A stretch of 64,000 nt of DNA from an uncultured Verrucomicrobiota bacterium (lineage in GTDB: Bacteria > Verrucomicrobiota > Verrucomicrobiia > Opitutales > Seribacteraceae). Below, piece by piece: positions 1 through 64,000 of the stretch. The stretch lies in contig CACMQL010000005.1 of assembly GCA_902615835.1 (NCBI GenBank), positions 1-64,000 on the forward strand, given 5' to 3'. Numbering within the stretch: position 1 is the first letter of the stretch; each line of letters begins with the position of its first letter. The position numbers and the translations under genes were made by a program. The notes under the pieces are model-generated. The model was given only the letters and a program-made list of their open reading frames with translations. It did not search any database and had not been told where the DNA came from.

Positions 1-247
1 AGAGGGTGTTCCTCCCATTTGCATATCCTTGCGTGTAAGCGAACCCTTTTGATTCGATGATGGATGAGAAACCAAGACCAACCTCCAATTCCCAAAGTTT
101 CTGCGGTACTTTTTTTTCCCAGGTTTTCTTTAGATTATCTTCATAACTCTTAAATGTGCCCTCCATACCACCAAATCCTGGCCAATCGTCAGAAAAAACT
201 GGAAGCATTGCCCAGAAGAATATCAAGAAACATTTGCTAATCTGCAT
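1..247 (-). CDS. PQQ-like beta-propeller protein, N-terminal fragment
   Basis: Only the first 82 codons are inside the window; the gene continues past base 1. The start is ATG at 247-245. The protein opens with a signal peptide (MQISKCFLIFFWAMLPVFS), and the mature part begins DDWPGFGG, followed by KLWELEVGLGFSSIIESKG and then AYTQGY. This is the usual opening of exported PQQ-like (BamB/quinoprotein alcohol dehydrogenase-like) propellers of Planctomycetes and Verrucomicrobia, in which a DWPxxxGP-like segment is followed by LWxxxVGxGxSSPVVADGRVYT. The conserved proline of SSP is isoleucine here. The family folds into WD-like blades in the periplasm. Whether this copy binds PQQ or is only a scaffold cannot be told from the fragment. 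It lies 107 bases beyond the anti-sigma gene and could be in the same transcript. Confidence 0.6.
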   Translation of the reverse strand, partial: MQISKCFLIFFWAMLPVFSDDWPGFGGMEGTFKSYEDNLKKTWEKKVPQKLWELEVGLGFSSIIESKGFAYTQGYANGRNTL

Positions 248-354
248 CTGTCTTTTTCAAAGACAAAGTATCCAAAAATTCAACCGATTAATTATCAGAT
301 TAACTATGGTTTCATGAAAATTGCATCGTCCAAAAAGTATGTTTGTTAAAAACC

Positions 355-1353
355 TTAAATCCCAACAAAGGATACTTCTAGTTCATCACCAAAAAACTCG
401 TGGAGATGGGAATTGAGTGCACCCAAACCTGACCTTCTGGCAGACAAGGCAACCACGAGATAATCTGTTCCATCAGGTAGCGAAATCGCGGTATCAAGCC
501 TTTCCCAAGTAGATTGATCATTGTCGCTGAATAGGGATTGCTCAGAAGAGTCAAGTTGTATGATAGAATCCTCTTCGAGTGTGGATAAAGCATGGAGTGA
601 TAAAATAAATTCGGTCGATTCACTCAGTTCAGAAAAGCCCTGGTTGATGTGGATAACAGCATCAACAGCTTTGTAGTTCCCAGACTTGCGTTTCACATCA
701 TACACCCGAAGCGTTTCTACAATTTCGGCGGTACGAGAAACCGGATCTATCTCCATCGAACCCAGCTTGATCATTTCTCCGTCAACCATCGGCAATACAC
801 CACTAGAAGAAGGGGTGGACAGCATGGATTCAGAACTCATCATAGTGAGACCATTTTCATGTCCGAATGTAAATTTGGACGCGTCCAAATTCTTGGAGGT
901 AATCCCTCTCGAATACTCCGCTGCCATTTGGAGTATTTTTCCTCGTGAATCAGGATTAACCGATAAAGGATTACGATTGATTTGTAGAAAATTAGCAGTT
1001 AACTCCTCGGCAACTTGATCAATGGAAGGAGCAATGCGGACTTCGGTGGGGGAGGGAGGTTGTGTGAGAAAATTGTGCAGCAACCATGCAGAAAACAAGC
1101 AAACAAATACAGCTGCGAGTGAAAAGGCATAATTCAAAATAGGGAAATGGATGATTTTCGGCTCCAAACGGTCGATATTTTCATTTTCTTCCCAATGAAA
1201 GAGTGATTCCAGTAAGATCGTCTTACAGTATCTTCTTTGTAAATTCGGATTTTGATCGAGAAGGGCGGACAATTGGTTTGCTTCAATCTCAGTAATGGTC
1301 AAGTCCAGTGCTTTGCTGACAAGCTTGTCAAAGTGCTGAGTGTTTGTTTTCAT
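355..1353 (-). CDS. Membrane-anchored anti-sigma factor, probable
   Basis: This 332-residue protein is encoded 52 bases downstream of an ECF-like sigma gene on the same strand, the usual place for its anti-sigma partner. Residues 1-70 are a soluble, charged N-terminal region with the DKLVSKALDLTITEIE and LSALLDQNPNLQRRY segments that, in Verrucomicrobia and Planctomycetes, begin membrane regulators of such sigma factors. A hydrophobic segment at about 74-95 (FSLAAVFVCLFSAWLL) is a single membrane span. The remaining ~235 residues would be periplasmic; they are beta-rich by appearance and end in LEVSFVGI. I do not see a clear zinc-binding HxxxCxxC anti-sigma motif or a convincing FecR domain, so the role rests mainly on topology and neighbourhood. 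The outer domain is presumably a sensor; its ligand is unknown. Confidence 0.6.
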   Translation of the reverse strand: MKTNTQHFDKLVSKALDLTITEIEANQLSALLDQNPNLQRRYCKTILLESLFHWEENENIDRLEPKIIHFPILNYAFSLAAVFVCLFSAWLLHNFLTQPPSPTEVRIAPSIDQVAEELTANFLQINRNPLSVNPDSRGKILQMAAEYSRGITSKNLDASKFTFGHENGLTMMSSESMLSTPSSSGVLPMVDGEMIKLGSMEIDPVSRTAEIVETLRVYDVKRKSGNYKAVDAVIHINQGFSELSESTEFILSLHALSTLEEDSIIQLDSSEQSLFSDNDQSTWERLDTAISLPDGTDYLVVALSARRSGLGALNSHLHEFFGDELEVSFVGI

Positions 1354-1405
1354 AATGGAGGTACATCTATATTTAGCACTTCTATCTATGATGTTACGTA
1401 AAAGA

Positions 1406-1942
1406 TTAAGATTTTTTAAAATCCATTTCGGCTTCCACTAGAACTAATTTATCGGTTACACATTCAAATAGTTTTTGTCGAATCCGATATAGGGTAGATG
1501 AAATCGCACCCATTGGCCGATTAACTTTTTCTGAAATATCTCTGATACTTTTTTCATCCTTGAATCTAAGCTTGGCAATAAATCTCATTTTCAGTGGTAA
1601 GAGATCGTAGCATAACGACAGAACTTTTTGCACTGCCTGCACTCTTCTTGTGTCAAACTCTTCTGCCGCAACATCTTCCACTATATCAGTTGAAAAGCAT
1701 AATTTACTGCGTTTCTTCTTGGTAATGTGCTTCATTACCTGATATCTAGCTATATTAAAAGCCCATCCTTGAAAATGACCTTCCGGGTTATACTCGCTGG
1801 CCTTTTGACAAAGTATTAGATTGGTCTCCTGTAATATATCTTCGGCTTCCGTCCGATTTGGTAAAAGGGACAGAATGAAAGCATACAAAGATTTTTGTAT
1901 GGCAGTAACCATCTGAGAATACTCTATGGGTACAGAAGTCAT
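1406..1942 (-). CDS. ECF-like RNA polymerase sigma factor (Rhodopirellula/Verrucomicrobium type)
   Basis: A 178-residue sigma factor made of region 2 and region 4 only. Region 2 spans about residues 10-75, with NRTEAEDILQETNLILCQKA and the promoter-melting segment GWAFNIARYQVMKH. Region 4 spans about 110-165, with LPLKMRFIAKLRF and the helix-turn-helix IRDISEKVNRPMGAISSTLY followed by RIRQKLFECV. The LxRIRxxLxxCV ending is characteristic of the TIGR02989-type family of Planctomycetes and Verrucomicrobia. It recruits RNA polymerase to a dedicated promoter set, probably under control of the membrane protein encoded next. The ATG start is preceded by a GTGAG ribosome-binding site. Such factors often autoregulate, but no second copy of its promoter can be identified from this window. 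Confidence 0.92.
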   Translation of the reverse strand: MTSVPIEYSQMVTAIQKSLYAFILSLLPNRTEAEDILQETNLILCQKASEYNPEGHFQGWAFNIARYQVMKHITKKKRSKLCFSTDIVEDVAAEEFDTRRVQAVQKVLSLCYDLLPLKMRFIAKLRFKDEKSIRDISEKVNRPMGAISSTLYRIRQKLFECVTDKLVLVEAEMDFKKS

Positions 1943-1969
1943 CTCACTTTACAAAAACACTATTCAGCT

Positions 1970-1998
1970 ATTATGTTAAGCGGAATTACATGTGTAAC
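1970..1998 (-). promoter_or_regulatory. Candidate sigma70 promoter of the sigma-factor gene
   Basis: On the minus strand GTTACA (1998-1993) is followed after 17 bases by CATAAT (1975-1970). These match the -35 and -10 consensus at 4/6 and 5/6 positions. A transcript would start near 1963 and have a leader of about 20 bases carrying GTGAG just before the ATG. The site was found by eye only. Confidence 0.35.
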
Positions 1999-2005
1999 TG
2001 AATTT

Positions 2006-2011
2006 GATAAT
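2006..2011 (+). promoter_or_regulatory. Candidate -10 element giving a near-leaderless transcript
   Basis: GATAAT matches TATAAT at 5/6 positions and sits eight bases before the ATG at 2020. No good -35 is seen (GAATTA at 17-base spacing). If it is used, transcription would start only 1-3 bases ahead of the start codon. Confidence 0.2.
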
Positions 2012-2019
2012 ACTGACAT

Positions 2020-3168
2020 ATGAGAGTACACCCATTAATCTGCATTCTTGTAATTTCATTATCCATAGTAGTCTTCTACTATCTAACTTACCGAAGTGAA
2101 ATCAACTCAGAATTCAGCATGGTGACAAAAGTTGTTAAAATAGATGCCGACAGGAATGTGGGTGATCTATTTATACAAAAAGATAACGAGGATGATAGCT
2201 GGGAAACTCTCAAAATAACTATAAAATACAGTAAAGAAATCGGTCTGCTGCGTACATTTAATGATAAAATAATAAACAGTAAAAAATTTTCCTTTTTTTT
2301 ACTTGAATTTCTCAACCGTAGCCTTCAAGCCAAAAATGTAATTCTTTCACAAAATAATTTTGGCTCGAAGGATTTTAACTCTACTACTTTTTTATCCACC
2401 TTATTTTATACAAAGTATGAGCAAGAAAATCATAACAATCATTCCATCGTTATTAAAGGAAGAACGAAAAAAGCCGCTAAAATTCTTCAAATTGCTGTAA
2501 GTAAAGCTCTCAACAAATTTTATGAAAATTCTGAAGACTCAATTCTTTCAATTTCTGAAGTAAAATTACTCAAAGAAAAAATTGAGCTTTTTGAAAATAA
2601 ATCCGTCGAATTAGCTGCAAGAATCAATTCAATAAAGCAAAATCAAAACGACAATTTTGCCGCAATATCTGTTACATCGGAAATCAATATCCTAGAGGAC
2701 GAATTAAGTCATTTACAAAACACGCTTGAAGATATTCGGTCAACGAATTCCCTAAAGCTGAGCGAAGGTTTATTGACGAATGAATTTCTTAAAGGTTTTG
2801 GTAGAATTGAAGAGTATGTTACTTTAATTCAACAACTCAAAAGAGCTTTAAATACCAATTCCAATTCACCCGCTTCTGAAGAAATTCGTTCAAATAAAAG
2901 CAAACTTACTACTCTTTTACTTAAAGAATTTGACAAATCTATTGCGGAACTCACCGAAAAAATTCTAACCAAACAACAACGGATTATCCATCTTACCCAG
3001 AAAAGCATGAAAAGCTCTTCTCCACTTTCTAGCCATGTTTCGATCATTCCTGAAATATCATTATACGACAAGGTCAATGCGTCCTTACAAAAGATGAAGA
3101 AAGAATACTACGAGAAAGTTAAGTTTTGGAATGATTCTAAGGAGTTTCTGACCTTTCATTCAGACTGA
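2020..3168 (+). CDS. Membrane-anchored coiled-coil protein, Wzz/chain-length-determinant-like
   Basis: This 382-residue protein has one N-terminal membrane span (about residues 5-24, LICILVISLSIVVFYYLTY), then a mixed alpha/beta region to about residue 165. A long helical coiled-coil-prone segment at about 175-335 follows, rich in Leu, Glu, Lys and Ser. The layout and the segment IVIKGRTKKAAKILQIAVSK (small-molecule-sized alpha/beta domain followed by helices) resemble Wzz/PCP proteins that set polysaccharide chain length. However, the second C-terminal membrane span of that family is missing, and no tyrosine kinase or Walker motif is present. It is transcribed divergently from the sigma factor and could belong to its regulon. 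The function is not established. Confidence 0.4.
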   Translation: MRVHPLICILVISLSIVVFYYLTYRSEINSEFSMVTKVVKIDADRNVGDLFIQKDNEDDSWETLKITIKYSKEIGLLRTFNDKIINSKKFSFFLLEFLNRSLQAKNVILSQNNFGSKDFNSTTFLSTLFYTKYEQENHNNHSIVIKGRTKKAAKILQIAVSKALNKFYENSEDSILSISEVKLLKEKIELFENKSVELAARINSIKQNQNDNFAAISVTSEINILEDELSHLQNTLEDIRSTNSLKLSEGLLTNEFLKGFGRIEEYVTLIQQLKRALNTNSNSPASEEIRSNKSKLTTLLLKEFDKSIAELTEKILTKQQRIIHLTQKSMKSSSPLSSHVSIIPEISLYDKVNASLQKMKKEYYEKVKFWNDSKEFLTFHSD

Positions 3169-3202
3169 TGATTATTTATAATATGTGTAAGTAACCTATA
3201 TA

Positions 3203-4927
3203 ATGCCAAGGCTTTCTCATTTGTATCAAGATAGTAAGGCGGGAGTAAATGTTGCCTTACTTGCAATTCCCCAAGGCATGGCTTACGCACTGATTGCTGG
3301 TTTACCCCTCCACTTTGGTCTCCTTGCTTCTGGAGTATCAGCTCTGGTTGGCGGTATCTTTGGTGGCGGAAAGTTCATCACACTAGGACCCACCAACGCC
3401 ACGGCAGTACTTCTTCTTGGCGTCTTTCTCCAACTAAAAATGGTATCAACAAATGGTGAAGTCACCCATAGTGCTCTTTTGGTTTTACCAAGCATTTTAG
3501 TATGCACGGGAATATGGCTAATTCTTGCAAGCTTTTTTCGAATATCATTTCTGATAAAATTTATTTCTAGAACGGTTATTACAGGTTACATAACCGCCGC
3601 TTCATTTTTGATCATTATCAATCAAATGGATACTGTTTTCGGCTTACAAGATCCTCTTCCACTTGGGACCAATTTTTTTGAGTCTATATTTTTCATAATT
3701 AAAGCTTTTCATTCTTTTTCTATTTCTTCTCTTTTACTCAGTATAATTACATTATTTTTCTTTTTAATTTTAAAAAAGCAATTTAATAACTTGCCTAATA
3801 TTGCTATAAGCTTGATCTTAGGCTCCTTCATTGGACAATTTCTAATCTTTCAGGATTATAAAGTGTTATGCTTGAAGCCATTTTCTGTAAATATTTTTCC
3901 CTTGTCTGGTCCTGATTTTTCAATGTTTGTTATTCATTGGCAAGTTATTTTACAATCCTCTTTTGCCATTGCTTTACTTTGTTTGATTGAAGGTCTATCA
4001 ATTGGGAAATCGCTTGCCTCCAGAAATGGAAAACGGATTCAAAGTGATAGGGAGTCGTTTTCTTTTGGGATAGCAAACCTGAGCTGTGGTTTCTTCTCAG
4101 GTATGCCAGCCTCCGGGTCTCTTACTCGGTCTAGTTTAAATGTAAACTCGGGAGCAAAGTCTGGATTTTCAAATATTTTTACTGGTTTTTTGGTCCTGCT
4201 CGGATACTTTTTTTTAGGTGATGCAGTTCAATGGATACCAGTCTCCGTGCTTTCGACCCTAGTTGTAATTATCGGGTTTTCTCTGATCAAGAAAAATCAA
4301 TTGGTAACTGCGATCAAATCTTCGCGCTCGGATGCCTTAACTTTTGTTGTAACTTTTACCTTGGGACTAGTCTTCTCTTTGCAAATTGCAATATTTGTTG
4401 GGGTGGTAACTTCACTGTTCCTTTTCCTTAAAAAAGTCGCTGAACCAGAAATGACCGAACATGGTTACAATGCGGATGGTGAACTCACTTACATCGTTAG
4501 CAAAACAAAATCTTCACAACCAGAAGTTTCCATAGTGCATGTTGAAGGGGAGCTCTTTTTCGCTGCCGCTGATTTGTTTTACGAACAAATAAGGCGGGTT
4601 GGCGAAAATAGAAACATAAAGGTACTGGTTCTCAAACTTCTTAATGCACATCACCTGGACGCTACATCTGTGCTTGCTCTGGAAGAATTGCTTGATTACT
4701 ACAAGGAAAAAAAATGCCATGTTTTGCTTTGCGAAGTAAGAAAGGATGCTATCAAAATTCTTAAGAATTCCGGAGTATTGAGTCGAATTAATCGTAAAAA
4801 TATTTTTCCGCACATCCGTTCAAACCCTACACTTTCAACCGCTAAGGCGATAAAGCGTGCCAAGTACTTGCTTAGCCATCACGAGGCGAAAGTAACGATC
4901 TATTCGAACGAGAAAAGGGGGAAATAA
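3203..4927 (+). CDS. SulP family inorganic anion transporter with STAS domain
   Basis: The 574-residue protein has the full SLC26/SulP architecture. The transmembrane part covers residues ~10-420 and opens with KAGVNVALLAIPQGMAYALI and GLPLHFGLLASGVSALVGGI, followed by GPTNATAVLL, all typical of the family's first helices. A cytoplasmic STAS domain follows at about 437-535, with VSIVHVEGELFFAAADLFYE and LKLLNAHHLDATSVLALEEL, the anti-sigma-antagonist fold. The family moves sulfate, bicarbonate or other small anions, usually with protons or sodium; substrate cannot be assigned here. A marine bicarbonate transporter (BicA-like) or a sulfate importer are both possible. It starts 34 bases after the Wzz-like gene and converges on the coiled-coil gene with a 10-base gap. 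Confidence 0.95.
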   Translation: MPRLSHLYQDSKAGVNVALLAIPQGMAYALIAGLPLHFGLLASGVSALVGGIFGGGKFITLGPTNATAVLLLGVFLQLKMVSTNGEVTHSALLVLPSILVCTGIWLILASFFRISFLIKFISRTVITGYITAASFLIIINQMDTVFGLQDPLPLGTNFFESIFFIIKAFHSFSISSLLLSIITLFFFLILKKQFNNLPNIAISLILGSFIGQFLIFQDYKVLCLKPFSVNIFPLSGPDFSMFVIHWQVILQSSFAIALLCLIEGLSIGKSLASRNGKRIQSDRESFSFGIANLSCGFFSGMPASGSLTRSSLNVNSGAKSGFSNIFTGFLVLLGYFFLGDAVQWIPVSVLSTLVVIIGFSLIKKNQLVTAIKSSRSDALTFVVTFTLGLVFSLQIAIFVGVVTSLFLFLKKVAEPEMTEHGYNADGELTYIVSKTKSSQPEVSIVHVEGELFFAAADLFYEQIRRVGENRNIKVLVLKLLNAHHLDATSVLALEELLDYYKEKKCHVLLCEVRKDAIKILKNSGVLSRINRKNIFPHIRSNPTLSTAKAIKRAKYLLSHHEAKVTIYSNEKRGK

Positions 4928-4937
4928 ATTTTAAGAA

Positions 4938-5693
4938 CTACCTTTCCAAGAATGGATCAGTTGTGTCGTCATCGAATTGCTCAAGAAAAACATCCTCTTC
5001 CGGTTTGTCTAGGTTCTTTATTTCGCTTTCCAGATCTGAAATTTTTGCAAGCAACTGGTTGGCTACATTTAAATCGGCACGATGGTTGGCTTCGTAAAGT
5101 TCTTTTCTAAGACTATCGAGTTCGGCTTCCAAATTTTGTTCCTTTTCAGCACGCCGCATCTGCTCTCTGGTTTCTTCTCTAGCTTCAACAAAACGGGTGT
5201 GGTTAAATTGGAGCAAAGCATTCATTTCCTCAGACAAGTCATCCTGCTCTTTCTTTAATTTAGAAATTTCAACGATGGTCTTATCTCTTGTAAGATCAGG
5301 CAAATTAGGTTGATAAAGAGATTCTTCCAGTTCATGAATTTCTTTCTTTATCTGTTTTATCTTATCTTTCAGGTGCTCCTTTTTCTCAGCATAATTCATT
5401 TTGGGGGCAATGACTTCTTTCGCCTCCAGAAATGTGGTATGTCCACCCTCTTCGATTGATTGCATCTCCTTGTAAAGCAGTTCTATCTGCCCTTGACAGG
5501 CCTCGATATCACCAGTCAAATTTTCACCGTTTTTTAACCTTCTCCTCAACTCTTTTAAGAGTTGCCTCTGTTCACGAAGTTCTTTTCTTACCGATGATCT
5601 AGACTCACGGTCTTTCTGTTTAGATGATGGAACAACTGGTGAATTGTCGGGTGTCTTTTCTTCAACATTTTCTATTTGCTCTTGCTTGTCCAT
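4938..5693 (-). CDS. Soluble coiled-coil protein of unknown function
   Basis: This 251-residue, highly charged protein has no signal peptide or membrane span. Residues ~25-225 are almost entirely heptad-like helix. The pattern is three similar ~60-residue units, each with a LxxELxxLxxxLxxxNxxDxTxxxxxIxxL core and then a short hinge containing TFLEAKEVIAPKM, TRFVEAREETREQM or a degenerate form. This suggests internal triplication of a helical hairpin. The C-terminus is acidic (DVFLEQFDDDTTDPFLER). I do not recognise the family. It could be a structural, chaperone-like or cytoskeletal protein. It is flanked by unrelated genes and is probably its own transcription unit. Confidence 0.7.
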   Translation of the reverse strand: MDKQEQIENVEEKTPDNSPVVPSSKQKDRESRSSVRKELREQRQLLKELRRRLKNGENLTGDIEACQGQIELLYKEMQSIEEGGHTTFLEAKEVIAPKMNYAEKKEHLKDKIKQIKKEIHELEESLYQPNLPDLTRDKTIVEISKLKKEQDDLSEEMNALLQFNHTRFVEAREETREQMRRAEKEQNLEAELDSLRKELYEANHRADLNVANQLLAKISDLESEIKNLDKPEEDVFLEQFDDDTTDPFLER

Positions 5694-5788
5694 TGCAACA
5701 ATTGATCAAATTTAAATAGATTGCGTAAGTAACGAATTCGAAGTAAAATAATAAACTTACGAAACTTTTATCGAACTGCAAGGTTGAA

Positions 5789-6586
5789 TCAGCCAGATAA
5801 TTTGAAAAATTTTTCCGTATTGACTTTAATTAATTCCTCAAGGGTGTGCAATTTTTCATCAAAATAGGAGTTTAGAAATATAAGGATTTCCCTAAGCCTA
5901 AAAGGTTCATTTTTAGATTTTCTATTGGGTTCCGGACATAAATAAGGGCTGTCTGTTTCTAACATTAGCTTTTCAATACCTTGGTATCTTATAGCATCTA
6001 AGATTGGTTCATTATCTGCAAAAGTAATATTTCCTGTAAAAGATGCCCGTCCACCCCTATCCCCTAATTTTTGAATTTGAGGTTTTCCTTCCGAAAAGCA
6101 ATGAAACACGACCCTTTGCCAATCCAAGCCACTTTGGTCAATTAGGCTTACACAATCCTCAAAAGAATTCCTCGAATGGATGATAATCGGACAACACAGG
6201 GAACTCGCAAATTCCAACTGGTTTGAAAAGCATTTTTTTTGTTGATTAACTATTTCTGCCGCTTTGATTTTGTCCTTAGGCAAATGAAAGTAATCTAGAC
6301 CGATTTCTCCAAAAGCAACGGGTTGAGTCGACTCATCCCAATATTCGGGAATTTTTTCAACATCTTTGGACCAATTTCTCCCGACATAACACGGGTGCAA
6401 ACCAACCGAATAAAAAATGTCTCGATTACTATGAGCCAAAGATTGATAAGACTTCCAGTCATCGAGGTTTGTTCCAACCGTAATAAATCGATTTACCCCG
6501 GCACTTCTTGCCCGAGACAATACCCCATCCAAAGACTTTTTTTGCACAAAGGATTGAAGGTGACAGTGGCTATCAATTAAAGACAT
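5789..6586 (-). CDS. TatD family metal-dependent deoxyribonuclease/hydrolase
   Basis: A full-length 265-residue TatD-type TIM barrel. Metal ligands are visible: the DSHCHL motif near the start (H7 and H9), FGEIGLDYFH at about 92-101, IIHSRNSFEDC at about 134, VFHCFSEG at about 158, and the final LETDSPYLCPEPNR near 209. The family removes nucleotides from DNA 3' ends in a Mg2+-dependent way and has been linked to repair of oxidative damage; related members act on D-tyrosyl-tRNA or have unknown substrates. The ATG at 6586 lies directly before the HxH motif, so the start is secure. It is divergent from trxB, with 67 bases between it and the preferred trxB start. Confidence 0.95.
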   Translation of the reverse strand: MSLIDSHCHLQSFVQKKSLDGVLSRARSAGVNRFITVGTNLDDWKSYQSLAHSNRDIFYSVGLHPCYVGRNWSKDVEKIPEYWDESTQPVAFGEIGLDYFHLPKDKIKAAEIVNQQKKCFSNQLEFASSLCCPIIIHSRNSFEDCVSLIDQSGLDWQRVVFHCFSEGKPQIQKLGDRGGRASFTGNITFADNEPILDAIRYQGIEKLMLETDSPYLCPEPNRKSKNEPFRLREILIFLNSYFDEKLHTLEELIKVNTEKFFKLSG

Positions 6587-6653
6587 CTCGACATTCTAAA
6601 AATTTAAATCAATTATGGAAACTACCTCTATAAAAGTTGATCTACAAAAATTC

Positions 6654-7577
6654 ATGGAAAATATTATCATTATAGGCACAGGTTGTGCCGGCTTCACAGC
6701 AGGGATTTACGCTGCTCGAGCAAATCTTAATCCCCTTATTCTGGAGGGCAAGCAACCAGGTGGACAGTTAACCACCACCTCGGAAGTGGAAAACTTTCCC
6801 GGCTTCCCGGAAGGAATTGATGGATTCATGCTCATGGATAACTTACGCAAACAAGCCCTCAAATTTGGGGCAAGAATCAAACATGCATTGGTAGACTCAG
6901 TTATTTTCAGAGATGAGAAAAAAACACTTAGATTGGGTGATGAGTTCATTGAAACAAAGGCAGTAATTATTGCCACAGGAGCGGCACCTAGGCTTCTCGG
7001 AATACCTGGTGAAAAGGAAATGTATGGAGGTAAAGGAGTTACCACTTGTGCGACATGCGATGGTGCGTTTTACCGAAACATGGATGTTGTCGTTGTTGGA
7101 GGGGGGGACTCGGCATGTGAAGAAGCGTTATTTTTAACCCGTTTTTGCTCATCAGTCACCATTCTGCACCGACGGGGCGAATTTCGAGCATCAAAGATTA
7201 TGGCTCAACGAGTGTTGGAGCATCCGAAAATAAAAGTCTTATGGGAAACAAAGCCAGAAAAAATTATTCCCGATGAAGATGGTAAAGCCAAAAGTGTAAT
7301 GATTTCGAGCACGAGAGACGGAAAAACTTCAGAAGTCCTCTGCAAGGGAATTTTTGTAGCGATTGGTCACATTCCAAACACAGAATGCTTTAAAGATGAA
7401 TTGGATCTGGATGAAAACGGATATTTGATACCGCAAAAAGGAAGCAGCGTACTAACTAAAATACCAGGAGTTTACATTGCAGGAGATTGTGCAGATCATG
7501 TCTACAGACAGGCTATCACTGCCTCAGGCATGGGTTGCCAAGCTGCGATTGAAGCGGAGCGATGGCTCGCAGAGTAA
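6654..7577 (+). CDS. trxB: Thioredoxin-disulfide reductase
   Basis: NADPH-dependent flavoenzyme that reduces thioredoxin. The FAD-binding [10 protein letters not shown] motif is at the N-terminus. The redox-active CATC ([10 protein letters not shown]) is at about residues 130-133, inside the NADPH domain that begins [14 protein letters not shown] and contains [10 protein letters not shown]. The second FAD motif, [10 protein letters not shown], is near the C-terminus. I chose ATG 6654 (307 residues) because the family starts a few residues before GxGxxG; an upstream in-frame ATG at 6615 would add 13 residues not typical of the family. The oleC gene begins 14 bases downstream, so the three genes trxB-oleC-oleD may be co-transcribed, although no functional link is evident. 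Confidence 0.97.
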
Positions 7578-7591
7578 ATTAAATAACCGAA

Positions 7592-9238
7592 ATGGCCGAC
7601 AGAAAATTCTCTGGAAATTTAGTAAGACACCTTGAGAAAAACGCCACCGAAATTCCCAGTGATATAGCGATTATTTCTACAGGCGGATCACCTTTCAAAA
7701 AAACCTTTAATCAATTGCATGAAGATGTAATTTTGTGTAGCATATTTTTTAAAAAAAAAGGTGTACAAAGAAATGACCGTGTACTACTCATGGTCAAACC
7801 AGGTTACGAACTAATAATATGTTGTTTTGCTCTTTTATTTATTGGTGCAATACCAATTATTATAGATCCCGGAATGGGATTAAAATCACTATTAAAGTGT
7901 ATTAAACGAAGCAAGCCACAAACTCTTATTGCAAGTGATATAGGTATCTGGATTTCCACACTCTTTCGGACAACCTTTTCTAGTCTAAGATTAAAAATTC
8001 GCATAACCAAAAATCTTTTGGGAGAGGCAAAAAGGAAATTTATAATCAATCCAACGCAAATGCATTATTCCCAAGATAAAGACTTGGCTGCAATTGTTTT
8101 TACATCCGGGTCAACCGGTTCACCCAAAGGAGTTCGATATCTTCATAGAAACTTCAATGCACAGATCCAAACTTTAGAAAGAGAATTTGGAATACAAAAA
8201 GGAGAAGTCGACATGGTAACACTTCCCATTTTCTCGCTTTTTAATCCTGCATTGGGTGTTACCTCTGTAATCCCAGAAATGAACCCTAGGAAGCCTGCAA
8301 AAGCCAATGCCGAAAAACTCGTACAAACAATCTTGGACCATCAGGTTACATCCGCTTTTTGTTCGCCTGTTATTGGAAAAAAAATCAGTGATTATTGCCA
8401 GAAACACGGCGTTCGCTTAAAAAGCGTCCAACGTATCATGCTAGCTGGTGCACCAGTTACACCGAAGGTCGTTCATAGATTAGCAAGCTATCTTCCGTCG
8501 GGGAAAATCTTCATTCCGTATGGAGCAACGGAAGCACTTCCGGTCAGTTACTCCAATCATAATCAAATTTCCCGACTTAGTCAGTCCATAATAAATGGAG
8601 AAGGATCATGCCTTGGAAAGCCAATTAATAATATATCTATTCAACTCATGCCAGTAAAAAAATCTCCCATTCCTAACCAAGATGAAGACGAGATTATTCC
8701 TATGACTAAAAAATTTGAAACTGGGGAAATATGTGTTTCAGGAATTTGCGTAACCGACGGATATGACCAAATGCCAGGTGCCACCAGAGATGCGCGTTTT
8801 AAATTTAATTCCAAAACATATCATCGAATGGGTGACTTGGGATATTGGGATGACGAAGGCAATCTGCGCTTCCTGGGCAGGAAAGCGGAATGTGTCCAAA
8901 CGAAATTTGGCCCACTTGAAACAGAGAAATGTGAACCCATCATAAATAATCTTAGTGGGGTGCATAGATGTGCCCTGATCGGGATTGGAACGGAAAGAAT
9001 ACAAGAGCCATGCTTGGTGGTTGAGGCATCCAATGTCAAATCGAATATAACGAATCTTTCAAAACAAATTTATTCGATCATTGAAGAGAATTTTGTACAG
9101 TTTGGAATGCGAAGGCTTTTCTTTCAGCGAAGGCTTCCTGTTGATGCTAGACATAACGCCAAAATTCATCGCCTTGCCCTATCTCAAAAATGGTCAAAAA
9201 AGGTATTAAAGGATCAGACAATTGGCATTAAAAAGTGA
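7592..9238 (+). CDS. oleC: OleC-type AMP-binding enzyme (beta-lactone synthetase)
   Basis: A 548-residue ANL-superfamily enzyme. The phosphate-binding loop is FTSGSTGSPKGV at about residue 169, the adenine-binding motif is YGATEALPVS at about 309, and the hinge motif HRMGDLGYWDDEGNLRFLGR is at about 410-430. YGATEALPV and the cytosolic, unfused length fit OleC of long-chain olefin biosynthesis, which adenylates a 2-alkyl-3-hydroxyacid and closes it to a cis-beta-lactone. The following overlapping gene encodes an OleD-like reductase, which strengthens the assignment. OleA (head-to-head thiolase) and OleB (beta-lactone decarboxylase) are not in the window. A generic fatty acyl-CoA or acyl-AMP ligase is the alternative. 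Confidence 0.85.
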   Translation: MADRKFSGNLVRHLEKNATEIPSDIAIISTGGSPFKKTFNQLHEDVILCSIFFKKKGVQRNDRVLLMVKPGYELIICCFALLFIGAIPIIIDPGMGLKSLLKCIKRSKPQTLIASDIGIWISTLFRTTFSSLRLKIRITKNLLGEAKRKFIINPTQMHYSQDKDLAAIVFTSGSTGSPKGVRYLHRNFNAQIQTLEREFGIQKGEVDMVTLPIFSLFNPALGVTSVIPEMNPRKPAKANAEKLVQTILDHQVTSAFCSPVIGKKISDYCQKHGVRLKSVQRIMLAGAPVTPKVVHRLASYLPSGKIFIPYGATEALPVSYSNHNQISRLSQSIINGEGSCLGKPINNISIQLMPVKKSPIPNQDEDEIIPMTKKFETGEICVSGICVTDGYDQMPGATRDARFKFNSKTYHRMGDLGYWDDEGNLRFLGRKAECVQTKFGPLETEKCEPIINNLSGVHRCALIGIGTERIQEPCLVVEASNVKSNITNLSKQIYSIIEENFVQFGMRRLFFQRRLPVDARHNAKIHRLALSQKWSKKVLKDQTIGIKK

Positions 9239-10221
9239 AAATTATAGTAACAGGTGGCCTCGGCTTCTTAGGAAGTAAAATTTCCAAAAAACTATCTGAA
9301 CTTGGTCATGAGGTTGAAACCTTGAGCCGTACAAATTCTGTAAATGAGAAAAATCAAATTAAACACCACCAAGTAGATCTCTCTCAAAAAATTGATGATA
9401 CCAGAATATTTGAAGGGGTTGACTGTATTTTTCACACTGCAGCAAAAGCTGGTATTGATGGAAAGTATAACGATTTTTATGCAGCTAATTTCTTCGCGAC
9501 GAAAAATCTTTTAGAAGTAGCTAAAACCAGTGGTGTCAAATTTTTCATTTACACAAGTTCACCAAGTGTCGTTTTCTCCGGCAATGCAATAAAAGACGGA
9601 AAAGAAGATATGCCGTACATTTCTTCGCGTATATCCCCTTATTCTTACACTAAATCAATCGCTGAAAAGAATGTGCTCTCATCGAATAGCGAAACTTTTG
9701 CTTCAGTTGCCCTCCGGCCACACTTAATTTGGGGAGAGAATGACCCACATCTCTTACCTAAAGTAATTTGCCGACACCGCAGCGGAAAACTGAAAATTGT
9801 TGGTGACGGCTTAAACCAAGTGGATTTAACTCATGTTGACAATGTAGTGCATGCCCACATCTTGGCCCTCAAATGTCTCATAACGGGAAAACCAATTGGT
9901 GGTCATGCCTATTTCATCTCACAAAACGAACCAGTGCAATTATGGTCTTGGCTTAACTTTATTTTTACAGAGCTTGATCTTCATCCAGTCAAAGAGAAAA
10001 TTAGTCTTAAGAAAGCATATTCCATTGGACTTGCCGCAGAACTGTTGTGGAAAATTTTCCCCATGAAGTCAGATTTGCCAATGACTCGTTTTGTTGCCTG
10101 CCAATTAGCGCATGATCATTGGTTTTCAAGCGACGCTGCCAAGCGGGATCTTGGATATGAGCCCATTCTTTCGATGAAAGAAGCACTGGATAAAACAATG
10201 CCTTGGCTAAAGAGTCTTTGA
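9235..10221 (+). CDS. oleD: OleD-type NAD(P)-dependent 2-alkyl-3-oxoalkanoate reductase
   Basis: An extended short-chain dehydrogenase of 328 residues. The Rossmann motif TGGLGFLG is at residues ~5-12. The catalytic YxxxK is in SPYSYTKSIAEK at about 137-141, and YTSSPSVVFSG supplies the active-site serine region. RPHLIWGENDPHLLPK and GLNQVDLTHVDNVVHAHILA are close to what is seen in OleD and 3-beta-HSD relatives. OleD reduces the beta-ketoacid made by OleA. The start is GTG and overlaps the oleC stop as GTGA, so translation is probably coupled. Its 3' end overlaps the convergent RNA methyltransferase gene by 15 bases. Confidence 0.83.
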   Translation: MKIIVTGGLGFLGSKISKKLSELGHEVETLSRTNSVNEKNQIKHHQVDLSQKIDDTRIFEGVDCIFHTAAKAGIDGKYNDFYAANFFATKNLLEVAKTSGVKFFIYTSSPSVVFSGNAIKDGKEDMPYISSRISPYSYTKSIAEKNVLSSNSETFASVALRPHLIWGENDPHLLPKVICRHRSGKLKIVGDGLNQVDLTHVDNVVHAHILALKCLITGKPIGGHAYFISQNEPVQLWSWLNFIFTELDLHPVKEKISLKKAYSIGLAAELLWKIFPMKSDLPMTRFVACQLAHDHWFSSDAAKRDLGYEPILSMKEALDKTMPWLKSL

Positions 10222-11073
10222 AATCATCTTCCTGCGGTTAATTTCCATGAGTACTCCAGCAGTTGCGCAATTCAAGTTTAAGGAACTCCCGTGGCCCTGC
10301 ATAGGAATCGAGACCATCGCATCCGCATTCGTTTCCCAAAACTGGCCCAGTCCCTTCTTTTCACTGCCCATAAGCAGTGCGGTTTTCGGGCAGAAATTAT
10401 ACTCATAAATCGATTTTTGTGCCCGTGAACTTGTACCTACAACCAAAAAGCCCTTTTTATGAATCCAATCCATAACCTCCGCTTTTGTTCCCCAAGATAC
10501 CTTCAAACTGGCAAATAATCCCATCGAAGACCTAATTACATTCGGATTATAAAAGTCTACATTTGGGTCCGATAATAGAACAGACTCAACTCCCATGGCT
10601 TCTGCAGTTCTGAGAATGGCACCTAAATTTCCTGGTTTTTCAATTTCATCCAGAATAAGAACCAAGTCATGATTTTTTATTTCATGATTTTTTAAGTTAA
10701 TTTCCCAAGTTTTGGCAACCCCGACCAATTTACTCGTCTGCCCCCGGTAGGAAATCTTCCTCATCGGTTCTTCGGCCAGTTCAAAACAGGCAACCTGCTT
10801 CCTAGTTTGTATTTCTAGGATTGATCCTACTTCTTCTTCAGAGTTCTGAAGAAAATAAAGTTCTTTCAAAGAGCGTCCTGCTGCGTTCAGGGCTTCGATC
10901 TCCCTTTTTCCCTCCACCAGAAATAATCCCGTATCTTTTCGGTAGTTACTGGATTTTCTGAGACGAACCAAATGTTTAATCTTCTGATTCGAAGGGCTTT
11001 CTATTCTTATCTGCAAGGTTGTAAAAAAACGATTTTGCCTGAAAATAGCGAGTCCGTTAAAAGAATTCATCAT
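10207..11073 (-). CDS. TrmH/SpoU family RNA 2'-O-methyltransferase
   Basis: A SPOUT-class methyltransferase. The N-terminal substrate-binding domain has NQKIKHLVRLRKSSNYRKD and LFLVEGKREIEAL. The knotted catalytic domain has the three SpoU motifs: EIEKPGNLGAILRTAEAMG near residue 148, ALLMGSEKKGL near 230, and IPMQGHGSSLNLNCATAGVL near 255. It methylates the ribose of an rRNA or tRNA nucleotide; the target is not predictable. The ATG at 11073 overlaps the start of the divergent methyltransferase gene by two bases. Because the first ~20 residues do not look like the family, a downstream start (for example TTG at 11016, giving LQIRIESPSNQK) is possible. Confidence 0.9.
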   Translation of the reverse strand: MMNSFNGLAIFRQNRFFTTLQIRIESPSNQKIKHLVRLRKSSNYRKDTGLFLVEGKREIEALNAAGRSLKELYFLQNSEEEVGSILEIQTRKQVACFELAEEPMRKISYRGQTSKLVGVAKTWEINLKNHEIKNHDLVLILDEIEKPGNLGAILRTAEAMGVESVLLSDPNVDFYNPNVIRSSMGLFASLKVSWGTKAEVMDWIHKKGFLVVGTSSRAQKSIYEYNFCPKTALLMGSEKKGLGQFWETNADAMVSIPMQGHGSSLNLNCATAGVLMEINRRKMISKTL

Positions 11074-12292
11074 GAATAATTCCCCAAAAGGATTTACACC
11101 ACACCCCTACCCCTATCACCACCTGCTTGATTTAGAAATTGAGTCTTTAACTAACTTGGGTCTTGGCTTGGGCAGAGACAAAGGCTGGGTTATTCAAGTG
11201 CCCTATGTTTTACCTGGTGAGAAAATCCAAGCTCGGATTTACCGTAACCATAAAAATTACTCATCCGCAGACTGTGTATTTGTGTACCAAAGATCTCCGG
11301 ACCGGGTTGAGCCGGTGTGCGATCTTTTTGGGGAGTGCGGTGGTTGTCAGTACCAACATATGGATTATGCAAGCCAGTTAAAATGGAAGCGGAAACAGGT
11401 CGAAAATTCTTTTGCACGGATCGGAAGAATTGAATTTCCAGTTAACCGACCAATCCCATCTCCTCAGAAATATGGCTACCGTTCCAAGCTTACTCCTCAT
11501 TACGAAAGACCTCATCCTTCACATTTTTTTAAAGTGGGGTTTTTAAAACAAGGGACCCGCAGGTCCTTGATTGATATTCACCAGTGCCCGATAGCCACTA
11601 AAGAAATTAACCAGGTCTTGCCGTTGGCGAGAAAAAACCTGGAAGGAAGAAAATTCGGACTAAAAAAAGGGGGCACCTTACTTTTGCGAGACACCAACGG
11701 ACATATAACCACAGATCCAAATGAATTGGTGCAGGAAAGAGTTGGCGACCTTACTTTTCAGTTTCGGGCAGGAGATTTTTTTCAAAATAATCCCTCTATA
11801 CTTCCTGAGCTAGTAAATTATGTAATCAAACAATCTCAGCCCCAGAAGACATCTTTTTTAATAGATGCCTACTGTGGAAGCGGCATTTTTGGAATATCTG
11901 CCTCACCCCACTTTAAAAAAGTAATTGGAATTGAAATTAGTCGTGAAGGATTTCATGGAGCACAAGCGAATGCCAAACTAAATAGGATGGTGAATGCGGA
12001 ATTTATTTTAGGAGATGCATTTTCTATTTTTGATGCGATCGACTCAACTTTTCGACCATGCACACTGCTTGTAGACCCCCCACGAAGAGGATGTGATCAA
12101 AACTTTCTCTCCCAAGCCTTATCCTTTAGCCCGGATTTCATTGTCTATATTTCCTGCGATCCTGCCACGCAAGCCCGTGATGCAAAAGTTTTAGTGGAGG
12201 GCGGTTATTCTGTTTTGGAAATTCAGCCTTTTGATCTTTTCCCCCAAACTCGTCATATTGAATCCGTGATGACCTTAGAAAAGGTTCCTTAA
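11072..12292 (+). CDS. TrmA/RlmD-type RNA uracil-5-methyltransferase with TRAM and Fe-S motif
   Basis: A 406-residue RNA m5U methyltransferase. A TRAM RNA-binding domain (residues ~16-75, LDLEIESLTNLGLGLGRDKG) is followed by the [4Fe-4S] cysteines CDLFGECGGCQYQ at about 83-92 and CPIA near 172. The SAM fold has DAYCGSGIFGIS at about 265, VDPPRRGCD at about 335 and the catalytic cysteine in YISCDPATQARD at about 360. Family members methylate U747/U1939 of 23S rRNA or U54 of tRNA; the Fe-S cluster and TRAM domain point to the RlmC/RlmD side. It is head-to-head with the SpoU-type gene, and the stop overlaps the convergent lipoate ligase gene by four bases. Confidence 0.95.
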   Translation: MNNSPKGFTPHPYPYHHLLDLEIESLTNLGLGLGRDKGWVIQVPYVLPGEKIQARIYRNHKNYSSADCVFVYQRSPDRVEPVCDLFGECGGCQYQHMDYASQLKWKRKQVENSFARIGRIEFPVNRPIPSPQKYGYRSKLTPHYERPHPSHFFKVGFLKQGTRRSLIDIHQCPIATKEINQVLPLARKNLEGRKFGLKKGGTLLLRDTNGHITTDPNELVQERVGDLTFQFRAGDFFQNNPSILPELVNYVIKQSQPQKTSFLIDAYCGSGIFGISASPHFKKVIGIEISREGFHGAQANAKLNRMVNAEFILGDAFSIFDAIDSTFRPCTLLVDPPRRGCDQNFLSQALSFSPDFIVYISCDPATQARDAKVLVEGGYSVLEIQPFDLFPQTRHIESVMTLEKVP

Positions 12293-12984
12293 CTGCGGAT
12301 TCTCTTTTTCTTCCAATCAAGAGAGGAAAATTGCTGGTGCAATTTTTCCATCTGGTTAGAAAATTTTGAGGTCCAGTTTGCCCGCTCAATTTTCTCCTCG
12401 ACCATATCTGCGAGGCAATGTGTGAGGCTTTCTTGAAATTTTTGTTTATTGAGCGCCCATGTCTTATCCATAAGAATGGTTCCTTGTAGTAACAGACCCT
12501 TTCTGGATTTTTTCATCGCCGCACCAGCTACCTTTTTTGAAAAATCAACATTCATAAGATCCCATCCCACCGGTTCTTGAAAGCAGTCGCCCGGGATCAT
12601 TTTTTCTTTATTAGTTGGGCAGGGTTGCAAGGTTGTAACTATATGCTGGCGGGCAAATGCCGATGCAATACAAAGGTGAACCTCTTTGTAAAAATCAAGG
12701 GGTTGTATGAAGAATGATTGATGAGTCCTGGGAATGACTAGACAATAGGTCCAATCTTTACCGTGCTTCACAATTCCACCACCAGTAGGTCTGCGAATTA
12801 ATTGATCAACTGAAATACCGGTTATTTCCTCAACCCATTCCCAGTCTTGACCGTATCCAAAGCTTGTTTCCATGGAAGACCACTGATAATGACGAAAGGA
12901 CGGCGAATCTGCCTGATCGAAAAGTAGCCAGTCTCTCGCCATATTCGTCAGACCGTCTTCTATTGCGTTGGGATAAACGAACAT
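12289..12984 (-). CDS. Lipoate-protein ligase family protein (LplA-like)
   Basis: The 231-residue protein belongs to the biotin/lipoyl A-B protein ligase fold. The lipoyl-AMP binding loop IRRPTGGGIVKHGKDWTYC is at about residues 61-80. The catalytic lysine motif VAGAAMKKSRKGLLLQGTIL is at about 150-169, equivalent to KIAGxAxRRxxxxxLxHGxxL of LplA. It lacks the C-terminal accessory domain of E. coli LplA, so it may act as a transferase (LipM/LipL-like octanoyltransferase) or need a partner. It would charge the lipoyl lysine of dehydrogenase E2 proteins, and one such E2 is encoded at 62.4-63.8 kb. It ends four bases inside the convergent methyltransferase gene. Confidence 0.9.
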   Translation of the reverse strand: MFVYPNAIEDGLTNMARDWLLFDQADSPSFRHYQWSSMETSFGYGQDWEWVEEITGISVDQLIRRPTGGGIVKHGKDWTYCLVIPRTHQSFFIQPLDFYKEVHLCIASAFARQHIVTTLQPCPTNKEKMIPGDCFQEPVGWDLMNVDFSKKVAGAAMKKSRKGLLLQGTILMDKTWALNKQKFQESLTHCLADMVEEKIERANWTSKFSNQMEKLHQQFSSLDWKKKRIRS

Positions 12985-12990
12985 TATTAT

Positions 12991-13950
12991 TTAAATTCGT
13001 ATAGTATATTTCGACGGGTCATTCGCATTTTCCCTATACCACTTGAAAAGACCGTCAGGAACTTTTAATCCCTCAAGTTGCTCGCTTATGTTCTGTGGTT
13101 TTGTTTTGATTTTGCCCATCAAGGGTGATAGCTCAAAGGTAAGTTTGGCTGGGCGTTTCCCCACCCGCTTGAAAGATTCATTGATAGAACCGCGATTGAG
13201 TAAGCTTGCTGAAAAACCGAACCTTTCGAGGATTCTTTTTCCCAATTCGAAACGAGATATAACTTCAGTTCCTGCCCAGTGAAACAACCCGGTCAGGTTT
13301 GGTCTCTCAAGCAGTTCCACCACAACCGACGCCACATTATCTGCTGAACAGGGTTGCCTGTATTCGTCGTCAAAAAGGGTAAGAGTTTGCCCCTTTTGGA
13401 TGGATTCAAAAATTCTTTCATGCGGACTACGATTGGCCCGCGGGCTATTTCCATTAATCAGCGTAAGTCGTAAAACGACTACATTTTCATCGATTGCGGA
13501 AAGAACTTTTTTTTCGGCCTCCAGCTTTTGATTTCCATATTCGCTTACTGGCTTGGGCAAATCAGTTGAGCGGTAAGGCTCCTCCCGTCCCTCAAAAACC
13601 ATATCACTCGAAATATGGATAAACCTCGCACCCAGATGAGAGGATATCTCCGCCAGTTTTTGGGCGCCATCAACATTTATTTTTGCTGCACCCCTTGGAT
13701 CCTGATTTACGGAATCAGGCGAAGAAACAGCCGCACAATTTATAATTGCATCAGGCCATTGGTCGAGAAGCTCGCGCGTAAGTTGCATCTCATCAACCAA
13801 ACTCAAGCCCCTGAAGGAAGGTAACGGACCTTTATCTGATGGTTTTTGGCAATATTGAATACTTTCAAAACCTCTTCGATTCAATTCTTGATAAACGGAC
13901 CATCCCAGTAGCCCAGAAGCTCCAAACAGCACAACTCTCACAATTGCCAC
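12991..13950 (-). CDS. RmlD-like NAD(P)-dependent sugar-nucleotide reductase
   Basis: An extended SDR of about 319 residues. The Rossmann motif is VVLFGASGLLGWSVY at the N-terminus, NCAAVSSPDSVNQDP follows near 72, and the catalytic YxxxK is in PVSEYGNQKLEAEK at about 140. FIHISSDMVFEG is the usual RmlD-type active-site strand. RmlD (dTDP-4-dehydrorhamnose reductase) completes dTDP-rhamnose synthesis, but no rmlA, rmlB or rmlC gene is nearby, so another 4-ketosugar or an S-adenosylmethionine-synthase-subunit-like role is possible. The start at 13950 is GTG; an equally good GTG at 13941 would give MRVVLFGASG, closer to the family and preceded by AGTGG. It is six bases upstream of the lipoate ligase gene and likely co-transcribed. 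Confidence 0.88.
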   Translation of the reverse strand: MAIVRVVLFGASGLLGWSVYQELNRRGFESIQYCQKPSDKGPLPSFRGLSLVDEMQLTRELLDQWPDAIINCAAVSSPDSVNQDPRGAAKINVDGAQKLAEISSHLGARFIHISSDMVFEGREEPYRSTDLPKPVSEYGNQKLEAEKKVLSAIDENVVVLRLTLINGNSPRANRSPHERIFESIQKGQTLTLFDDEYRQPCSADNVASVVVELLERPNLTGLFHWAGTEVISRFELGKRILERFGFSASLLNRGSINESFKRVGKRPAKLTFELSPLMGKIKTKPQNISEQLEGLKVPDGLFKWYRENANDPSKYTIRI

Positions 13951-14011
13951 TATTACAAAAGTGTTTCAAGCGCACAATACGCGAATTCAAGGAAAAGCTT
14001 TTCCTTGAAGT

Positions 14012-15148
14012 ATGATTAGCATGAGGATACCTTACTCTTTGCCAATGAATTTTACGCAACTTGCGAATCCCCGCATCCTCGATCAACCTATTTATACCCC
14101 TGGGAAACCAATTGAAAAAGTTGCTGAACAATTTGGTTTAGCCGAGCATGAAATCGTAAAACTTGCCTCCAATGAAAACCCTTGGGGTGCCTCACCACAT
14201 GCTCTGGAAAAAGCAAAGGGTGCACTTGATCAAGTGCATCTATATCCGGATGGGAGTGGTACTTTTCTGTTGGAAAGACTGGCTTCCAAGTTTTCACTCT
14301 CAAACGAACACTTTATCCTAGGTAATGGGTCCAATGAAATCATTGAATTACTCGGACATGTCTTTATTGGCGAAAATGATGAAATCATTTTTGGTGAACA
14401 TGCTTTTGCAGTATACAAGTTGGTAACTCTTTTGATGGGAGGGCAACCCGTGTCCGCCCGCATGCCTAATCTTACGCATAACCTAACCCTGATAAGGGAA
14501 TCCATTAACTCAAAAACCAAAATCATTTTTCTGCCGAGTCCTAACAACCCAACCGGTACTGCTAATTCCAAGGACGAAATCTACTCGTTTATTGAAACGA
14601 TGCCTGAACATGTCATTCTCTGCCTAGATGAAGCTTATTCGGAATACCTTGACGACCCTCCCGATATCCGCCCTTTTATCCAGTCAGGCAAGAAAGTGAT
14701 CGGGCTTCGTACCTTTTCCAAAATCCATGGACTGGCTGGATTAAGGATTGGATATGGATACGGATCAAAGGAAATGATATCTCTTCTTCAAAAGGCTAGA
14801 CAACCATTCAATGCCAACTCCATCGCCCAAGCCGCTGCGATTGCAGCCCTGGAGGATGAAGACTGGGTTCTTCAGTGTCGGAGAAGAAATGAAAACGGTC
14901 TTAGGCAAGTGGAGCAAGGCCTGCAGAACCTCGATCTTGAATATATTCCAAGTCAGGCCAACTTCATCCTTGTCAATCTAGGAAATGGCAGGAAAGCATT
15001 TGAGGCCTTGCAACGAAAAGGGGTCATAACCCGGCCCATGCCCGGTGAATTGGCAAGGTATCTTCGCCTTTCCATAGGCACGGAAATTGAAAACGAAAAA
15101 GCACTGGCAGCATTGGAGGAAATCGTTCCATTACTTGATCATCCATGA
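14012..15148 (+). CDS. hisC: Histidinol-phosphate aminotransferase
   Basis: PLP enzyme of fold type I that makes histidinol phosphate in histidine synthesis. Family motifs are visible: KLASNENPWGASPHALEKA at about 50, the phosphate-binding LGNGSNEIIELL near 104, FLPSPNNPTGT near 170, LDEAYSEY near 205 and the Schiff-base lysine in RTFSKIHGLAGLRIGYG near 236. Length is normal. Three candidate starts exist: ATG 14012, ATG 14021 and ATG 14045 (MNFTQLANPRIL). The last is closest to the family's N-terminus and has GAGG upstream at a loose spacing. It overlaps the next gene (ATGA), so translation of the CBS protein is probably coupled. Some HisC paralogues act on aromatic amino acids. Confidence 0.93.
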   Translation: MISMRIPYSLPMNFTQLANPRILDQPIYTPGKPIEKVAEQFGLAEHEIVKLASNENPWGASPHALEKAKGALDQVHLYPDGSGTFLLERLASKFSLSNEHFILGNGSNEIIELLGHVFIGENDEIIFGEHAFAVYKLVTLLMGGQPVSARMPNLTHNLTLIRESINSKTKIIFLPSPNNPTGTANSKDEIYSFIETMPEHVILCLDEAYSEYLDDPPDIRPFIQSGKKVIGLRTFSKIHGLAGLRIGYGYGSKEMISLLQKARQPFNANSIAQAAAIAALEDEDWVLQCRRRNENGLRQVEQGLQNLDLEYIPSQANFILVNLGNGRKAFEALQRKGVITRPMPGELARYLRLSIGTEIENEKALAALEEIVPLLDHP

Positions 15149-16455
15149 TTCCTGGTAGTTTTCCATGGCCGCAGATTTTGGTAATTTGGCTCATTTTTAT
15201 TTTTTGGGCAATCGCTCTTGGTATATATCGTACTTTGATTGACCGGATTCGCTCCGGTTTGGTTGCCAGCCCCAGTTCTGGAAACCAAATAGACCGTTTG
15301 TTGTCAGACAGTTTGCAACTACCCAACCATGAGCGTCCTTTCCATGTGGAAGCATCCACACTTTCTTCCCTGCAAATTTTATTTGGCTTTTTGGTGTTTT
15401 CTGTCTTTTCCAATCTTTATGTCGAAGGCCCGGAAAATAAGCCCGGGCTACTGGCATTTTGTTTTGTTGCCTCTCTATCCGTAGAAAGAATTGCCTCCTG
15501 GATGCTGCCGAAGAAAATAAGCCAAAGTCCAAACATTGAGTTATATTTAAAGCCCGCTTTTTTCCCAGTGTTTTTAATCAGACTTATCTGCAAACCTTTG
15601 TCTCTTCTAATTTTAATTGTGGAAAAAGGTATGGAATCATCCAGTCAAAAGATGGTAATGGAACAGGACGAAGAAAGTGAGGTTGCTGACCATATCCGCG
15701 TCGTCGGTCGGGAGGGAGCAAATCTTGATCCGGAAATTCTCGAAATTATGGGAAATACAATCGAAATGAGCCAGCTAAAGGTAAACGATGTCATGATCCC
15801 CCGGAATCAGGTTCAAATTCTTGATGTAAATGATTCCTTCTCCACCAACTTAGAAATTGCTAAATCCTGTGGACATACCAGGTTGCCCCTCTGTGACCAT
15901 GATCTTGATCAATGTCTTGGGATTGTCCATGTAAAGTATGCCTTTCGGGCACTTTCAGAAAAGAGCCAAAATTTTGATTTACGAAAAATAACCAAAGCCC
16001 CGGCCCTGCTATCGAGGGAAGAGCCGTTGCCTGCGGCACTCAAGAGGATGATGAAGTTAAAAGTTCATATGGCCTTAGTTCGAGATCAATTTGGAGGAAT
16101 CGACGGTGTAATCACCCTTGAAGATATTTTGGAGGAGGTTGTAGGCGAGATTCAGGACGAATTTGATTCAGATGAAAAAGCCGTGGAGAAAATCGATGAA
16201 AACAAATGGAGAATTTCCGGTCTTGTACCCGTTCATGATCTTCCAGATCAAATTAATCTGTTCGAAGACGAGGATGATACCGCAACAGTTGGGGGAGTGA
16301 TAACCAAAGAACTTGGAAGAATTCCTGAAAATCAGGAAGTCCATGAAATTGCGGGTTTGCAAATTAAGGTTTTGGAAGCGGATGATACCCGCGTGCTTTC
16401 CCTGGAAATCGAATGGCTGGAAAAAGAGGGGACTACTTCCGAGGAAACAGAATAA
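15145..16455 (+). CDS. CNNM/CorC-HlyC family membrane protein with CBS pair
   Basis: The 436-residue protein has an N-terminal membrane region with spans near residues 8-28, 78-96, 104-122 and 140-160. A CBS pair follows from about 213 to 335 (VNDVMIPRNQVQILDVNDSF, and MALVRDQFGGIDGVITLEDI leading into LEEVVGEIQDEFD). A CorC_HlyC domain closes the protein at about 345-430 (WRISGLVPVHDLPDQI). The family is associated with Mg2+/Co2+ efflux or resistance and senses ATP-Mg through the CBS pair. The membrane part is more divergent than standard CNNM (DUF21), while the cytosolic part is typical. Its ATG overlaps the hisC stop. The 3' end overlaps the convergent metG by 23 bases. Confidence 0.88.
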   Translation: MIPGSFPWPQILVIWLIFIFWAIALGIYRTLIDRIRSGLVASPSSGNQIDRLLSDSLQLPNHERPFHVEASTLSSLQILFGFLVFSVFSNLYVEGPENKPGLLAFCFVASLSVERIASWMLPKKISQSPNIELYLKPAFFPVFLIRLICKPLSLLILIVEKGMESSSQKMVMEQDEESEVADHIRVVGREGANLDPEILEIMGNTIEMSQLKVNDVMIPRNQVQILDVNDSFSTNLEIAKSCGHTRLPLCDHDLDQCLGIVHVKYAFRALSEKSQNFDLRKITKAPALLSREEPLPAALKRMMKLKVHMALVRDQFGGIDGVITLEDILEEVVGEIQDEFDSDEKAVEKIDENKWRISGLVPVHDLPDQINLFEDEDDTATVGGVITKELGRIPENQEVHEIAGLQIKVLEADDTRVLSLEIEWLEKEGTTSEETE

Positions 16456-17956
16456 TTTTTTCTTTTATCGTTTTTCCATTTAAACGATGATCCCAGATAA
16501 GATCTTGTTGCCATGACTTACAGGCAGGCAGACCAAGTCTCTCATTTATTTTTGCATGAATTTCCGGCATAACGGCCACGAGCAAAGAATTGGCAAGGCG
16601 AAGAGCCTCCACCATATTTGAAAGACAGGTCTGCAGGTTTTTTTGGTCACCCTCTTCAGCAGACTTGGCAAGTTTCCATGGAACTCTATCATCCGCGTAT
16701 TTATTAATTGCCCGAATAAAGCCTGAAACCTGTTCCAGTCCCAGACTGAATTGAAATTCCTCGAAAAATGCCTTCGAAATTTTTTGGGTGCTTTTCCACT
16801 TCTTTTGAAGTTCCAATTCTGGTTTTTCAGGCTCGTGATGTTCCGGAACCACTGAATCAAAATAATTTACACACATATGCAGTAGCCTGCTTACTAAATT
16901 TCCAAGATCATTTCCCAAGTCTGCCCGGTATCTTGAGTCAAATCTAGAGAGAGAGAATTCGGCATCCTGACCTACTTTCATTTCTCTCATAACAAAAAAG
17001 CGGAAAGCATCAGCTCCGTACTCATCGGCCAGTTCCAGGGGATTTATGCTTTCCCCTGTACTCTTGGACATTTTCTCTCCTGAACTGGTCCACCATCCAT
17101 GGGCTAAAATCTTCTTGGGAAGTTCGAGATTGCACGCTTCAAGCATAATGGGCCAATAGACCGCATGCGGGGGAGCCAGGATATCCTTGCCTATAACATG
17201 GAGATCTGCGGGCCAAAGTTTCGTGAATTCTTTCCCTCCATACCCAGCTGCGGTTACATAATTAACCAGTGCATCAAACCAAACATAAGTGACATACTCC
17301 TGGTCAAAAGGGAGAGGGATACCCCAAGATAACCGTTCTTTTGGTCGGGAAATACAGAGATCATTGAGAGGTTCCTTAAGAAATTCAATCACTTGGGATT
17401 GGCGATGTGCGGGAAGAATAAAATTCTTATTTTCCTTTAAAAATTGAAGCAGCCATTCCTGGTATTTTCCTAGTTTAAAAAAATAATTTTTTTCGGTTAT
17501 TTCAGTAACCTCGCCAAAAATCTCTGGCCATACCCCGTCCACTTTATCTTTTTCCTGAAGAAATTGTTCGGCTCTCATCGAGTAAAAACCGCTGTATTCT
17601 GCCTGATAAATTTCTCCTCTTTCGAACAGGTCTTTCAACAAACTTGTAACAACCTGTTGGTGTCGAGATTCAGTGGTTCTTACATAATCATCATTTGCAA
17701 TGCCTAAACTGACCAACATTTTTTTAAATTCATCAGCAATCCGGTCACAACGCGCTTGTGGCTCTACCCCTTCCTTTTCTGCTCCTTGTTGGACTTTTTG
17801 ACCGTGCTCATCCAAGCCGGTTACAAAATGTGTAGGTTGTCCCGTCACTTTTTTCGTCCTGCTGATAACATCCGCTAAAATTTTTTCATATGCGTGCCCC
17901 AAATGTGGAGATCCATTGGCATAATCGATTGCAGTGGTTAAATAAAAAGGCTTCAT
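16433..17956 (-). CDS. metG: Methionine-tRNA ligase
   Basis: Class I synthetase of 507 residues. The HIGH-type signature HLGH is at residues 18-21 (TTAIDYANGSPHLGHAYE), and the KMSKS loop is in GWWTSSGEKMSKSTGES near 297. The anticodon-binding helical domain follows, with NDLGNLVSRLLHM and AINKYADDRVPWKLAK. The connective peptide region (GFYSMRAEQFLQE) has no Cys4 zinc knuckle, placing it in the zinc-free subgroup, and there is no C-terminal EMAP/Trbp111 tRNA-binding domain. It charges tRNA-Met for initiation and elongation. The gene is divergent from rho, with 180 bases between start codons. Confidence 0.97.
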   Translation of the reverse strand: MKPFYLTTAIDYANGSPHLGHAYEKILADVISRTKKVTGQPTHFVTGLDEHGQKVQQGAEKEGVEPQARCDRIADEFKKMLVSLGIANDDYVRTTESRHQQVVTSLLKDLFERGEIYQAEYSGFYSMRAEQFLQEKDKVDGVWPEIFGEVTEITEKNYFFKLGKYQEWLLQFLKENKNFILPAHRQSQVIEFLKEPLNDLCISRPKERLSWGIPLPFDQEYVTYVWFDALVNYVTAAGYGGKEFTKLWPADLHVIGKDILAPPHAVYWPIMLEACNLELPKKILAHGWWTSSGEKMSKSTGESINPLELADEYGADAFRFFVMREMKVGQDAEFSLSRFDSRYRADLGNDLGNLVSRLLHMCVNYFDSVVPEHHEPEKPELELQKKWKSTQKISKAFFEEFQFSLGLEQVSGFIRAINKYADDRVPWKLAKSAEEGDQKNLQTCLSNMVEALRLANSLLVAVMPEIHAKINERLGLPACKSWQQDLIWDHRLNGKTIKEKIILFPRK

Positions 17957-18136
17957 TCAAATTATCTTTAATGGAATAAGGGTAAAAGAACCATCTCATT
18001 TACATATTTTCGTTTTACATGGTTGACGTATTGATTATGAAATTTTGAATAGCTAGATTATAGTCCGCATTTGGAACTAACTTAGCTTCGGACCCCCTAA
18101 TACTGCCTAGATTTTGGCTGATTCAATTTGCATCTT

Positions 18137-19273
18137 ATGAGCGAAGAACAAGATAGCGCTCCTGACCCTAAACAGGTTGAGGGCATGCTCGACTTGGTCG
18201 AGAACAAAGCAGGTGTTTTGCTAAACCCAAGCCGGGGAGGTAAAACCACCCCTCATGATCCCTTTGTGCCCAAGGAGCTCGTGCGAAGATTTAAGCTCAA
18301 GCGAGGCTCAATTATCCATGCGGATGCCTCCTTTGATCAAAGAAGACCAAATCCCAAAGTACAATATGTGCATTCCGTGGACGGTTTACCAATACATGAA
18401 CGCAAAAAACTTTTTCGATTCGATCAACTGACCACCATCCAGCCAAAGGAAAAATTAAACCTGGAAACTAGTGATGGACGGATGACCACCCGTGTTCTGG
18501 ATCTTTTTTGCCCAATTGGAAAAGGACAAAGGGCATTAATAGTCGCACCTCCTAGAGCAGGAAAAACTACGATCCTTCACGACATTGCAAAAGGGATTGA
18601 AGAAAATCACCCGGAGTGTCACCTCATGGTGATGCTCATCGATGAACGCCCCGAAGAGGTGACAGATTTTAAACGCACGGTGGATGCAGAAATTTATGCT
18701 TCCTCTAATGACGAAGAAGTGAAAAGTCATCTCCGGGTCGCGGAATTGGCCATCGAACGGGCAAAACGACTGGTTGAATCCAAAAAAGATGTCGTCCTTT
18801 TAATGGATTCCATAACCAGGTTGTCAAGAGCCTATAACGCCAATTCTGGAAAGAGTGGACGGACCATGACTGGTGGATTGGATGTGCGTGCACTCGAAAA
18901 GCCAAGACAAATCTTTTCTTCTGCCAGAAATTCGGAAGAATCAGGCTCCCTGACCATCGTTGCAACTGCCTTGATCGAAACAGGTTCTAAAATGGATGAG
19001 TTAATTTTTCAGGAATTCAAAGGCACTGGAAATAGTGAAATTATTCTGGATCGTAAAGTTGCTGAGCTCAGACTTTGGCCTGCAATCAACCTGGCATCTT
19101 CAGGAACGAGAAAAGAAGAAGATCTTGTCGATCGAAATATTTTGGAGAAAACATCATTCTTACGTCGGGCCATGTCCCCAATGAAAGTCATTGACGCAGC
19201 GGAAACCCTTTTGGAAAGGCTTGCCAAAACTTCTACAAACAAAGAGTTTCTCGAACTTATTCAAACTCCATAA
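18137..19273 (+). CDS. rho: Transcription termination factor Rho
   Basis: A hexameric RNA-dependent ATPase that ends transcription. The cold-shock-like primary RNA-binding domain (GVLLNPSRGGKTTPHDPFVP) spans residues ~30-105. The RecA-like motor has Walker A APPRAGKTTILHD near 138, MLIDERPEEVTDF near 165, Walker B VVLLMDSITRLSRAYN near 219 and the RNA-contacting R-loop/Q-loop region through TGGLDVRALEKP. At 378 residues it lacks the N-terminal helical SAP-like domain and the long acidic or basic insert that many Rho proteins of Actinobacteria and Bacteroidetes carry. I chose ATG 18137; an upstream TTG at 18128 adds only three residues. Preceding DNA (17957-18136) contains TTGACG at 18023, but no convincing -10 pairs with it. 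Confidence 0.97.
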   Translation: MSEEQDSAPDPKQVEGMLDLVENKAGVLLNPSRGGKTTPHDPFVPKELVRRFKLKRGSIIHADASFDQRRPNPKVQYVHSVDGLPIHERKKLFRFDQLTTIQPKEKLNLETSDGRMTTRVLDLFCPIGKGQRALIVAPPRAGKTTILHDIAKGIEENHPECHLMVMLIDERPEEVTDFKRTVDAEIYASSNDEEVKSHLRVAELAIERAKRLVESKKDVVLLMDSITRLSRAYNANSGKSGRTMTGGLDVRALEKPRQIFSSARNSEESGSLTIVATALIETGSKMDELIFQEFKGTGNSEIILDRKVAELRLWPAINLASSGTRKEEDLVDRNILEKTSFLRRAMSPMKVIDAAETLLERLAKTSTNKEFLELIQTP

Positions 19274-19341
19274 CACATTGACAAACCTTCTTTTTCAAGG
19301 CACCGTAATCGATTTGCGTTGAATATCCCTTTCGGCCTTTT

Positions 19342-21102
19342 ATGCACAACTTTTCCGAACAATGCTTGGATCTTGCCCGCTCTTTGCTTGGCAACAATCT
19401 CAAACATATAAACGAAGACGGCAGCGTTTCCTCTGCTACCGGGGAAGGTTCCCGGGTTGATGAACCAGGGCACGCCGCCTTGGCAATTGGGGAGTTTTTC
19501 CGAGCTTCAGGCGAAGTGGAACTGGAGGGGTTCGACCTGTTTGATCTATCTGCCCGGTGTGTTACCCAGCAGGCTTTCACTCCAGATGCCTCAGAAAATG
19601 GCCTCGCTTATGCGGCCCTTGGCCTTCTCTCTTTTGGTGCATCCAAAGAAAGAAATTCGGTTTGGGAAAGATTGCAGGATCAAACAAGAGAACAATTAGA
19701 CACATCCCTGATGTCACGTTCGGACCACAAAGATCATTTTCAAGCTTTCAATGTGGCTAAATCGGTTGCCCGATTCAGTTTTGGCTTAACCAAGAAAGAT
19801 GATACCGGAAAAGTTATTGATCGTTTTGTGGAACGAATCGAAGCAAACAGCTCAAGTGGTTACTGTAATGATTTTCCAGATGGAACATGCGGCGTTTATG
19901 ATTTGTACGGTCCCTTGTCGTTTATCTTTATCCGACAGGCTCTTCAGCTGCATGCAAACGTTCACCTTAAGGATCGTAAGCTCCCTAAACTCAGAACCTT
20001 TGCAGAAAAATACCTCCGTATGTTGCCCGACATGACCAGGCAGGATGGGCTTGGCTGGAGTTACGGTAGGTCGGTTGGAGCCTATGGCCAGCTTCATTGC
20101 ATAAGCATGATCCTGCAGTCGATGCGCGACCATTGGGTATCAGCAGAAAAAATGCCCCTCTATTTAGAAACATTGCGAAAACTTTTTCAGTATTTCTTCG
20201 TTACCTACCTGGATCAGGAAAAAGGTGATTTGGTTATTCGGGATGACGAAAGGAATACAGTATCAAATCACACCACAAGAATGGCCAATTTTGATGCCGC
20301 AAGATATCTCTGCCAATGGTCCAGGCTTGCAAGGGTTATTGGCGGTTCCCTTGGGGTTGCACCTCCTCAGCGGTCCAAGGTAGCAGGACGATTTGTTACT
20401 TTTGATAAGTCCCATAAAAAAGAGCATGGCCTTTTTCTTTACCGGGACGAAAACAATGGCCTACAATTTCAACTTCCTTTGATCGGTCCTGGTGCCAAAC
20501 CCAATTGCGATAATTTGGCATTTCCCCATTGTCCCGGTCTTTTTGATTGGCCGGTAAATCAATATTTACCCGTGATGTTACCCGAGCTAACCTTTGGTGA
20601 CACCCAGGTGATACCCGCATATTATGGAAAAAACTGTGTTACCGGAGTTGGACTGAGAAAATCATTCTACTTAAGATTTGATCAGCCTGATTTAGTCAAA
20701 ACCAATGGTGAATATTCCCATGGCTTGGGAAGTTGTCAGGTGCAATGGACATTTGGTGATGGGAAAATCAAGTCAGAATTTAGTTTTAAGGTTAAAAACC
20801 AAGCCACGCTGGATAAGATGAAGTTAGCCCTGATTATCGGATCACCTCACACGACTTACCGTCTCGGCACAACCTTGACGCAAGGTTCAGACGGTTTGCG
20901 GGCCAATGTAGAAACGGACGATTTCCAAGCAAAATGGAGTTCTTTTGAAACTGTTTCGGACAATCCAGAGTTTCGCGGATATTCCGGAAATATTCATTAT
21001 GTTCAATTTTTGGTTCGCGACCATCCACTCGTCATGCGTCCAGGCCAGCAATACAAACTTGTTCTCTCCTACCAACCGGATGTTGCGTTTGCAGGCGAGT
21101 AA
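19342..21102 (+). CDS. Uncharacterised 586-residue protein, possible alpha/alpha-toroid fold
   Basis: I do not recognise the family with confidence. The N-terminal ~370 residues look helical, with repeating ALxxGxFxxxxG and alternating hydrophobic pairs (HAALAIGEFFRASGE, NGLAYAALGLLSFGAS, SYGRSVGAYGQLHCISMIL, NFDAARYLCQWSRLARVIGG). The last ~200 residues look beta-rich. That combination is seen in polysaccharide lyases and glycoside hydrolases such as heparinase II/III-like and DUF2264-type proteins. Candidate catalytic residues include WSYGRSVGAYGQ and NHTTRMANFD, but I cannot assign a nucleophile or acid. There is no signal peptide, so it is probably cytosolic. It lies between rho and hisF on the same strand, with gaps of 68 and 51 bases. 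Confidence 0.6.
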   Translation: MHNFSEQCLDLARSLLGNNLKHINEDGSVSSATGEGSRVDEPGHAALAIGEFFRASGEVELEGFDLFDLSARCVTQQAFTPDASENGLAYAALGLLSFGASKERNSVWERLQDQTREQLDTSLMSRSDHKDHFQAFNVAKSVARFSFGLTKKDDTGKVIDRFVERIEANSSSGYCNDFPDGTCGVYDLYGPLSFIFIRQALQLHANVHLKDRKLPKLRTFAEKYLRMLPDMTRQDGLGWSYGRSVGAYGQLHCISMILQSMRDHWVSAEKMPLYLETLRKLFQYFFVTYLDQEKGDLVIRDDERNTVSNHTTRMANFDAARYLCQWSRLARVIGGSLGVAPPQRSKVAGRFVTFDKSHKKEHGLFLYRDENNGLQFQLPLIGPGAKPNCDNLAFPHCPGLFDWPVNQYLPVMLPELTFGDTQVIPAYYGKNCVTGVGLRKSFYLRFDQPDLVKTNGEYSHGLGSCQVQWTFGDGKIKSEFSFKVKNQATLDKMKLALIIGSPHTTYRLGTTLTQGSDGLRANVETDDFQAKWSSFETVSDNPEFRGYSGNIHYVQFLVRDHPLVMRPGQQYKLVLSYQPDVAFAGE

Positions 21103-21153
21103 AGCTACCTGCTATTAATTTGAGGATCTAAGCTTCCTTTAATTCAAAAATCT

Positions 21154-21915
21154 ATGCTCTGTTCACGAGTTATCCCCTGTCTCGATGTCGATGGCGGCAG
21201 AGTGGTAAAAGGAGTGCAGTTTAAAAAACTTATGGATGCAGGGGATCCGGTGGAAGTTGCCAAAGCCTACCAGGAACAAGGTGCCGATGAATTAGTTTTT
21301 TTAGATATCACCGCATCCAGTGATGAAAGACAAACCATGCATGAGGTGGTGGAGGAAACCGTTGCGTCCTGCTTCATGCCGGTAACCGTTGGAGGAGGTA
21401 TCCGCGAGCTCAAAGACATCCGGCAAATGCTACTGTGCGGAGCGGACAAGATAAGCTTAAATACCGCGGCCATAACAAATCCCGGACTGATCAACCAAGC
21501 CTCTTCACAATTCGGAAATCAATGCATTGTCGTAGCCATTGACGCAAAACGGATTCCGGGAAAAGATCAATGGGTTGTTTATACCCACGGGGGGAGAAAA
21601 GAAACTTCCTTGGATGCCATTGCATGGGCTGAGGAAGTGGTGAACAGGGGAGCTGGAGAAATTTTGCTTACCAGCATGGATCGAGATGGAACCAAAGATG
21701 GTTATGATCTTAAATTAACTCGCACATTGAGTGATGCCGTAGAGGTTCCTGTAATTGCTTCCGGGGGCGTGGGGAAGCCCCAGCACATGGCAGAAGGGAT
21801 TTTGGAGGGTCATGCCAGTGCGGTTCTGGCTGCCAGCATTTTCCATTTTGGGGAGTTTTCTATAAAAGAAACCAAGAGAGTAATGCAGGAACACGGTGTG
21901 ACCGTTCGCCTTTAA
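21154..21915 (+). CDS. hisF: Imidazole glycerol phosphate synthase cyclase subunit
   Basis: A full-length 253-residue beta/alpha-barrel that closes the imidazole ring in histidine synthesis using ammonia from HisH. Signature segments are [19 protein letters not shown] at residues 5-23, with the catalytic Asp near position 11, [13 protein letters not shown] near 80, and a second catalytic-acid region near 130 ([11 protein letters not shown]). [14 protein letters not shown] and [16 protein letters not shown] give the two phosphate-binding sites. HisH is not adjacent. The only other histidine gene in the window is hisC at 14-15 kb, so the pathway genes are dispersed. It converges on the redoxin gene with a 10-base gap. 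Confidence 0.98.
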
Positions 21916-21925
21916 TACTCTGTAT

Positions 21926-22444
21926 CTACAAATCTTTCCAATAATCCAGGGATTCGTCACCCCACTTAGCCAAGTCTTTCTTTCCATTTTTCGTAACGAT
22001 GTTGCCCTTTTGATCAAGCACCACGAGAAAGGGAATAAACTCCACACCCGTTACCTTGCTTGCATGTTTTGCCTCTTGGGATTGATTTTCCATAGCTAGC
22101 CAAGGCATTCCGTATTTTTTCATGTAGTTCGCTTGTGCTTTCGCACTACCATCTCCCCCGACCAAAATTACTTCAAACTCTGATTCATGCTTATTCCTGA
22201 ATTCTATAAGTTTAGGTGTGAACTTTCTGCAAGGACCGCACCAACTTGCAGAAAAATAAAGGCCCACATATTTTTCTGTAATTTTTTCATAAGGTACTTT
22301 TTCACCTGAAAGATTCAGGAATGTTTCTGGAAAAACAATTTGACCATCTGGCAAGTTTTTTTCTTCCCCAACAAGAATGAAACTTATTGAAAGGAAACCA
22401 AGCACTATTACAAAAGTAATAGAAGTATTATAATTATTTAACAT
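21926..22444 (-). CDS. Exported thioredoxin-like (nucleoredoxin/TlpA-type) protein
   Basis: A 172-residue thioredoxin-fold protein with an N-terminal hydrophobic segment (SITFVIVLGFLSISFILVG), so it is exported or membrane-anchored. The active site is SASWCGPCRKFTPKLIEF, with CGPC at about residues 68-71. FEVILVGGDGSAKAQANYMK and YGMPWLAME are typical of the nucleoredoxin/tryparedoxin-like group. The cis-proline is in VEFIPFLVVLDQKG. I chose ATG 22444; a TTG at 22465 adds seven residues. It is the last gene of the long minus-strand block, 59 bases after a glycosyltransferase gene. It may handle disulfides of exported proteins from that block, but this is inference. Confidence 0.88.
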   Translation of the reverse strand: MLNNYNTSITFVIVLGFLSISFILVGEEKNLPDGQIVFPETFLNLSGEKVPYEKITEKYVGLYFSASWCGPCRKFTPKLIEFRNKHESEFEVILVGGDGSAKAQANYMKKYGMPWLAMENQSQEAKHASKVTGVEFIPFLVVLDQKGNIVTKNGKKDLAKWGDESLDYWKDL

Positions 22445-22503
22445 AGGTATATGATAGATTGCCAAACCCTGCAGTCCAAGGGTTTAAATTCATTAAAGGG
22501 AAT

Positions 22504-23634
22504 TTATTCTTCCTGAAGGAGGGTTAAGAAATCATCCAAATAAGCCCGGGCTACTCTCTCCAGTTCGTACTCCTTAGAACGATTCCATGCCGCAATTCCG
22601 GTTTCCCTTTTTTGGCATTCCTCGAGGGTAATGACTTTAGCTAAAGCCGCACTTATGGCATCTTCCATGTTTATATTTTTACTCTCGTTCAGACAAAACC
22701 CTTCGTTCCCAAAAGAAATAAAATCCGTAAAACATGGAAGCTCGGAAACGACGGGGATACATCCGCAACTCATGGCCTCTAAAACTGCCAAACCAAAAGT
22801 CTCGCCATCTTTGGCTTCGGATGGATAAAAAAAGAAGGTCGCTCTCTCCATTTCTTTTTTCAGCTCGTCTCGATCAAAAAGAGGTTCAATGAAATCAACT
22901 TTATTATGACCTGTTTTCAAAATACTCCCCAAACGGTCCCTAAATCTTTTCCCTCCTCCACCCTGCTCTTCTTTCCAGGGTCCGACTATTCGAAGAGTCC
23001 ATCCTCTCGCAATTTCTTTTGGTAATTTTCCCCAAGCTTGCAAAAGAGATTCCACCCCTTTTTCAGGGTGTATCCGACCGGCGTATAAAATTACTTTTTC
23101 CTTATGATTAAGATTTTCTTTTTGAGACGGCTGCCAAGTCAAGGGGTAGGGTAAGGTCTTTACTTTACATGCTTGTGCAGGTATCTGTCCTTTGGAAATA
23201 TCTTCAATAGATTTACTTGGCACCTGGAAACGACTGGCTTTTTGATATAGCCTAAGCTGCCCCTTTGGATACCGACCGACATGAACATACAACTTACCAC
23301 AGTTTTCTTTTGGAAATAGGATCGGCGCCCAAAAAGCATGAGTTACCAAAATGTCAGCACTGGCCATGACTTTCCTTGCTCGCAATACATAAGGAAACTC
23401 AAGCAACTTCAATAAATAACGATTAGATACTGCATTGGCACCCCGGACTCTTGTATATTTTACATCTCCGACCGTCTCTTCATTTGGTAAATCCGGAGCC
23501 ATGCTAGAGACATGTGTTACTTCATGCCCTCTCCTGGCAAATTCTCTACCCAGAGAATGCCAAGCTGCTTCAATCGCTCCGCCTTTACTGGGAGGCACGG
23601 GGAGAAACGCACCCTGCAAAATATTAATTTTCAT
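22504..23634 (-). CDS. GT4-family glycosyltransferase
   Basis: A 376-residue GT-B enzyme. The N-terminal domain opens INILQGAFLPVPPSKGGAIE and contains HEVTHVSSMAP. The donor-binding domain has ILYAGRIHPEKGVESLLQAW near 190 and the EX7E region KDGETFGLAVLEAMSCGC near 285. It would transfer a sugar from an NDP-sugar, with retention, to a glycan or protein-linked acceptor. No membrane span or signal peptide is seen, so it is cytosolic or peripheral. The start overlaps the upstream glycosyltransferase stop (ATGA). Its place after the giant surface-protein genes suggests that it glycosylates them or builds a surface glycan, which remains inference. Confidence 0.93.
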   Translation of the reverse strand: MKINILQGAFLPVPPSKGGAIEAAWHSLGREFARRGHEVTHVSSMAPDLPNEETVGDVKYTRVRGANAVSNRYLLKLLEFPYVLRARKVMASADILVTHAFWAPILFPKENCGKLYVHVGRYPKGQLRLYQKASRFQVPSKSIEDISKGQIPAQACKVKTLPYPLTWQPSQKENLNHKEKVILYAGRIHPEKGVESLLQAWGKLPKEIARGWTLRIVGPWKEEQGGGGKRFRDRLGSILKTGHNKVDFIEPLFDRDELKKEMERATFFFYPSEAKDGETFGLAVLEAMSCGCIPVVSELPCFTDFISFGNEGFCLNESKNINMEDAISAALAKVITLEECQKRETGIAAWNRSKEYELERVARAYLDDFLTLLQEE

Positions 23635-24677
23635 GAATCGGTGCTGCTAGTCGCTTCCTCAAAAAGCCCAATAATTTTCTCGGCCGTTTTGGAAATATGC
23701 AGTTTATCACGAAAACACTTTCTTGCATTTTGAGACTTTCCTTGTGTGCTTCCCCTAACCCAATGATCCACCAGTTGGTCAATACCCCTTTGCGTATTAT
23801 CTTCGACCATGCCTGCGTCATATTCCAAAATTTCATGATACAGGTTTACTTTATTTGAGATAAGAACTGGGGTACCCACCGAACATGCTTCCGCCACCAC
23901 CATACCGTAGTTTTCCTGATGGGACGGAAGGATCAAACAATCAGCTGCCCGTAAGGCACCCCACTTCAAATCGCCCTCCAGCATATCTGTCCAAAGAACT
24001 TGCTTCTCTATGTGCTTAAAATCTTTACGAAGCGTTTTATAAAAAGCGTCATCTTCAGAAATCGGTGCGGCGATTACTAGTAAATCATTCGTATTTTTTT
24101 GTCTGGCAAAAGCTTTCAATAGAAGATCCAGCCCTTTCTTAGGATGGATACGACCCATATACAAAAGAAACTTTTTCCCTCTAGTTTGGGGAAATTTAGT
24201 GTTAAAATTAGATACCTGATTTCTGTCATTTCCGGGAGGATCTCCAACTCCGAGACCGGTGACAATTTCCCTGCACCGATATGGCCAGAATGTTTTTTGT
24301 GCGAGCTTTCTTTCCTCTTCGGTGGTGAAGCAGACTGCGTGAGCATGCTCCAAAATTTTCCCCTGTTTCCACCACCAGTAAAGTTGCTTTTTGATATGCT
24401 TAAGCGGGTAAGCTTTTTTAAACCACGGATCCAGCATACCATGAGGAAAGATGATGTAAGGTATCTGTTTTTTTTTCCAGTTGTTGTATGCTGAAACTCC
24501 TGGCCATTGCCATAGTCCGTGAGCAATTATAACACCACCGGAAACTTCGGGGTTAGTTTTTTCTGATGTTTGAGAACTGATGCCTAAATTAAAAAAAGCT
24601 TCTGATAAATCGTGGGTTGATTTTGCAACTCCCCCTGTTTGTAAACTGGTAGAGTGAACCAACTGATGTATATTCAA
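23631..24677 (-). CDS. GT4-family glycosyltransferase
   Basis: A 348-residue GT-B enzyme. The N-terminus NIHQLVHSTSLQTGGVAKST is the usual GG-containing acceptor-side loop. LLYMGRIHPKKGLDLLLKAF is near residue 165 and the EX7E segment SHQENYGMVVAEACSVGTPV near 260. The start codon is TTG at 24677; an in-frame stop lies just upstream and the next ATG is inside the conserved fold, so TTG is the only reasonable choice. The gene begins 12 bases after the stop of the giant gene and overlaps the second glycosyltransferase by four bases, consistent with one transcript. The substrate cannot be deduced. Confidence 0.92.
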   Translation of the reverse strand: MNIHQLVHSTSLQTGGVAKSTHDLSEAFFNLGISSQTSEKTNPEVSGGVIIAHGLWQWPGVSAYNNWKKKQIPYIIFPHGMLDPWFKKAYPLKHIKKQLYWWWKQGKILEHAHAVCFTTEEERKLAQKTFWPYRCREIVTGLGVGDPPGNDRNQVSNFNTKFPQTRGKKFLLYMGRIHPKKGLDLLLKAFARQKNTNDLLVIAAPISEDDAFYKTLRKDFKHIEKQVLWTDMLEGDLKWGALRAADCLILPSHQENYGMVVAEACSVGTPVLISNKVNLYHEILEYDAGMVEDNTQRGIDQLVDHWVRGSTQGKSQNARKCFRDKLHISKTAEKIIGLFEEATSSTDS

Positions 24678-24689
24678 CGCAAAGAGGAA

Positions 24690-27600
24690 TTATTCGTAGA
24701 CAAAATCTCTTTGACTTTGAGGGTTCCAAAAAGTTTTCCCTTCCGAGAGGAGTGTTTTGCCAACTGGCTCGTAAATATAATACCCTACCCATCTAGAGTT
24801 TTCTTGCTCATAAAGCCATAAAAGCCAATCGGGCTTGCGATTGCTCCATATTTCTTCCGTGGTCCAAAACCACCCAAGTCCTGTTATATATAACCATACT
24901 TCATCCTCCTTAGGACCATGGACATAAATCCAACCTAAATCCGAATGATAGATCCAAGGAAAGTTGTCGTCATTAAAATATCCCAACCATTCTAAGAATT
25001 TCCAACTTGGGGATGCTTCCAATGTCTGAGCATTTCTGGTTATGGATACTCCTCCGAAACGATCGAAATAACGGGAATCTCTCATAAGTTGAGATATGAT
25101 TTGCTCGGTGCTCTGACCGTGAAATTGAAGAATAAGGTCATCTGAAATTACCCCTGAGTTTTCCTGCCAAAAACTTGAAATCAAAGCGGCTGTTTTGAAA
25201 TAATCTCTTTTGGGGGCTGCCCCCCAAATCATATCCATATTATTTATTGTTTCTTCAGCTATCATGTTTACCACAAACAACACGGCTGGTTCCCCATTCC
25301 TAAAGGTAGGAGGCACTTGTTGAGTATTTTGATTGTTTGTATTTCCAAGTAAGGAAGCAAAAGGATTTATATTACCTCCTCCGCCACGCCCACCGGTGTT
25401 TCCTCCACCAAAACCGAAGTTGGAATACATGGACAACTGTTGCATCATCATTAACTGTTGGTCTCTCTGGGCTTCCTGCGAATTGGGATCGAAGACAGAA
25501 ATTCTATAGGAACCTTGTGTTTCCTGCTGAATAGTGGGGTTCTTGCCGTATTTATTTTGGTAGATGATGCGGACAAAATCTCGGCGGTTCTTTTCATAAT
25601 TGGTAAAGCGGTCAGGTGAATTAGAAGGCGGAGTGAGAGGCGGTACTTTTCCATGAATATCCGTGTATTCGCTTGACGATAACATGTCATCCACAAAGGA
25701 GCCCATACTGAAGGCACTGCTAGGAAAATCGGATGGATCCTGATCATTTGTCAGGAACAAATTCTCTTGGCGCAGGGAAAAACCGTCTCCATCTTCGTCG
25801 ATGCTTCCATCTTGTCCGTAATTGGGAATTGCGGAATAAGTGTCCATGATTTCACGTATTTTTAAGTAATCAGGATACTGGCCAATCATAATTTGGTATC
25901 CGGCAATTGCATCTATCATATTCTGAAATATCTCTCGCTCGGAGAGGTATGACGCCCAGCGTAGAAAATCATCGTTTTCGAAAAGATAGGTGGACTGAGC
26001 TTCCATGTTTTCGGTTATTGCGGTATTAACCTCCTGTTCGTTAGCACTTTTTCCAAGTAAATCTTTGTATGTTTGATTAACCGTCGCTTTGGGGTCACCT
26101 CCAAGATTAGGTTCAGTCACCTTTATTGTGACAACATCTGACAAAACAGTAGGCGTGAAGGCTTGACCGTTCACTAAGTTGTCTTCCATAACAATCGCCC
26201 CCAATATCTCGATTTGTCGAGAGTCACCCGCAAGGTTTTGATCGCACACCCAATCTGCGAGGAAAATCCCAGTTCCCCAAGCCGTCTCCTGAGCAACACA
26301 TATAAATTCTCCGTTGCCCAAAACATTCATTTGCCTCGGAGTAAGGTTTAAATTGGGGTTTGTAATGCTAGAATCTCTTCCGAGTAGACTTTCTACATTG
26401 CTCCCTGTGATATCTATTCTGATCTTAATGCTTTGTTCATGGGCATACTCAGCATTATTAACCGGCACTTTAATGGTTGCTTCCGGGAGTAGAACACTGG
26501 ACTGAACATTTCCGGTCTCGGATAATGCAATTCTATTCTCATCCTTGTCGACTCCCACAGCAAGAACTTCCCATTCTCGGTTGACCTGAGTGATCGTTGC
26601 GTCCGAGTAGGGCTTAAATTTAAAATAATAAGGCTTTTCTCGGTCAATGTAGGCAAGTTTACCATTTAAGAAAAACTCAACTCGATTCATTCCTCCGTCG
26701 GGATCATCGTAGTTGGCCAGAACCACGAGTTCAGATCCAATAGTTGTGGAGCCATGTCTGGTAAGGTCAGGATAGATCATGGTCGATCCGTCAGGCAAAA
26801 GACCAATTTTTGGCAGGACTTCCAATCTTTCAGTGTAAAGGGTTTGTGAACCGTTAAAATTTTCAGCAATTACAGCAATGGTGTAATTTCCTTCTGAAGT
26901 AGGTTCAAAAGAGCTTGAGAATGGCCATGTCGTATCACGTTCAATTAAAATGGCATTCACATAAAAAGACACCGCTGTGAATTCATCATCATTTACATTT
27001 GATTCAAGATGGAGCGGAATAAGAGAACCGGAACGGTAAACATTCACCACTTGTAGCTCTGACCAAACGCTCAGAAGATTTTTATCAATATCACTTAACA
27101 ACCCCTTTAAATGCAATTCGTCTTCATTGGTTATACTGAAGACCTGATAGTTTTGCGTGGTAGTCTGCACCCCATTAGAAAATCTCACAAATTGTCCCGG
27201 AGAGAGTTGTTGCAAAAATATTGTGCTTAATCCTTTGATTACGGTGAATAGCTCGGCTTGGTTATTGGAGGCATTTCTCCTTTGGGAAAAAGAGGTTTCA
27301 ATCATTGACACTTCTTCATAAAATTGGACCTCCCCGGTAACACTCGGGAAAATTGAGCCTAAGGTTGGTTCTTGGGAATTTATTTGGGTATCAAATCCCA
27401 CCAATGTTTTTTCGATCTGTGACACGGCAACATTCCCCTCATTATCCCTTGCACTGACAAAAATGTTGTAGGCTCCAGATTCCATTGGGTCCCAAATCCA
27501 GAAATAAGGCGGTTGCGTGAAAGTTTGCTCTACCACGCCATTAATTACAAATAAAACCTCTTCGACCACCCCTCTTCCACTGATTGAATCGGAAAAATCT

Positions 27601-30600
27601 GAAACGGTGGCACTCAGAAAGAGGCTTTGTTCTTCACTGTAAGATTCATTTACCGGATCTAAATTGATTACCGGTATGTTATTATCTCCCGGTGAAATCT
27701 TCACCACAATTGCAGGTGAAAATGTTTCATTACCACTAGTGTCTATAGCACTAGCTGTCACAAAATTAACATCTTGCAGGAAAGGCGGGTTAAAATCCGC
27801 AATATAATAGCTGCTATCCTTTGGCTTACTCTTGTCATAAGGGATCACATCTCCATATTTGTAGCCGTTAAGGTAGAACTGCACACCAACCAGTGAACCG
27901 TCAGCATGATTCGCACTTGCCACAAATCTAGTCGAAGAAAACTTGCTTATGGTAATGTCTCCCAGAGGATAAATAACATTGATGGTCGGTGCTGAAGTTG
28001 CATTTTCAACCACCTTCATGTTAATTGTCTCGGTAGAAAACTTTTGCACCCCAAAATTATCGATAACCATCGGTAATAGTGTGTAATTACCCTCGCTCTG
28101 GGGGATAAATTCGAAACTAAATATTCCATTCTGGTGGAGGGTTGAGTTCTCATCGTATTGCACAAAATATTCGCCATCCGTTGTAGTTAGCATCTCTCCA
28201 TTTGAGAACAGATAAACTTTTTCTGGATATCCATCGGCATCCGAATAAGCAGCCAAATTAATGGTTGAAGCTTCTCCGCGCTTAAAGGTCACGATTGATG
28301 GAGTTCCATTGTCTGTTCTTGGTATAGGAAATATGGATGGGGGGTCTTTTTCCGAGGAAGCCACCAGTGTAATGGTTTTATGCTTAAATTCTTCAATGTT
28401 GGTAAGACTGGGATGGTGGGTGCCTGACTCATTACCCATTTTATCTCTGGCAACAAACGCTAGATAATGATCGCCCTGGTTATACCCCCTGAAATCAGCA
28501 ACATAAGTGAAACGGCCATTACCGTAATCTTCACCGAAACCCACCGATTCCTGATCTATAAAGAACTCGACCTCTTTGATTCCATACTCAGAAGTTGCTA
28601 AAACACTGAACATCGAATCCGAACCAATTTGCATCTCTGTTGAGATGTCACCGGAAAATCTAGATATAATTCCACTACCATAAAACTCTTCAATTCCAAG
28701 AACGGCAGGCTCGGTAAAGAAAATATTTCCATCGAAATCTTTAACCGCAAAAGAAACATTCATTCTTCTTGGGTTATCAGCAATTAGCTGAAATGTGTAG
28801 GGTGAGTTGTATCTAACATCGTTCACCAACCCGTCTACAACCAACGAGATATTTTCAATATTCTCAGAATTAACGGAAGGGGTGGCCGTTAGGTAAATAG
28901 GTGCCCGGGTGAAGCCTCCACTCAGGGTCGCTTTATGATAAATTCCTTCTATGTCAAAATTAATGTCTTCGACTCGGCTGGTGCCAAAATTTGCGGGAGC
29001 TAGGGGCAATCTATCTAAAGTGATTGTTTGCCCATCAGGATCATCTATGTCTAATGGCGGATTGAAAAGAGGTGCTATTACATAACCCTCCCCTGACATG
29101 GGGGTGCCATCAAATCTCTTTTTCAGGGAATAAAAAGTTTGAGTACCACTAGTAATCCCAATGTTGGCATAGATGGAAGATGCATTGAATTGAGCAATCC
29201 CGGTTTGATTGGATTCTTCATCAACCAAAAGTCTTTCAACTTGAGATGCGGTAATCTCAGAGTCTGCTTCCAAAGTTTGCAGGAAAGGAGTCACTACAAC
29301 TTCGGGCACCCAGATTCGCCAAGGCCTGTCATACCATCGGGTTGTTACTTGGGCAGGGGTACCAATCCGAACGACCCTTCTAACCGGAGTAATTTCAAGC
29401 GTTAAATTAGCACTACTGTAGCCAACCCCCCCATCATTCACGAATATATTTGGATTAAGTCTGCCATTTTCATCAATTTCAGCCACTAACACAGCACCGG
29501 ACCCATCTCCAGATATGCGAATTTCAGGAGTGCCGACGAATGTGTGATCCAAAGAATCTTGTAAGGTTAATGACTTGATTGTTCCATCCTGAATAACCGA
29601 TGAAATCTGAGAATCTTTAAATCTTAAACTTTTCAATTCTGCGGGAACGCTCGCCTTGGAGACTTCGCTTCCGTCGGTTACAGTGAAAGTTTTCGGCACC
29701 GTTGCAACAATGTTTCCGCTATTATCTCTTCCCTCCGCATGCACGGTGAATTGACCGGTTTGGTTGGCTTGATGGTAATAAATATAATTAACATCTGATT
29801 GCAAAATACCCTGAGTTCGAAGAATTTCTTCCCCCAGCATTTCTCCATTTAAATAAAATTTGATTCCTTCAAAACTTGCATCCAAATCACGACCGGTTGC
29901 AGAAAAAATTAAATGGGAAGTATCCGTGATATTCTGAAAGGGAAGATCATTAAGGGAAATATCGGGAGATAATTCCTTGTAGTCGGACACTTCAATTTCG
30001 ACAATTTCACTCAGAGCTACAGGTGTTCGAGTGCCGGAATTAAAAAATACCACCTGAAGCCTGTGCTTTCCAACTGATGTAAAGCCAGGGCCCATGGAAA
30101 ATGTAAAGCGGTGACTTAAGTACTCTCCATCCAGGGGATCGAGTGGATTTTGCACGCCATGATGATTCATGGCTCCAATCATTTCTCCGTCTAGCATGAC
30201 TAAGGCATAAGTCTTACCAATTACTTCGGAAGAAACATTCAAATCCACAATTAAGGGAATAAAAGAAAGAGGAGAGAAAGGGGTACTGTGGCTGGACTTC
30301 GGGAAACGGATGATTATGTCTTCGGTCTTTACATTGTTTGACGCTGGAAAAATATTTAGAGTTTGAGATTGCTTGCCTAAGGAATTTGTAAAACCTTTAT
30401 CAAATGTTCCAGCCTGATTGCCTTGAAAATCTCTGGCGATGAAGGAGATGGTATGTTGTCCACTGGAAATACCGGTTAGATCAAGATATTTACTAAATTC
30501 ATTGCTTCCATAATTGGGAAACGCCTTACCTTGAGATTTTCCGTCGATAAAAAATTCAACCTCAGCTATGCCAAACTCTGAAATTGCTTCGCCAGAAACA

Positions 30601-33185
30601 AAAATCGTCGAATTGACAATGGCACTGGTGGAATTGCTATCCGAGTTAAAGGATGCAGTTATGCCTCCTCCGCTAAAAGAATCTACCTTTACATAATTGG
30701 GCTGACTCATCACCACATTTCCTGAAAAATCTCTAGCAGCGGCATACACCGTATAAATTTTGGCTTCATCGGGGATCCAGCTAAAGGTAAAAGGCTCCTG
30801 GGTGACCAGACCCTCTTCTTGTCCGTCCACAACTAGGATCAAGGATTCGAGTTCTTGGGGATTTGATACCGTAAAATTAAAATGAATGGGTGATTGATTG
30901 AATCCCCCAACCAGAAAAACATCTTGAATGGGAGGATTGATTCCAGTAGTCAAGATAGGAAAAGTTGCTGGGTCAATGGTTCCGTCTGCAAGTAATGGAG
31001 CTCTTGGTATTTGAACGAATCCACTGTAAGGAGGTATCACTATTCTTGGACTAGTAATGTACCCAAATCCTGTTTTTAAAGTTTGGTCAGCATTTCTTGA
31101 AATCACTATTGAATCTGGATTACTTGCCAATTCTAGTTCGGCAGGGACACCCTCTCCAATCGATCTTATCACAGGAACAATTCTTAAAGATGTGTTGTTT
31201 TCATCATACCCAAGGCCACCGCTGATTAGTGTGAGTCCTTTAACCATGCCATAGGTGATGGAGGATTGATTCTGATCGACCACTGCGGTTATCGTTGCAC
31301 CAGATCCATTACCTAAAATTTCAACATCAGGTGGACTGACGAAATTACTTCCCACAGGTATGGCGAGGTCTATGGAAGTAATTTCACCTGAGCCTGTGTC
31401 GGTCAGTTTTAGCTGGATTTGGGATGGGTCCAAGGACAGGCTGGTGGGCCCATCGATAAATGATACGCTAAGATTCGGAGTTCCTGAAGAAACGGAAATA
31501 CTCTCCACTGTGGAAGAAACATAATTCCCGGCAGCATCCCTTCCAATCGCGAAAATACTTTTTACGCCCGTACTGTTAAAGCTGAGGGCAGAGGCAAAGC
31601 TATTGAGGAGGGCGGAGGATCTTGCATCCCTTAAAATTTCGTCTCCATACGGAAGTCCGTCCACATAGTATTGCACCCCAACTATGGCGTCATCCTCATC
31701 CGTTCCCGTTATCGAAATTGGAATACTTGAGCTAATCGTAGCAGAATCAAAAAGAAGGGCATCCAGTCCAACCACCGGTGGCAAAGAGTTGGTTGAACTA
31801 TCTATAGAAATTTCGACAGGTGCACTGGCTCCAATCGCAAGACCATCTGAATTAAATGCGATTACCTGATAAGTATGGGTTCCTTGTTTTGGCGCCTGTT
31901 GGGCTCCGGTATAGCGATTGGTTCCAATGGTTGGGGCAAATTCATCCAATACGAGGGAAGCATTTCCATCCACCAAAAGTTCCACTCGATCAAGATCATT
32001 TCCCGAATAGTTGACCTGTGCCACAATCGGAATCTGGGCATTGGGAGCAAATTTATGAGCTATGGAATTATTCGGATAGAGGAGACTTACACTAAGAATT
32101 GGGGTGGGTAGGGTTTTCGTTTTTCTGTCAAAGTGATAAATATCTCTTCCATTGTTATTATCGGTTGGTCGCTGATTGCTGTAATCAAAAGCCAGACCGC
32201 CGGCATCGGATGCATCCGAGCTGAAATAAACATGTCTTCCATCCCCGCTAATTGTCGGAAATCGATTACTTGGCATGGTCAGTAATGTGGACGGCCGGTA
32301 ATTAACCGGGAGTCCAAAGCTGCTTTTACTTATTCGTTCCCTGACTATTTCTCCCGTTGCAAACTCTTCATAAAGATAAATATCATCAGTTTCCTGATCA
32401 TCAGGAGAGGCAAGCATTTTCCTGCCATTTGCGAGATCCACCACATTTGTTTGTGAGACAATTTCCGAATAGCCATGAATCACAGGAGTAGTGATAAAGA
32501 CTGGTGTAGCTCTGGTGAACCCGGAACCGCTAAAGAGCATATTGCTCTTCTGCACAATCTTAAATGCAGAACGGCTCGATGTGCTTACTCTTCCCTTCAA
32601 TGCTGCTATGGAAAATGAATTACCACCGGAAGCGTTATCCTCTATCTGAGGACCATCAAAGATGGGGGTTGGATGATTCCATTGTGTGGAATTCCATTGA
32701 CTCATTATACCGTCTGTAATTTCAGATCGTATATCTGATAGCGATCCGCTAGTGCCAATTACAAAAGGCGGGTTACTAGAATTGGAAAAAGAGAAGGTCA
32801 CGGAATGATTTGCATCTGCCACGGTCAGGGTACTTCCTAATAGGCTGGATTTTGAAAGGAGTTCGATTTCGAACTTTTGTTCAAGTTGAATGGCTCCGGT
32901 TGAATCAACGTGAATTTTACTGGGATCCATTTTGGCATCAGCTATGCCATCTATGTTTGTATCGATTCCATCCCCTTCCAGCATGATGATTGATTCTCGA
33001 TCACTGGTCGAAAGCGGATTACCGTATCCAATTCCGTGTTCGATCATCTCCACGCGATGGATTTTTCCACCCCCTACCCTGGCACCTTCCAGTCCGTAAA
33101 CCTGGTTCATCCTGATGGCTCCTGCCTGAAAACCAGAGCCCCCCCCCGGGGTTGTCGACGGAAATGAAGGTGTTTTCAAGATCAT
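24690..33185 (-). CDS. Giant surface protein 2, C-terminal part (Ig-like repeats, Trp-rich end)
   Basis: A 2831-residue open frame that continues the protein of 33019-36237 after a frameshift at a nine-G run; read together they give about 3848 residues. The first usable codons after the shift rejoin the upstream sequence as NPGGGSGFQAGAIRMNQVYG, and a TolB-like blade (FPTISGDGRHVYFSSDASD) completes the propeller begun upstream. The body carries about a dozen Ig-like units marked by VEFFIDGKS, VQYYVDGLP, IKFYLNGEM, VEFFLNGKL and similar, plus GxGY repeats. A segment resembling DUF4214 (YKDLLGKSANEQEV) and an EF-hand-like DEDGDGF lie near residues 2340-2450, then a Gly/Asn-rich linker. It ends in a Trp-rich domain (WIYHSDLGWIYVHG). 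Probably extracellular. The ATG at 33185 is likely not a true start. Confidence 0.8.
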   Translation of the reverse strand: MILKTPSFPSTTPGGGSGFQAGAIRMNQVYGLEGARVGGGKIHRVEMIEHGIGYGNPLSTSDRESIIMLEGDGIDTNIDGIADAKMDPSKIHVDSTGAIQLEQKFEIELLSKSSLLGSTLTVADANHSVTFSFSNSSNPPFVIGTSGSLSDIRSEITDGIMSQWNSTQWNHPTPIFDGPQIEDNASGGNSFSIAALKGRVSTSSRSAFKIVQKSNMLFSGSGFTRATPVFITTPVIHGYSEIVSQTNVVDLANGRKMLASPDDQETDDIYLYEEFATGEIVRERISKSSFGLPVNYRPSTLLTMPSNRFPTISGDGRHVYFSSDASDAGGLAFDYSNQRPTDNNNGRDIYHFDRKTKTLPTPILSVSLLYPNNSIAHKFAPNAQIPIVAQVNYSGNDLDRVELLVDGNASLVLDEFAPTIGTNRYTGAQQAPKQGTHTYQVIAFNSDGLAIGASAPVEISIDSSTNSLPPVVGLDALLFDSATISSSIPISITGTDEDDAIVGVQYYVDGLPYGDEILRDARSSALLNSFASALSFNSTGVKSIFAIGRDAAGNYVSSTVESISVSSGTPNLSVSFIDGPTSLSLDPSQIQLKLTDTGSGEITSIDLAIPVGSNFVSPPDVEILGNGSGATITAVVDQNQSSITYGMVKGLTLISGGLGYDENNTSLRIVPVIRSIGEGVPAELELASNPDSIVISRNADQTLKTGFGYITSPRIVIPPYSGFVQIPRAPLLADGTIDPATFPILTTGINPPIQDVFLVGGFNQSPIHFNFTVSNPQELESLILVVDGQEEGLVTQEPFTFSWIPDEAKIYTVYAAARDFSGNVVMSQPNYVKVDSFSGGGITASFNSDSNSTSAIVNSTIFVSGEAISEFGIAEVEFFIDGKSQGKAFPNYGSNEFSKYLDLTGISSGQHTISFIARDFQGNQAGTFDKGFTNSLGKQSQTLNIFPASNNVKTEDIIIRFPKSSHSTPFSPLSFIPLIVDLNVSSEVIGKTYALVMLDGEMIGAMNHHGVQNPLDPLDGEYLSHRFTFSMGPGFTSVGKHRLQVVFFNSGTRTPVALSEIVEIEVSDYKELSPDISLNDLPFQNITDTSHLIFSATGRDLDASFEGIKFYLNGEMLGEEILRTQGILQSDVNYIYYHQANQTGQFTVHAEGRDNSGNIVATVPKTFTVTDGSEVSKASVPAELKSLRFKDSQISSVIQDGTIKSLTLQDSLDHTFVGTPEIRISGDGSGAVLVAEIDENGRLNPNIFVNDGGVGYSSANLTLEITPVRRVVRIGTPAQVTTRWYDRPWRIWVPEVVVTPFLQTLEADSEITASQVERLLVDEESNQTGIAQFNASSIYANIGITSGTQTFYSLKKRFDGTPMSGEGYVIAPLFNPPLDIDDPDGQTITLDRLPLAPANFGTSRVEDINFDIEGIYHKATLSGGFTRAPIYLTATPSVNSENIENISLVVDGLVNDVRYNSPYTFQLIADNPRRMNVSFAVKDFDGNIFFTEPAVLGIEEFYGSGIISRFSGDISTEMQIGSDSMFSVLATSEYGIKEVEFFIDQESVGFGEDYGNGRFTYVADFRGYNQGDHYLAFVARDKMGNESGTHHPSLTNIEEFKHKTITLVASSEKDPPSIFPIPRTDNGTPSIVTFKRGEASTINLAAYSDADGYPEKVYLFSNGEMLTTTDGEYFVQYDENSTLHQNGIFSFEFIPQSEGNYTLLPMVIDNFGVQKFSTETINMKVVENATSAPTINVIYPLGDITISKFSSTRFVASANHADGSLVGVQFYLNGYKYGDVIPYDKSKPKDSSYYIADFNPPFLQDVNFVTASAIDTSGNETFSPAIVVKISPGDNNIPVINLDPVNESYSEEQSLFLSATVSDFSDSISGRGVVEEVLFVINGVVEQTFTQPPYFWIWDPMESGAYNIFVSARDNEGNVAVSQIEKTLVGFDTQINSQEPTLGSIFPSVTGEVQFYEEVSMIETSFSQRRNASNNQAELFTVIKGLSTIFLQQLSPGQFVRFSNGVQTTTQNYQVFSITNEDELHLKGLLSDIDKNLLSVWSELQVVNVYRSGSLIPLHLESNVNDDEFTAVSFYVNAILIERDTTWPFSSSFEPTSEGNYTIAVIAENFNGSQTLYTERLEVLPKIGLLPDGSTMIYPDLTRHGSTTIGSELVVLANYDDPDGGMNRVEFFLNGKLAYIDREKPYYFKFKPYSDATITQVNREWEVLAVGVDKDENRIALSETGNVQSSVLLPEATIKVPVNNAEYAHEQSIKIRIDITGSNVESLLGRDSSITNPNLNLTPRQMNVLGNGEFICVAQETAWGTGIFLADWVCDQNLAGDSRQIEILGAIVMEDNLVNGQAFTPTVLSDVVTIKVTEPNLGGDPKATVNQTYKDLLGKSANEQEVNTAITENMEAQSTYLFENDDFLRWASYLSEREIFQNMIDAIAGYQIMIGQYPDYLKIREIMDTYSAIPNYGQDGSIDEDGDGFSLRQENLFLTNDQDPSDFPSSAFSMGSFVDDMLSSSEYTDIHGKVPPLTPPSNSPDRFTNYEKNRRDFVRIIYQNKYGKNPTIQQETQGSYRISVFDPNSQEAQRDQQLMMMQQLSMYSNFGFGGGNTGGRGGGGNINPFASLLGNTNNQNTQQVPPTFRNGEPAVLFVVNMIAEETINNMDMIWGAAPKRDYFKTAALISSFWQENSGVISDDLILQFHGQSTEQIISQLMRDSRYFDRFGGVSITRNAQTLEASPSWKFLEWLGYFNDDNFPWIYHSDLGWIYVHGPKEDEVWLYITGLGWFWTTEEIWSNRKPDWLLWLYEQENSRWVGYYIYEPVGKTLLSEGKTFWNPQSQRDFVYE
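24710..25015 (-). repeat. Trp-rich C-terminal domain, diverged copy (giant protein 2)
   Basis: It encodes KFLEWLGYFNDDNFPWIYHS, LGWIYVHGPKEDEVWLYI, LGWFWTTEEIW and SRWVGYYIYEP. Spacing of Trp/Tyr and the LGWxYxxxxxxxxxWxW core match the two copies in giant protein 1, although sequence identity is lower. Confidence 0.75.
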
Positions 33186-36100
33186 AATCTGATCCGCCTG
33201 ATATCATGGTAATCGACGATATCCTGCCTAAAGTATCGACCTCATAGCTCGCAATTGCTCCATTACCCGACCCTGTGTAGTCCGTGATTTGCAAAAAGCC
33301 GTTATTGTAACCTGTCCCTGACTGCAATATTTCAATTTCTCCGATGCCTCCAATCAGAAAAGCTTTGGCCTTGGCCATTTGCATGGGTCTGTTTTGAAGA
33401 ACGGCTCCATCTTCTCGGCTAATTTCATGCTCAAGCAAGTTGGATGATTTGGTTGAAAAAACAATACTCATGCCATCCGAACTGATGGCGGGTTCCCTGC
33501 TTGGCATATTCCCTCCCACCCCGTCTTGACTCTGGCTAACCCTGATGATGGATGTATGAGGATTCACGGTTCCGGTTCTGTATATCTCCCCTTCAGGATT
33601 GACTAAATGTGCCTTCAGAACCGCAACTTGCAGGGGAGAAGGATAAGAAGGATCAGCCACCAAGACTACGGTTGGATTCTGATAGTTTTTCCCGGGACTG
33701 ACAATTTCTATGGCATCCGGAATTAATTGTCCGTAAGGATCAAGCCCGCCTTCGCGGATTGTCAAAATTGCTCCTTCGCCCACCCCCTGGGTGTCCAGAA
33801 TCTGAATGGATGGGTTGCCAAAGTATCCGACTCCTCCGCTTTCCACAACAATGTTCGCAATACCAGCCTGCCCGACAAGGTTTGTGGCCTTGGATCTAAA
33901 GACCACATAGTTACCATCTCCGCTGATTTGTACCTGATCAGACGGGCCACCCTCCGTCGTTTTATTCATGTCAGTCACGCTCATAAGGGTAATTTTATTG
34001 GCATTTGTGCTCCCTTCATCATAGAGGAAAACATCTCTCAGTAAGTTGTTGTCCGTATTCACCAAATTTGTGGCGTCTGAAGAAAATGCGATCTTGTCAC
34101 CCAGATCACTCACGGATGGCTGATAACTATCCAAATTACCTGCAGTGACCGTGTAAATCTCGTCAACCTGGCCCGACACCCTTTTCCAGAGATGAATTTG
34201 TTTGTAATTGCCGGGGGCTATTCCCTTGGTGGTAAGATTACTAGCCCTTGACTCGAAAGCGATGATTGAACCGTCCGAATTGAGGTTTGGATAAAAACTG
34301 GCTCCATTTGCTTCCATCCCACTAACCGGGTTGATCAAACGGACCAGCCTGTCCTCATTCACAAAATAGACAAATATATCTTCCACTCCATTCTTATCGG
34401 ATGGTACAAGATCACTAGCTCGAGAATGAAAAACAATCGTGGTGCCATCCGCACTTATCCTGGGACGCAGGCTGCTACCATTTCCTCCTCCATCTTCAGT
34501 CAATGATTTACTTATCAGCAACGCACTCCGGTTGGAAATTCCTTGGTCAAAAACATTGGCCAGGTAAACCTGCTGGTTTCCTTGCTCGTCAGTTAGTTCA
34601 TATGTTACCCACCTGCCATCGGCACTGGTATCCGGTCTTTGCCTTGGTGGAGATTTTCTCGCATAGGCAAGTTGGAGTCCAAGTTCTTCTCGTGCTTGAT
34701 TTAAAGTATTAATTTCGTTGAGAATACCAGGTACATTAAATTCCAAGGCCGTGTCTATAATCACATTTATCTGCTCTTCGAGGTCAAACATCTGGTTGAT
34801 GATCGACGAGGATTCATTATTCTCATCGTAATCAATGATGTTAATTTGACCCTTGTTCTTTGACTTCAGGGTAATGCTCGGGGTGTTGTTGAGCACGAAT
34901 ACCTCAGCCGTCGCACCCGTTTCTAGAATACGTACTAGAAGATAATAGTCCCCCTCCAGGTTGTCAGGCATCTGTTGAATCCAATTAAGGTTGATTGTTT
35001 CATTGGGACGCAAATTGGCCCCCAACGCTCCGCCCCCCAAATCGAATTCCCGGAGAATAAAATCTTCGGTATTAAAGCTGTCATCTTCGGAAAGGGCGAC
35101 GACAACCGTGCAGTTATCTTCTTCACGAACGGGAACATTACCATAATTTCTCAGGGAGAATCCCAGTTTTACGGGGTCAAGGCCCGAGAAGGCACCCGTC
35201 TCGCCACTGAAGCTATTCTGAACCACTCTTAGATCCACCGTCCCGGGATTTACGATGAAGGAAAATAGGTGACGATTGTTGGACTCGTCCAGTTCTTCAA
35301 TTAAATCACCTTGTGGATTTATGAGGATTTCATCCTCTGGAGTATCGGCAATAATTTGTATGGAATAAGTTCCACTTGCATCATCAGGTAGTTGGAGATT
35401 GGAGATTTCAAATGGAATTGACGCACCTTGCATAATTGTGGGTTCCGTTACTCCATCGGACCCCGGTAAGAGAATTCTCTCCGTATCCAGACTCAGTGCT
35501 TTGGAGATTAAGTTGTTAGACCCAGGTTCGGTCAGGTCACCTGCAAACAGCCTCGCTTCCACTGGGAACCTTACACCTGGCTGGGTCATTGCCTGTCCAA
35601 CATTGGAAAGGATTCCGTCCACTCGGATTCGGTCGCCTGGTAAAAATGTAGTGTTTAGTTGCCCGGTGAGAGGATCCCGCGAGCGAATTTGAGGATTACT
35701 CTCTATAGTTAGATCGGGCACATGAAGATAAATCGAATGGGGGCTGGTGGTATTATTCGTCAAATTTATTTCCAGGGAAGGGCTGGATACGGTTGCCACC
35801 AAACTCCATGTGTTGTCGTCGTTGCTGTATGGTGTATTGTCACCCCCAATGAACCATTTTTGAGATTCGGACCAGGGCATTTGAATATTTACCTGTCCAA
35901 TATTAGTTGAAGTATTATCCAATCTATTTTCTGCAGGAGCCGGATTCGTGAAGCCATCCCAACTTTGGACATGCTTGAAGATGATGTTTCCATAAGGATC
36001 GATGAGTTCAAGTGTGGCCGTGACTGTTTCCCCCACCACCGCTGAAGAATTTCCTTCGTGATTTACAATTGCCTGCACAGAAAACACATCGCCAATTTCA

Positions 36101-36237
36101 ACAAAAGTTGGGGGAGTTACCACAAAGCTGATTGATAAATCCGTAGTGTTTTGTCCAAGGGAATGTCTGCAAAGACCGCATATGGCTATCAAAACCAACA
36201 GGAAATTTTTAAGAAGAATTGAGGTTTTCGGAATCAT
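33019..36237 (-). CDS. Giant surface protein 2, N-terminal part (CARDB-like and TolB-like domains), frameshifted
   Basis: I place the start at ATG 36237, which overlaps the stop of the upstream giant gene (ATGA) and begins a clear signal peptide (SILLKNFLLVLIAICGLC). An ATG 12 bases further upstream is less likely. Residues ~30-460 hold three CARDB-like beta-sandwich units with NxG-type loops (VGQAMTQPGVRFPVEARLF, RNYGNVPVREEDN). Residues ~530-760 are TolB/PD40 propeller blades: RPDTSADGRWVTYELTD, RPRISADGTTIVFHSRASDL and YPNLNSDGSIIAFESRASNL. GxGY repeats follow (ESGGVGYFGNPSIQILD). After NPGGG the frame runs into ~50 residues of unrelated sequence and stops at 33019, so the last part is a frameshift artefact or a short alternative product. 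Confidence 0.8.
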   Translation of the reverse strand: MIPKTSILLKNFLLVLIAICGLCRHSLGQNTTDLSISFVVTPPTFVEIGDVFSVQAIVNHEGNSSAVVGETVTATLELIDPYGNIIFKHVQSWDGFTNPAPAENRLDNTSTNIGQVNIQMPWSESQKWFIGGDNTPYSNDDNTWSLVATVSSPSLEINLTNNTTSPHSIYLHVPDLTIESNPQIRSRDPLTGQLNTTFLPGDRIRVDGILSNVGQAMTQPGVRFPVEARLFAGDLTEPGSNNLISKALSLDTERILLPGSDGVTEPTIMQGASIPFEISNLQLPDDASGTYSIQIIADTPEDEILINPQGDLIEELDESNNRHLFSFIVNPGTVDLRVVQNSFSGETGAFSGLDPVKLGFSLRNYGNVPVREEDNCTVVVALSEDDSFNTEDFILREFDLGGGALGANLRPNETINLNWIQQMPDNLEGDYYLLVRILETGATAEVFVLNNTPSITLKSKNKGQINIIDYDENNESSSIINQMFDLEEQINVIIDTALEFNVPGILNEINTLNQAREELGLQLAYARKSPPRQRPDTSADGRWVTYELTDEQGNQQVYLANVFDQGISNRSALLISKSLTEDGGGNGSSLRPRISADGTTIVFHSRASDLVPSDKNGVEDIFVYFVNEDRLVRLINPVSGMEANGASFYPNLNSDGSIIAFESRASNLTTKGIAPGNYKQIHLWKRVSGQVDEIYTVTAGNLDSYQPSVSDLGDKIAFSSDATNLVNTDNNLLRDVFLYDEGSTNANKITLMSVTDMNKTTEGGPSDQVQISGDGNYVVFRSKATNLVGQAGIANIVVESGGVGYFGNPSIQILDTQGVGEGAILTIREGGLDPYGQLIPDAIEIVSPGKNYQNPTVVLVADPSYPSPLQVAVLKAHLVNPEGEIYRTGTVNPHTSIIRVSQSQDGVGGNMPSREPAISSDGMSIVFSTKSSNLLEHEISREDGAVLQNRPMQMAKAKAFLIGGIGEIEILQSGTGYNNGFLQITDYTGSGNGAIASYEVDTLGRISSITMISGGSDYDLENTFISVDNPGGGLWFSGRSHQDEPGLRTGRCQGRGWKNPSRGDDRTRNWIR
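33139..33147 (-). other. Nine-G homopolymer at the frameshift junction
   Basis: On the minus strand the sequence is CCCC followed by nine G and then CTCTGG. With nine G the upstream frame reads NPGGGLWFSG and soon stops. Removing one G gives NPGGGSGFQAG and opens the 2831-residue frame. The two frames overlap from 33019 to 33185. The total span of 36237-24690 is 11548 bases, which becomes a multiple of three after loss of exactly one base. A long G tract can reflect phase variation, transcriptional slippage or a homopolymer sequencing error. Confidence 0.85.
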
Positions 36238-39200
36238 CTTATTTTCCATTCATTATTAAAAAATTCATAGACCCGCGTACTGGGGTTATCCATGTCAAAT
36301 TTTCCCCAACCTGATTTCTGGAAATCCTGAAAATGGATGAAAAAGTAGGGAAAGGTGTTGTTTTCTTTGGTAGACCACCACCAGGTATTGTAATGAGGAT
36401 CCCAGGCCCAGAATCCACTCCCTTCGGAAAACTCAATATAAAGCCATCCAAGTTTTGCATGAAAAATCCAGTTCTTACTACCGGCGTAAAAATCGCCAAA
36501 CCATGAAGATTGATACCAATGAGTGGATTGATTGTAAACGGCGTCGAAATTCGAATAATCCATGATGCCCGCTTCTTGTGTGGAAAGTTCCTTGCTCGTA
36601 CGGTTGGGTCCTGAGGAAGAAGAGGCTTGCTCGCTTTCAAAAAACTCATATTCACGGACACCCGTATCATTCAAATTGAATTTTCCCCATCTGGAATTTT
36701 GGTCATCTTGGCCATGTAGAAAAAAGTAAGGGAATAGTTGATCCTGCTTGGTTGACCACCACCAGGATTCGAAATGAGGATCCCAGGCCCAAAAGCCGCT
36801 TTTTTCAGAATGCTCAATATAGAGCCAGCCGAGATTTTGATGATAGAGCCAGCCATCGTTACCCGGAAAAAATTCACCAAACCATTCCGATTTATACCAT
36901 GAAGTACCTGTGTCCAGAACAGCGTCCAAAAGGTAATAATTAGGGGAAGACATTCTTTGAATGGCATCATCTGTGGAAATATTATCGAAATTGTCAGCAC
37001 TGGTAAGGAGTCCATTCAAAAAGTCAGTCTTACCATTGTTATCATCCAGTTTGAAGATCAGGGTTAGGGCATTGTTTTCACTCAATAATATTTCAACATC
37101 AGATGCATCAAGCACCACGAGTTGATAATCCGAGTTTATGCCAAATGCAGAAAGTTGATCGCCGTCAATGTCTAATTGATCTGTTTCATCAACCAGGGAA
37201 ACCGTCACCAAGTCTCCATCTGCATCAGTGATAATAAGTTGTTCTAAAATTTCGCCCATCTGGAATTCAGTCTTCCCGAGTGCGGTACGGAAATCTATTC
37301 CTTCCGGCCCAAAATTGTTTACAGTGGAAATTTCCCCGGCAATTGCCTGTAAAGTATTTAGATCACTGTAATTTTGAAGGGTGTCTAAACTAATAATTCC
37401 TTGATTAAACATATCATACCCTGCCAGAACTTCTTCTTCGATGGCAATCTGCTTCTGAGATAATTCCTTTAATATTACACCTGGCGTTACAGATTGGAGT
37501 GAGCTATCCGCAAGTAAAAGATTAGAATTTTTCAGGACTTCCGTGTAGGAGGACAAATTTTCACTTTTTACAACCGCTGACGGGTCCAGTTTTCCGATCG
37601 AGCCCACAATCAAATTCTCGAGCGTGTCTGACAATTGCATTTCGGTCTCGAGGGAAACCCCGCTGGTCACGAATTCACTTAGTTGTTCAGCCACCTTCGA
37701 GGAGATATCTGATGGGTTGGCGTTCAAATTGGTAGACTGCGTGATTGCGGTCACTTGTTTTAATGTATTGGCAACAATGGCATTGGCACGGAGGACGGCT
37801 GTCGTATTCATGTCACCGTTTTTGGCCGCTAGGATGGGGTCGTAATTTGTAACATCTATAGACGTTGAATAACCAAAAGAATTCGCCAGTTTACCTTGAG
37901 CGTTTGTCTTCGAATGACCATCTTTGATCAGCTGATGTAGAATCGTGGTTAAGGGACTGATAACCGTAGAATTTGCATCTGATACCAGGGAGCTTGTAAA
38001 TGGCTGGTTGGTGGTTGTGTCCGTTCCGCCGGAAACAAAAATGGAACCCTCCTCCGGGTCGATAACTCGATTTCCGTTTGAATCAATCAACGAAAAATCT
38101 TCCTCTAAAAAGAATAAATCGAAGCTTCCGTTTTGATCAGTGGTTCCGGTTACACTTAAGTAGTTTAAACTGGGATCGGTGGGAAAAAATTCCACCGAAG
38201 AACCACTTAAATATCCATCAATTGCAACACCCGCAATTTTGTACGCCGACTTTTCAAATGAGATGGTTAACGGTTGATTCTCTACCCTATTGCCTGCAGT
38301 GTCGGTAACGGCAAAATAAATCGTCTGATTGGACTCCGTGTTTTCATCCAGAAGATTCATTCCCGTAACCTCTATCTTAGCGGATAAATCCCCATCCACA
38401 TTGTCGGTTGCAGTCACATAATTGTCGGGCAGTTGAAAAGGCACTCCAAGTAACCAACTAATACTTGCGTCATCCTTATGAAAATGAAGCGTGGGTGGGG
38501 AAAGATCTGCCACTCTAATGGTAACATATTCTGTGGTTGATCTACCGAAATCATCCTTCACATACAGGGAAATCGGGTAGTCATTAGACATTAGATAATC
38601 GACTGCACCGGTGACTTCTACTTTGGAAGTTATATTTCCGTCAGGATCATCCGTTGCACTGAAAAATCCGGTGGGGTTCCATACCGTTCCCAATGGCCAT
38701 GGATAGGGATTACTTTGTATGGTGATAACCGGATCAGCATCATCAATTAACTCAATTTTGCGCGACACTGGCTCAGAGATGAGTCCTCCGGAATCGATAG
38801 CCAAAAAGCTAAGGTCGTAAGTTCCATAATTTGCATTCGCATTTACCAAAAAACCATTACTTGTCTGAGTTAGGATGCTTAATGCACTCCCGCTGACATA
38901 AATGCTCGTTGGCGTTTCCGAATTAGTAGTGAGAAGCGGGCCAGTCCAATTGGAATCTATGTCATCAAGTGCAATCACGGAGGGAAGATAGAGGTCCCCC
39001 CTCTTCAAATTAATGACATCGTCATACGCATCAAAGAAGTAAAGGTCGGGAGGATTATCGCGAAAAGTAAGATTGGCTCCTGCCTTATTTTCAGATAACA
39101 AACCTGTCCATTCTGCAAGCACTTCATTTTGGTCATGAATACCATTTTTTACGCCCGAATCAATAAACGCACAAACCCGATAATAAAGGCCCGCCTGAAG

Positions 39201-42200
39201 ATTTTTGAAAAGAAAGGATTGTGGAAATTCGCTTGGCTTCAAGCTGTAGGAAACATTCCTGGTGTTTGGCAAACCAAAGGTGGTGCCTGTTTCAATTCCA
39301 AGATACAGGTCGCCAGATCGGGGGGTTGAATTATAAATGATTCCATAAATTGCCACCCCGCTATCGCCTGTGCCGCCCAAAAGCGGATTACTATTGAGCA
39401 CCTGCGTTTCATTGTAGTCTGAGATTCCATCCCCATCAGTATCCACAAGCGTAGGATTCGTCTTGTAGGTCTGTGTTTCATTATAATCCGACAAACCATC
39501 CACATCCGTGTCATTTGTGTCAGGGCTTGTCGAGTAGACAAACTCTTGGTTATTCGAAAGTCCATCGCCGTCCATGTCCGATGACCACCACTGGTCAGTT
39601 TGAGGGTAAAAACTGTCACGATACTGATTGAGCCATTTTTCCCGCGGAGTGAGAGAATTTCGCCCGGAGGCTAAAATTCGTACTTTGTCTTTCAAAACAA
39701 CACCACCTCCTGTCGTGTAATTTGCTTCCAGGGTAAGCATGCCCCCGACAATTGGCTTGAGTGCCGCTCCATTGCCTAGAGTGTCCTCGATTACAACCAA
39801 TTCATTCCCATTATACCCCGTGCCTTTATTCACAATAGAAATGCCTGTAAGATTGCCGTCGGCATTTGTATTTATGGTGCCTCTGAACCCGTCTCCTGCT
39901 CCAACCAGGGTAACCGATGATCCGTATACATATTTTGTCCCCGAGTCCAAAATTTTAAAGTCGATAATACCACCACTACGCATCGTTGAAAAAAGTGTTA
40001 CCTGAGTATCTTGTCCGGTTTGGGTGCTCAAATGAGCAAGCCTGCTGGAATTGGTTTCATAGGAGTCGTTAAAATCAAAGGTGAGATTCCACTGAACATT
40101 TGCCAGGTTCGCCCCTAAGTCGATGCCATTCACGTCAAAAACTGTTGCACGAAAAGTCTGGTTGGCGTCCGAGTTTGCCTTGTTGGAGATGGAATAAAGA
40201 GGAACTTCAACAAAGTTTGTCCCATTTCCATCGCCCGGGGTAATTGTCAATCTTGGCTGTCCTTTGTTCGGTGAATTTAAACTTCCCCCCCAGGAGGAAT
40301 GGGCACTCAGGGAGGCGGAGTAATCCTCCTTGAAGTCAATTCCACTTATGCTGGAAGAATAATAGACCGTGAATTCATCATTGGGGTTGAAAGTGGACGA
40401 ATTTTCATCATCCAAAATCGTAAGATTCAGTGATCCATCTGTGTTGGCGACAGCGACAATGTTGGGCGTGCCGAATCCCGTGTTGGAAAGGCCGGGAAGA
40501 ATTATCATTTCCGGCTGGTCTCCCTGCTTAAAACCCGTGCCAATCCCTTCCAATACCTTGTTTGCTTGATTTTCCCGTTCAGCCGCATTTAAAGTTCCAA
40601 GTGGGCGAGACAAACTGCGTGAATTCACGGACCATTCCAACTTGCTCCTTCCCATCCCTTTGTTATCTGTAATCACATGAAGATTTGGCATACCCGGGAC
40701 ATGGATGATTTGAGACACCATTTCTGGACTGGAAACGGGACGGAAGGTTGATTCCTGAAAGTTTTTGTCTTCGAGAAAAACTGCCACATTGTACATGCCC
40801 GGTTCCAGGTTAGGCATCACATAGTATCCATTTTGATCGGTGAAAACCGACATGTTTCTCTCCTGCGGTTCATTTTTTCCCCATGACATACCCGGAACGG
40901 GATCGGAAATCTCGATTTTCCCGCCCATTGCCGGAAAGTATGCATTCCCCCGTCCGAATCCATAATAAAAATCATCGGGTATACGGTCGTCCACATACAG
41001 ATCAAAGTATCTTCCCTTCGTTGAGTTCAAAAAGTTTCCGTTTCCATTTGCCCGAAAAAAGCTACTTGCGTTTTGTTCAACCGTATCGATGAGCGTGCCT
41101 GCCTCATCAATGAGATAAAGATTCGGTCTTGCCGAGAAAAGACTCCGCCAGCGCCATTGACTCTGATCGTTGGCTGGTGTTCTATCATAGTAGGTTGCGT
41201 TCTTGTCAAAGTTCATTTTGGTAAGCCTGTAGGTGGTGCGTGCCGTTATGTTGGCTTCCTTAAATCCGGAAATACCCGAGCCATTGTAATCAACTTTTAT
41301 TTGAAAGGAAGATCTGGCTGAATCAAAAAGGCCAAAGTCATCAATCCGGATGGTTTCGATCCTGTCGCCAAATCCATTCGAACTAAGGTTAAAATCTCCA
41401 TATTGCCACTCGTATCCCGGGCCTCTTTTCACCTCCGGACCATAGTTTCCATCATTATCATCATCGTAGCTCCCGGTCATTATTTTTAAGCTCTCCAAAC
41501 CATTTGCATCATCCCATGACCATGGTCGCTCAACGAAGCCCATCCCTGCACCGGATGGATTTGTGATATTGTCAGTAGCCAGGTTTTTCCTTTTCGGGTC
41601 ATCAAAAATGAAACCCGTGTTTAATCCGTCGTTATCAATTAGGGGTATTGCTTCCACACCGGATCCGCTACCCACCACCGCTACTTCATCCCCGATGTAC
41701 ATATCACCCCCGTAATCCACCCGAATTTCGGAAATTTTGCCCCGGTCAGAAACTACCGTAAGATTAGCATCCCATTTTTTCCAATTATCATAAGGAGCAC
41801 GATAACTGTTGTTGGTCAGGACAAAATTGGCCTTTTTGCCACTGCAAACCCGACTCTTGAAGCCTGCATTGTAGTGAGTGTGTGATGCATTACTTTCTGC
41901 ATTTTCATTGGGACCACACCGGTTTAGCGTTTCAAAAACTAAAAGCTCGCTGGTATGCGAGTCTTGCCAATTCTCCAAAGTCGATGTTCCATTATAGTCT
42001 TCCTCTCCCGGACATTCTTCAGGGGGGAATGCACCGACCTGGGTATGTCCGCAAGGAATCAGTTTTCCCTCCTTGGTTTCTCTCAGATTGGTGCATCTCC
42101 AAACTCTTTCATTATGTCCATAGCCCCATGAATAAAAGTAGCCACTCATATGATCACGATGACTCGGCGAAACCGCATGCACTCTTGCCACCGGATCGAC

Positions 42201-45200
42201 ATATCCATTACCCGGATCCACCACAATGACCTTTTCTATTTTTCCGTTTTTTACCTTTGGAACCGCATAGGCACGTTGAGAAACGCTGTTCTCTGTCCTG
42301 TTCCTGTCCCAAATTTCAATCCATGGATAAATATGGTCATGGACATCCCATAGTGTACTCCTTTCAGTTCCCTTTATACTTGTGCACAGCTGACAGGGTT
42401 CGATCCCGGTTATATGTCCGCCACCCAAATTCAATTGAAGCGATGCATTTTTTTCAGAGGAGCTAAGGGTGGAATCAGAGACCAGGAACGCCTTGGGATA
42501 ATTGTCGGGAACCACATTTTGATAGCCTCTGCCCCCTTGGGTCACGGATAGGTGACGGATTGAGTGGAGCGATAAAAAATCACTCCCATTGACTTCATTT
42601 AAGAGGCTTGTGCCATCTCCTTGCAAAAGAACAGCACCTCCACCAAGATCAGGATCGAAAAGGGTGGTGGTGGCATTAAGCTCGGTCAAAAGGTCAATGA
42701 CGGAACTCCCGGTTTTAAAGCGGATGGTTACATTACCATCAAAGGTGGCACTGCTCGCAAAAGGGGTAACTTCAATTTGTTGGGTGATGGTCTCGTCCTG
42801 TTTAAAGTATACTCGTGCATATTGAGAGCTGCGGTTCAGGTCAGCTACGGTGGGACTGCGCAATAGATTGGGATTAAGCAGCCCGATATTGACCGCGTCC
42901 TTGCCTATGGTGAGGATAAATCTTTCCCCCAATGTAGCGTTCGCCTCCGCCCCATTTCCTCCCCCTCCGGTGATGACAATTTGAGGATAGGTATGATATC
43001 CGTACCCCCCATCGATTACACTTACAGAATTATTACCTTCAGTGATACTTCCATTCACATCGGTCATTCCTTGGGCTATTTGCAGTTGTGCGATTTGAAA
43101 GTTAGGTACCAGATTATTGTTTCTTACCCAGGATGAAAGATTACTTCTGCTTGGTGATGCCCCCAGCGTATAGATTTCAAGGGGCATGTAATATCCAAAA
43201 CCGGAATCCCCTATCTCAAGATGAGAAATAGTTTGGTTGACATCAATCAAGTTGTTCGCAGTTGGATCGTAAAATGGCAATTCAACGGATGTGCCGGACG
43301 CGGATAACGGAATGCTTGGCACGAATTCGTGGGACTTTGAAATGGGGTTATCCAGATTTCCGTTGGTCGGTGTTACTTGAATAGTGACCAGATTTTCCAA
43401 AATGTAATCATAATCCGTGTCCAGTGCTTGTAAATCAAAGAAATCGAGTCCTCCTTGAGTAGATGAAATGGTAGTTGAGGATTCATTCCTGATGATTATT
43501 TTCTGGTCATCTATTACATCGCTCACAATATAACTGGCTGTGCTTTGGAGCTGAGTTCCCAGAGTGTAGAACTGTCCAAAGCTAAGCCTGTCGCCCACAC
43601 GAACTTCTTGGGTGAAACGGGTTGAGGGATTCCCAAGAATGGTGTCAAAAATAGTGAATTCTCTCATCGTTGTGTTGTCCGGATTTCGTGTCCACAAGCT
43701 CATGAGGATGTCTTTATTTTGCCACAAGGTTGGCATTGCTATGGGATTATCAAAGAATGTTCCTCCATAGCTGGTAATTCTCGGGGTAATTTCTTTTCCC
43801 ACAAGGAAACCCTTTGGCTGAAAATGAGTATTCGTATAACCAAAATTTCCGTCAATTTTCAAAGTGGATGCTAGGTTTAGCGTAATGGGTAGAGTGGGAT
43901 TAAATGTGGCCTGTCCTGCATGTTCTTCCTCTTGGTTGATAGGCACGCTGATGGTGGTTGGATTTCCAAAAACATCGGTCCCTCCAACGATTTGATTTTG
44001 CTTGGGCTGAAATCCCCTGCCGTTTACGTGGGCAACACTGGATGGATCGGTGCCTAAACCGTTGGAAGTAAGCCCTTGGCCAGGGTTGATAATATTTGCG
44101 GTATCATCACTTGCCGGGTCTAAAAAGAACAGGCTGTACGCGGTAGCATTCTGATCAGTGGGAGAACCTCCCACTTTGAGGGAAGGTGGCGTTGCGTAAC
44201 CAAACAACCCTGGTGAGGGCACTGCATTCGTTCCATTATATTCAACATATTCCAGAAATTTGCGGGTAACATTTCGATCATCCGGTAGCTTGATTTGGGT
44301 CAAGGTATCCATTTGTTTGGTCCATATAATCTTTTCAACCTGGGTCGCATTCATTTCAGGCGTGCCCACTGCTCTTTGATAAAGACGCCAGGCACTGTTG
44401 TTTTGGTCATCTCTCCATGTGGTGTCCGAGTCGGGGCGTGAGAAATGAAAACTGTAAACCAACGACTCATCTTCGACGAAACGCAACTGTCCATGCGAAG
44501 ATTGTCCAAGGGAATCATTGAGGTCCGCTCGGGTTGCAACTGACTTACCAGTATCAATCAAGTCCTGAGTAAGGTTCCCATCCAATCCATAGGAAAATTC
44601 CGCCGTTGGTTGCTCCTTATATCCATTACCACTCGAAGAAAGCTTGACGGTTCCAATCGCATCCACCACTGCTTCCAGCCTGGGAACCAGTTCTCGTCCC
44701 TGGTTCAAATTGTATAGAAAGGAGACATCATCCTGCGAAAAATTACTCTCGGCATAGATGTGAATATCATCGAGATTTCCATTCAAGAAAGAGGTCCTAT
44801 TGCTGTCAAGATGCTTACCGAATGCAAGATGATCCATTCCCTGTACATCGGCTAGGAAACCGGGCTGTGCTCCACTACCACCGGCATATCCCTGGGTTGT
44901 TTTAGCCTGCCCATCAATCCAAATATTTTGGGATGTGGCACTGGTTGTGAGAAATATATGATGCCATGCATTGTCGTTGATGGGGTCCTGTGCGTAGTAT
45001 CTGGTGACTTCGGTTCCATCATTGATCAGGACCGTTTCCAAATTCCCATTCGCATTTACGAGAATCTGAAAATAAGTGTCATTGTCATCACTCTTGGAAC
45101 CACTTAATATAACTGCGTCTGTGCTTGACGTTTTTATCCAAAACCCCACGGCTCCCGCTGAAAGTGCAGAAAACTCCGATGAAATATGACTCAGGTCAAG

Positions 45201-48200
45201 ATAATCGTCTCCGTCTAATTTTGCCGAACGCCCATGGTCCTCATTATTAAAACTGTCTCCCAGTCTACCAACCCTGCCATTTTGCACGTTGTTGGGCACG
45301 GGCACATTTGAATCACTTCCATTCATATTGGGAGTGGACATGTTGAAATCATTACCTATTGGAGCGATGTGTCTCTTATTGCCTGAAAGATCAAGATATT
45401 GCCGTCCAGCCAAGACTTTTATTTCCGTTGATGTAAGAGCGGTATCGTAAATATATAATTCGTCAATCACACCATTGAAGGCATTAATTGTGAGATCTGT
45501 ATCTTTCGTGATTGGACTTTGGGCGGCACCTGTAGTGTATCCATCTACATAAAGCGTATAATTATTATCGTCAACTGCCACAACTGCAAGGTGTCCCCAC
45601 TGATGCAGAGTTGTGGTTCGAGCTTTTTCGTCATCTTTGAGAAAGTATTTACGTGCCATGCCTGTGCTTTGAGTGGAAGTTACGGGACTGGAAGCGAAAG
45701 ATAAGCTTATTGGAGCTTCAGGGTCGGGTAATATCCATGCTGCAAAAGTGAAAGGATAAGCGGATGGAATTACTCCTGTAGCAGATGTCGCGTTATTGTC
45801 AGTAGCGTGAAGTCTTAAAGCCCTTCCCTTTATCCCCCATGTCGAGCGATTAAGGTCTGATAAGTCTGCATTTGCATTCCATGTGCTTAAACTAAAGGGA
45901 GTGCCATTGCCACTAGTCGGCTGGTCTGCAAGGACAGTCCCATTTTCTTCATCGAAGCTCCAATAGTGAATTATATTATTGGGCAGCAGTGGCTTATTCC
46001 AGGCAGGAGATGGAGAATATCTGGCATAAGTGGGATCATCATAAAGGGTTTCATGTCGGTCAAAAGTCCACACAGCAAAGGGTATAAAAGGATAATGAAG
46101 AACCGCCATGGTGGCATTGGGCTCAAAACCGATCCCTTGATTAGAAATATCTATTGAACGATAATAACGGCTAGGGTTGCTTGTGCTGCTAGAACTAACG
46201 GTAGCATTTGCTTCTGTGCCCGTCCCCCAAATGACTAAGTTTGGTATTGGGTCATTCTGTGCAAAGACTTGCCAACGATTGCTCAGGAAACCATTATCGG
46301 CATTGGAGGGAGAAATCGTTCCCACTCCATCCACATACGCTACCGCGGTGGCATTTGCGTTGGTGTAATCCTCCCACAGGCTTTCCCGCATTATTTTTAC
46401 ACTTGGCGGATTATTACGGTCATGACCCTGCCCTCCATAGACAATGTAGTTTCCGAATTCATCGGCCTCAACCGGACGGATACGCACGCCGGTAATGTTC
46501 GTATCTGCAAGCAAAGATTTGGCGAATGGTCTCGTAATCTGGAATTCCTGATCTTGTTGACCGAGAACATATCCTGAAGTTTCGAGGTCTTGTAGTTCTT
46601 TAATGGTGGAGGTTTCCTTGCTAAAATAGGAGGAATGTAATCCGGTTTCGGTGGAATTGACCTCCGGGTTGGTTGTATATCCGTCACCCTGATCATCCAC
46701 CATGGGCGTAATTTTCATTCTTATTTCAACACGGGGAGCTTCCGTTTCCGGTTGATCAAAAAAAGTCAGACCATATTGTGCTGCCGTATCATCAAAATAA
46801 AAACGATGAATTTGTCCCCGATAAAAATTCAATTGTGGGGCTGTTTCCCCGTCAATTTTATAGACCGTGGGTGAGTTTGATCCAGTTGGCAAAAACCAAT
46901 CCCGTTCACTGCCTTCCATGGAAATGCTATGCTCAATAAGATCCGCTTTTGAAAATGCTACCCTAGCTCCCTGAATGCTTCCATGACCTGAAAAAACCGT
47001 TCCCGATACAGATGATGTTTCACTGTGTTGGTAGTCGCCCACATTAAAGACTACATTCTTGGAGGCAATTGCTCCTTTCATGTCAGAAACCACCAACCGG
47101 ACGACATGCTGCCCCGCGGTCTCAAAGACCTTGGTTACGGATTGCCGGTTGAGATAATATCTTTGATTTTCCTGGACTGCTTTGGGGGATGGGTATTCAA
47201 TCACAAAGGTAAGCCTTTCAGACTGATTCAAATCGTTCCATTCCCCGGCATATCCATAGGGCCAATCCTCAAGAGCAACGGCAAGACCAACTTGATCTTC
47301 GACGCCGTCATTGAAATTATCAGGTTCAACAAAGCCTTTTGATCCCCATTTTTGAAAAGAGAAAGGTTCCCCGTTTTCCCATGTCCAGACACGCTCGGTT
47401 TTGCTTCCTCCTATCCAAAAATAGGCTGTCCCATCAACTGCCAGGTTCTGGTTCTCCCCATGTAGAACTTTACCCAAGGATAAAGGAATTGCTCGGCTGT
47501 TCATGTCCTTCGAGACCAAAGCATAGATTTCATTAAGTTCTTCTAAGGAAGATATACAGGCTAAATGCCCACCCCTTGATTGGGCGAAGGAAACCGCTTC
47601 GTGGTAGGACAGTCTTTGATTTACCCATTCGTAGCGGGCATTACTGTTATTTTCCGGATCCACCTCCATCTTTTCATTGGTAAACCAACCATAAGCATAA
47701 TCCGTGTTTGAGTTGTTAAACTCGACTGTTATTTCAACTTCTTCTCCGACTTGTGGCATTCTTGTAGAAGTTTCAACTGTGAAATCCTCTACATTGGCGG
47801 TATCAGCCGTACCCACATTTACCACTACATCCAAATATTCCATCGGTGAAATCCCTCCCTTGGCGATCGGTGTAATGTGAACATCACTGTCATAGTCTGA
47901 AAAAGTATGCCCCAGCATCAAAAAACAGTCCGTAAAATCACCGGGTGTATTGGGAGTCATGTCAAGCAAGCCATGTTCTATTGTGGAATAGTTGTAATCA
48001 TAGACACTTGAGATGTGGGCATCTGATTTATATCCATTGATTACAGTCAGGCCTTTTTCCTTTGCTGAACGACGATAGGAAATCCAATAGGACTGGAAAG
48101 AAATATCTTGAGGATTATTCAAATCCAAATCAGGGTACTGAACGGTTTTGGGAGATAATTTTGATGCATTGACCTCCAGTCCCCTGATTCCACGGGAGGC

Positions 48201-51197
48201 CCCGATGGACCGGTTTCTCAATTCCGCCTGTCCGAAGCTGTCCATTCCCGTCCCATTTTTAACCATAATTTCACTTGGATTTAGATCCATAAGCTTTTGT
48301 CCATTTGTATCGATTATGCTAAGGGTTGGTTCTTCCGAATAGCCCTCTCCCGGAGTGACAATCGTAAGCGTGGGTGAGGATTGGGATAAGTCCAGGGTTG
48401 CTTCCGCTCCTTCCCCGGTTCCGCTGATCAATAGGTCGTTTGAATAAAGTTGATTTTGCAGCCAGGCAAGTAATGTATCGTCCATTTTGAGGTGATATTC
48501 TCCTTCCCTTAAAGGATACGGCCCATTACCATGATCGTGCCTGTAAATACGAAAGGTGTTAGTTGGTAAGCTCGAATTTCCAGGCATTGAAAGATCTGTT
48601 GTTAACAGATCCGCAGCTGAGTCAATTTTCGCCACATCCACTCCTTTTTGTTTTCCTACCGACAGGCCAAATCCCATATTATCTTTCATTTTTACTTTGG
48701 CTGGGATGGTGAGGTCTCCTGCACTTACTGGGGCAAGGTTACCCATGATAGAATATGGATTGGCATCTTCCACAATCTCACCGTCATCACTATTCGGCTT
48801 TTCACTTCTGGAAACATACAGATTGGCATGATGAAGACCAAAATTATGGCCCAGTTCATGGGCAATGGTTGATGAAAACATTGGGTTTCCGGGTACACCC
48901 CCGGGCGCATAGAGAGGATCGTAAATTCCACCATTTTGTTTCCATTTTGCCGGGTACCAAGGATTTGGATTGGGAGACATCACATGAGACCCAGGTGCCC
49001 CTATTCTTCCAAGTCCCCAACTGTTGCGTCCATCACCTGCATAAGAGGTAACAATCACCCAGCTTACGCAAATTCTCCCTACATTTATTTTCGCCACCCC
49101 GTTGAACACTTTTCCATCGAGTAGTAATGAAACCGGGTTGTTGCTATCAATCGGGTAGTAATACGCACCCGGATCGGTAACCTTGAAACTGGTTACTTGT
49201 CCCGCTTCATTGACTATTGCCTTGACTGTAGCCGCTTTAAATTCGGGATCGGGATTTCCATCGTTGTTGAGATTTCCACCTGATATGGTTACCTCAGGTG
49301 GTGTGGAAAAGTTTCCTTCAATCATACCGCTTGATGAATTGATGTCTATAGATGACACTCCCATGAAAGCGGGGCCGTAGAAGTCCCATTTTCTGTCAGC
49401 CATGGATGCTTTCAATAGTGCATTTACCCCGAGGTCGTCGATTAGATCGTAAGCATTTTCACTGGTTACAAATTCCGTAACATTGCTGTCGTACTGCGTA
49501 CTCGTGGCGGATGACGGGCTACCAGTGAAAGGAATATAGCTGTATTTGTCATAGTCCAATGTAACAGTCGGTGAAATAACTGCATCCAGATAGAAAGAGC
49601 CATCCGAATTACGAAGATAGAATTGTTTGACTTCTTCCATAGCTGCCTCCAATGCGGCCTGAGATACGGGTTCATAGGAATCTTTGGCGGTTCCGGAGAA
49701 AATGGGCCTTCCCAGATTATCCAACTTTATTTCTCCTGCACCATCATAGAAGATTCCTTCATCTTTAAAACGGGCAGGGATAACCAAGACTTTCCTGTAT
49801 CCATCAACGGAAACTATGGAGTTGGTCGGGTCCAACCCATTGTCATATTCGATTATATAAGGCAGCCGCACCGCAGCATTTATTTCATTCCACTTTCCTG
49901 TTCCAGATAAAATAGATGCGTAGGAATTGGTTGAATTAGGTTCTTGTACATTCCAGTTGCTGTATCCATCGGAAACATCGTCTCCACTCAACCACTTCCA
50001 GTCTCCCTTTTTTGCTTCAATCAATATTTGCTCAGTCAAGTTGGTATCCCTATTCAAGGTCGTACCTGACTGAAGTGGATTGTCTGTCAATCCAAGCCAT
50101 GCCTGAGCAACATTTGACTGTGAAAGTAAGTTTTGAATGTAGGCATTTTCAGATGCTGATCCGATGCAAACAAGCCTTCCCTTATTCAATGATGCTGTGT
50201 TATTGGCTTCTGCCCAAGTTGCTAGCGTTGGTACTAACTCGTACCTTTTTTCAAGGTATTTTGTAACCCCGTTACTGCCAGCTGCGTATGGATATTTAAA
50301 AGTCGAAAAAGATCTTGATGCCCGCCTCATGGTCATACTTGATTCATCCTCAAGTCTTGATTCCTTTAGGTCCTCGGAGAGGGCAAATTTGTTTCCGGCT
50401 AACTCAATATTATCAGCTGCTGAAATTTCTTTTTCTTGATGAATGGGTTGGCTGGCAATTTCTATGCTTTTCTCGATAGCAACTCCATAACTGGACAGTC
50501 TTTCTACTTTGACAAGATTTTCTCTCTCTCCATTTAGGTAAGCATTAAATTCTCTTTCCTTTGTCTTTTGTTTGGTGCTTACCCTGGAAATTGAATGGTC
50601 GTTACCCTTACGCCCAAATACACTTTCGAGATCTCCAGGCCCCTCATGCAAAACTTCTCGACTTTTCTGTGTGTCAGTTAGTGGGTTCTGTGTGATTGAA
50701 GCTAAGAAATCAGGCTTGAGATCACTTTTTGAATCCTTCATAGCCAAGATTTCAGGTTCGCTCGCGCGCGTGCGAGGAAGCATACTTCCTATTTGATTGA
50801 ATTGCTTGAACCTGCCTAGATCTTTTCTCTGGCTGTTTTGTGTATTTGCATAAGTTATTTCTTGAACTGAAAATGCCCAGCCATCAATGGCATCCAATTT
50901 TTGCTTGGAATCTTTTGGGGGAATTGATTGCGTAGTAGAATCTATCGGTTCTTTTTCAGCCTCACTCGCTAATAAATTAGTCTTGGTCTTAATATTTTGT
51001 GAAATAAATTCGTTAGGTTTGGTTCCTTTTGGTGGTTCTTCTTTGGATGAATAAGTGGTAATCCTGTTTGAGGTTTCTGTGAGGATTAGAGCAATAAAAA
51101 AGGCGAATGCGAGAAAATATCCGCAAAAACTAATCCCAAAATCCCTGCTTCCACTCAAAGTGGTCTTGAGTTTATTAAATTTCAAGGGGAAGGGCAT
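36234..51197 (-). CDS. Giant surface protein 1 (metzincin, C-type lectin, LamG, TSP3, Trp-rich repeats)
   Basis: One uninterrupted frame of 4987 residues. A membrane anchor or uncleaved signal lies near 24-43 (FCGYFLAFAFFIALIL), then ~250 charged, probably disordered residues. Two C-type-lectin-like domains are at about 315-450 and 1190-1330 (RGGHLACISSLEELNEIYAL, TAYFWIGGSKTERVWTWENG). Between them is a metzincin protease: HELGHNFGLHH near 778 and the Met-turn YSIMG. LamG-like domains are at about 1740-1900 and 1980-2165. A Cys/His-rich island spans 2935-3130, a carboxypeptidase-regulatory-like beta unit is near 3455, TSP3-type Asp repeats are at 3874-3937 (DMDGDGLSNNQEF) and HYR/DUF5011-like Ig units at 4150-4320. 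Two Trp-rich repeats end it. The start is ATG, 42 bases after the secretin stop. Probably displayed on the cell surface. Confidence 0.88.
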   Translation of the reverse strand: MPFPLKFNKLKTTLSGSRDFGISFCGYFLAFAFFIALILTETSNRITTYSSKEEPPKGTKPNEFISQNIKTKTNLLASEAEKEPIDSTTQSIPPKDSKQKLDAIDGWAFSVQEITYANTQNSQRKDLGRFKQFNQIGSMLPRTRASEPEILAMKDSKSDLKPDFLASITQNPLTDTQKSREVLHEGPGDLESVFGRKGNDHSISRVSTKQKTKEREFNAYLNGERENLVKVERLSSYGVAIEKSIEIASQPIHQEKEISAADNIELAGNKFALSEDLKESRLEDESSMTMRRASRSFSTFKYPYAAGSNGVTKYLEKRYELVPTLATWAEANNTASLNKGRLVCIGSASENAYIQNLLSQSNVAQAWLGLTDNPLQSGTTLNRDTNLTEQILIEAKKGDWKWLSGDDVSDGYSNWNVQEPNSTNSYASILSGTGKWNEINAAVRLPYIIEYDNGLDPTNSIVSVDGYRKVLVIPARFKDEGIFYDGAGEIKLDNLGRPIFSGTAKDSYEPVSQAALEAAMEEVKQFYLRNSDGSFYLDAVISPTVTLDYDKYSYIPFTGSPSSATSTQYDSNVTEFVTSENAYDLIDDLGVNALLKASMADRKWDFYGPAFMGVSSIDINSSSGMIEGNFSTPPEVTISGGNLNNDGNPDPEFKAATVKAIVNEAGQVTSFKVTDPGAYYYPIDSNNPVSLLLDGKVFNGVAKINVGRICVSWVIVTSYAGDGRNSWGLGRIGAPGSHVMSPNPNPWYPAKWKQNGGIYDPLYAPGGVPGNPMFSSTIAHELGHNFGLHHANLYVSRSEKPNSDDGEIVEDANPYSIMGNLAPVSAGDLTIPAKVKMKDNMGFGLSVGKQKGVDVAKIDSAADLLTTDLSMPGNSSLPTNTFRIYRHDHGNGPYPLREGEYHLKMDDTLLAWLQNQLYSNDLLISGTGEGAEATLDLSQSSPTLTIVTPGEGYSEEPTLSIIDTNGQKLMDLNPSEIMVKNGTGMDSFGQAELRNRSIGASRGIRGLEVNASKLSPKTVQYPDLDLNNPQDISFQSYWISYRRSAKEKGLTVINGYKSDAHISSVYDYNYSTIEHGLLDMTPNTPGDFTDCFLMLGHTFSDYDSDVHITPIAKGGISPMEYLDVVVNVGTADTANVEDFTVETSTRMPQVGEEVEITVEFNNSNTDYAYGWFTNEKMEVDPENNSNARYEWVNQRLSYHEAVSFAQSRGGHLACISSLEELNEIYALVSKDMNSRAIPLSLGKVLHGENQNLAVDGTAYFWIGGSKTERVWTWENGEPFSFQKWGSKGFVEPDNFNDGVEDQVGLAVALEDWPYGYAGEWNDLNQSERLTFVIEYPSPKAVQENQRYYLNRQSVTKVFETAGQHVVRLVVSDMKGAIASKNVVFNVGDYQHSETSSVSGTVFSGHGSIQGARVAFSKADLIEHSISMEGSERDWFLPTGSNSPTVYKIDGETAPQLNFYRGQIHRFYFDDTAAQYGLTFFDQPETEAPRVEIRMKITPMVDDQGDGYTTNPEVNSTETGLHSSYFSKETSTIKELQDLETSGYVLGQQDQEFQITRPFAKSLLADTNITGVRIRPVEADEFGNYIVYGGQGHDRNNPPSVKIMRESLWEDYTNANATAVAYVDGVGTISPSNADNGFLSNRWQVFAQNDPIPNLVIWGTGTEANATVSSSSTSNPSRYYRSIDISNQGIGFEPNATMAVLHYPFIPFAVWTFDRHETLYDDPTYARYSPSPAWNKPLLPNNIIHYWSFDEENGTVLADQPTSGNGTPFSLSTWNANADLSDLNRSTWGIKGRALRLHATDNNATSATGVIPSAYPFTFAAWILPDPEAPISLSFASSPVTSTQSTGMARKYFLKDDEKARTTTLHQWGHLAVVAVDDNNYTLYVDGYTTGAAQSPITKDTDLTINAFNGVIDELYIYDTALTSTEIKVLAGRQYLDLSGNKRHIAPIGNDFNMSTPNMNGSDSNVPVPNNVQNGRVGRLGDSFNNEDHGRSAKLDGDDYLDLSHISSEFSALSAGAVGFWIKTSSTDAVILSGSKSDDNDTYFQILVNANGNLETVLINDGTEVTRYYAQDPINDNAWHHIFLTTSATSQNIWIDGQAKTTQGYAGGSGAQPGFLADVQGMDHLAFGKHLDSNRTSFLNGNLDDIHIYAESNFSQDDVSFLYNLNQGRELVPRLEAVVDAIGTVKLSSSGNGYKEQPTAEFSYGLDGNLTQDLIDTGKSVATRADLNDSLGQSSHGQLRFVEDESLVYSFHFSRPDSDTTWRDDQNNSAWRLYQRAVGTPEMNATQVEKIIWTKQMDTLTQIKLPDDRNVTRKFLEYVEYNGTNAVPSPGLFGYATPPSLKVGGSPTDQNATAYSLFFLDPASDDTANIINPGQGLTSNGLGTDPSSVAHVNGRGFQPKQNQIVGGTDVFGNPTTISVPINQEEEHAGQATFNPTLPITLNLASTLKIDGNFGYTNTHFQPKGFLVGKEITPRITSYGGTFFDNPIAMPTLWQNKDILMSLWTRNPDNTTMREFTIFDTILGNPSTRFTQEVRVGDRLSFGQFYTLGTQLQSTASYIVSDVIDDQKIIIRNESSTTISSTQGGLDFFDLQALDTDYDYILENLVTIQVTPTNGNLDNPISKSHEFVPSIPLSASGTSVELPFYDPTANNLIDVNQTISHLEIGDSGFGYYMPLEIYTLGASPSRSNLSSWVRNNNLVPNFQIAQLQIAQGMTDVNGSITEGNNSVSVIDGGYGYHTYPQIVITGGGGNGAEANATLGERFILTIGKDAVNIGLLNPNLLRSPTVADLNRSSQYARVYFKQDETITQQIEVTPFASSATFDGNVTIRFKTGSSVIDLLTELNATTTLFDPDLGGGAVLLQGDGTSLLNEVNGSDFLSLHSIRHLSVTQGGRGYQNVVPDNYPKAFLVSDSTLSSSEKNASLQLNLGGGHITGIEPCQLCTSIKGTERSTLWDVHDHIYPWIEIWDRNRTENSVSQRAYAVPKVKNGKIEKVIVVDPGNGYVDPVARVHAVSPSHRDHMSGYFYSWGYGHNERVWRCTNLRETKEGKLIPCGHTQVGAFPPEECPGEEDYNGTSTLENWQDSHTSELLVFETLNRCGPNENAESNASHTHYNAGFKSRVCSGKKANFVLTNNSYRAPYDNWKKWDANLTVVSDRGKISEIRVDYGGDMYIGDEVAVVGSGSGVEAIPLIDNDGLNTGFIFDDPKRKNLATDNITNPSGAGMGFVERPWSWDDANGLESLKIMTGSYDDDNDGNYGPEVKRGPGYEWQYGDFNLSSNGFGDRIETIRIDDFGLFDSARSSFQIKVDYNGSGISGFKEANITARTTYRLTKMNFDKNATYYDRTPANDQSQWRWRSLFSARPNLYLIDEAGTLIDTVEQNASSFFRANGNGNFLNSTKGRYFDLYVDDRIPDDFYYGFGRGNAYFPAMGGKIEISDPVPGMSWGKNEPQERNMSVFTDQNGYYVMPNLEPGMYNVAVFLEDKNFQESTFRPVSSPEMVSQIIHVPGMPNLHVITDNKGMGRSKLEWSVNSRSLSRPLGTLNAAERENQANKVLEGIGTGFKQGDQPEMIILPGLSNTGFGTPNIVAVANTDGSLNLTILDDENSSTFNPNDEFTVYYSSSISGIDFKEDYSASLSAHSSWGGSLNSPNKGQPRLTITPGDGNGTNFVEVPLYSISNKANSDANQTFRATVFDVNGIDLGANLANVQWNLTFDFNDSYETNSSRLAHLSTQTGQDTQVTLFSTMRSGGIIDFKILDSGTKYVYGSSVTLVGAGDGFRGTINTNADGNLTGISIVNKGTGYNGNELVVIEDTLGNGAALKPIVGGMLTLEANYTTGGGVVLKDKVRILASGRNSLTPREKWLNQYRDSFYPQTDQWWSSDMDGDGLSNNQEFVYSTSPDTNDTDVDGLSDYNETQTYKTNPTLVDTDGDGISDYNETQVLNSNPLLGGTGDSGVAIYGIIYNSTPRSGDLYLGIETGTTFGLPNTRNVSYSLKPSEFPQSFLFKNLQAGLYYRVCAFIDSGVKNGIHDQNEVLAEWTGLLSENKAGANLTFRDNPPDLYFFDAYDDVINLKRGDLYLPSVIALDDIDSNWTGPLLTTNSETPTSIYVSGSALSILTQTSNGFLVNANANYGTYDLSFLAIDSGGLISEPVSRKIELIDDADPVITIQSNPYPWPLGTVWNPTGFFSATDDPDGNITSKVEVTGAVDYLMSNDYPISLYVKDDFGRSTTEYVTIRVADLSPPTLHFHKDDASISWLLGVPFQLPDNYVTATDNVDGDLSAKIEVTGMNLLDENTESNQTIYFAVTDTAGNRVENQPLTISFEKSAYKIAGVAIDGYLSGSSVEFFPTDPSLNYLSVTGTTDQNGSFDLFFLEEDFSLIDSNGNRVIDPEEGSIFVSGGTDTTTNQPFTSSLVSDANSTVISPLTTILHQLIKDGHSKTNAQGKLANSFGYSTSIDVTNYDPILAAKNGDMNTTAVLRANAIVANTLKQVTAITQSTNLNANPSDISSKVAEQLSEFVTSGVSLETEMQLSDTLENLIVGSIGKLDPSAVVKSENLSSYTEVLKNSNLLLADSSLQSVTPGVILKELSQKQIAIEEEVLAGYDMFNQGIISLDTLQNYSDLNTLQAIAGEISTVNNFGPEGIDFRTALGKTEFQMGEILEQLIITDADGDLVTVSLVDETDQLDIDGDQLSAFGINSDYQLVVLDASDVEILLSENNALTLIFKLDDNNGKTDFLNGLLTSADNFDNISTDDAIQRMSSPNYYLLDAVLDTGTSWYKSEWFGEFFPGNDGWLYHQNLGWLYIEHSEKSGFWAWDPHFESWWWSTKQDQLFPYFFLHGQDDQNSRWGKFNLNDTGVREYEFFESEQASSSSGPNRTSKELSTQEAGIMDYSNFDAVYNQSTHWYQSSWFGDFYAGSKNWIFHAKLGWLYIEFSEGSGFWAWDPHYNTWWWSTKENNTFPYFFIHFQDFQKSGWGKFDMDNPSTRVYEFFNNEWKIR
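36240..36545 (-). repeat. Trp-rich C-terminal domain, copy 2 (giant protein 1)
   Basis: It encodes WYQSSWFGDFYAGSKNWIFH, LGWLYIEFSEGSGFWAWDPH, WWWSTK and FPYFFIHFQDFQKSGWGKF and ends the 4987-residue protein. Aromatic residues make up roughly a quarter of the unit. Confidence 0.85.
36625..36945 (-). repeat. Trp-rich C-terminal domain, copy 1 (giant protein 1)
   Basis: It encodes WYKSEWFGEFFPGNDGWLYH, LGWLYIEHSEKSGFWAWDPH and a WWWSTK segment, then FPYFFLHGQDDQNSRWGKF. The next copy lies 381 bases (127 residues) downstream with strong identity, including a shared DNA block around ATGAGGATCCCAGGCCCA (36774 and 36393), which indicates a fairly recent tandem duplication. Confidence 0.85.
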
Positions 51198-51239
51198 TCT
51201 CGAATATAAGTGAATTACAGATTCATTGCAAAAAAATCA

Positions 51240-54200
51240 TTATTCACCAAGACCATCCCCATCCTTGAAGTTTCTCCTAATGGTACCTGTGGGTGTTAAG
51301 ATTACGGGATCCTTGAATATAGATTGGGGGCTTATGTTTTGGATAGTTTCTCGGACCGGGGATCCACCCCGGGATACTATGCTTGCACTCACAAAAATGA
51401 GTAGATTTCTTTTGTGATAACTTTCAGCAGAGGACTGAAATAATCTTCCCAAAAGAGGAATATTTCCAAGAACCGGAACCTTATCATTAACCGTCTTGAC
51501 TTCTTCGCGGGTTAATCCACCAATAATTACGGTAGCACCATCAAAGATGGTTACCTGTGTTTGGACTTTCCTAACCGAGAAAATAGGCATTAAAATACCC
51601 GAGGGAGCTAGAACCGTAGCCGTAGAAAAACCTGTGCCAATGGTCCCGGAGGGTCCACCATACTCAACAAACCCGTCAAATTCGGTAACCTTTGGTTTTA
51701 AATCTAAATTAATCGAATTGTATTTTTCGATGGTTGGGGTGACTTCCAATACCACACCCACTTCGCGAAACCCGGGGTTTTCATCTTCTGGAGCCACGGT
51801 ATCAAAGGACGGAGTCGCAGATTGAATGGTTATTCCACCCCCTACTCCACCACCAAGGCCTCCCAGTCCTCCGCCACCCCCACCTGCCGCTCCGGGTGCT
51901 TGGGCGGGCTGATAGTCCGTTGGGTAGATAAACTCCTGGGCCACAGTTATCGTGGCAAGCTGACCATCCATGACCGTTACGCGGGGAGCACTAAGAAGAT
52001 CGGTTCCCTGTTTTCTTTTGAGTGCATTAATTAAAATACCTGCCTGAAAGTCAGGGAGGATGGATTGGCCGCCTATTGAAAGACCATTAAAATTTTTCTG
52101 AACATCCAACAAGGGTGAAACCCCTGATCCGATCCCTATTTTACCAGGCAAGGTTGGTGTGGGGTTTGGAATAACCCTGTCAGCATCCGGGTTGTCCGGA
52201 TAACTGATGGTAATGTCACGGGCAATTCCACTGGGTGAATGGGCTTCAGCAAGGGTGCGGGTATTACCTCCCATATTTTTTTCATAGACTGCCTTGGGCC
52301 TTCCTCGGGAGTCTAGAACCGGCATTCCAGTGGTTGGATCCACTTCAGGTACGGGATTATCGAAGCTGTATTTCCAGTCAAATGTAATCTCGTCCAAAGC
52401 TCCTTCCTGCACTTCCAAAAATTTGGTTTCAATTTCAACCTGCCGGCTGGAGTCTTGGTCTAATTTAGCCAGGATACGCTCGATCAAATCAAGAGATCTT
52501 CGATCATGCGTAACAATCATTTGAAAACCGTCAAAGACAAATTTATGGCCTTTGCTATCATCGAAAGGAATTCCTGCTCCCTCAAGAAATGCTTTAATCT
52601 TGAGACCCGTATCATCTGCCCCCCCGCCACCTCCTGCGGGTGGTGGGGCAAACGGATCCGCTGCTCCGCCACCCATGCCACCGCCACCACCGCCTGTCAT
52701 CCGGTTAATGGTGCCTTGAGTAACTTCGTAAAATTCAGTTTCCAAGGGTCTGCCCTTAAAGCTTCCTCCCGTTTTGGAAATAACCACTGCATCTGCTCTT
52801 ATGTCGTAAGTCCAGCTTACCATTTCCGTTATCCACTGAATCATCTTTCCCAGTTCCATACTATTTAAGGTAATTGTAACTAAGGGAAACGGCTCGTCAT
52901 CGGGTGGCTGTTTGACGATTATTTGCACTCCCTTCTTCGCAGGATCCTGTTCCGTAAGATCAAATTGCTTAGATTTAAGCATCAATTCTTGCATTGCCTC
53001 GTCTAAAGGGGATTCAAAGAAAGGTACTTCGGGGATTTTGATAAGGGAGAGTTTATCCTCCAGTTCAGATGTCTCATTCCGGGCTTCCTGCACATCTTCA
53101 ATTTGACGGTCAAATACCTTGGGCCGTTCCCATTCCCGTTCAATTTCCTCCAACATTTCCTGCCTTGTTTTTAGGTAACCCAGATAGCTTTCCTGCTGAC
53201 GCATCATGGAAATACGCTTCAACATGTTTTTGGCCTCCAAGTTATCTGAAAAACGAGTTTCTATCGCCCGGTAAGTTTCTGTGGCTCCGGTAAGATCTCC
53301 GTTGATAAACTGAACTTTTGCACGCATCAGGTAGTCCTCGAGTTCGGTTTTTCTATCTTTCCAGTCTGGCGTGTATTCAGTGATATCCCGTCTGTATGGG
53401 TCCTGTTGGTCATCACGGATTCTGTCCGCCATTTTATCTGCTCGCTCTAATTCTTTTTCAACTGCCTTTTCGCCTCTTGATTGTTTAAGCCCCGGCCTTC
53501 CGAAAGTAAGGGTATCTCCCTGTATATCACGGTCCTGATAAAAGCCTGTTTTGAACTCTTCAAGATGTTTTTTGGCAGCGTCCCAGTCTTTAATCTCTCG
53601 AGCATCTTCGGCTTTTTCCAGGTGGATTCTGTTTTTTATGAGGGAGGCTTCGAGAATGATTGGCCAAGTCATGGTACTTGGTTCTAAAAAGTTTTTTATC
53701 TTGTAAAGAATTCCGTCTGCCTTTGCATATTCTTTATTTTTAATTTCTTTAGTAGCTTCTTCGAGCATTTCTTCTGCTAACATTGCCTGTTCAATGTTTT
53801 TGGCCTGTGCTTTTTGCATCTCTTCGTCGAAATTTATTTCATCACCTTCCCCCAATGTTTCCGTTTCTGCCTTTCTACGAGATTCTTCTATTTCCTTATA
53901 ATCAAGGACAAGTTTTTGAACATCAGGCACTTTACCCTTCAGCATGGCTTCCCCCATTTGATACCAAATGACCTGTTGTTTGGCCTGATAAAGATCACTT
54001 ACGAGTGCAATCGTCGCGGTATTGGCAGGTAACAAAGACAAACCTTCGTCGATCTGTTGAATCGCCTGATCATAATTTCCCTGGGCACTATTTCTCCTTG
54101 CTCGTAAAAGAAGTCTTTCTGCTTCTTTGGTTGTGGATGCTATTTTAGCACGCTCCTCTTCCATGAGCCTTTCTAAATCAGGCTTGGCGTCGTCATCCGG

Positions 54201-54761
54201 CAAACCTGATTTTGCTCTTATTTCTGAGAGGTCTTTTTTTGCCTGATCCAGTTCTTCAATCAGTTTACCAACCAAGGATGCGTCCTTGGGGCCATCTTTT
54301 GAAAGCACCACTTCTCTCTGGATTTTTCTTTCAGCCAATTCTTGGGCCACATTTTCACGATATTTTTCAAGAAGTTTACTGGCCAAAGAGTACTCTTCCT
54401 GAGACATAGCCAACTTCGCCTGTTCGTAATAAATTTTAGTTTCTTCCTTACGAATCTGATTTAAATAAAACTTGTTCTGCTCCGTTTGCTGGATGTTCTG
54501 CAAAGCGGCGATGGCGATCCTCTCTGCTTTGTCAAGTTCCTTCGATGCGACTAATCTTCGAATATTGCCTAGCAGGCTGACCAAATTAGTTTGTGAGTTG
54601 AAGTTGTAAACAGCCTCACCATCTGAAACAGGACTTGGGGGCGGTGACTGCTCAGGAAAGGCAATGGAAACAGATTTTTCCTGGGACCCTTGTTGCCCAA
54701 AAATTTCCACAAAATTGGTGGAAATAACTAATGCAAACGCTAAAACAGAACCATTGGACAT
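51240..54761 (-). CDS. Secretin (PilQ/GspD superfamily, Amuc_1098-like) with long TPR-like N-terminus
   Basis: A 1173-residue outer-membrane secretin. A signal peptide (SVLAFALVISTNFVEIFGQ) leads into ~550 residues of helical TPR/coiled-coil sequence that carries repeated NYDQAIQQIDEGLSLLP-type units. An N-domain follows near 600-690 (VTITLNSMELGKMIQWITEM). The secretin core spans ~770-1140: VEIETKFLEVQEG, DLLSAPRVTVMDGQLATITV and VPVLGNIPLLGRLFQSSAES followed by KRNLLIFVSASIV. Gly-rich loops (GGGGGGMGGG-like) lie at about 680 and 955. The family forms the multimeric gate of type IV pili, T2SS and T3SS. The large TPR N-terminus matches the verrucomicrobial secretins beside Amuc_1100-type genes. 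It follows a PilP-position gene and precedes giant protein 1. Confidence 0.93.
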   Translation of the reverse strand: MSNGSVLAFALVISTNFVEIFGQQGSQEKSVSIAFPEQSPPPSPVSDGEAVYNFNSQTNLVSLLGNIRRLVASKELDKAERIAIAALQNIQQTEQNKFYLNQIRKEETKIYYEQAKLAMSQEEYSLASKLLEKYRENVAQELAERKIQREVVLSKDGPKDASLVGKLIEELDQAKKDLSEIRAKSGLPDDDAKPDLERLMEEERAKIASTTKEAERLLLRARRNSAQGNYDQAIQQIDEGLSLLPANTATIALVSDLYQAKQQVIWYQMGEAMLKGKVPDVQKLVLDYKEIEESRRKAETETLGEGDEINFDEEMQKAQAKNIEQAMLAEEMLEEATKEIKNKEYAKADGILYKIKNFLEPSTMTWPIILEASLIKNRIHLEKAEDAREIKDWDAAKKHLEEFKTGFYQDRDIQGDTLTFGRPGLKQSRGEKAVEKELERADKMADRIRDDQQDPYRRDITEYTPDWKDRKTELEDYLMRAKVQFINGDLTGATETYRAIETRFSDNLEAKNMLKRISMMRQQESYLGYLKTRQEMLEEIEREWERPKVFDRQIEDVQEARNETSELEDKLSLIKIPEVPFFESPLDEAMQELMLKSKQFDLTEQDPAKKGVQIIVKQPPDDEPFPLVTITLNSMELGKMIQWITEMVSWTYDIRADAVVISKTGGSFKGRPLETEFYEVTQGTINRMTGGGGGGMGGGAADPFAPPPAGGGGGADDTGLKIKAFLEGAGIPFDDSKGHKFVFDGFQMIVTHDRRSLDLIERILAKLDQDSSRQVEIETKFLEVQEGALDEITFDWKYSFDNPVPEVDPTTGMPVLDSRGRPKAVYEKNMGGNTRTLAEAHSPSGIARDITISYPDNPDADRVIPNPTPTLPGKIGIGSGVSPLLDVQKNFNGLSIGGQSILPDFQAGILINALKRKQGTDLLSAPRVTVMDGQLATITVAQEFIYPTDYQPAQAPGAAGGGGGGLGGLGGGVGGGITIQSATPSFDTVAPEDENPGFREVGVVLEVTPTIEKYNSINLDLKPKVTEFDGFVEYGGPSGTIGTGFSTATVLAPSGILMPIFSVRKVQTQVTIFDGATVIIGGLTREEVKTVNDKVPVLGNIPLLGRLFQSSAESYHKRNLLIFVSASIVSRGGSPVRETIQNISPQSIFKDPVILTPTGTIRRNFKDGDGLGE

Positions 54762-54844
54762 TTTCGGATACGAAGGGGCAGAATAATGAATAAATAACTA
54801 AGTATTTCTCTCATGAATGTTCGCATATGGTCAACTTAGAAAAT

Positions 54845-56119
54845 TTATGGTGAAACTAGTTCAATCTCCTCAAACTGATTTGGAATCGAGTTCGCTTTTC
54901 TTAACTTTACTGATTTTCTATTTATATCGAAATCAAGAATTGTGTAATTTCTGCCGTTGTATGTAATCTCTTTACCGGTGTCGGTTTGAGAAAGAGTAAT
55001 TTGATATGGATCTTCCTTGCCTATTTTAAAGTATAGTTCCACCTCGAACTGACCTAAAAATACATTTTCCATAATGCTATTTATTTCAAAGGGTTTTAAG
55101 CCCAAGGCATGATCCTCAATGAGAGCCCTGCCCACTGGTTTTACTCCGCCATTTTTCTGAGTCACATTTTGTACCGTAAAATATTTGAGTGATAGCAACT
55201 TTTCTGAGCTATTGTTATCTACTTCTGTCAATGACGGTCTTCCGGGCTTTGGGTCTTCGATTAACTTGTATGATTTATTAACCTCCAATCTGTTCCTTAT
55301 CGGGCGACCAAACTCTTCAGTTAATTTACTATCTTCAATGTAGGGAGAGTTTCCAATCCAGCTGGTTAGCCTGAACCGATAAGGCTTTTCTGAAAAGCTT
55401 ATGATTGAAGCTCCAAAAGGCTCTTTTTCTTCCTCTTCGATTGGGGCTTCTGGTAATGTTGTGGTTAGTTCATTGTCTATTAAATATATAAGTGGAGGAG
55501 TAAAAAGCTCGTAAACCGTATTATTTCTATCGGATGAAATTTTCTTCCAATCTGGTCTTTTCCTGCTTTTTGATGAAAAATTTTTATCTGTTATTCTTTG
55601 ATAAAAATGGGGTTGCTTTGTCCGTAATATGGTTAGATCGGCATTATCATCTAAAACATAAATTGGTGCTCCGATAATTTTTTTTATTGTACGCATCTGC
55701 ACGGGAGCAACCCGACCATCAATGTCGAGTAAGAGTGGTGTAGTGGAATTACTCCAATTTTGTGAAATTACGACACCCTCTTTAGGTTTAATTTTACCAT
55801 TTAAAATTTTCCCGTCTTTTAATTGAATTGTAACTTCAGCCTTTCGCTTAAAAATTAACTTGGATATCTCAATTCTACTAAAATTTTCTTCAGATGTTTT
55901 ATAGAATATAAAATTACCGGGCATCAGATTATTTTTTAATTTCGTCTCCAGGACGACCCCGTTTGAGGATCTTGCCCAAGCGGATTCGCTTTCCTTAGGG
56001 TTATGTTCGACACCGAAATCCGTAACTTGAGTTAATTGAAAGCCAAAAACCACACCAAGTACAAGAAGTGCAGTTAACAATAATAACTTATCGTAATGTT
56101 TAGCGAACACCTGCTTCAT
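54845..56119 (-). CDS. Inner-membrane protein in PilP position, Amuc_1099-like
   Basis: The 424-residue protein has a single N-terminal membrane span (LLLLTALLVLGVVFGFQL, about 13-30), and the rest would be periplasmic. Beta-rich segments dominate, among them ISKLIFKRKAEVTIQLKDGK and a final domain (YQITLSQTDTGKEITYNGRN, then YTILDFDINRKSVKLRK). That final domain resembles the PilP/GspC homology-region beta-sandwich that docks on secretin N-domains. Gene order (PilMN, PilO-like, this, secretin) supports a PilP role. In Akkermansia the equivalent place is Amuc_1099, whose function is undefined. It overlaps the upstream gene by 20 bases. No lipobox is seen, unlike classical PilP. The function is inferred from position and topology. 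Confidence 0.6.
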   Translation of the reverse strand: MKQVFAKHYDKLLLLTALLVLGVVFGFQLTQVTDFGVEHNPKESESAWARSSNGVVLETKLKNNLMPGNFIFYKTSEENFSRIEISKLIFKRKAEVTIQLKDGKILNGKIKPKEGVVISQNWSNSTTPLLLDIDGRVAPVQMRTIKKIIGAPIYVLDDNADLTILRTKQPHFYQRITDKNFSSKSRKRPDWKKISSDRNNTVYELFTPPLIYLIDNELTTTLPEAPIEEEEKEPFGASIISFSEKPYRFRLTSWIGNSPYIEDSKLTEEFGRPIRNRLEVNKSYKLIEDPKPGRPSLTEVDNNSSEKLLSLKYFTVQNVTQKNGGVKPVGRALIEDHALGLKPFEINSIMENVFLGQFEVELYFKIGKEDPYQITLSQTDTGKEITYNGRNYTILDFDINRKSVKLRKANSIPNQFEEIELVSP

Positions 56120-57230
56120 TTAAAATTATCTGTGCTTCCTTTAACAAATTTTGATGACCTGACTTCTCCAGCCAATCATACAAAACTTCAGGATGAGGAT
56201 CTTCGTGCTTTGCAAGAAGAGAAATAATATCTGTTAGGTCTCGTTTTGATTCAAGAATGTATTCGAGTACCAAATCGATGCGTGAATCAACTTTGCTGAC
56301 AATGGGCACGAATTTATTTTCAGGTTTAACATTGGTGGCAAAAGGGTCGGGGGAAAAAGTAGATTGGTCGAAATTGTTGGACTGGTTTTCCTCCGCTGGA
56401 TAAATAAGTATTTCGCGCAATAAGAAAGGGGGACGTAATTTGTTTAATAGTTTTCTTAAGGGAATTGTCTGAGTTTTTAGACTGATTTTAAAAGCATAAC
56501 TTTCAATTTCTTTAAGATTCCGAAGAAGAAGGGGAGATATTCCAGAAAGATCCAAAGCATCTGAACCAATATTAGCCTTATCAACTTCACCTACAATTTC
56601 TCTTTTAATTGATATAATATCAATTGAATGGTTTGCATCAGTACAAACGGACAAATGATCAATCAACTCGTTAATTATTTCCGATTGTGTCCCAAGTTTT
56701 CTTGCTTCGGTAACTGAGAAACTAGGCCAAATACCATCATAGGAAGTGAACGAAAATCCAAATGTTTCATCAGGATTTTCCTGTTTTTCAGATTGAAAAA
56801 TACTGGAGGATGGAGAAGCAGCTGTGGATGAAGGAAGTGTGATAAATGAGTCTCTACACTTTTTTCTCAACCTGGAAAAAAGCCTGGTTATAGCAGCATT
56901 TACGGATTCTGCAGATTTTGTCATCCATTTCTTACTGACATTCTCCTTCTCATTTACTAAATAATTGGCAAAATTAGACAGATCTTTCTCTGTAGATGAT
57001 AAATGAGTTAAGTCAGATTTTATTATATCATAATCTGAAGGAACATATGCGTAGTCAGTTTTATCAGCATTCAAATCCTGTATATCGTTTTCTACTTGAT
57101 CTATCTTTTTTAGTAGTTCTTCCGTCCGAGATGAAAATTGTAAAGAGAAATAGATTAAAACAAAAAAGGAGATTATCGCAATTATTGTAGTGACAAGAAA
57201 TAAAGAATTCTGCTTTGCAAAAGATTTCAT
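56100..57230 (-). CDS. Amuc_1100-like pilus-associated membrane protein (PilO position)
   Basis: The 376-residue protein has an N-terminal span (LFLVTTIIAIISFFVLIYFS, about 10-30), then a heptad-rich helix (SRTEELLKKIDQVENDIQDL) and alpha/beta periplasmic domains. The same layout is known for Amuc_1100 of A. muciniphila: a short cytosolic tail, one span, a coiled coil, then two ferredoxin-like domains related to PilO. Shared landmarks, recalled rather than aligned, are a basic Cys segment (LRKKCRDSFITLP), LGTQSEIINELIDHLSVC, and a beta-alpha-beta unit ending LREILIYPAEEN. It has a C-terminal extension of ~80 residues that the Akkermansia protein lacks. Its start overlaps pilM (ATGA). Likely part of the envelope alignment complex. 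Confidence 0.65.
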   Translation of the reverse strand: MKSFAKQNSLFLVTTIIAIISFFVLIYFSLQFSSRTEELLKKIDQVENDIQDLNADKTDYAYVPSDYDIIKSDLTHLSSTEKDLSNFANYLVNEKENVSKKWMTKSAESVNAAITRLFSRLRKKCRDSFITLPSSTAASPSSSIFQSEKQENPDETFGFSFTSYDGIWPSFSVTEARKLGTQSEIINELIDHLSVCTDANHSIDIISIKREIVGEVDKANIGSDALDLSGISPLLLRNLKEIESYAFKISLKTQTIPLRKLLNKLRPPFLLREILIYPAEENQSNNFDQSTFSPDPFATNVKPENKFVPIVSKVDSRIDLVLEYILESKRDLTDIISLLAKHEDPHPEVLYDWLEKSGHQNLLKEAQIILNEAGVR

Positions 57231-58981
57231 TTTAAGTCCAAGACTATTTCGTATTCATAATGAGAAAAAAACCGATTAAATAAGTCTCCTTTTCCTTCGA
57301 TTGAAAATGTTTTTCTTTGAATTTTACTCAAAAGGGGAATTTCACTGAAATAAGCCGTAAGTTTTTCCTTCTTTGTACGGTCTAATTCAATCAATTGATC
57401 TCTTATTTCATCTTGCTTTGTCTCTTTATTTAGGCGAACCAAGTACCTTCCAGACAGAGTTAGAATAAAGTTTTCATTCTCTCCTTCCTTGCTTATCCCA
57501 TATGGCTTATTAAGTGGTTTTGCCAGTGAAAATGAATCTAGCCAAATATCTCCAATCTCTTCATTCGTGATTATGCCTTGAATATAATTAATTACATCTT
57601 GAATGACCCAGCATCCCTCAATCTTTCCTTTTAGTGGGGCTTGTGATGTTTGTATTTCTGAAATAAAGTTCTGTGTAAATAACAACTCACTATGAAGGAG
57701 TTTTTGCTCCGCAATTTCTTCTTCTAGAATTGATAATTTATTGCTTATCTTATCCTCATATTTACGCAGCTCCGCTTGATAATTGTGGTTTTTTATAATT
57801 GAAGGCAAAGGAATAAGACTAATTATAAACAAGGCGAAGGAAATAAAAGGAAGCTTTTGTTTCAAACCCAATGATTTAATTTTGGACTCAGGTAGTAAAT
57901 TAATGGTGGACGAAGAGCCACCCGCATCAGTTGGATTTTCATTAAATATAGTTCTTGCTAAACCTACTGCTTCGCTAGTCATAAATGGGAGTAAAGGCTT
58001 AATTTTATCCTTAATTTCACTTCCTACGGTAACGCTGCTTAGTGGATCAAAATACTCCACTTGTAATTGTTGACTTTCAATTAAATATTGGGCGAGGTTG
58101 GGCAATAAGGCTCCCCTCCCAGTAAGGAAAATTTTCTGGGGAGACTTTCCTTTTTTAAGTCGCTTATATGTAACAATCGATCGTGTTATTTCTTGACTCG
58201 CACGTGCTAAAAACTGATTACTGGCATTCTGTATCACCTCGATCGAAGGATCATCTTCTGCCAGGAGGATTTCCTGTGAAAAATAACCTTTTTTAAGATT
58301 TTCCGCCTTTTCAAAGGTTATACCCAATGCATCAGAGATATTTTGAGAAAGGGCGTTTCCCCCGATAGTGATTGTCCGGATAAGAAAACCGGTTGGGTTG
58401 ATGAATAATAGGGTGGTCGATTTTGCACCGATATTGATGGTCAAAACTTCAGATCGGTCGTCTGCATCTCCCAACAAACCCCTGATCGCACTGTAATCCA
58501 AAACTTGGGCAGGTGTAATTTGCCTGGGAATAAGTCCGAGATTTAGCATTTTTTCCGAAAAATTTTCTGCCATTTCTGGCTTCACGGCAAAGGCAAGCAC
58601 TTCTTCCTCCACGCCGTCATCATCTATAATCTGATAATCCCATATGAGTTCCGACAAGGGGAAAGGCATTTTTTGAGATAGCTCAAAAGCGACAATTTTT
58701 CGTTGTTTTTCCTCATCAACATGAGGTACTCGAATGGTTTTTGTGAGCAACAGGTTACCTGGAAAAATAAACCTGACTTCTCCCTTAAGAGACATTTTTT
58801 CAGATAGTTTCTCCAACCCAGTAACCAACGAATCTAGCCATGCATCCTCCTTGGTTAAATCATGATATAGGGTTTCAAGACCTGATGATTTAAGTAGCAA
58901 CCCTTCCGGGGTTGAGACAAAAATATTTGCGGAAACATGAGAGTTTCCGCAATTGACTATAATTTCGTCCGCTTGTGCCAC
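57227..58981 (-). CDS. pilM: PilM-PilN fusion protein (Amuc_1101-like)
   Basis: Residues 1-345 are a PilM/FtsA-like actin-fold ATPase: IIVNCGNSHVSANIF near the start, VRFIFPGNLLLTKTIRVPHV, LTINIGAKSTTLLFINPTGF near 180 and IFLTGRGALLPNLAQYLIES near 285. The PilN signature INLLPE appears at about residue 358, followed by a membrane span at ~374-394 (LPFISFALFIISLIPLPSII). A coiled coil and a beta-alpha-beta periplasmic domain follow to residue 584. In classical systems PilN is a separate protein whose cytosolic INLLP tail binds PilM; here both are one chain. The start is GTG and the stop overlaps the next gene (ATGA). It should form the cytosolic/inner-membrane platform of the machine. Confidence 0.85.
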   Translation of the reverse strand: MAQADEIIVNCGNSHVSANIFVSTPEGLLLKSSGLETLYHDLTKEDAWLDSLVTGLEKLSEKMSLKGEVRFIFPGNLLLTKTIRVPHVDEEKQRKIVAFELSQKMPFPLSELIWDYQIIDDDGVEEEVLAFAVKPEMAENFSEKMLNLGLIPRQITPAQVLDYSAIRGLLGDADDRSEVLTINIGAKSTTLLFINPTGFLIRTITIGGNALSQNISDALGITFEKAENLKKGYFSQEILLAEDDPSIEVIQNASNQFLARASQEITRSIVTYKRLKKGKSPQKIFLTGRGALLPNLAQYLIESQQLQVEYFDPLSSVTVGSEIKDKIKPLLPFMTSEAVGLARTIFNENPTDAGGSSSTINLLPESKIKSLGLKQKLPFISFALFIISLIPLPSIIKNHNYQAELRKYEDKISNKLSILEEEIAEQKLLHSELLFTQNFISEIQTSQAPLKGKIEGCWVIQDVINYIQGIITNEEIGDIWLDSFSLAKPLNKPYGISKEGENENFILTLSGRYLVRLNKETKQDEIRDQLIELDRTKKEKLTAYFSEIPLLSKIQRKTFSIEGKGDLFNRFFSHYEYEIVLDLK

Positions 58982-59017
58982 TAAAATTTACAAATAGTCG
59001 TACTGTCTTTGTAAGAT

Positions 59018-59695
59018 TTAATTTCCTGAAGTGGCGGGCAACAGGTAGGCACCTTTCTGAAAATAAGATGGGAATATATGGTGAGCTGGCACCAAGACTC
59101 CACTATTTCCAGAGCTCTTTTCCTCTGCCTGTTGTTTAAATTTGAGCAAGGTTACTTCATCGCGATATTTGTCAAATACTATCGAATTTGATAATTCCAC
59201 AGGAACACCTTCTAAGTGTATTTCTATGGCATAGCCAACGGGGGTTATGTAGCCTGATCCAAACTCATCTTTCTCCGCTACAGCCGCAGGGAACATAAAA
59301 TTTGCATACTTAGTATTCCTGTCTACCTTTATTGTCTTAAACTCTACTTCTGCCCGATAATACTGATAGAACTGCGAGTCCATCAACTGACTTGACCTAA
59401 GGACCTTCTTTTTAAATCCATTACTAAAACATATGTATAGCCTTATTTTCACATCTTCGACAAATTCCGGGTTGAAAGCCTCCTCAATCGTAGTAGGTCT
59501 ATTCCCCTTGAGATTTTCAATCCTTGGATGAGTGATGATATTAAATGGTACTGATATCTTTAACCAGCTATCTGTCTCGGATGTAATCGTAACTTTATTG
59601 GCAATCTTTGCATATTGATCACTTTGTGCATGGAGGCCTACAAAAACGAATTTTAAAAGTAGGCACAGGATTGTAAGAAATGCTATGTTGCTCAT
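59018..59695 (-). CDS. Exported beta-sandwich protein, Amuc_1102-like
   Basis: A 225-residue protein with a clear signal peptide (NIAFLTILCLLLKFVFVGLH, cleavage near AQS). The mature part is strongly beta-patterned (SETDSWLKISVPFNIITHPR, VKIRLYICFSNGFKKKVL, YYRAEVEFKTIKVDRN). Akkermansia Amuc_1102, located beside amuc_1101 and 1100, is an Ig-like protein related to archaeal pilus components. Length, export and gene order match, but I could not align them. I chose ATG 59695, since the TTG at 59758 would put 21 charged residues before the signal peptide. It lies 36 bases upstream of the pilM-pilN gene and is the first gene of the minus-strand block. The C-terminus is Ser/Gly-rich and hydrophobic. 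Confidence 0.6.
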   Translation of the reverse strand: MSNIAFLTILCLLLKFVFVGLHAQSDQYAKIANKVTITSETDSWLKISVPFNIITHPRIENLKGNRPTTIEEAFNPEFVEDVKIRLYICFSNGFKKKVLRSSQLMDSQFYQYYRAEVEFKTIKVDRNTKYANFMFPAAVAEKDEFGSGYITPVGYAIEIHLEGVPVELSNSIVFDKYRDEVTLLKFKQQAEEKSSGNSGVLVPAHHIFPSYFQKGAYLLPATSGN

Positions 59696-59769
59696 TTGGA
59701 TTTCGGGGTTATGGGTTTTGTAATTCTTATCCTTTCTAAACTTGCTACCGAATAACAAGCAAAATCGCC

Positions 59770-60276
59770 ATGTCTTTCAAGATATCCTGTTTACTTTTTG
59801 TTAGGGACCTGGATTCCAGGCTGCTACTTATGCAAAGAAATAAATCCCCGAACAAAGGTCTTTGGAGTCCCCCTGGCGGCAAGCTTGAAATGATATCCGG
59901 AGAATCCCCCTTTGAATGTGCAAGGCGAGAGGCCTATGAGGAATTGAAGTTAAATCTGAATGACCATGATCTTCATATGTTTGGCTATGTTTCGGAAAAA
60001 AACTATGAAGGGAAAAATCATTGGTTGATGTTTCTATTCGAGATTTTTCCTCGTTTGACCGAATTACCGGAAGAAATTGATGAGGGCCAATTTAAATTCT
60101 TCATTCGAGATGAAATTAATAGCCTTGAAATCCCTTCCATGGATCATGAACTGATCTGGCCTTTTTATGATAAGCGATTGGAAGGATTTTGGGGCATCCG
60201 GGCTAATTTTGACAAAAGATGTACTAAGATTAAGATTGAAGCTGACCCCAATTCAACGAATAATAGAAATTTCTAA
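59770..60276 (+). CDS. NUDIX hydrolase
   Basis: A 168-residue NUDIX protein. The Nudix box is GGKLEMISGESPFECARREAYEEL at about residues 37-60, with the REAYEEL metal-binding core intact. The usual GX5EX7REUXEE spacing holds if counted from GKLEMISGE. The family hydrolyses nucleoside diphosphates linked to another group, such as 8-oxo-dGTP, ADP-ribose or NADH. MQRNKSPNKGLWSPPGGKLE resembles MutT-type members. Its TAA stop overlaps the pdhA ATG (TAATG), so it is co-transcribed with the pyruvate dehydrogenase genes, where a role in CoA, NADH or nucleotide housekeeping is conceivable but not shown. It diverges from the Amuc_1102-like gene; only 74 bases separate the two start codons. Confidence 0.93.
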   Translation: MSFKISCLLFVRDLDSRLLLMQRNKSPNKGLWSPPGGKLEMISGESPFECARREAYEELKLNLNDHDLHMFGYVSEKNYEGKNHWLMFLFEIFPRLTELPEEIDEGQFKFFIRDEINSLEIPSMDHELIWPFYDKRLEGFWGIRANFDKRCTKIKIEADPNSTNNRNF

Positions 60277-61451
60277 TGGAAGGACTTCACCACGATACAA
60301 ACCTGGAACCCACAACGGCCATTCCTGATGCTAAGCTTGATGGAAAAGAAGATAATATCATTGATGAGCAAGAGTCAGACTTAATTCCTACTGACAAAGA
60401 TGTGGATTTTGCATTGCTCCCTGTGAACCAAGACTTATCTGATAATGACAAAATTGATTTATATGACCAAATGGTCCGAATCCGCAGGTTTGAGGAGAGG
60501 TCCTTGCGAGCTTACCAACAAGGCAAGATAGGTGGCTTTCTTCATCTCTACATTGGACAAGAGGCTGTTGCTGTTGGGTCTGTATCTGTCTTAGGCAAAG
60601 ATGATCATGTTATTACAGCCTATCGGGACCATGGCCATGCCATAGCCGTGGGCATGAACATGGATGAATGTATGGCCGAACTATATGGAAAAAAAACTGG
60701 TTGCTCCAAAGGAAAAGGAGGCTCGATGCATTTTTTCGCTCCCGATAAAAATTTTTGGGGAGGGCATGGAATCGTAGGTGGTCAGACTCCTTTAGGTCTC
60801 GGTATTGCCTATGCTCTGAAGAATTTTAACAAGCAGGGTTCTTGTCTCTGCTTTATGGGAGACGGAGCAACCAACCAAGGTCCATTTTACGAATCCCTGA
60901 ATCTGGCGGCTCTCTGGGAATTGCCTGTCATCTATATTATCGAAAACAACGGATATTCCATGGGAACCGCGGAAGGAAGACACTCTGCTGGAGATCCTCT
61001 TGCCCGCAGGGGTGAATCCTTCGATATTTCGTGGAAGGTTGCTCATGGTCACGATTTATACGAAGTAAGAAGTGTAGTACAAGAAGCCGTTGAAAGAGCA
61101 CACCAAGAATGCAAGCCAACCGTTTTAGAAATAATAACTTACCGCTATCGAGGACATTCCGTTGCTGATCCTGACCAAACTTATCGAACCAAAGAAGAGA
61201 TCGAGGAGTATAAGACAAATAAAGACCCTCTTAATTTATTTAAGAGAAAACTGATTGAAGAAAATGTGTTATCAGAAGAACGGGCCTTGGAAATAGACAA
61301 GTCGGCGAAAGATGAGGCAAACGCCTCTGCTGAGTTTGCATCTGAAAGTCCATTTCCCGATGCAGATGAATTAATGGATGATATTTATTGGGAAACTGAT
61401 AACCCAGAAAAAAGATCTTCTGAAGGTAGAATTTTCTTCGAGGTACCGTAA
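60276..61451 (+). CDS. pdhA: Pyruvate dehydrogenase E1 component, alpha subunit
   Basis: A 391-residue E1 alpha. The ThDP/Mg motif is GDGATNQGPFYESLNLAALW near residue 197, ending at ENNGYSMG. GKGGSMHF and GGHGIVGGQTPLGLG are typical upstream segments, and the phosphorylation-loop-like YRYRGHSVADPDQTYRTKEE lies near 288. The first ~55 residues form an acidic tail (KEDNIIDEQESDLIPTDKD) absent from most bacterial E1 alpha proteins. With the beta subunit (next gene) it decarboxylates pyruvate and passes acetyl groups to E2 lipoyl-lysine. Start codon ATG overlaps the NUDIX stop. Confidence 0.97.
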   Translation: MEGLHHDTNLEPTTAIPDAKLDGKEDNIIDEQESDLIPTDKDVDFALLPVNQDLSDNDKIDLYDQMVRIRRFEERSLRAYQQGKIGGFLHLYIGQEAVAVGSVSVLGKDDHVITAYRDHGHAIAVGMNMDECMAELYGKKTGCSKGKGGSMHFFAPDKNFWGGHGIVGGQTPLGLGIAYALKNFNKQGSCLCFMGDGATNQGPFYESLNLAALWELPVIYIIENNGYSMGTAEGRHSAGDPLARRGESFDISWKVAHGHDLYEVRSVVQEAVERAHQECKPTVLEIITYRYRGHSVADPDQTYRTKEEIEEYKTNKDPLNLFKRKLIEENVLSEERALEIDKSAKDEANASAEFASESPFPDADELMDDIYWETDNPEKRSSEGRIFFEVP

Positions 61452-61460
61452 TTTCATATT

Positions 61461-62438
61461 ATGTCAATTATTTCATACAGAGATGCATTGAACCAAGGTC
61501 TTGCTGAAGAACTTCAACGAGATTCTAATGTAGTTCTTATGGGTGAAGAGGTTGCACAGTTCAAAGGTTCCTACAAGGTATCGGAGGGATTGTTGGAAAA
61601 GTTTGGACCATCAAGAATAATAGACACCCCAATAAGTGAAGCTGCTTTTTCAGGGCTTGCCGTAGGTGCTTCCATGATGGGCATGAGACCAGTCGTTGAG
61701 TTTATGTTTTGGAGCTTCTGCTATGTGGCATTTGATCAAATTTTTAACAATGCTGCCAATGTCAGATATATGTCAGGAGGTTTAATCAATGTTCCAGTGG
61801 TTTTCCGGGGACCTGCAAATGGTGGTACGAATGTTGGAGCTACCCATTCACATACGCCAGAAAATTTTGCCGCCAACACCCCTGGCATGAAAGTCGTGTG
61901 CCCCGCTACTCCTGCTGACGCCAAGGGCCTTATAAAATCTTCTATTCGTGATAATGATCCCGTTTGTTTTATGGAAAATACCATTCTTTACAACCTTAAG
62001 GATGAAGTTCCTGAAGGGGAAGACTTCATCATTCCTCTTGGAAAGGCGAAGATTGTTACCGAAGGAAATGACATTTCTATTATTGCTCATGGAAAAGCTG
62101 TTCATACTGCTATCGAAGTAGCGGAAGAACTTTCTGACAAACACAATGTATCGGCAGAAATTTTGGATCTAAGATCCATTCGACCGCTGGATCAAGAAGC
62201 CATTATTGCCTCTGTTAAGAAAACGAACCGGGCTCTCTTAGTTGAAGAAAATAAACCTTTTTGCGGAGTGGATGCTCAAATATGTTTTCTAATCCAAGAT
62301 CAGGCGTTCGATTATCTTGATGCTCCTATCGCTAGGGTTTCTGCTGTTGATGCTCCTCAAGCCTACAGCAAGTCATTAGAAAGTGTACAATTGCCAGGTA
62401 GGGAAAAAGTCTTAAAGGCTGCTCTGAACATACTTTAG
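61461..62438 (+). CDS. pdhB: Pyruvate dehydrogenase E1 component, beta subunit
   Basis: A 325-residue transketolase-like beta chain. MGEEVAQFKGSYKVSEGLLE is near residue 27, DTPISEAAFSGLAVGASMMG near 55, EFMFWSFCYVAFDQIFNNAA near 78 and FRGPANGGTNVGATHSH near 115 (the alpha-beta interface and potassium site). LIDLRS-type sequence ILDLRSIRPLDQEAI is near 234. Full length with no defects. It lies nine bases after pdhA and eight bases before the E2 gene, so the three form one operon. E3 (lipoamide dehydrogenase) is not in the window. Confidence 0.97.
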   Translation: MSIISYRDALNQGLAEELQRDSNVVLMGEEVAQFKGSYKVSEGLLEKFGPSRIIDTPISEAAFSGLAVGASMMGMRPVVEFMFWSFCYVAFDQIFNNAANVRYMSGGLINVPVVFRGPANGGTNVGATHSHTPENFAANTPGMKVVCPATPADAKGLIKSSIRDNDPVCFMENTILYNLKDEVPEGEDFIIPLGKAKIVTEGNDISIIAHGKAVHTAIEVAEELSDKHNVSAEILDLRSIRPLDQEAIIASVKKTNRALLVEENKPFCGVDAQICFLIQDQAFDYLDAPIARVSAVDAPQAYSKSLESVQLPGREKVLKAALNIL

Positions 62439-62446
62439 GTTAAATC

Positions 62447-63826
62447 ATGCCCGTTTCCATCGAAATGCCTAAACTAAGCGACACCATGTCCGTGGGAACT
62501 GTCGTTAAATGGCACAAAAATGTGGGAGACAAGGTTGCTAATGGTGATACGCTAGCTGAAATCGAGACAGACAAAGCGACTATGGAGCTAGAGAACTTTG
62601 ATGACGGTGTACTTCTCAAAATTCTCGTAAAGGAAGGGGAGGAAGCACCAATTGGTAGTCCATTGGCTATTGTTGGGGAAGAAGGCGAGGAGGTTGCAGA
62701 AAACGAAGATACTCGCCAGCCCACCCAGGAGCACAGTACAACTTCGCCAAAGGAAGGCTCCATAATAAAAGATATTGAAGATCATGAAATGCTTGACCCG
62801 ATTGATGATCATCCCGTTGATAATATTGATACTCTTTTAAATTCTGAACCTGAGGAAACTGTTGCTGCACCTTCCAGCAAAACTGAGAAAAGAATTTTTG
62901 CCTCACCCCTTGCCAGGAAAATTGCCAGCGACCAAAATATTGATTTATCATCCATCAAAGGAACTGGTCCCTCCGGTAGAATTATTAAAAAAGATATTTT
63001 GGGAAATGAAACCACTGCATCGGTTTTAGGAACCCAAGATCAAACCCAAATTAATCCGGCGGTAGATGAGCCTGAGCCATCTGTATCTCCCCCTCCTCAA
63101 TCCAACAGCCTGCTTGTTTCCAAGACTGTTCCACTTAGTGGAATGCGTTCAGTTATTGCCAAGCGCCTTACTGAATCTAAAACGACCATTCCACACTTTT
63201 ATCTGCAGAAAGAAATAAATATTGACTCACTTTTGGATGCAAGAGCGGCAATTAATTTAACCTCTGAAATGCAGTCAAAACGTTCCAATTCTGAATTCAT
63301 TAAAATAAGTGTCAATGACTTGATCCTAAAGGCTTGTGCTGAAGCTATAAAATGGCATCCTGAAATTAATACTAGCTGGGGCAATGACGGGGTGGTTTAT
63401 CATCATAAAGTTGATGTTGCTTTCGGGGTTGCTGTTGATGGGGGGCTCCTTACTCCGGTAATTCGTAATGCTGAGACTCTTTCGCTTACGGAAATTTCTA
63501 AGGAAGCAAAATCACTCATCAATCTGGCAAGGGATAAAAAGCTTGCACCAGATGCTATGTTGGGTTCGACATTTACGGTCACTAACTTGGGAATGTACGG
63601 AATTGATTTTTTTAGTGGTATTATCAATCCGCCCAATGCTGCGATCCTTTCTGTTGGCTCTGCGATCGAAAAGCCGATTGTAAATAAAAATGGAATAATT
63701 GTTGTTGGGAAAACCCTGACCCTTGGACTAAGCTGTGATCACAGGTTAGTCGACGGAGCCATCGGTGCCGGCTTTCTTTCTACTCTTGCCAACAACCTGG
63801 AGAATCCTTCGTGTATGTTTCTTTAG
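62447..63826 (+). CDS. pdhC: Pyruvate dehydrogenase E2, dihydrolipoamide acetyltransferase
   Basis: A 459-residue E2 with one lipoyl domain. The lipoyl lysine is K43 in EIETDKATMELENFD. An acidic linker follows, then the peripheral subunit-binding domain at about 148-182 (ASPLARKIASDQNIDLSSIK), a Pro/Ser linker and the CAT-type acetyltransferase core (residues ~220-455). The core ends with the catalytic DHRLVDGAIGAGFLSTL. It accepts acetyl groups from E1 and gives acetyl-CoA. Its lipoyl lysine could be charged by the ligase at 12.3-13.0 kb. The stop codon overlaps the convergent phosphohexomutase gene by three bases. Confidence 0.97.
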   Translation: MPVSIEMPKLSDTMSVGTVVKWHKNVGDKVANGDTLAEIETDKATMELENFDDGVLLKILVKEGEEAPIGSPLAIVGEEGEEVAENEDTRQPTQEHSTTSPKEGSIIKDIEDHEMLDPIDDHPVDNIDTLLNSEPEETVAAPSSKTEKRIFASPLARKIASDQNIDLSSIKGTGPSGRIIKKDILGNETTASVLGTQDQTQINPAVDEPEPSVSPPPQSNSLLVSKTVPLSGMRSVIAKRLTESKTTIPHFYLQKEINIDSLLDARAAINLTSEMQSKRSNSEFIKISVNDLILKACAEAIKWHPEINTSWGNDGVVYHHKVDVAFGVAVDGGLLTPVIRNAETLSLTEISKEAKSLINLARDKKLAPDAMLGSTFTVTNLGMYGIDFFSGIINPPNAAILSVGSAIEKPIVNKNGIIVVGKTLTLGLSCDHRLVDGAIGAGFLSTLANNLENPSCMFL

Positions 63827-64000
63827 GGGTCTCGGGAAATTTTTTTACTTGCTCTTCGGTTTGCTTCATCGCTCAGGAATGTACCTATTTCCTCAACCTC
63901 CTTAATAATCTTTTCTTTTGTTAACTCTAGGTTGCTTGAGTTCGGTGTGCTTTCGCCAAATATGTAAAATTTTATTTTGGGCTCCGTTCCACTGGGTCTA
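63823..64000 (-). CDS. Phosphoglucomutase/phosphomannomutase, C-terminal fragment
   Basis: Fifty-eight codons and the stop are inside the window; the rest lies beyond base 64000. The fragment begins RPSGTEPKIKFYIFGE, the phosphate-binding loop of the fourth domain of alpha-D-phosphohexomutases (RPSGTEPK is near invariant). It then ends with a charged helix (TKEKIIKEVEEIGTFLSDEA). The family interconverts hexose 1- and 6-phosphates and feeds glycan precursor synthesis. Which sugar is used cannot be decided from this part. Its stop codon overlaps the 3' end of the E2 gene. Confidence 0.85.
   Translation of the reverse strand, partial: RPSGTEPKIKFYIFGESTPNSSNLELTKEKIIKEVEEIGTFLSDEANRRASKKISRDP

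Follow-up and report, generated by a model that had tools for sequence, protein, structure and literature searches.

A giant gene fixed behind a secretin in marine Opitutales

The window analyzed here, a stretch of 64,000 nucleotides from a MAG of 1.8 Mb (completeness 60.8%), contains a tract of genes that all lie on the minus strand, as do all features described below. In order, these are a gene in the position of Amuc_1102 (59018..59695; 225 aa from its ATG), a PilM/Amuc_1101-like gene identified with NCBIfam (57227..58981; 584 aa), an Amuc_1100-like gene with a weak NCBIfam match (56100..57230; 376 aa), a gene in the position of Amuc_1099 (54845..56119; 424 aa), a secretin whose best NCBIfam match is the Amuc_1098 family (51240..54761; 1,173 aa), two genes coding for giant proteins (hereinafter giant 1 and giant 2), and two glycosyltransferase genes (23631..24677 and 22504..23634), for which relatives have equal-sized frames in the same place. 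The tract is conserved in a marine Opitutales family as far as the contigs reach, with giant 1 (36234..51197; 4,987 aa) as its sixth gene. In all 14 genomes of the genus and family for which downstream sequence of at least ~3 kb was retrieved, giant 1 is found directly behind the secretin, and the same arrangement is seen in four further named contigs (L061, L066, L068, and L070). The named relatives are marine Opitutales/Opitutia genomes.

The initial annotation had described positions 36234–51197 as a single frame of 4,987 residues. The frame is indeed uninterrupted, with the correction that it belongs to the minus strand, which had been left unstated; the corresponding plus-strand register is full of stops. 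A chance frame is excluded because some 5,000 codons are not expected to stay open at random. An assembly artefact might be suspected from the low completeness of the MAG and from the adjoining giant 2, which is frameshifted at a homopolymer run (see below); against this, homologues of 3,974–5,145 aa occupy the same location across the genus and family (on contigs with the whole uninterrupted gene), in independent assemblies from many species, some of them without a MAG label. These homologues refute both ideas, and the probability that the frame is an artefact or a chance opening is negligible: giant 1 is a real conserved gene. Frame breaks are common in these assemblies; for example, the secretin gene is in pieces in G018:C11, as is giant 1 in G017:C10 and G022:C2.

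Resemblance to the Akkermansia MUL2 locus

The five genes preceding giant 1 follow the order 1102, 1101, 1100, 1099, and 1098, with PilM, the Amuc_1100-like protein, and the secretin being recognisable and the other two assigned by position only. These three genes have the same order as in the Akkermansia MUL2 locus (amuc_1099–1102) taken together with the PilQ protein Amuc_1098; in contrast to that locus, the window proteins score under the curated cut-offs, sequence does not identify the genes at the 1099 and 1102 positions, and the tract adds the two giants and two glycosyltransferases after the secretin. The secretin obtains 396 bits against Amuc_1098_fam (below the cut-off of 750) and PilM 227 bits against Amuc_1101_fam (below the cut-off of 650), yet in each case this is the best of all NCBIfam families, while Amuc_1100_fam is matched by six of eight homologues of the 376-aa protein (best E 6.5e-6). 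The 424-aa protein matched no NCBIfam family, and sequence searches with the 225-aa protein gave no family and no solved structure; a sequence link to solved structures was sought for the 1100- and 1102-position genes and none was found. The idea that the 1099- and 1100-position genes descend from one ancestor is unsupported (hhalign probability 18%). In the window's own genome (G000), two further secretins and two T2SSE-type ATPases are encoded away from the locus (contigs C32, C67, C47, and C36), so that an ATPase to drive the apparatus is absent from the tract. PilY1-type pilus-tip adhesins offer a possible precedent for a large adhesin that belongs with type IV pili; their architecture and operon seem to differ from those of giant 1.

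An Amuc_1098-type secretin is present in 166 of 195 genomes of the phylum, and the full giant 1 was found in this family only; hence, the apparatus would work elsewhere without giant 1. MUL genes are reported to be needed for the accumulation of mucin or mucin products in Akkermansia (PMC12418764, PMC13174399), the only group for which a role in mucin uptake has been described; aquatic Akkermansiaceae share the MUL2 locus in syntenic arrangement, and particle attachment has been proposed for marine Akkermansiaceae (PMC13174399). A word search of the latter paper returned no mention of Opitutales, lectins, or adhesins.

Domain architecture of giant 1

The N-terminus of giant 1 has a hydrophobic segment (residues 20–39; 51081..51140), detected by hydropathy and alignment, which is the sole such segment in the protein. 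In all 14 species compared, it is preceded by two to six K/R residues, and a cleavage motif is not evident in the same set; it may act as an uncleaved membrane anchor. The region that follows (residues ~80–313; 50259–50960), a possible prodomain, is well conserved with conserved cysteines in relatives and diverged in the window protein, which has lost one cysteine kept in the former. Next comes a C-type lectin domain (lectin 1; residues ~320–460; 49818..50240), recovered with Lectin_C as well as by PDB profile and fold matches; at the motifs that mark calcium-dependent sugar binding (EPN/QPD and WND) it reads EPN and WNE, and both motifs vary among relatives. The metzincin domain described below is followed by a beta-rich region common to other verrucomicrobial proteases (residues ~990–1150; 47750..48230) and a PKD domain found by Pfam and alignment (residues ~1140–1385; 47043..47780), which is split by a second Lectin_C domain inserted in one of its loops (lectin 2; residues ~1184–1342; 47172..47648; reading EPD and WND).

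The remainder of the protein comprises two LamG-like domains (Pfam Laminin_G_3; residues ~1800–1927, 45417..45800, and residues ~1995–2156, 44730..45215); about 1,100 residues that match no Pfam family and contain several GxGY-type repeats (41001..44300); a CarboxypepD_reg-like stretch slightly under the Pfam cut-off (residues 3442–3486; 40740..40874); two TSP3_bac repeats (39378..39530; the best being residues 3919–3939); and a Bact_surface_Ig-like domain (residues ~4168–4228; 38514..38696), one of two such stretches counted by Pfam in giant 1. The GxGY-type repeats recur across the protein, with counts that serve as a guide only since the profile was built from the same proteins. The Pfam matches (Laminin_G_3, TSP3_bac, and Bact_surface_Ig-like, two of each) bear out the LamG-like, TSP3-like, and Ig-like units in the order initially proposed.

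Comparison of relatives suggests that these domains differ in age. Lectin 1 and the metzincin, common to nearly all relatives, are evidently the ancestral core in the family, and lectin 2, present in 4 of 27 congeneric genomes with the other aligned relatives lacking it at that place, is evidently a late insertion into the PKD domain. Accordingly, the description of a protease between two lectins holds for this species and its congeners G022, G002, and G007; the other alignable relatives have one lectin only, ahead of the protease. An old lectin bracket around the protease was rejected, lectin 2 being a clean PKD-loop insert of such restricted distribution. That lectin 2 arose by recent duplication of lectin 1 is unlikely: in a genome-scale search it was closer to lectins from other proteins of the genus (36% identity, 47–52 bits) than to lectin 1 (30%, 19 bits).

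More widely, 58 of 289 phylum genomes contain matches to parts of the lectin-metzincin model, mostly in ORFs of ~700–3,000 aa, with the metzincin and the region after it giving the strongest matches. A 1,056-aa protein from Verrucomicrobiales has the metzincin, PKD, and CarboxypepD_reg in the same order as giant 1. Parts of the model are also matched by open frames of 17,083, 9,178, and 7,477 codons in members of the same phylum (G137:C1, G099:C2, and G133:C79, respectively). The occurrence of this metzincin type in verrucomicrobial proteins outside such operons means that the neighborhood of giant 1 may be one of convenience. Giant 1 might then be an ordinary secreted nutritional protease built on a metzincin, PKD, and CarboxypepD_reg that grew by domain gain, its adjacency to the secretin being functionally meaningless, an account with which both the phylum-wide matches and the Verrucomicrobiales protein agree. 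We regard it as unlikely in view of the strict retention of the place behind the secretin in the genus and in other genera of the family, and likewise of giant 2 where visible.

A metzincin with a conserved active site and sporadic losses

The metzincin catalytic domain (residues ~466–850; 48648..49802), delineated by alignment, structure model, fold match, and Pfam, has the zinc site HELGHNFGLHH (residues 780–790; 48828..48860), a motif conserved in relatives, and the Met-turn YSIMG (residues 815–819; 48741..48755), recognised by motif and alignment. Nested in it is a beta-rich domain seen in the model and alignment (residues ~612–717; 49047..49364), which is largely missing from a more distant genus (G028, the same as L071, and G031). 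An earlier structure model of residues 305–1420 (mean pLDDT 69) yielded a match list filled by C-type lectins, leaving the metzincin untested; for this reason, a second model was made of residues 460–905 from 40 sequences (pLDDT 78; pTM 0.81), in which HELGH is modelled as a helix (local residues 313–326; pLDDT ~95). The best 50 PDB fold matches listed are all zinc metalloproteases, nearly all of them classical metzincins, and include adamalysins, ADAM/ADAMTS, and archaemetzincins, as well as InhA2 and Amuc_1438 (E 3e-3 to 7e-2; probability up to 1.00; TM to target ≤0.52); the modest e-values are probably due to the nested domain. The HExxH motif is thus predicted to lie on a helix inside a metzincin-like fold, contrary to the outcome that would have refuted the initial annotation.

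With respect to known families, the window domain gives a partial match around its zinc site that falls below the Pfam cut-offs for the reprolysin-like M12B families PF13574 (24.6 vs 27 bits), PF13582 (22.0 vs 22.4 bits), PF13583 (21.3 vs 22 bits), and PF13688 (21.3 vs 27 bits), and has no Pfam match to Peptidase M11 (PF05548). Reprolysin families of Pfam are hit by 37 of the 40 aligned metzincin domains and M11 gametolysin by 22 (E <0.01). The M11 cut-off is exceeded in three distant relatives. These comparisons suggest a metzincin near the M11/M12B types that belongs to neither. Like the gametolysin-type (M11) and reprolysin-like (M12B) metzincins known from bacteria, Verrucomicrobiota included, giant 1 has HExxHxxGxxH and the Met-turn, and the distant relatives that pass the M11 cut-off display its order of metzincin, PKD, and CarboxypepD_reg; in contrast to these, it adds a lectin in front, the nested beta domain, the PKD-internal lectin 2, and over 3,500 additional residues.

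Most members of the family alignment have HELGHNFGxxHxN as their zinc site; HELGHN is kept in nearly all giant 1 homologues, including members with <45% identity, as is the MG of the Met-turn with the exception of two losses. The glycine of the zinc site is replaced by asparagine in G010, G026, and G017 and by serine in the L056/L069 pair. Zinc-dependent proteolysis by this domain is a prediction. Two relatives have lost the zinc ligands while retaining the surrounding domain, namely L064 (ANLGY...E) and L070 (none recognisable), the latter being encoded directly behind its secretin; these would be natural pseudoproteases. They bring up the alternative of a chiefly structural role for giant 1, as adhesin or stalk, with a metzincin that matures giant 1 itself or giant 2, or is dispensable. 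Most of giant 1 does consist of repeats, LamG and Ig domains, and unassigned sequence, and in L064 and L070 binding or scaffolding would persist without catalysis; however, nearly all other family members, some of them below 45% identity, retain the active-site residues, and no conserved cleavage site was identified. We consider this alternative rather unlikely. The loss of zinc ligands in two relatives suggests that binding may outlast catalysis, with binding or scaffolding as the longer-lasting role of giant 1.

Giant 2 and a shared C-terminal domain

Giant 2, the next gene after giant 1 on every contig of sufficient length, is represented in the window by two frames assigned by Pfam and comparison with relatives: a first part of 1,076 aa with PD40 repeats (33019..36249) and a second of 2,831 aa with Big_7 repeats and a C-terminal domain (24690..33185). 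The two overlap at a run of nine cytosines (33139–33147), the longest G/C homopolymer of the window, and an intact 3,811-aa protein in G011 spans both; giant 2 is thus evidently one gene that is broken in this assembly, and the frameshift may represent either a sequencing error or a slippage switch. Proteins resembling the end of giant 2 are encoded in G056 (1,467 aa) and G038 (~1,220 aa). In G209, the secretin is followed a few kb further along its contig, on the same strand, by a 1,631-aa frame that bears the C-terminal domain.

Both giants end in a tryptophan-rich C-terminal domain of ~90 residues, with two copies in giant 1 that were recovered by profile search (copy 1, 36630..36905; copy 2, 36240..36524). 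No Pfam family covers this domain. At E up to 1e-3, it occurs at 18 places in the window's own genome (G000). Across the 15 loci of that genome that were inspected, giant 2 included, the last copy is 1–29 residues from the stop codon. About 15 proteins of the genome, some exceeding 3,000 aa, terminate in this domain (contigs C1, C4, C9, C10, C13, C21, C29, C37, and C48). By a narrow domain model, it is found in 5 of 195 sampled genomes of the phylum, four of which have 12–26 copies. That it might be a general export signal of Amuc_1098-type secretins is unsupported given this distribution against 166 of 195 genomes for the secretin; it is more plausibly a lineage-specific sorting or anchoring domain.

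Functional predictions for the giant proteins

Our preferred reading is that giant 1 is a membrane-anchored adhesin-protease that serves a MUL2-like apparatus, capturing and trimming glycoproteins; we give it a probability of about one half. It builds on the gene itself, its domains, the predicted metzincin fold, the conservation of the active site, and the gene order with the secretin and PilM, from which we infer surface exposure, an export route, partnership with the apparatus, a glycoprotein substrate, and catalysis. Points that count against this reading are the wide occurrence of the secretin in genomes that lack a full giant 1, the sub-cut-off Amuc scores along with the position-only assignment of the 1099 and 1102 genes, the zinc ligands lost in L064 and L070, the presence of this metzincin type outside such operons, and the modest fold-match E-values. 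A surface location is suggested by the N-terminal hydrophobic segment, the strictly C-terminal anchoring-type domain, and the neighboring secretin. Giant 1 would accordingly be exported with its N-terminus held in the membrane and engage the substrate on behalf of an envelope apparatus that resembles type IV pili and is related to Amuc_1098–1102 (MUL2 and PilQ). Its lectin and LamG domains could bind glycoprotein or polysaccharide particles, and the metzincin near its membrane end may clip the protein part of the held glycoproteins or of partner surface proteins. Giant 2, encoded by the next gene and bearing the same kind of C-terminal domain, would be a co-exported partner. By analogy with Akkermansia, the apparatus may hold on to large glycans or glycoproteins and assist in their uptake. 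Of the surface enzyme first envisaged, which binds glycans and cuts protein, the glycan-binding and protease architecture is thus backed by domains and predicted fold, with surface location and glycoprotein substrate being possible extensions of it.

Taken singly, giant adhesive proteins, MUL2-type loci, and metzincins are all known; a limited literature search found no marine family in which a lectin-metzincin giant has a constant place behind a secretin set of the MUL2 type. Like the giants of PVC bacteria and Omnitrophota and Giant1-5 of Apilactobacillus, as portrayed in the parts of the sources consulted, giant 1 has thousands of residues, repeats, and adhesive domains and belongs to a pair of consecutive giant genes; relative to those portrayals, it is distinguished by a complete protease site and linkage to a secretin/PilM gene set. 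A broader and more speculative scenario, which we consider possible though somewhat unlikely, is that marine Opitutales turned a phylum-wide Amuc_1098-type apparatus into a glycoprotein harvester with two giant arms, the C-terminal domain being their export or anchor signal.

Biological significance

The natural range of protease sites among relatives, from active through altered to dead, would help to separate binding from cutting roles. Should giant 1 indeed function together with the Amuc_1098-type apparatus, it would be a candidate for the substrate-touching part, which is unnamed in those parts of the Akkermansia literature consulted for comparison, and the C-terminal domain would be a candidate marker for surface proteins of this lineage. 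The locus thereby bears on how Verrucomicrobiota may attach to and take up large glycans and glycoproteins, both on the gut side (mucin) and on the ocean side (fucoidan and other sulfated glycan).
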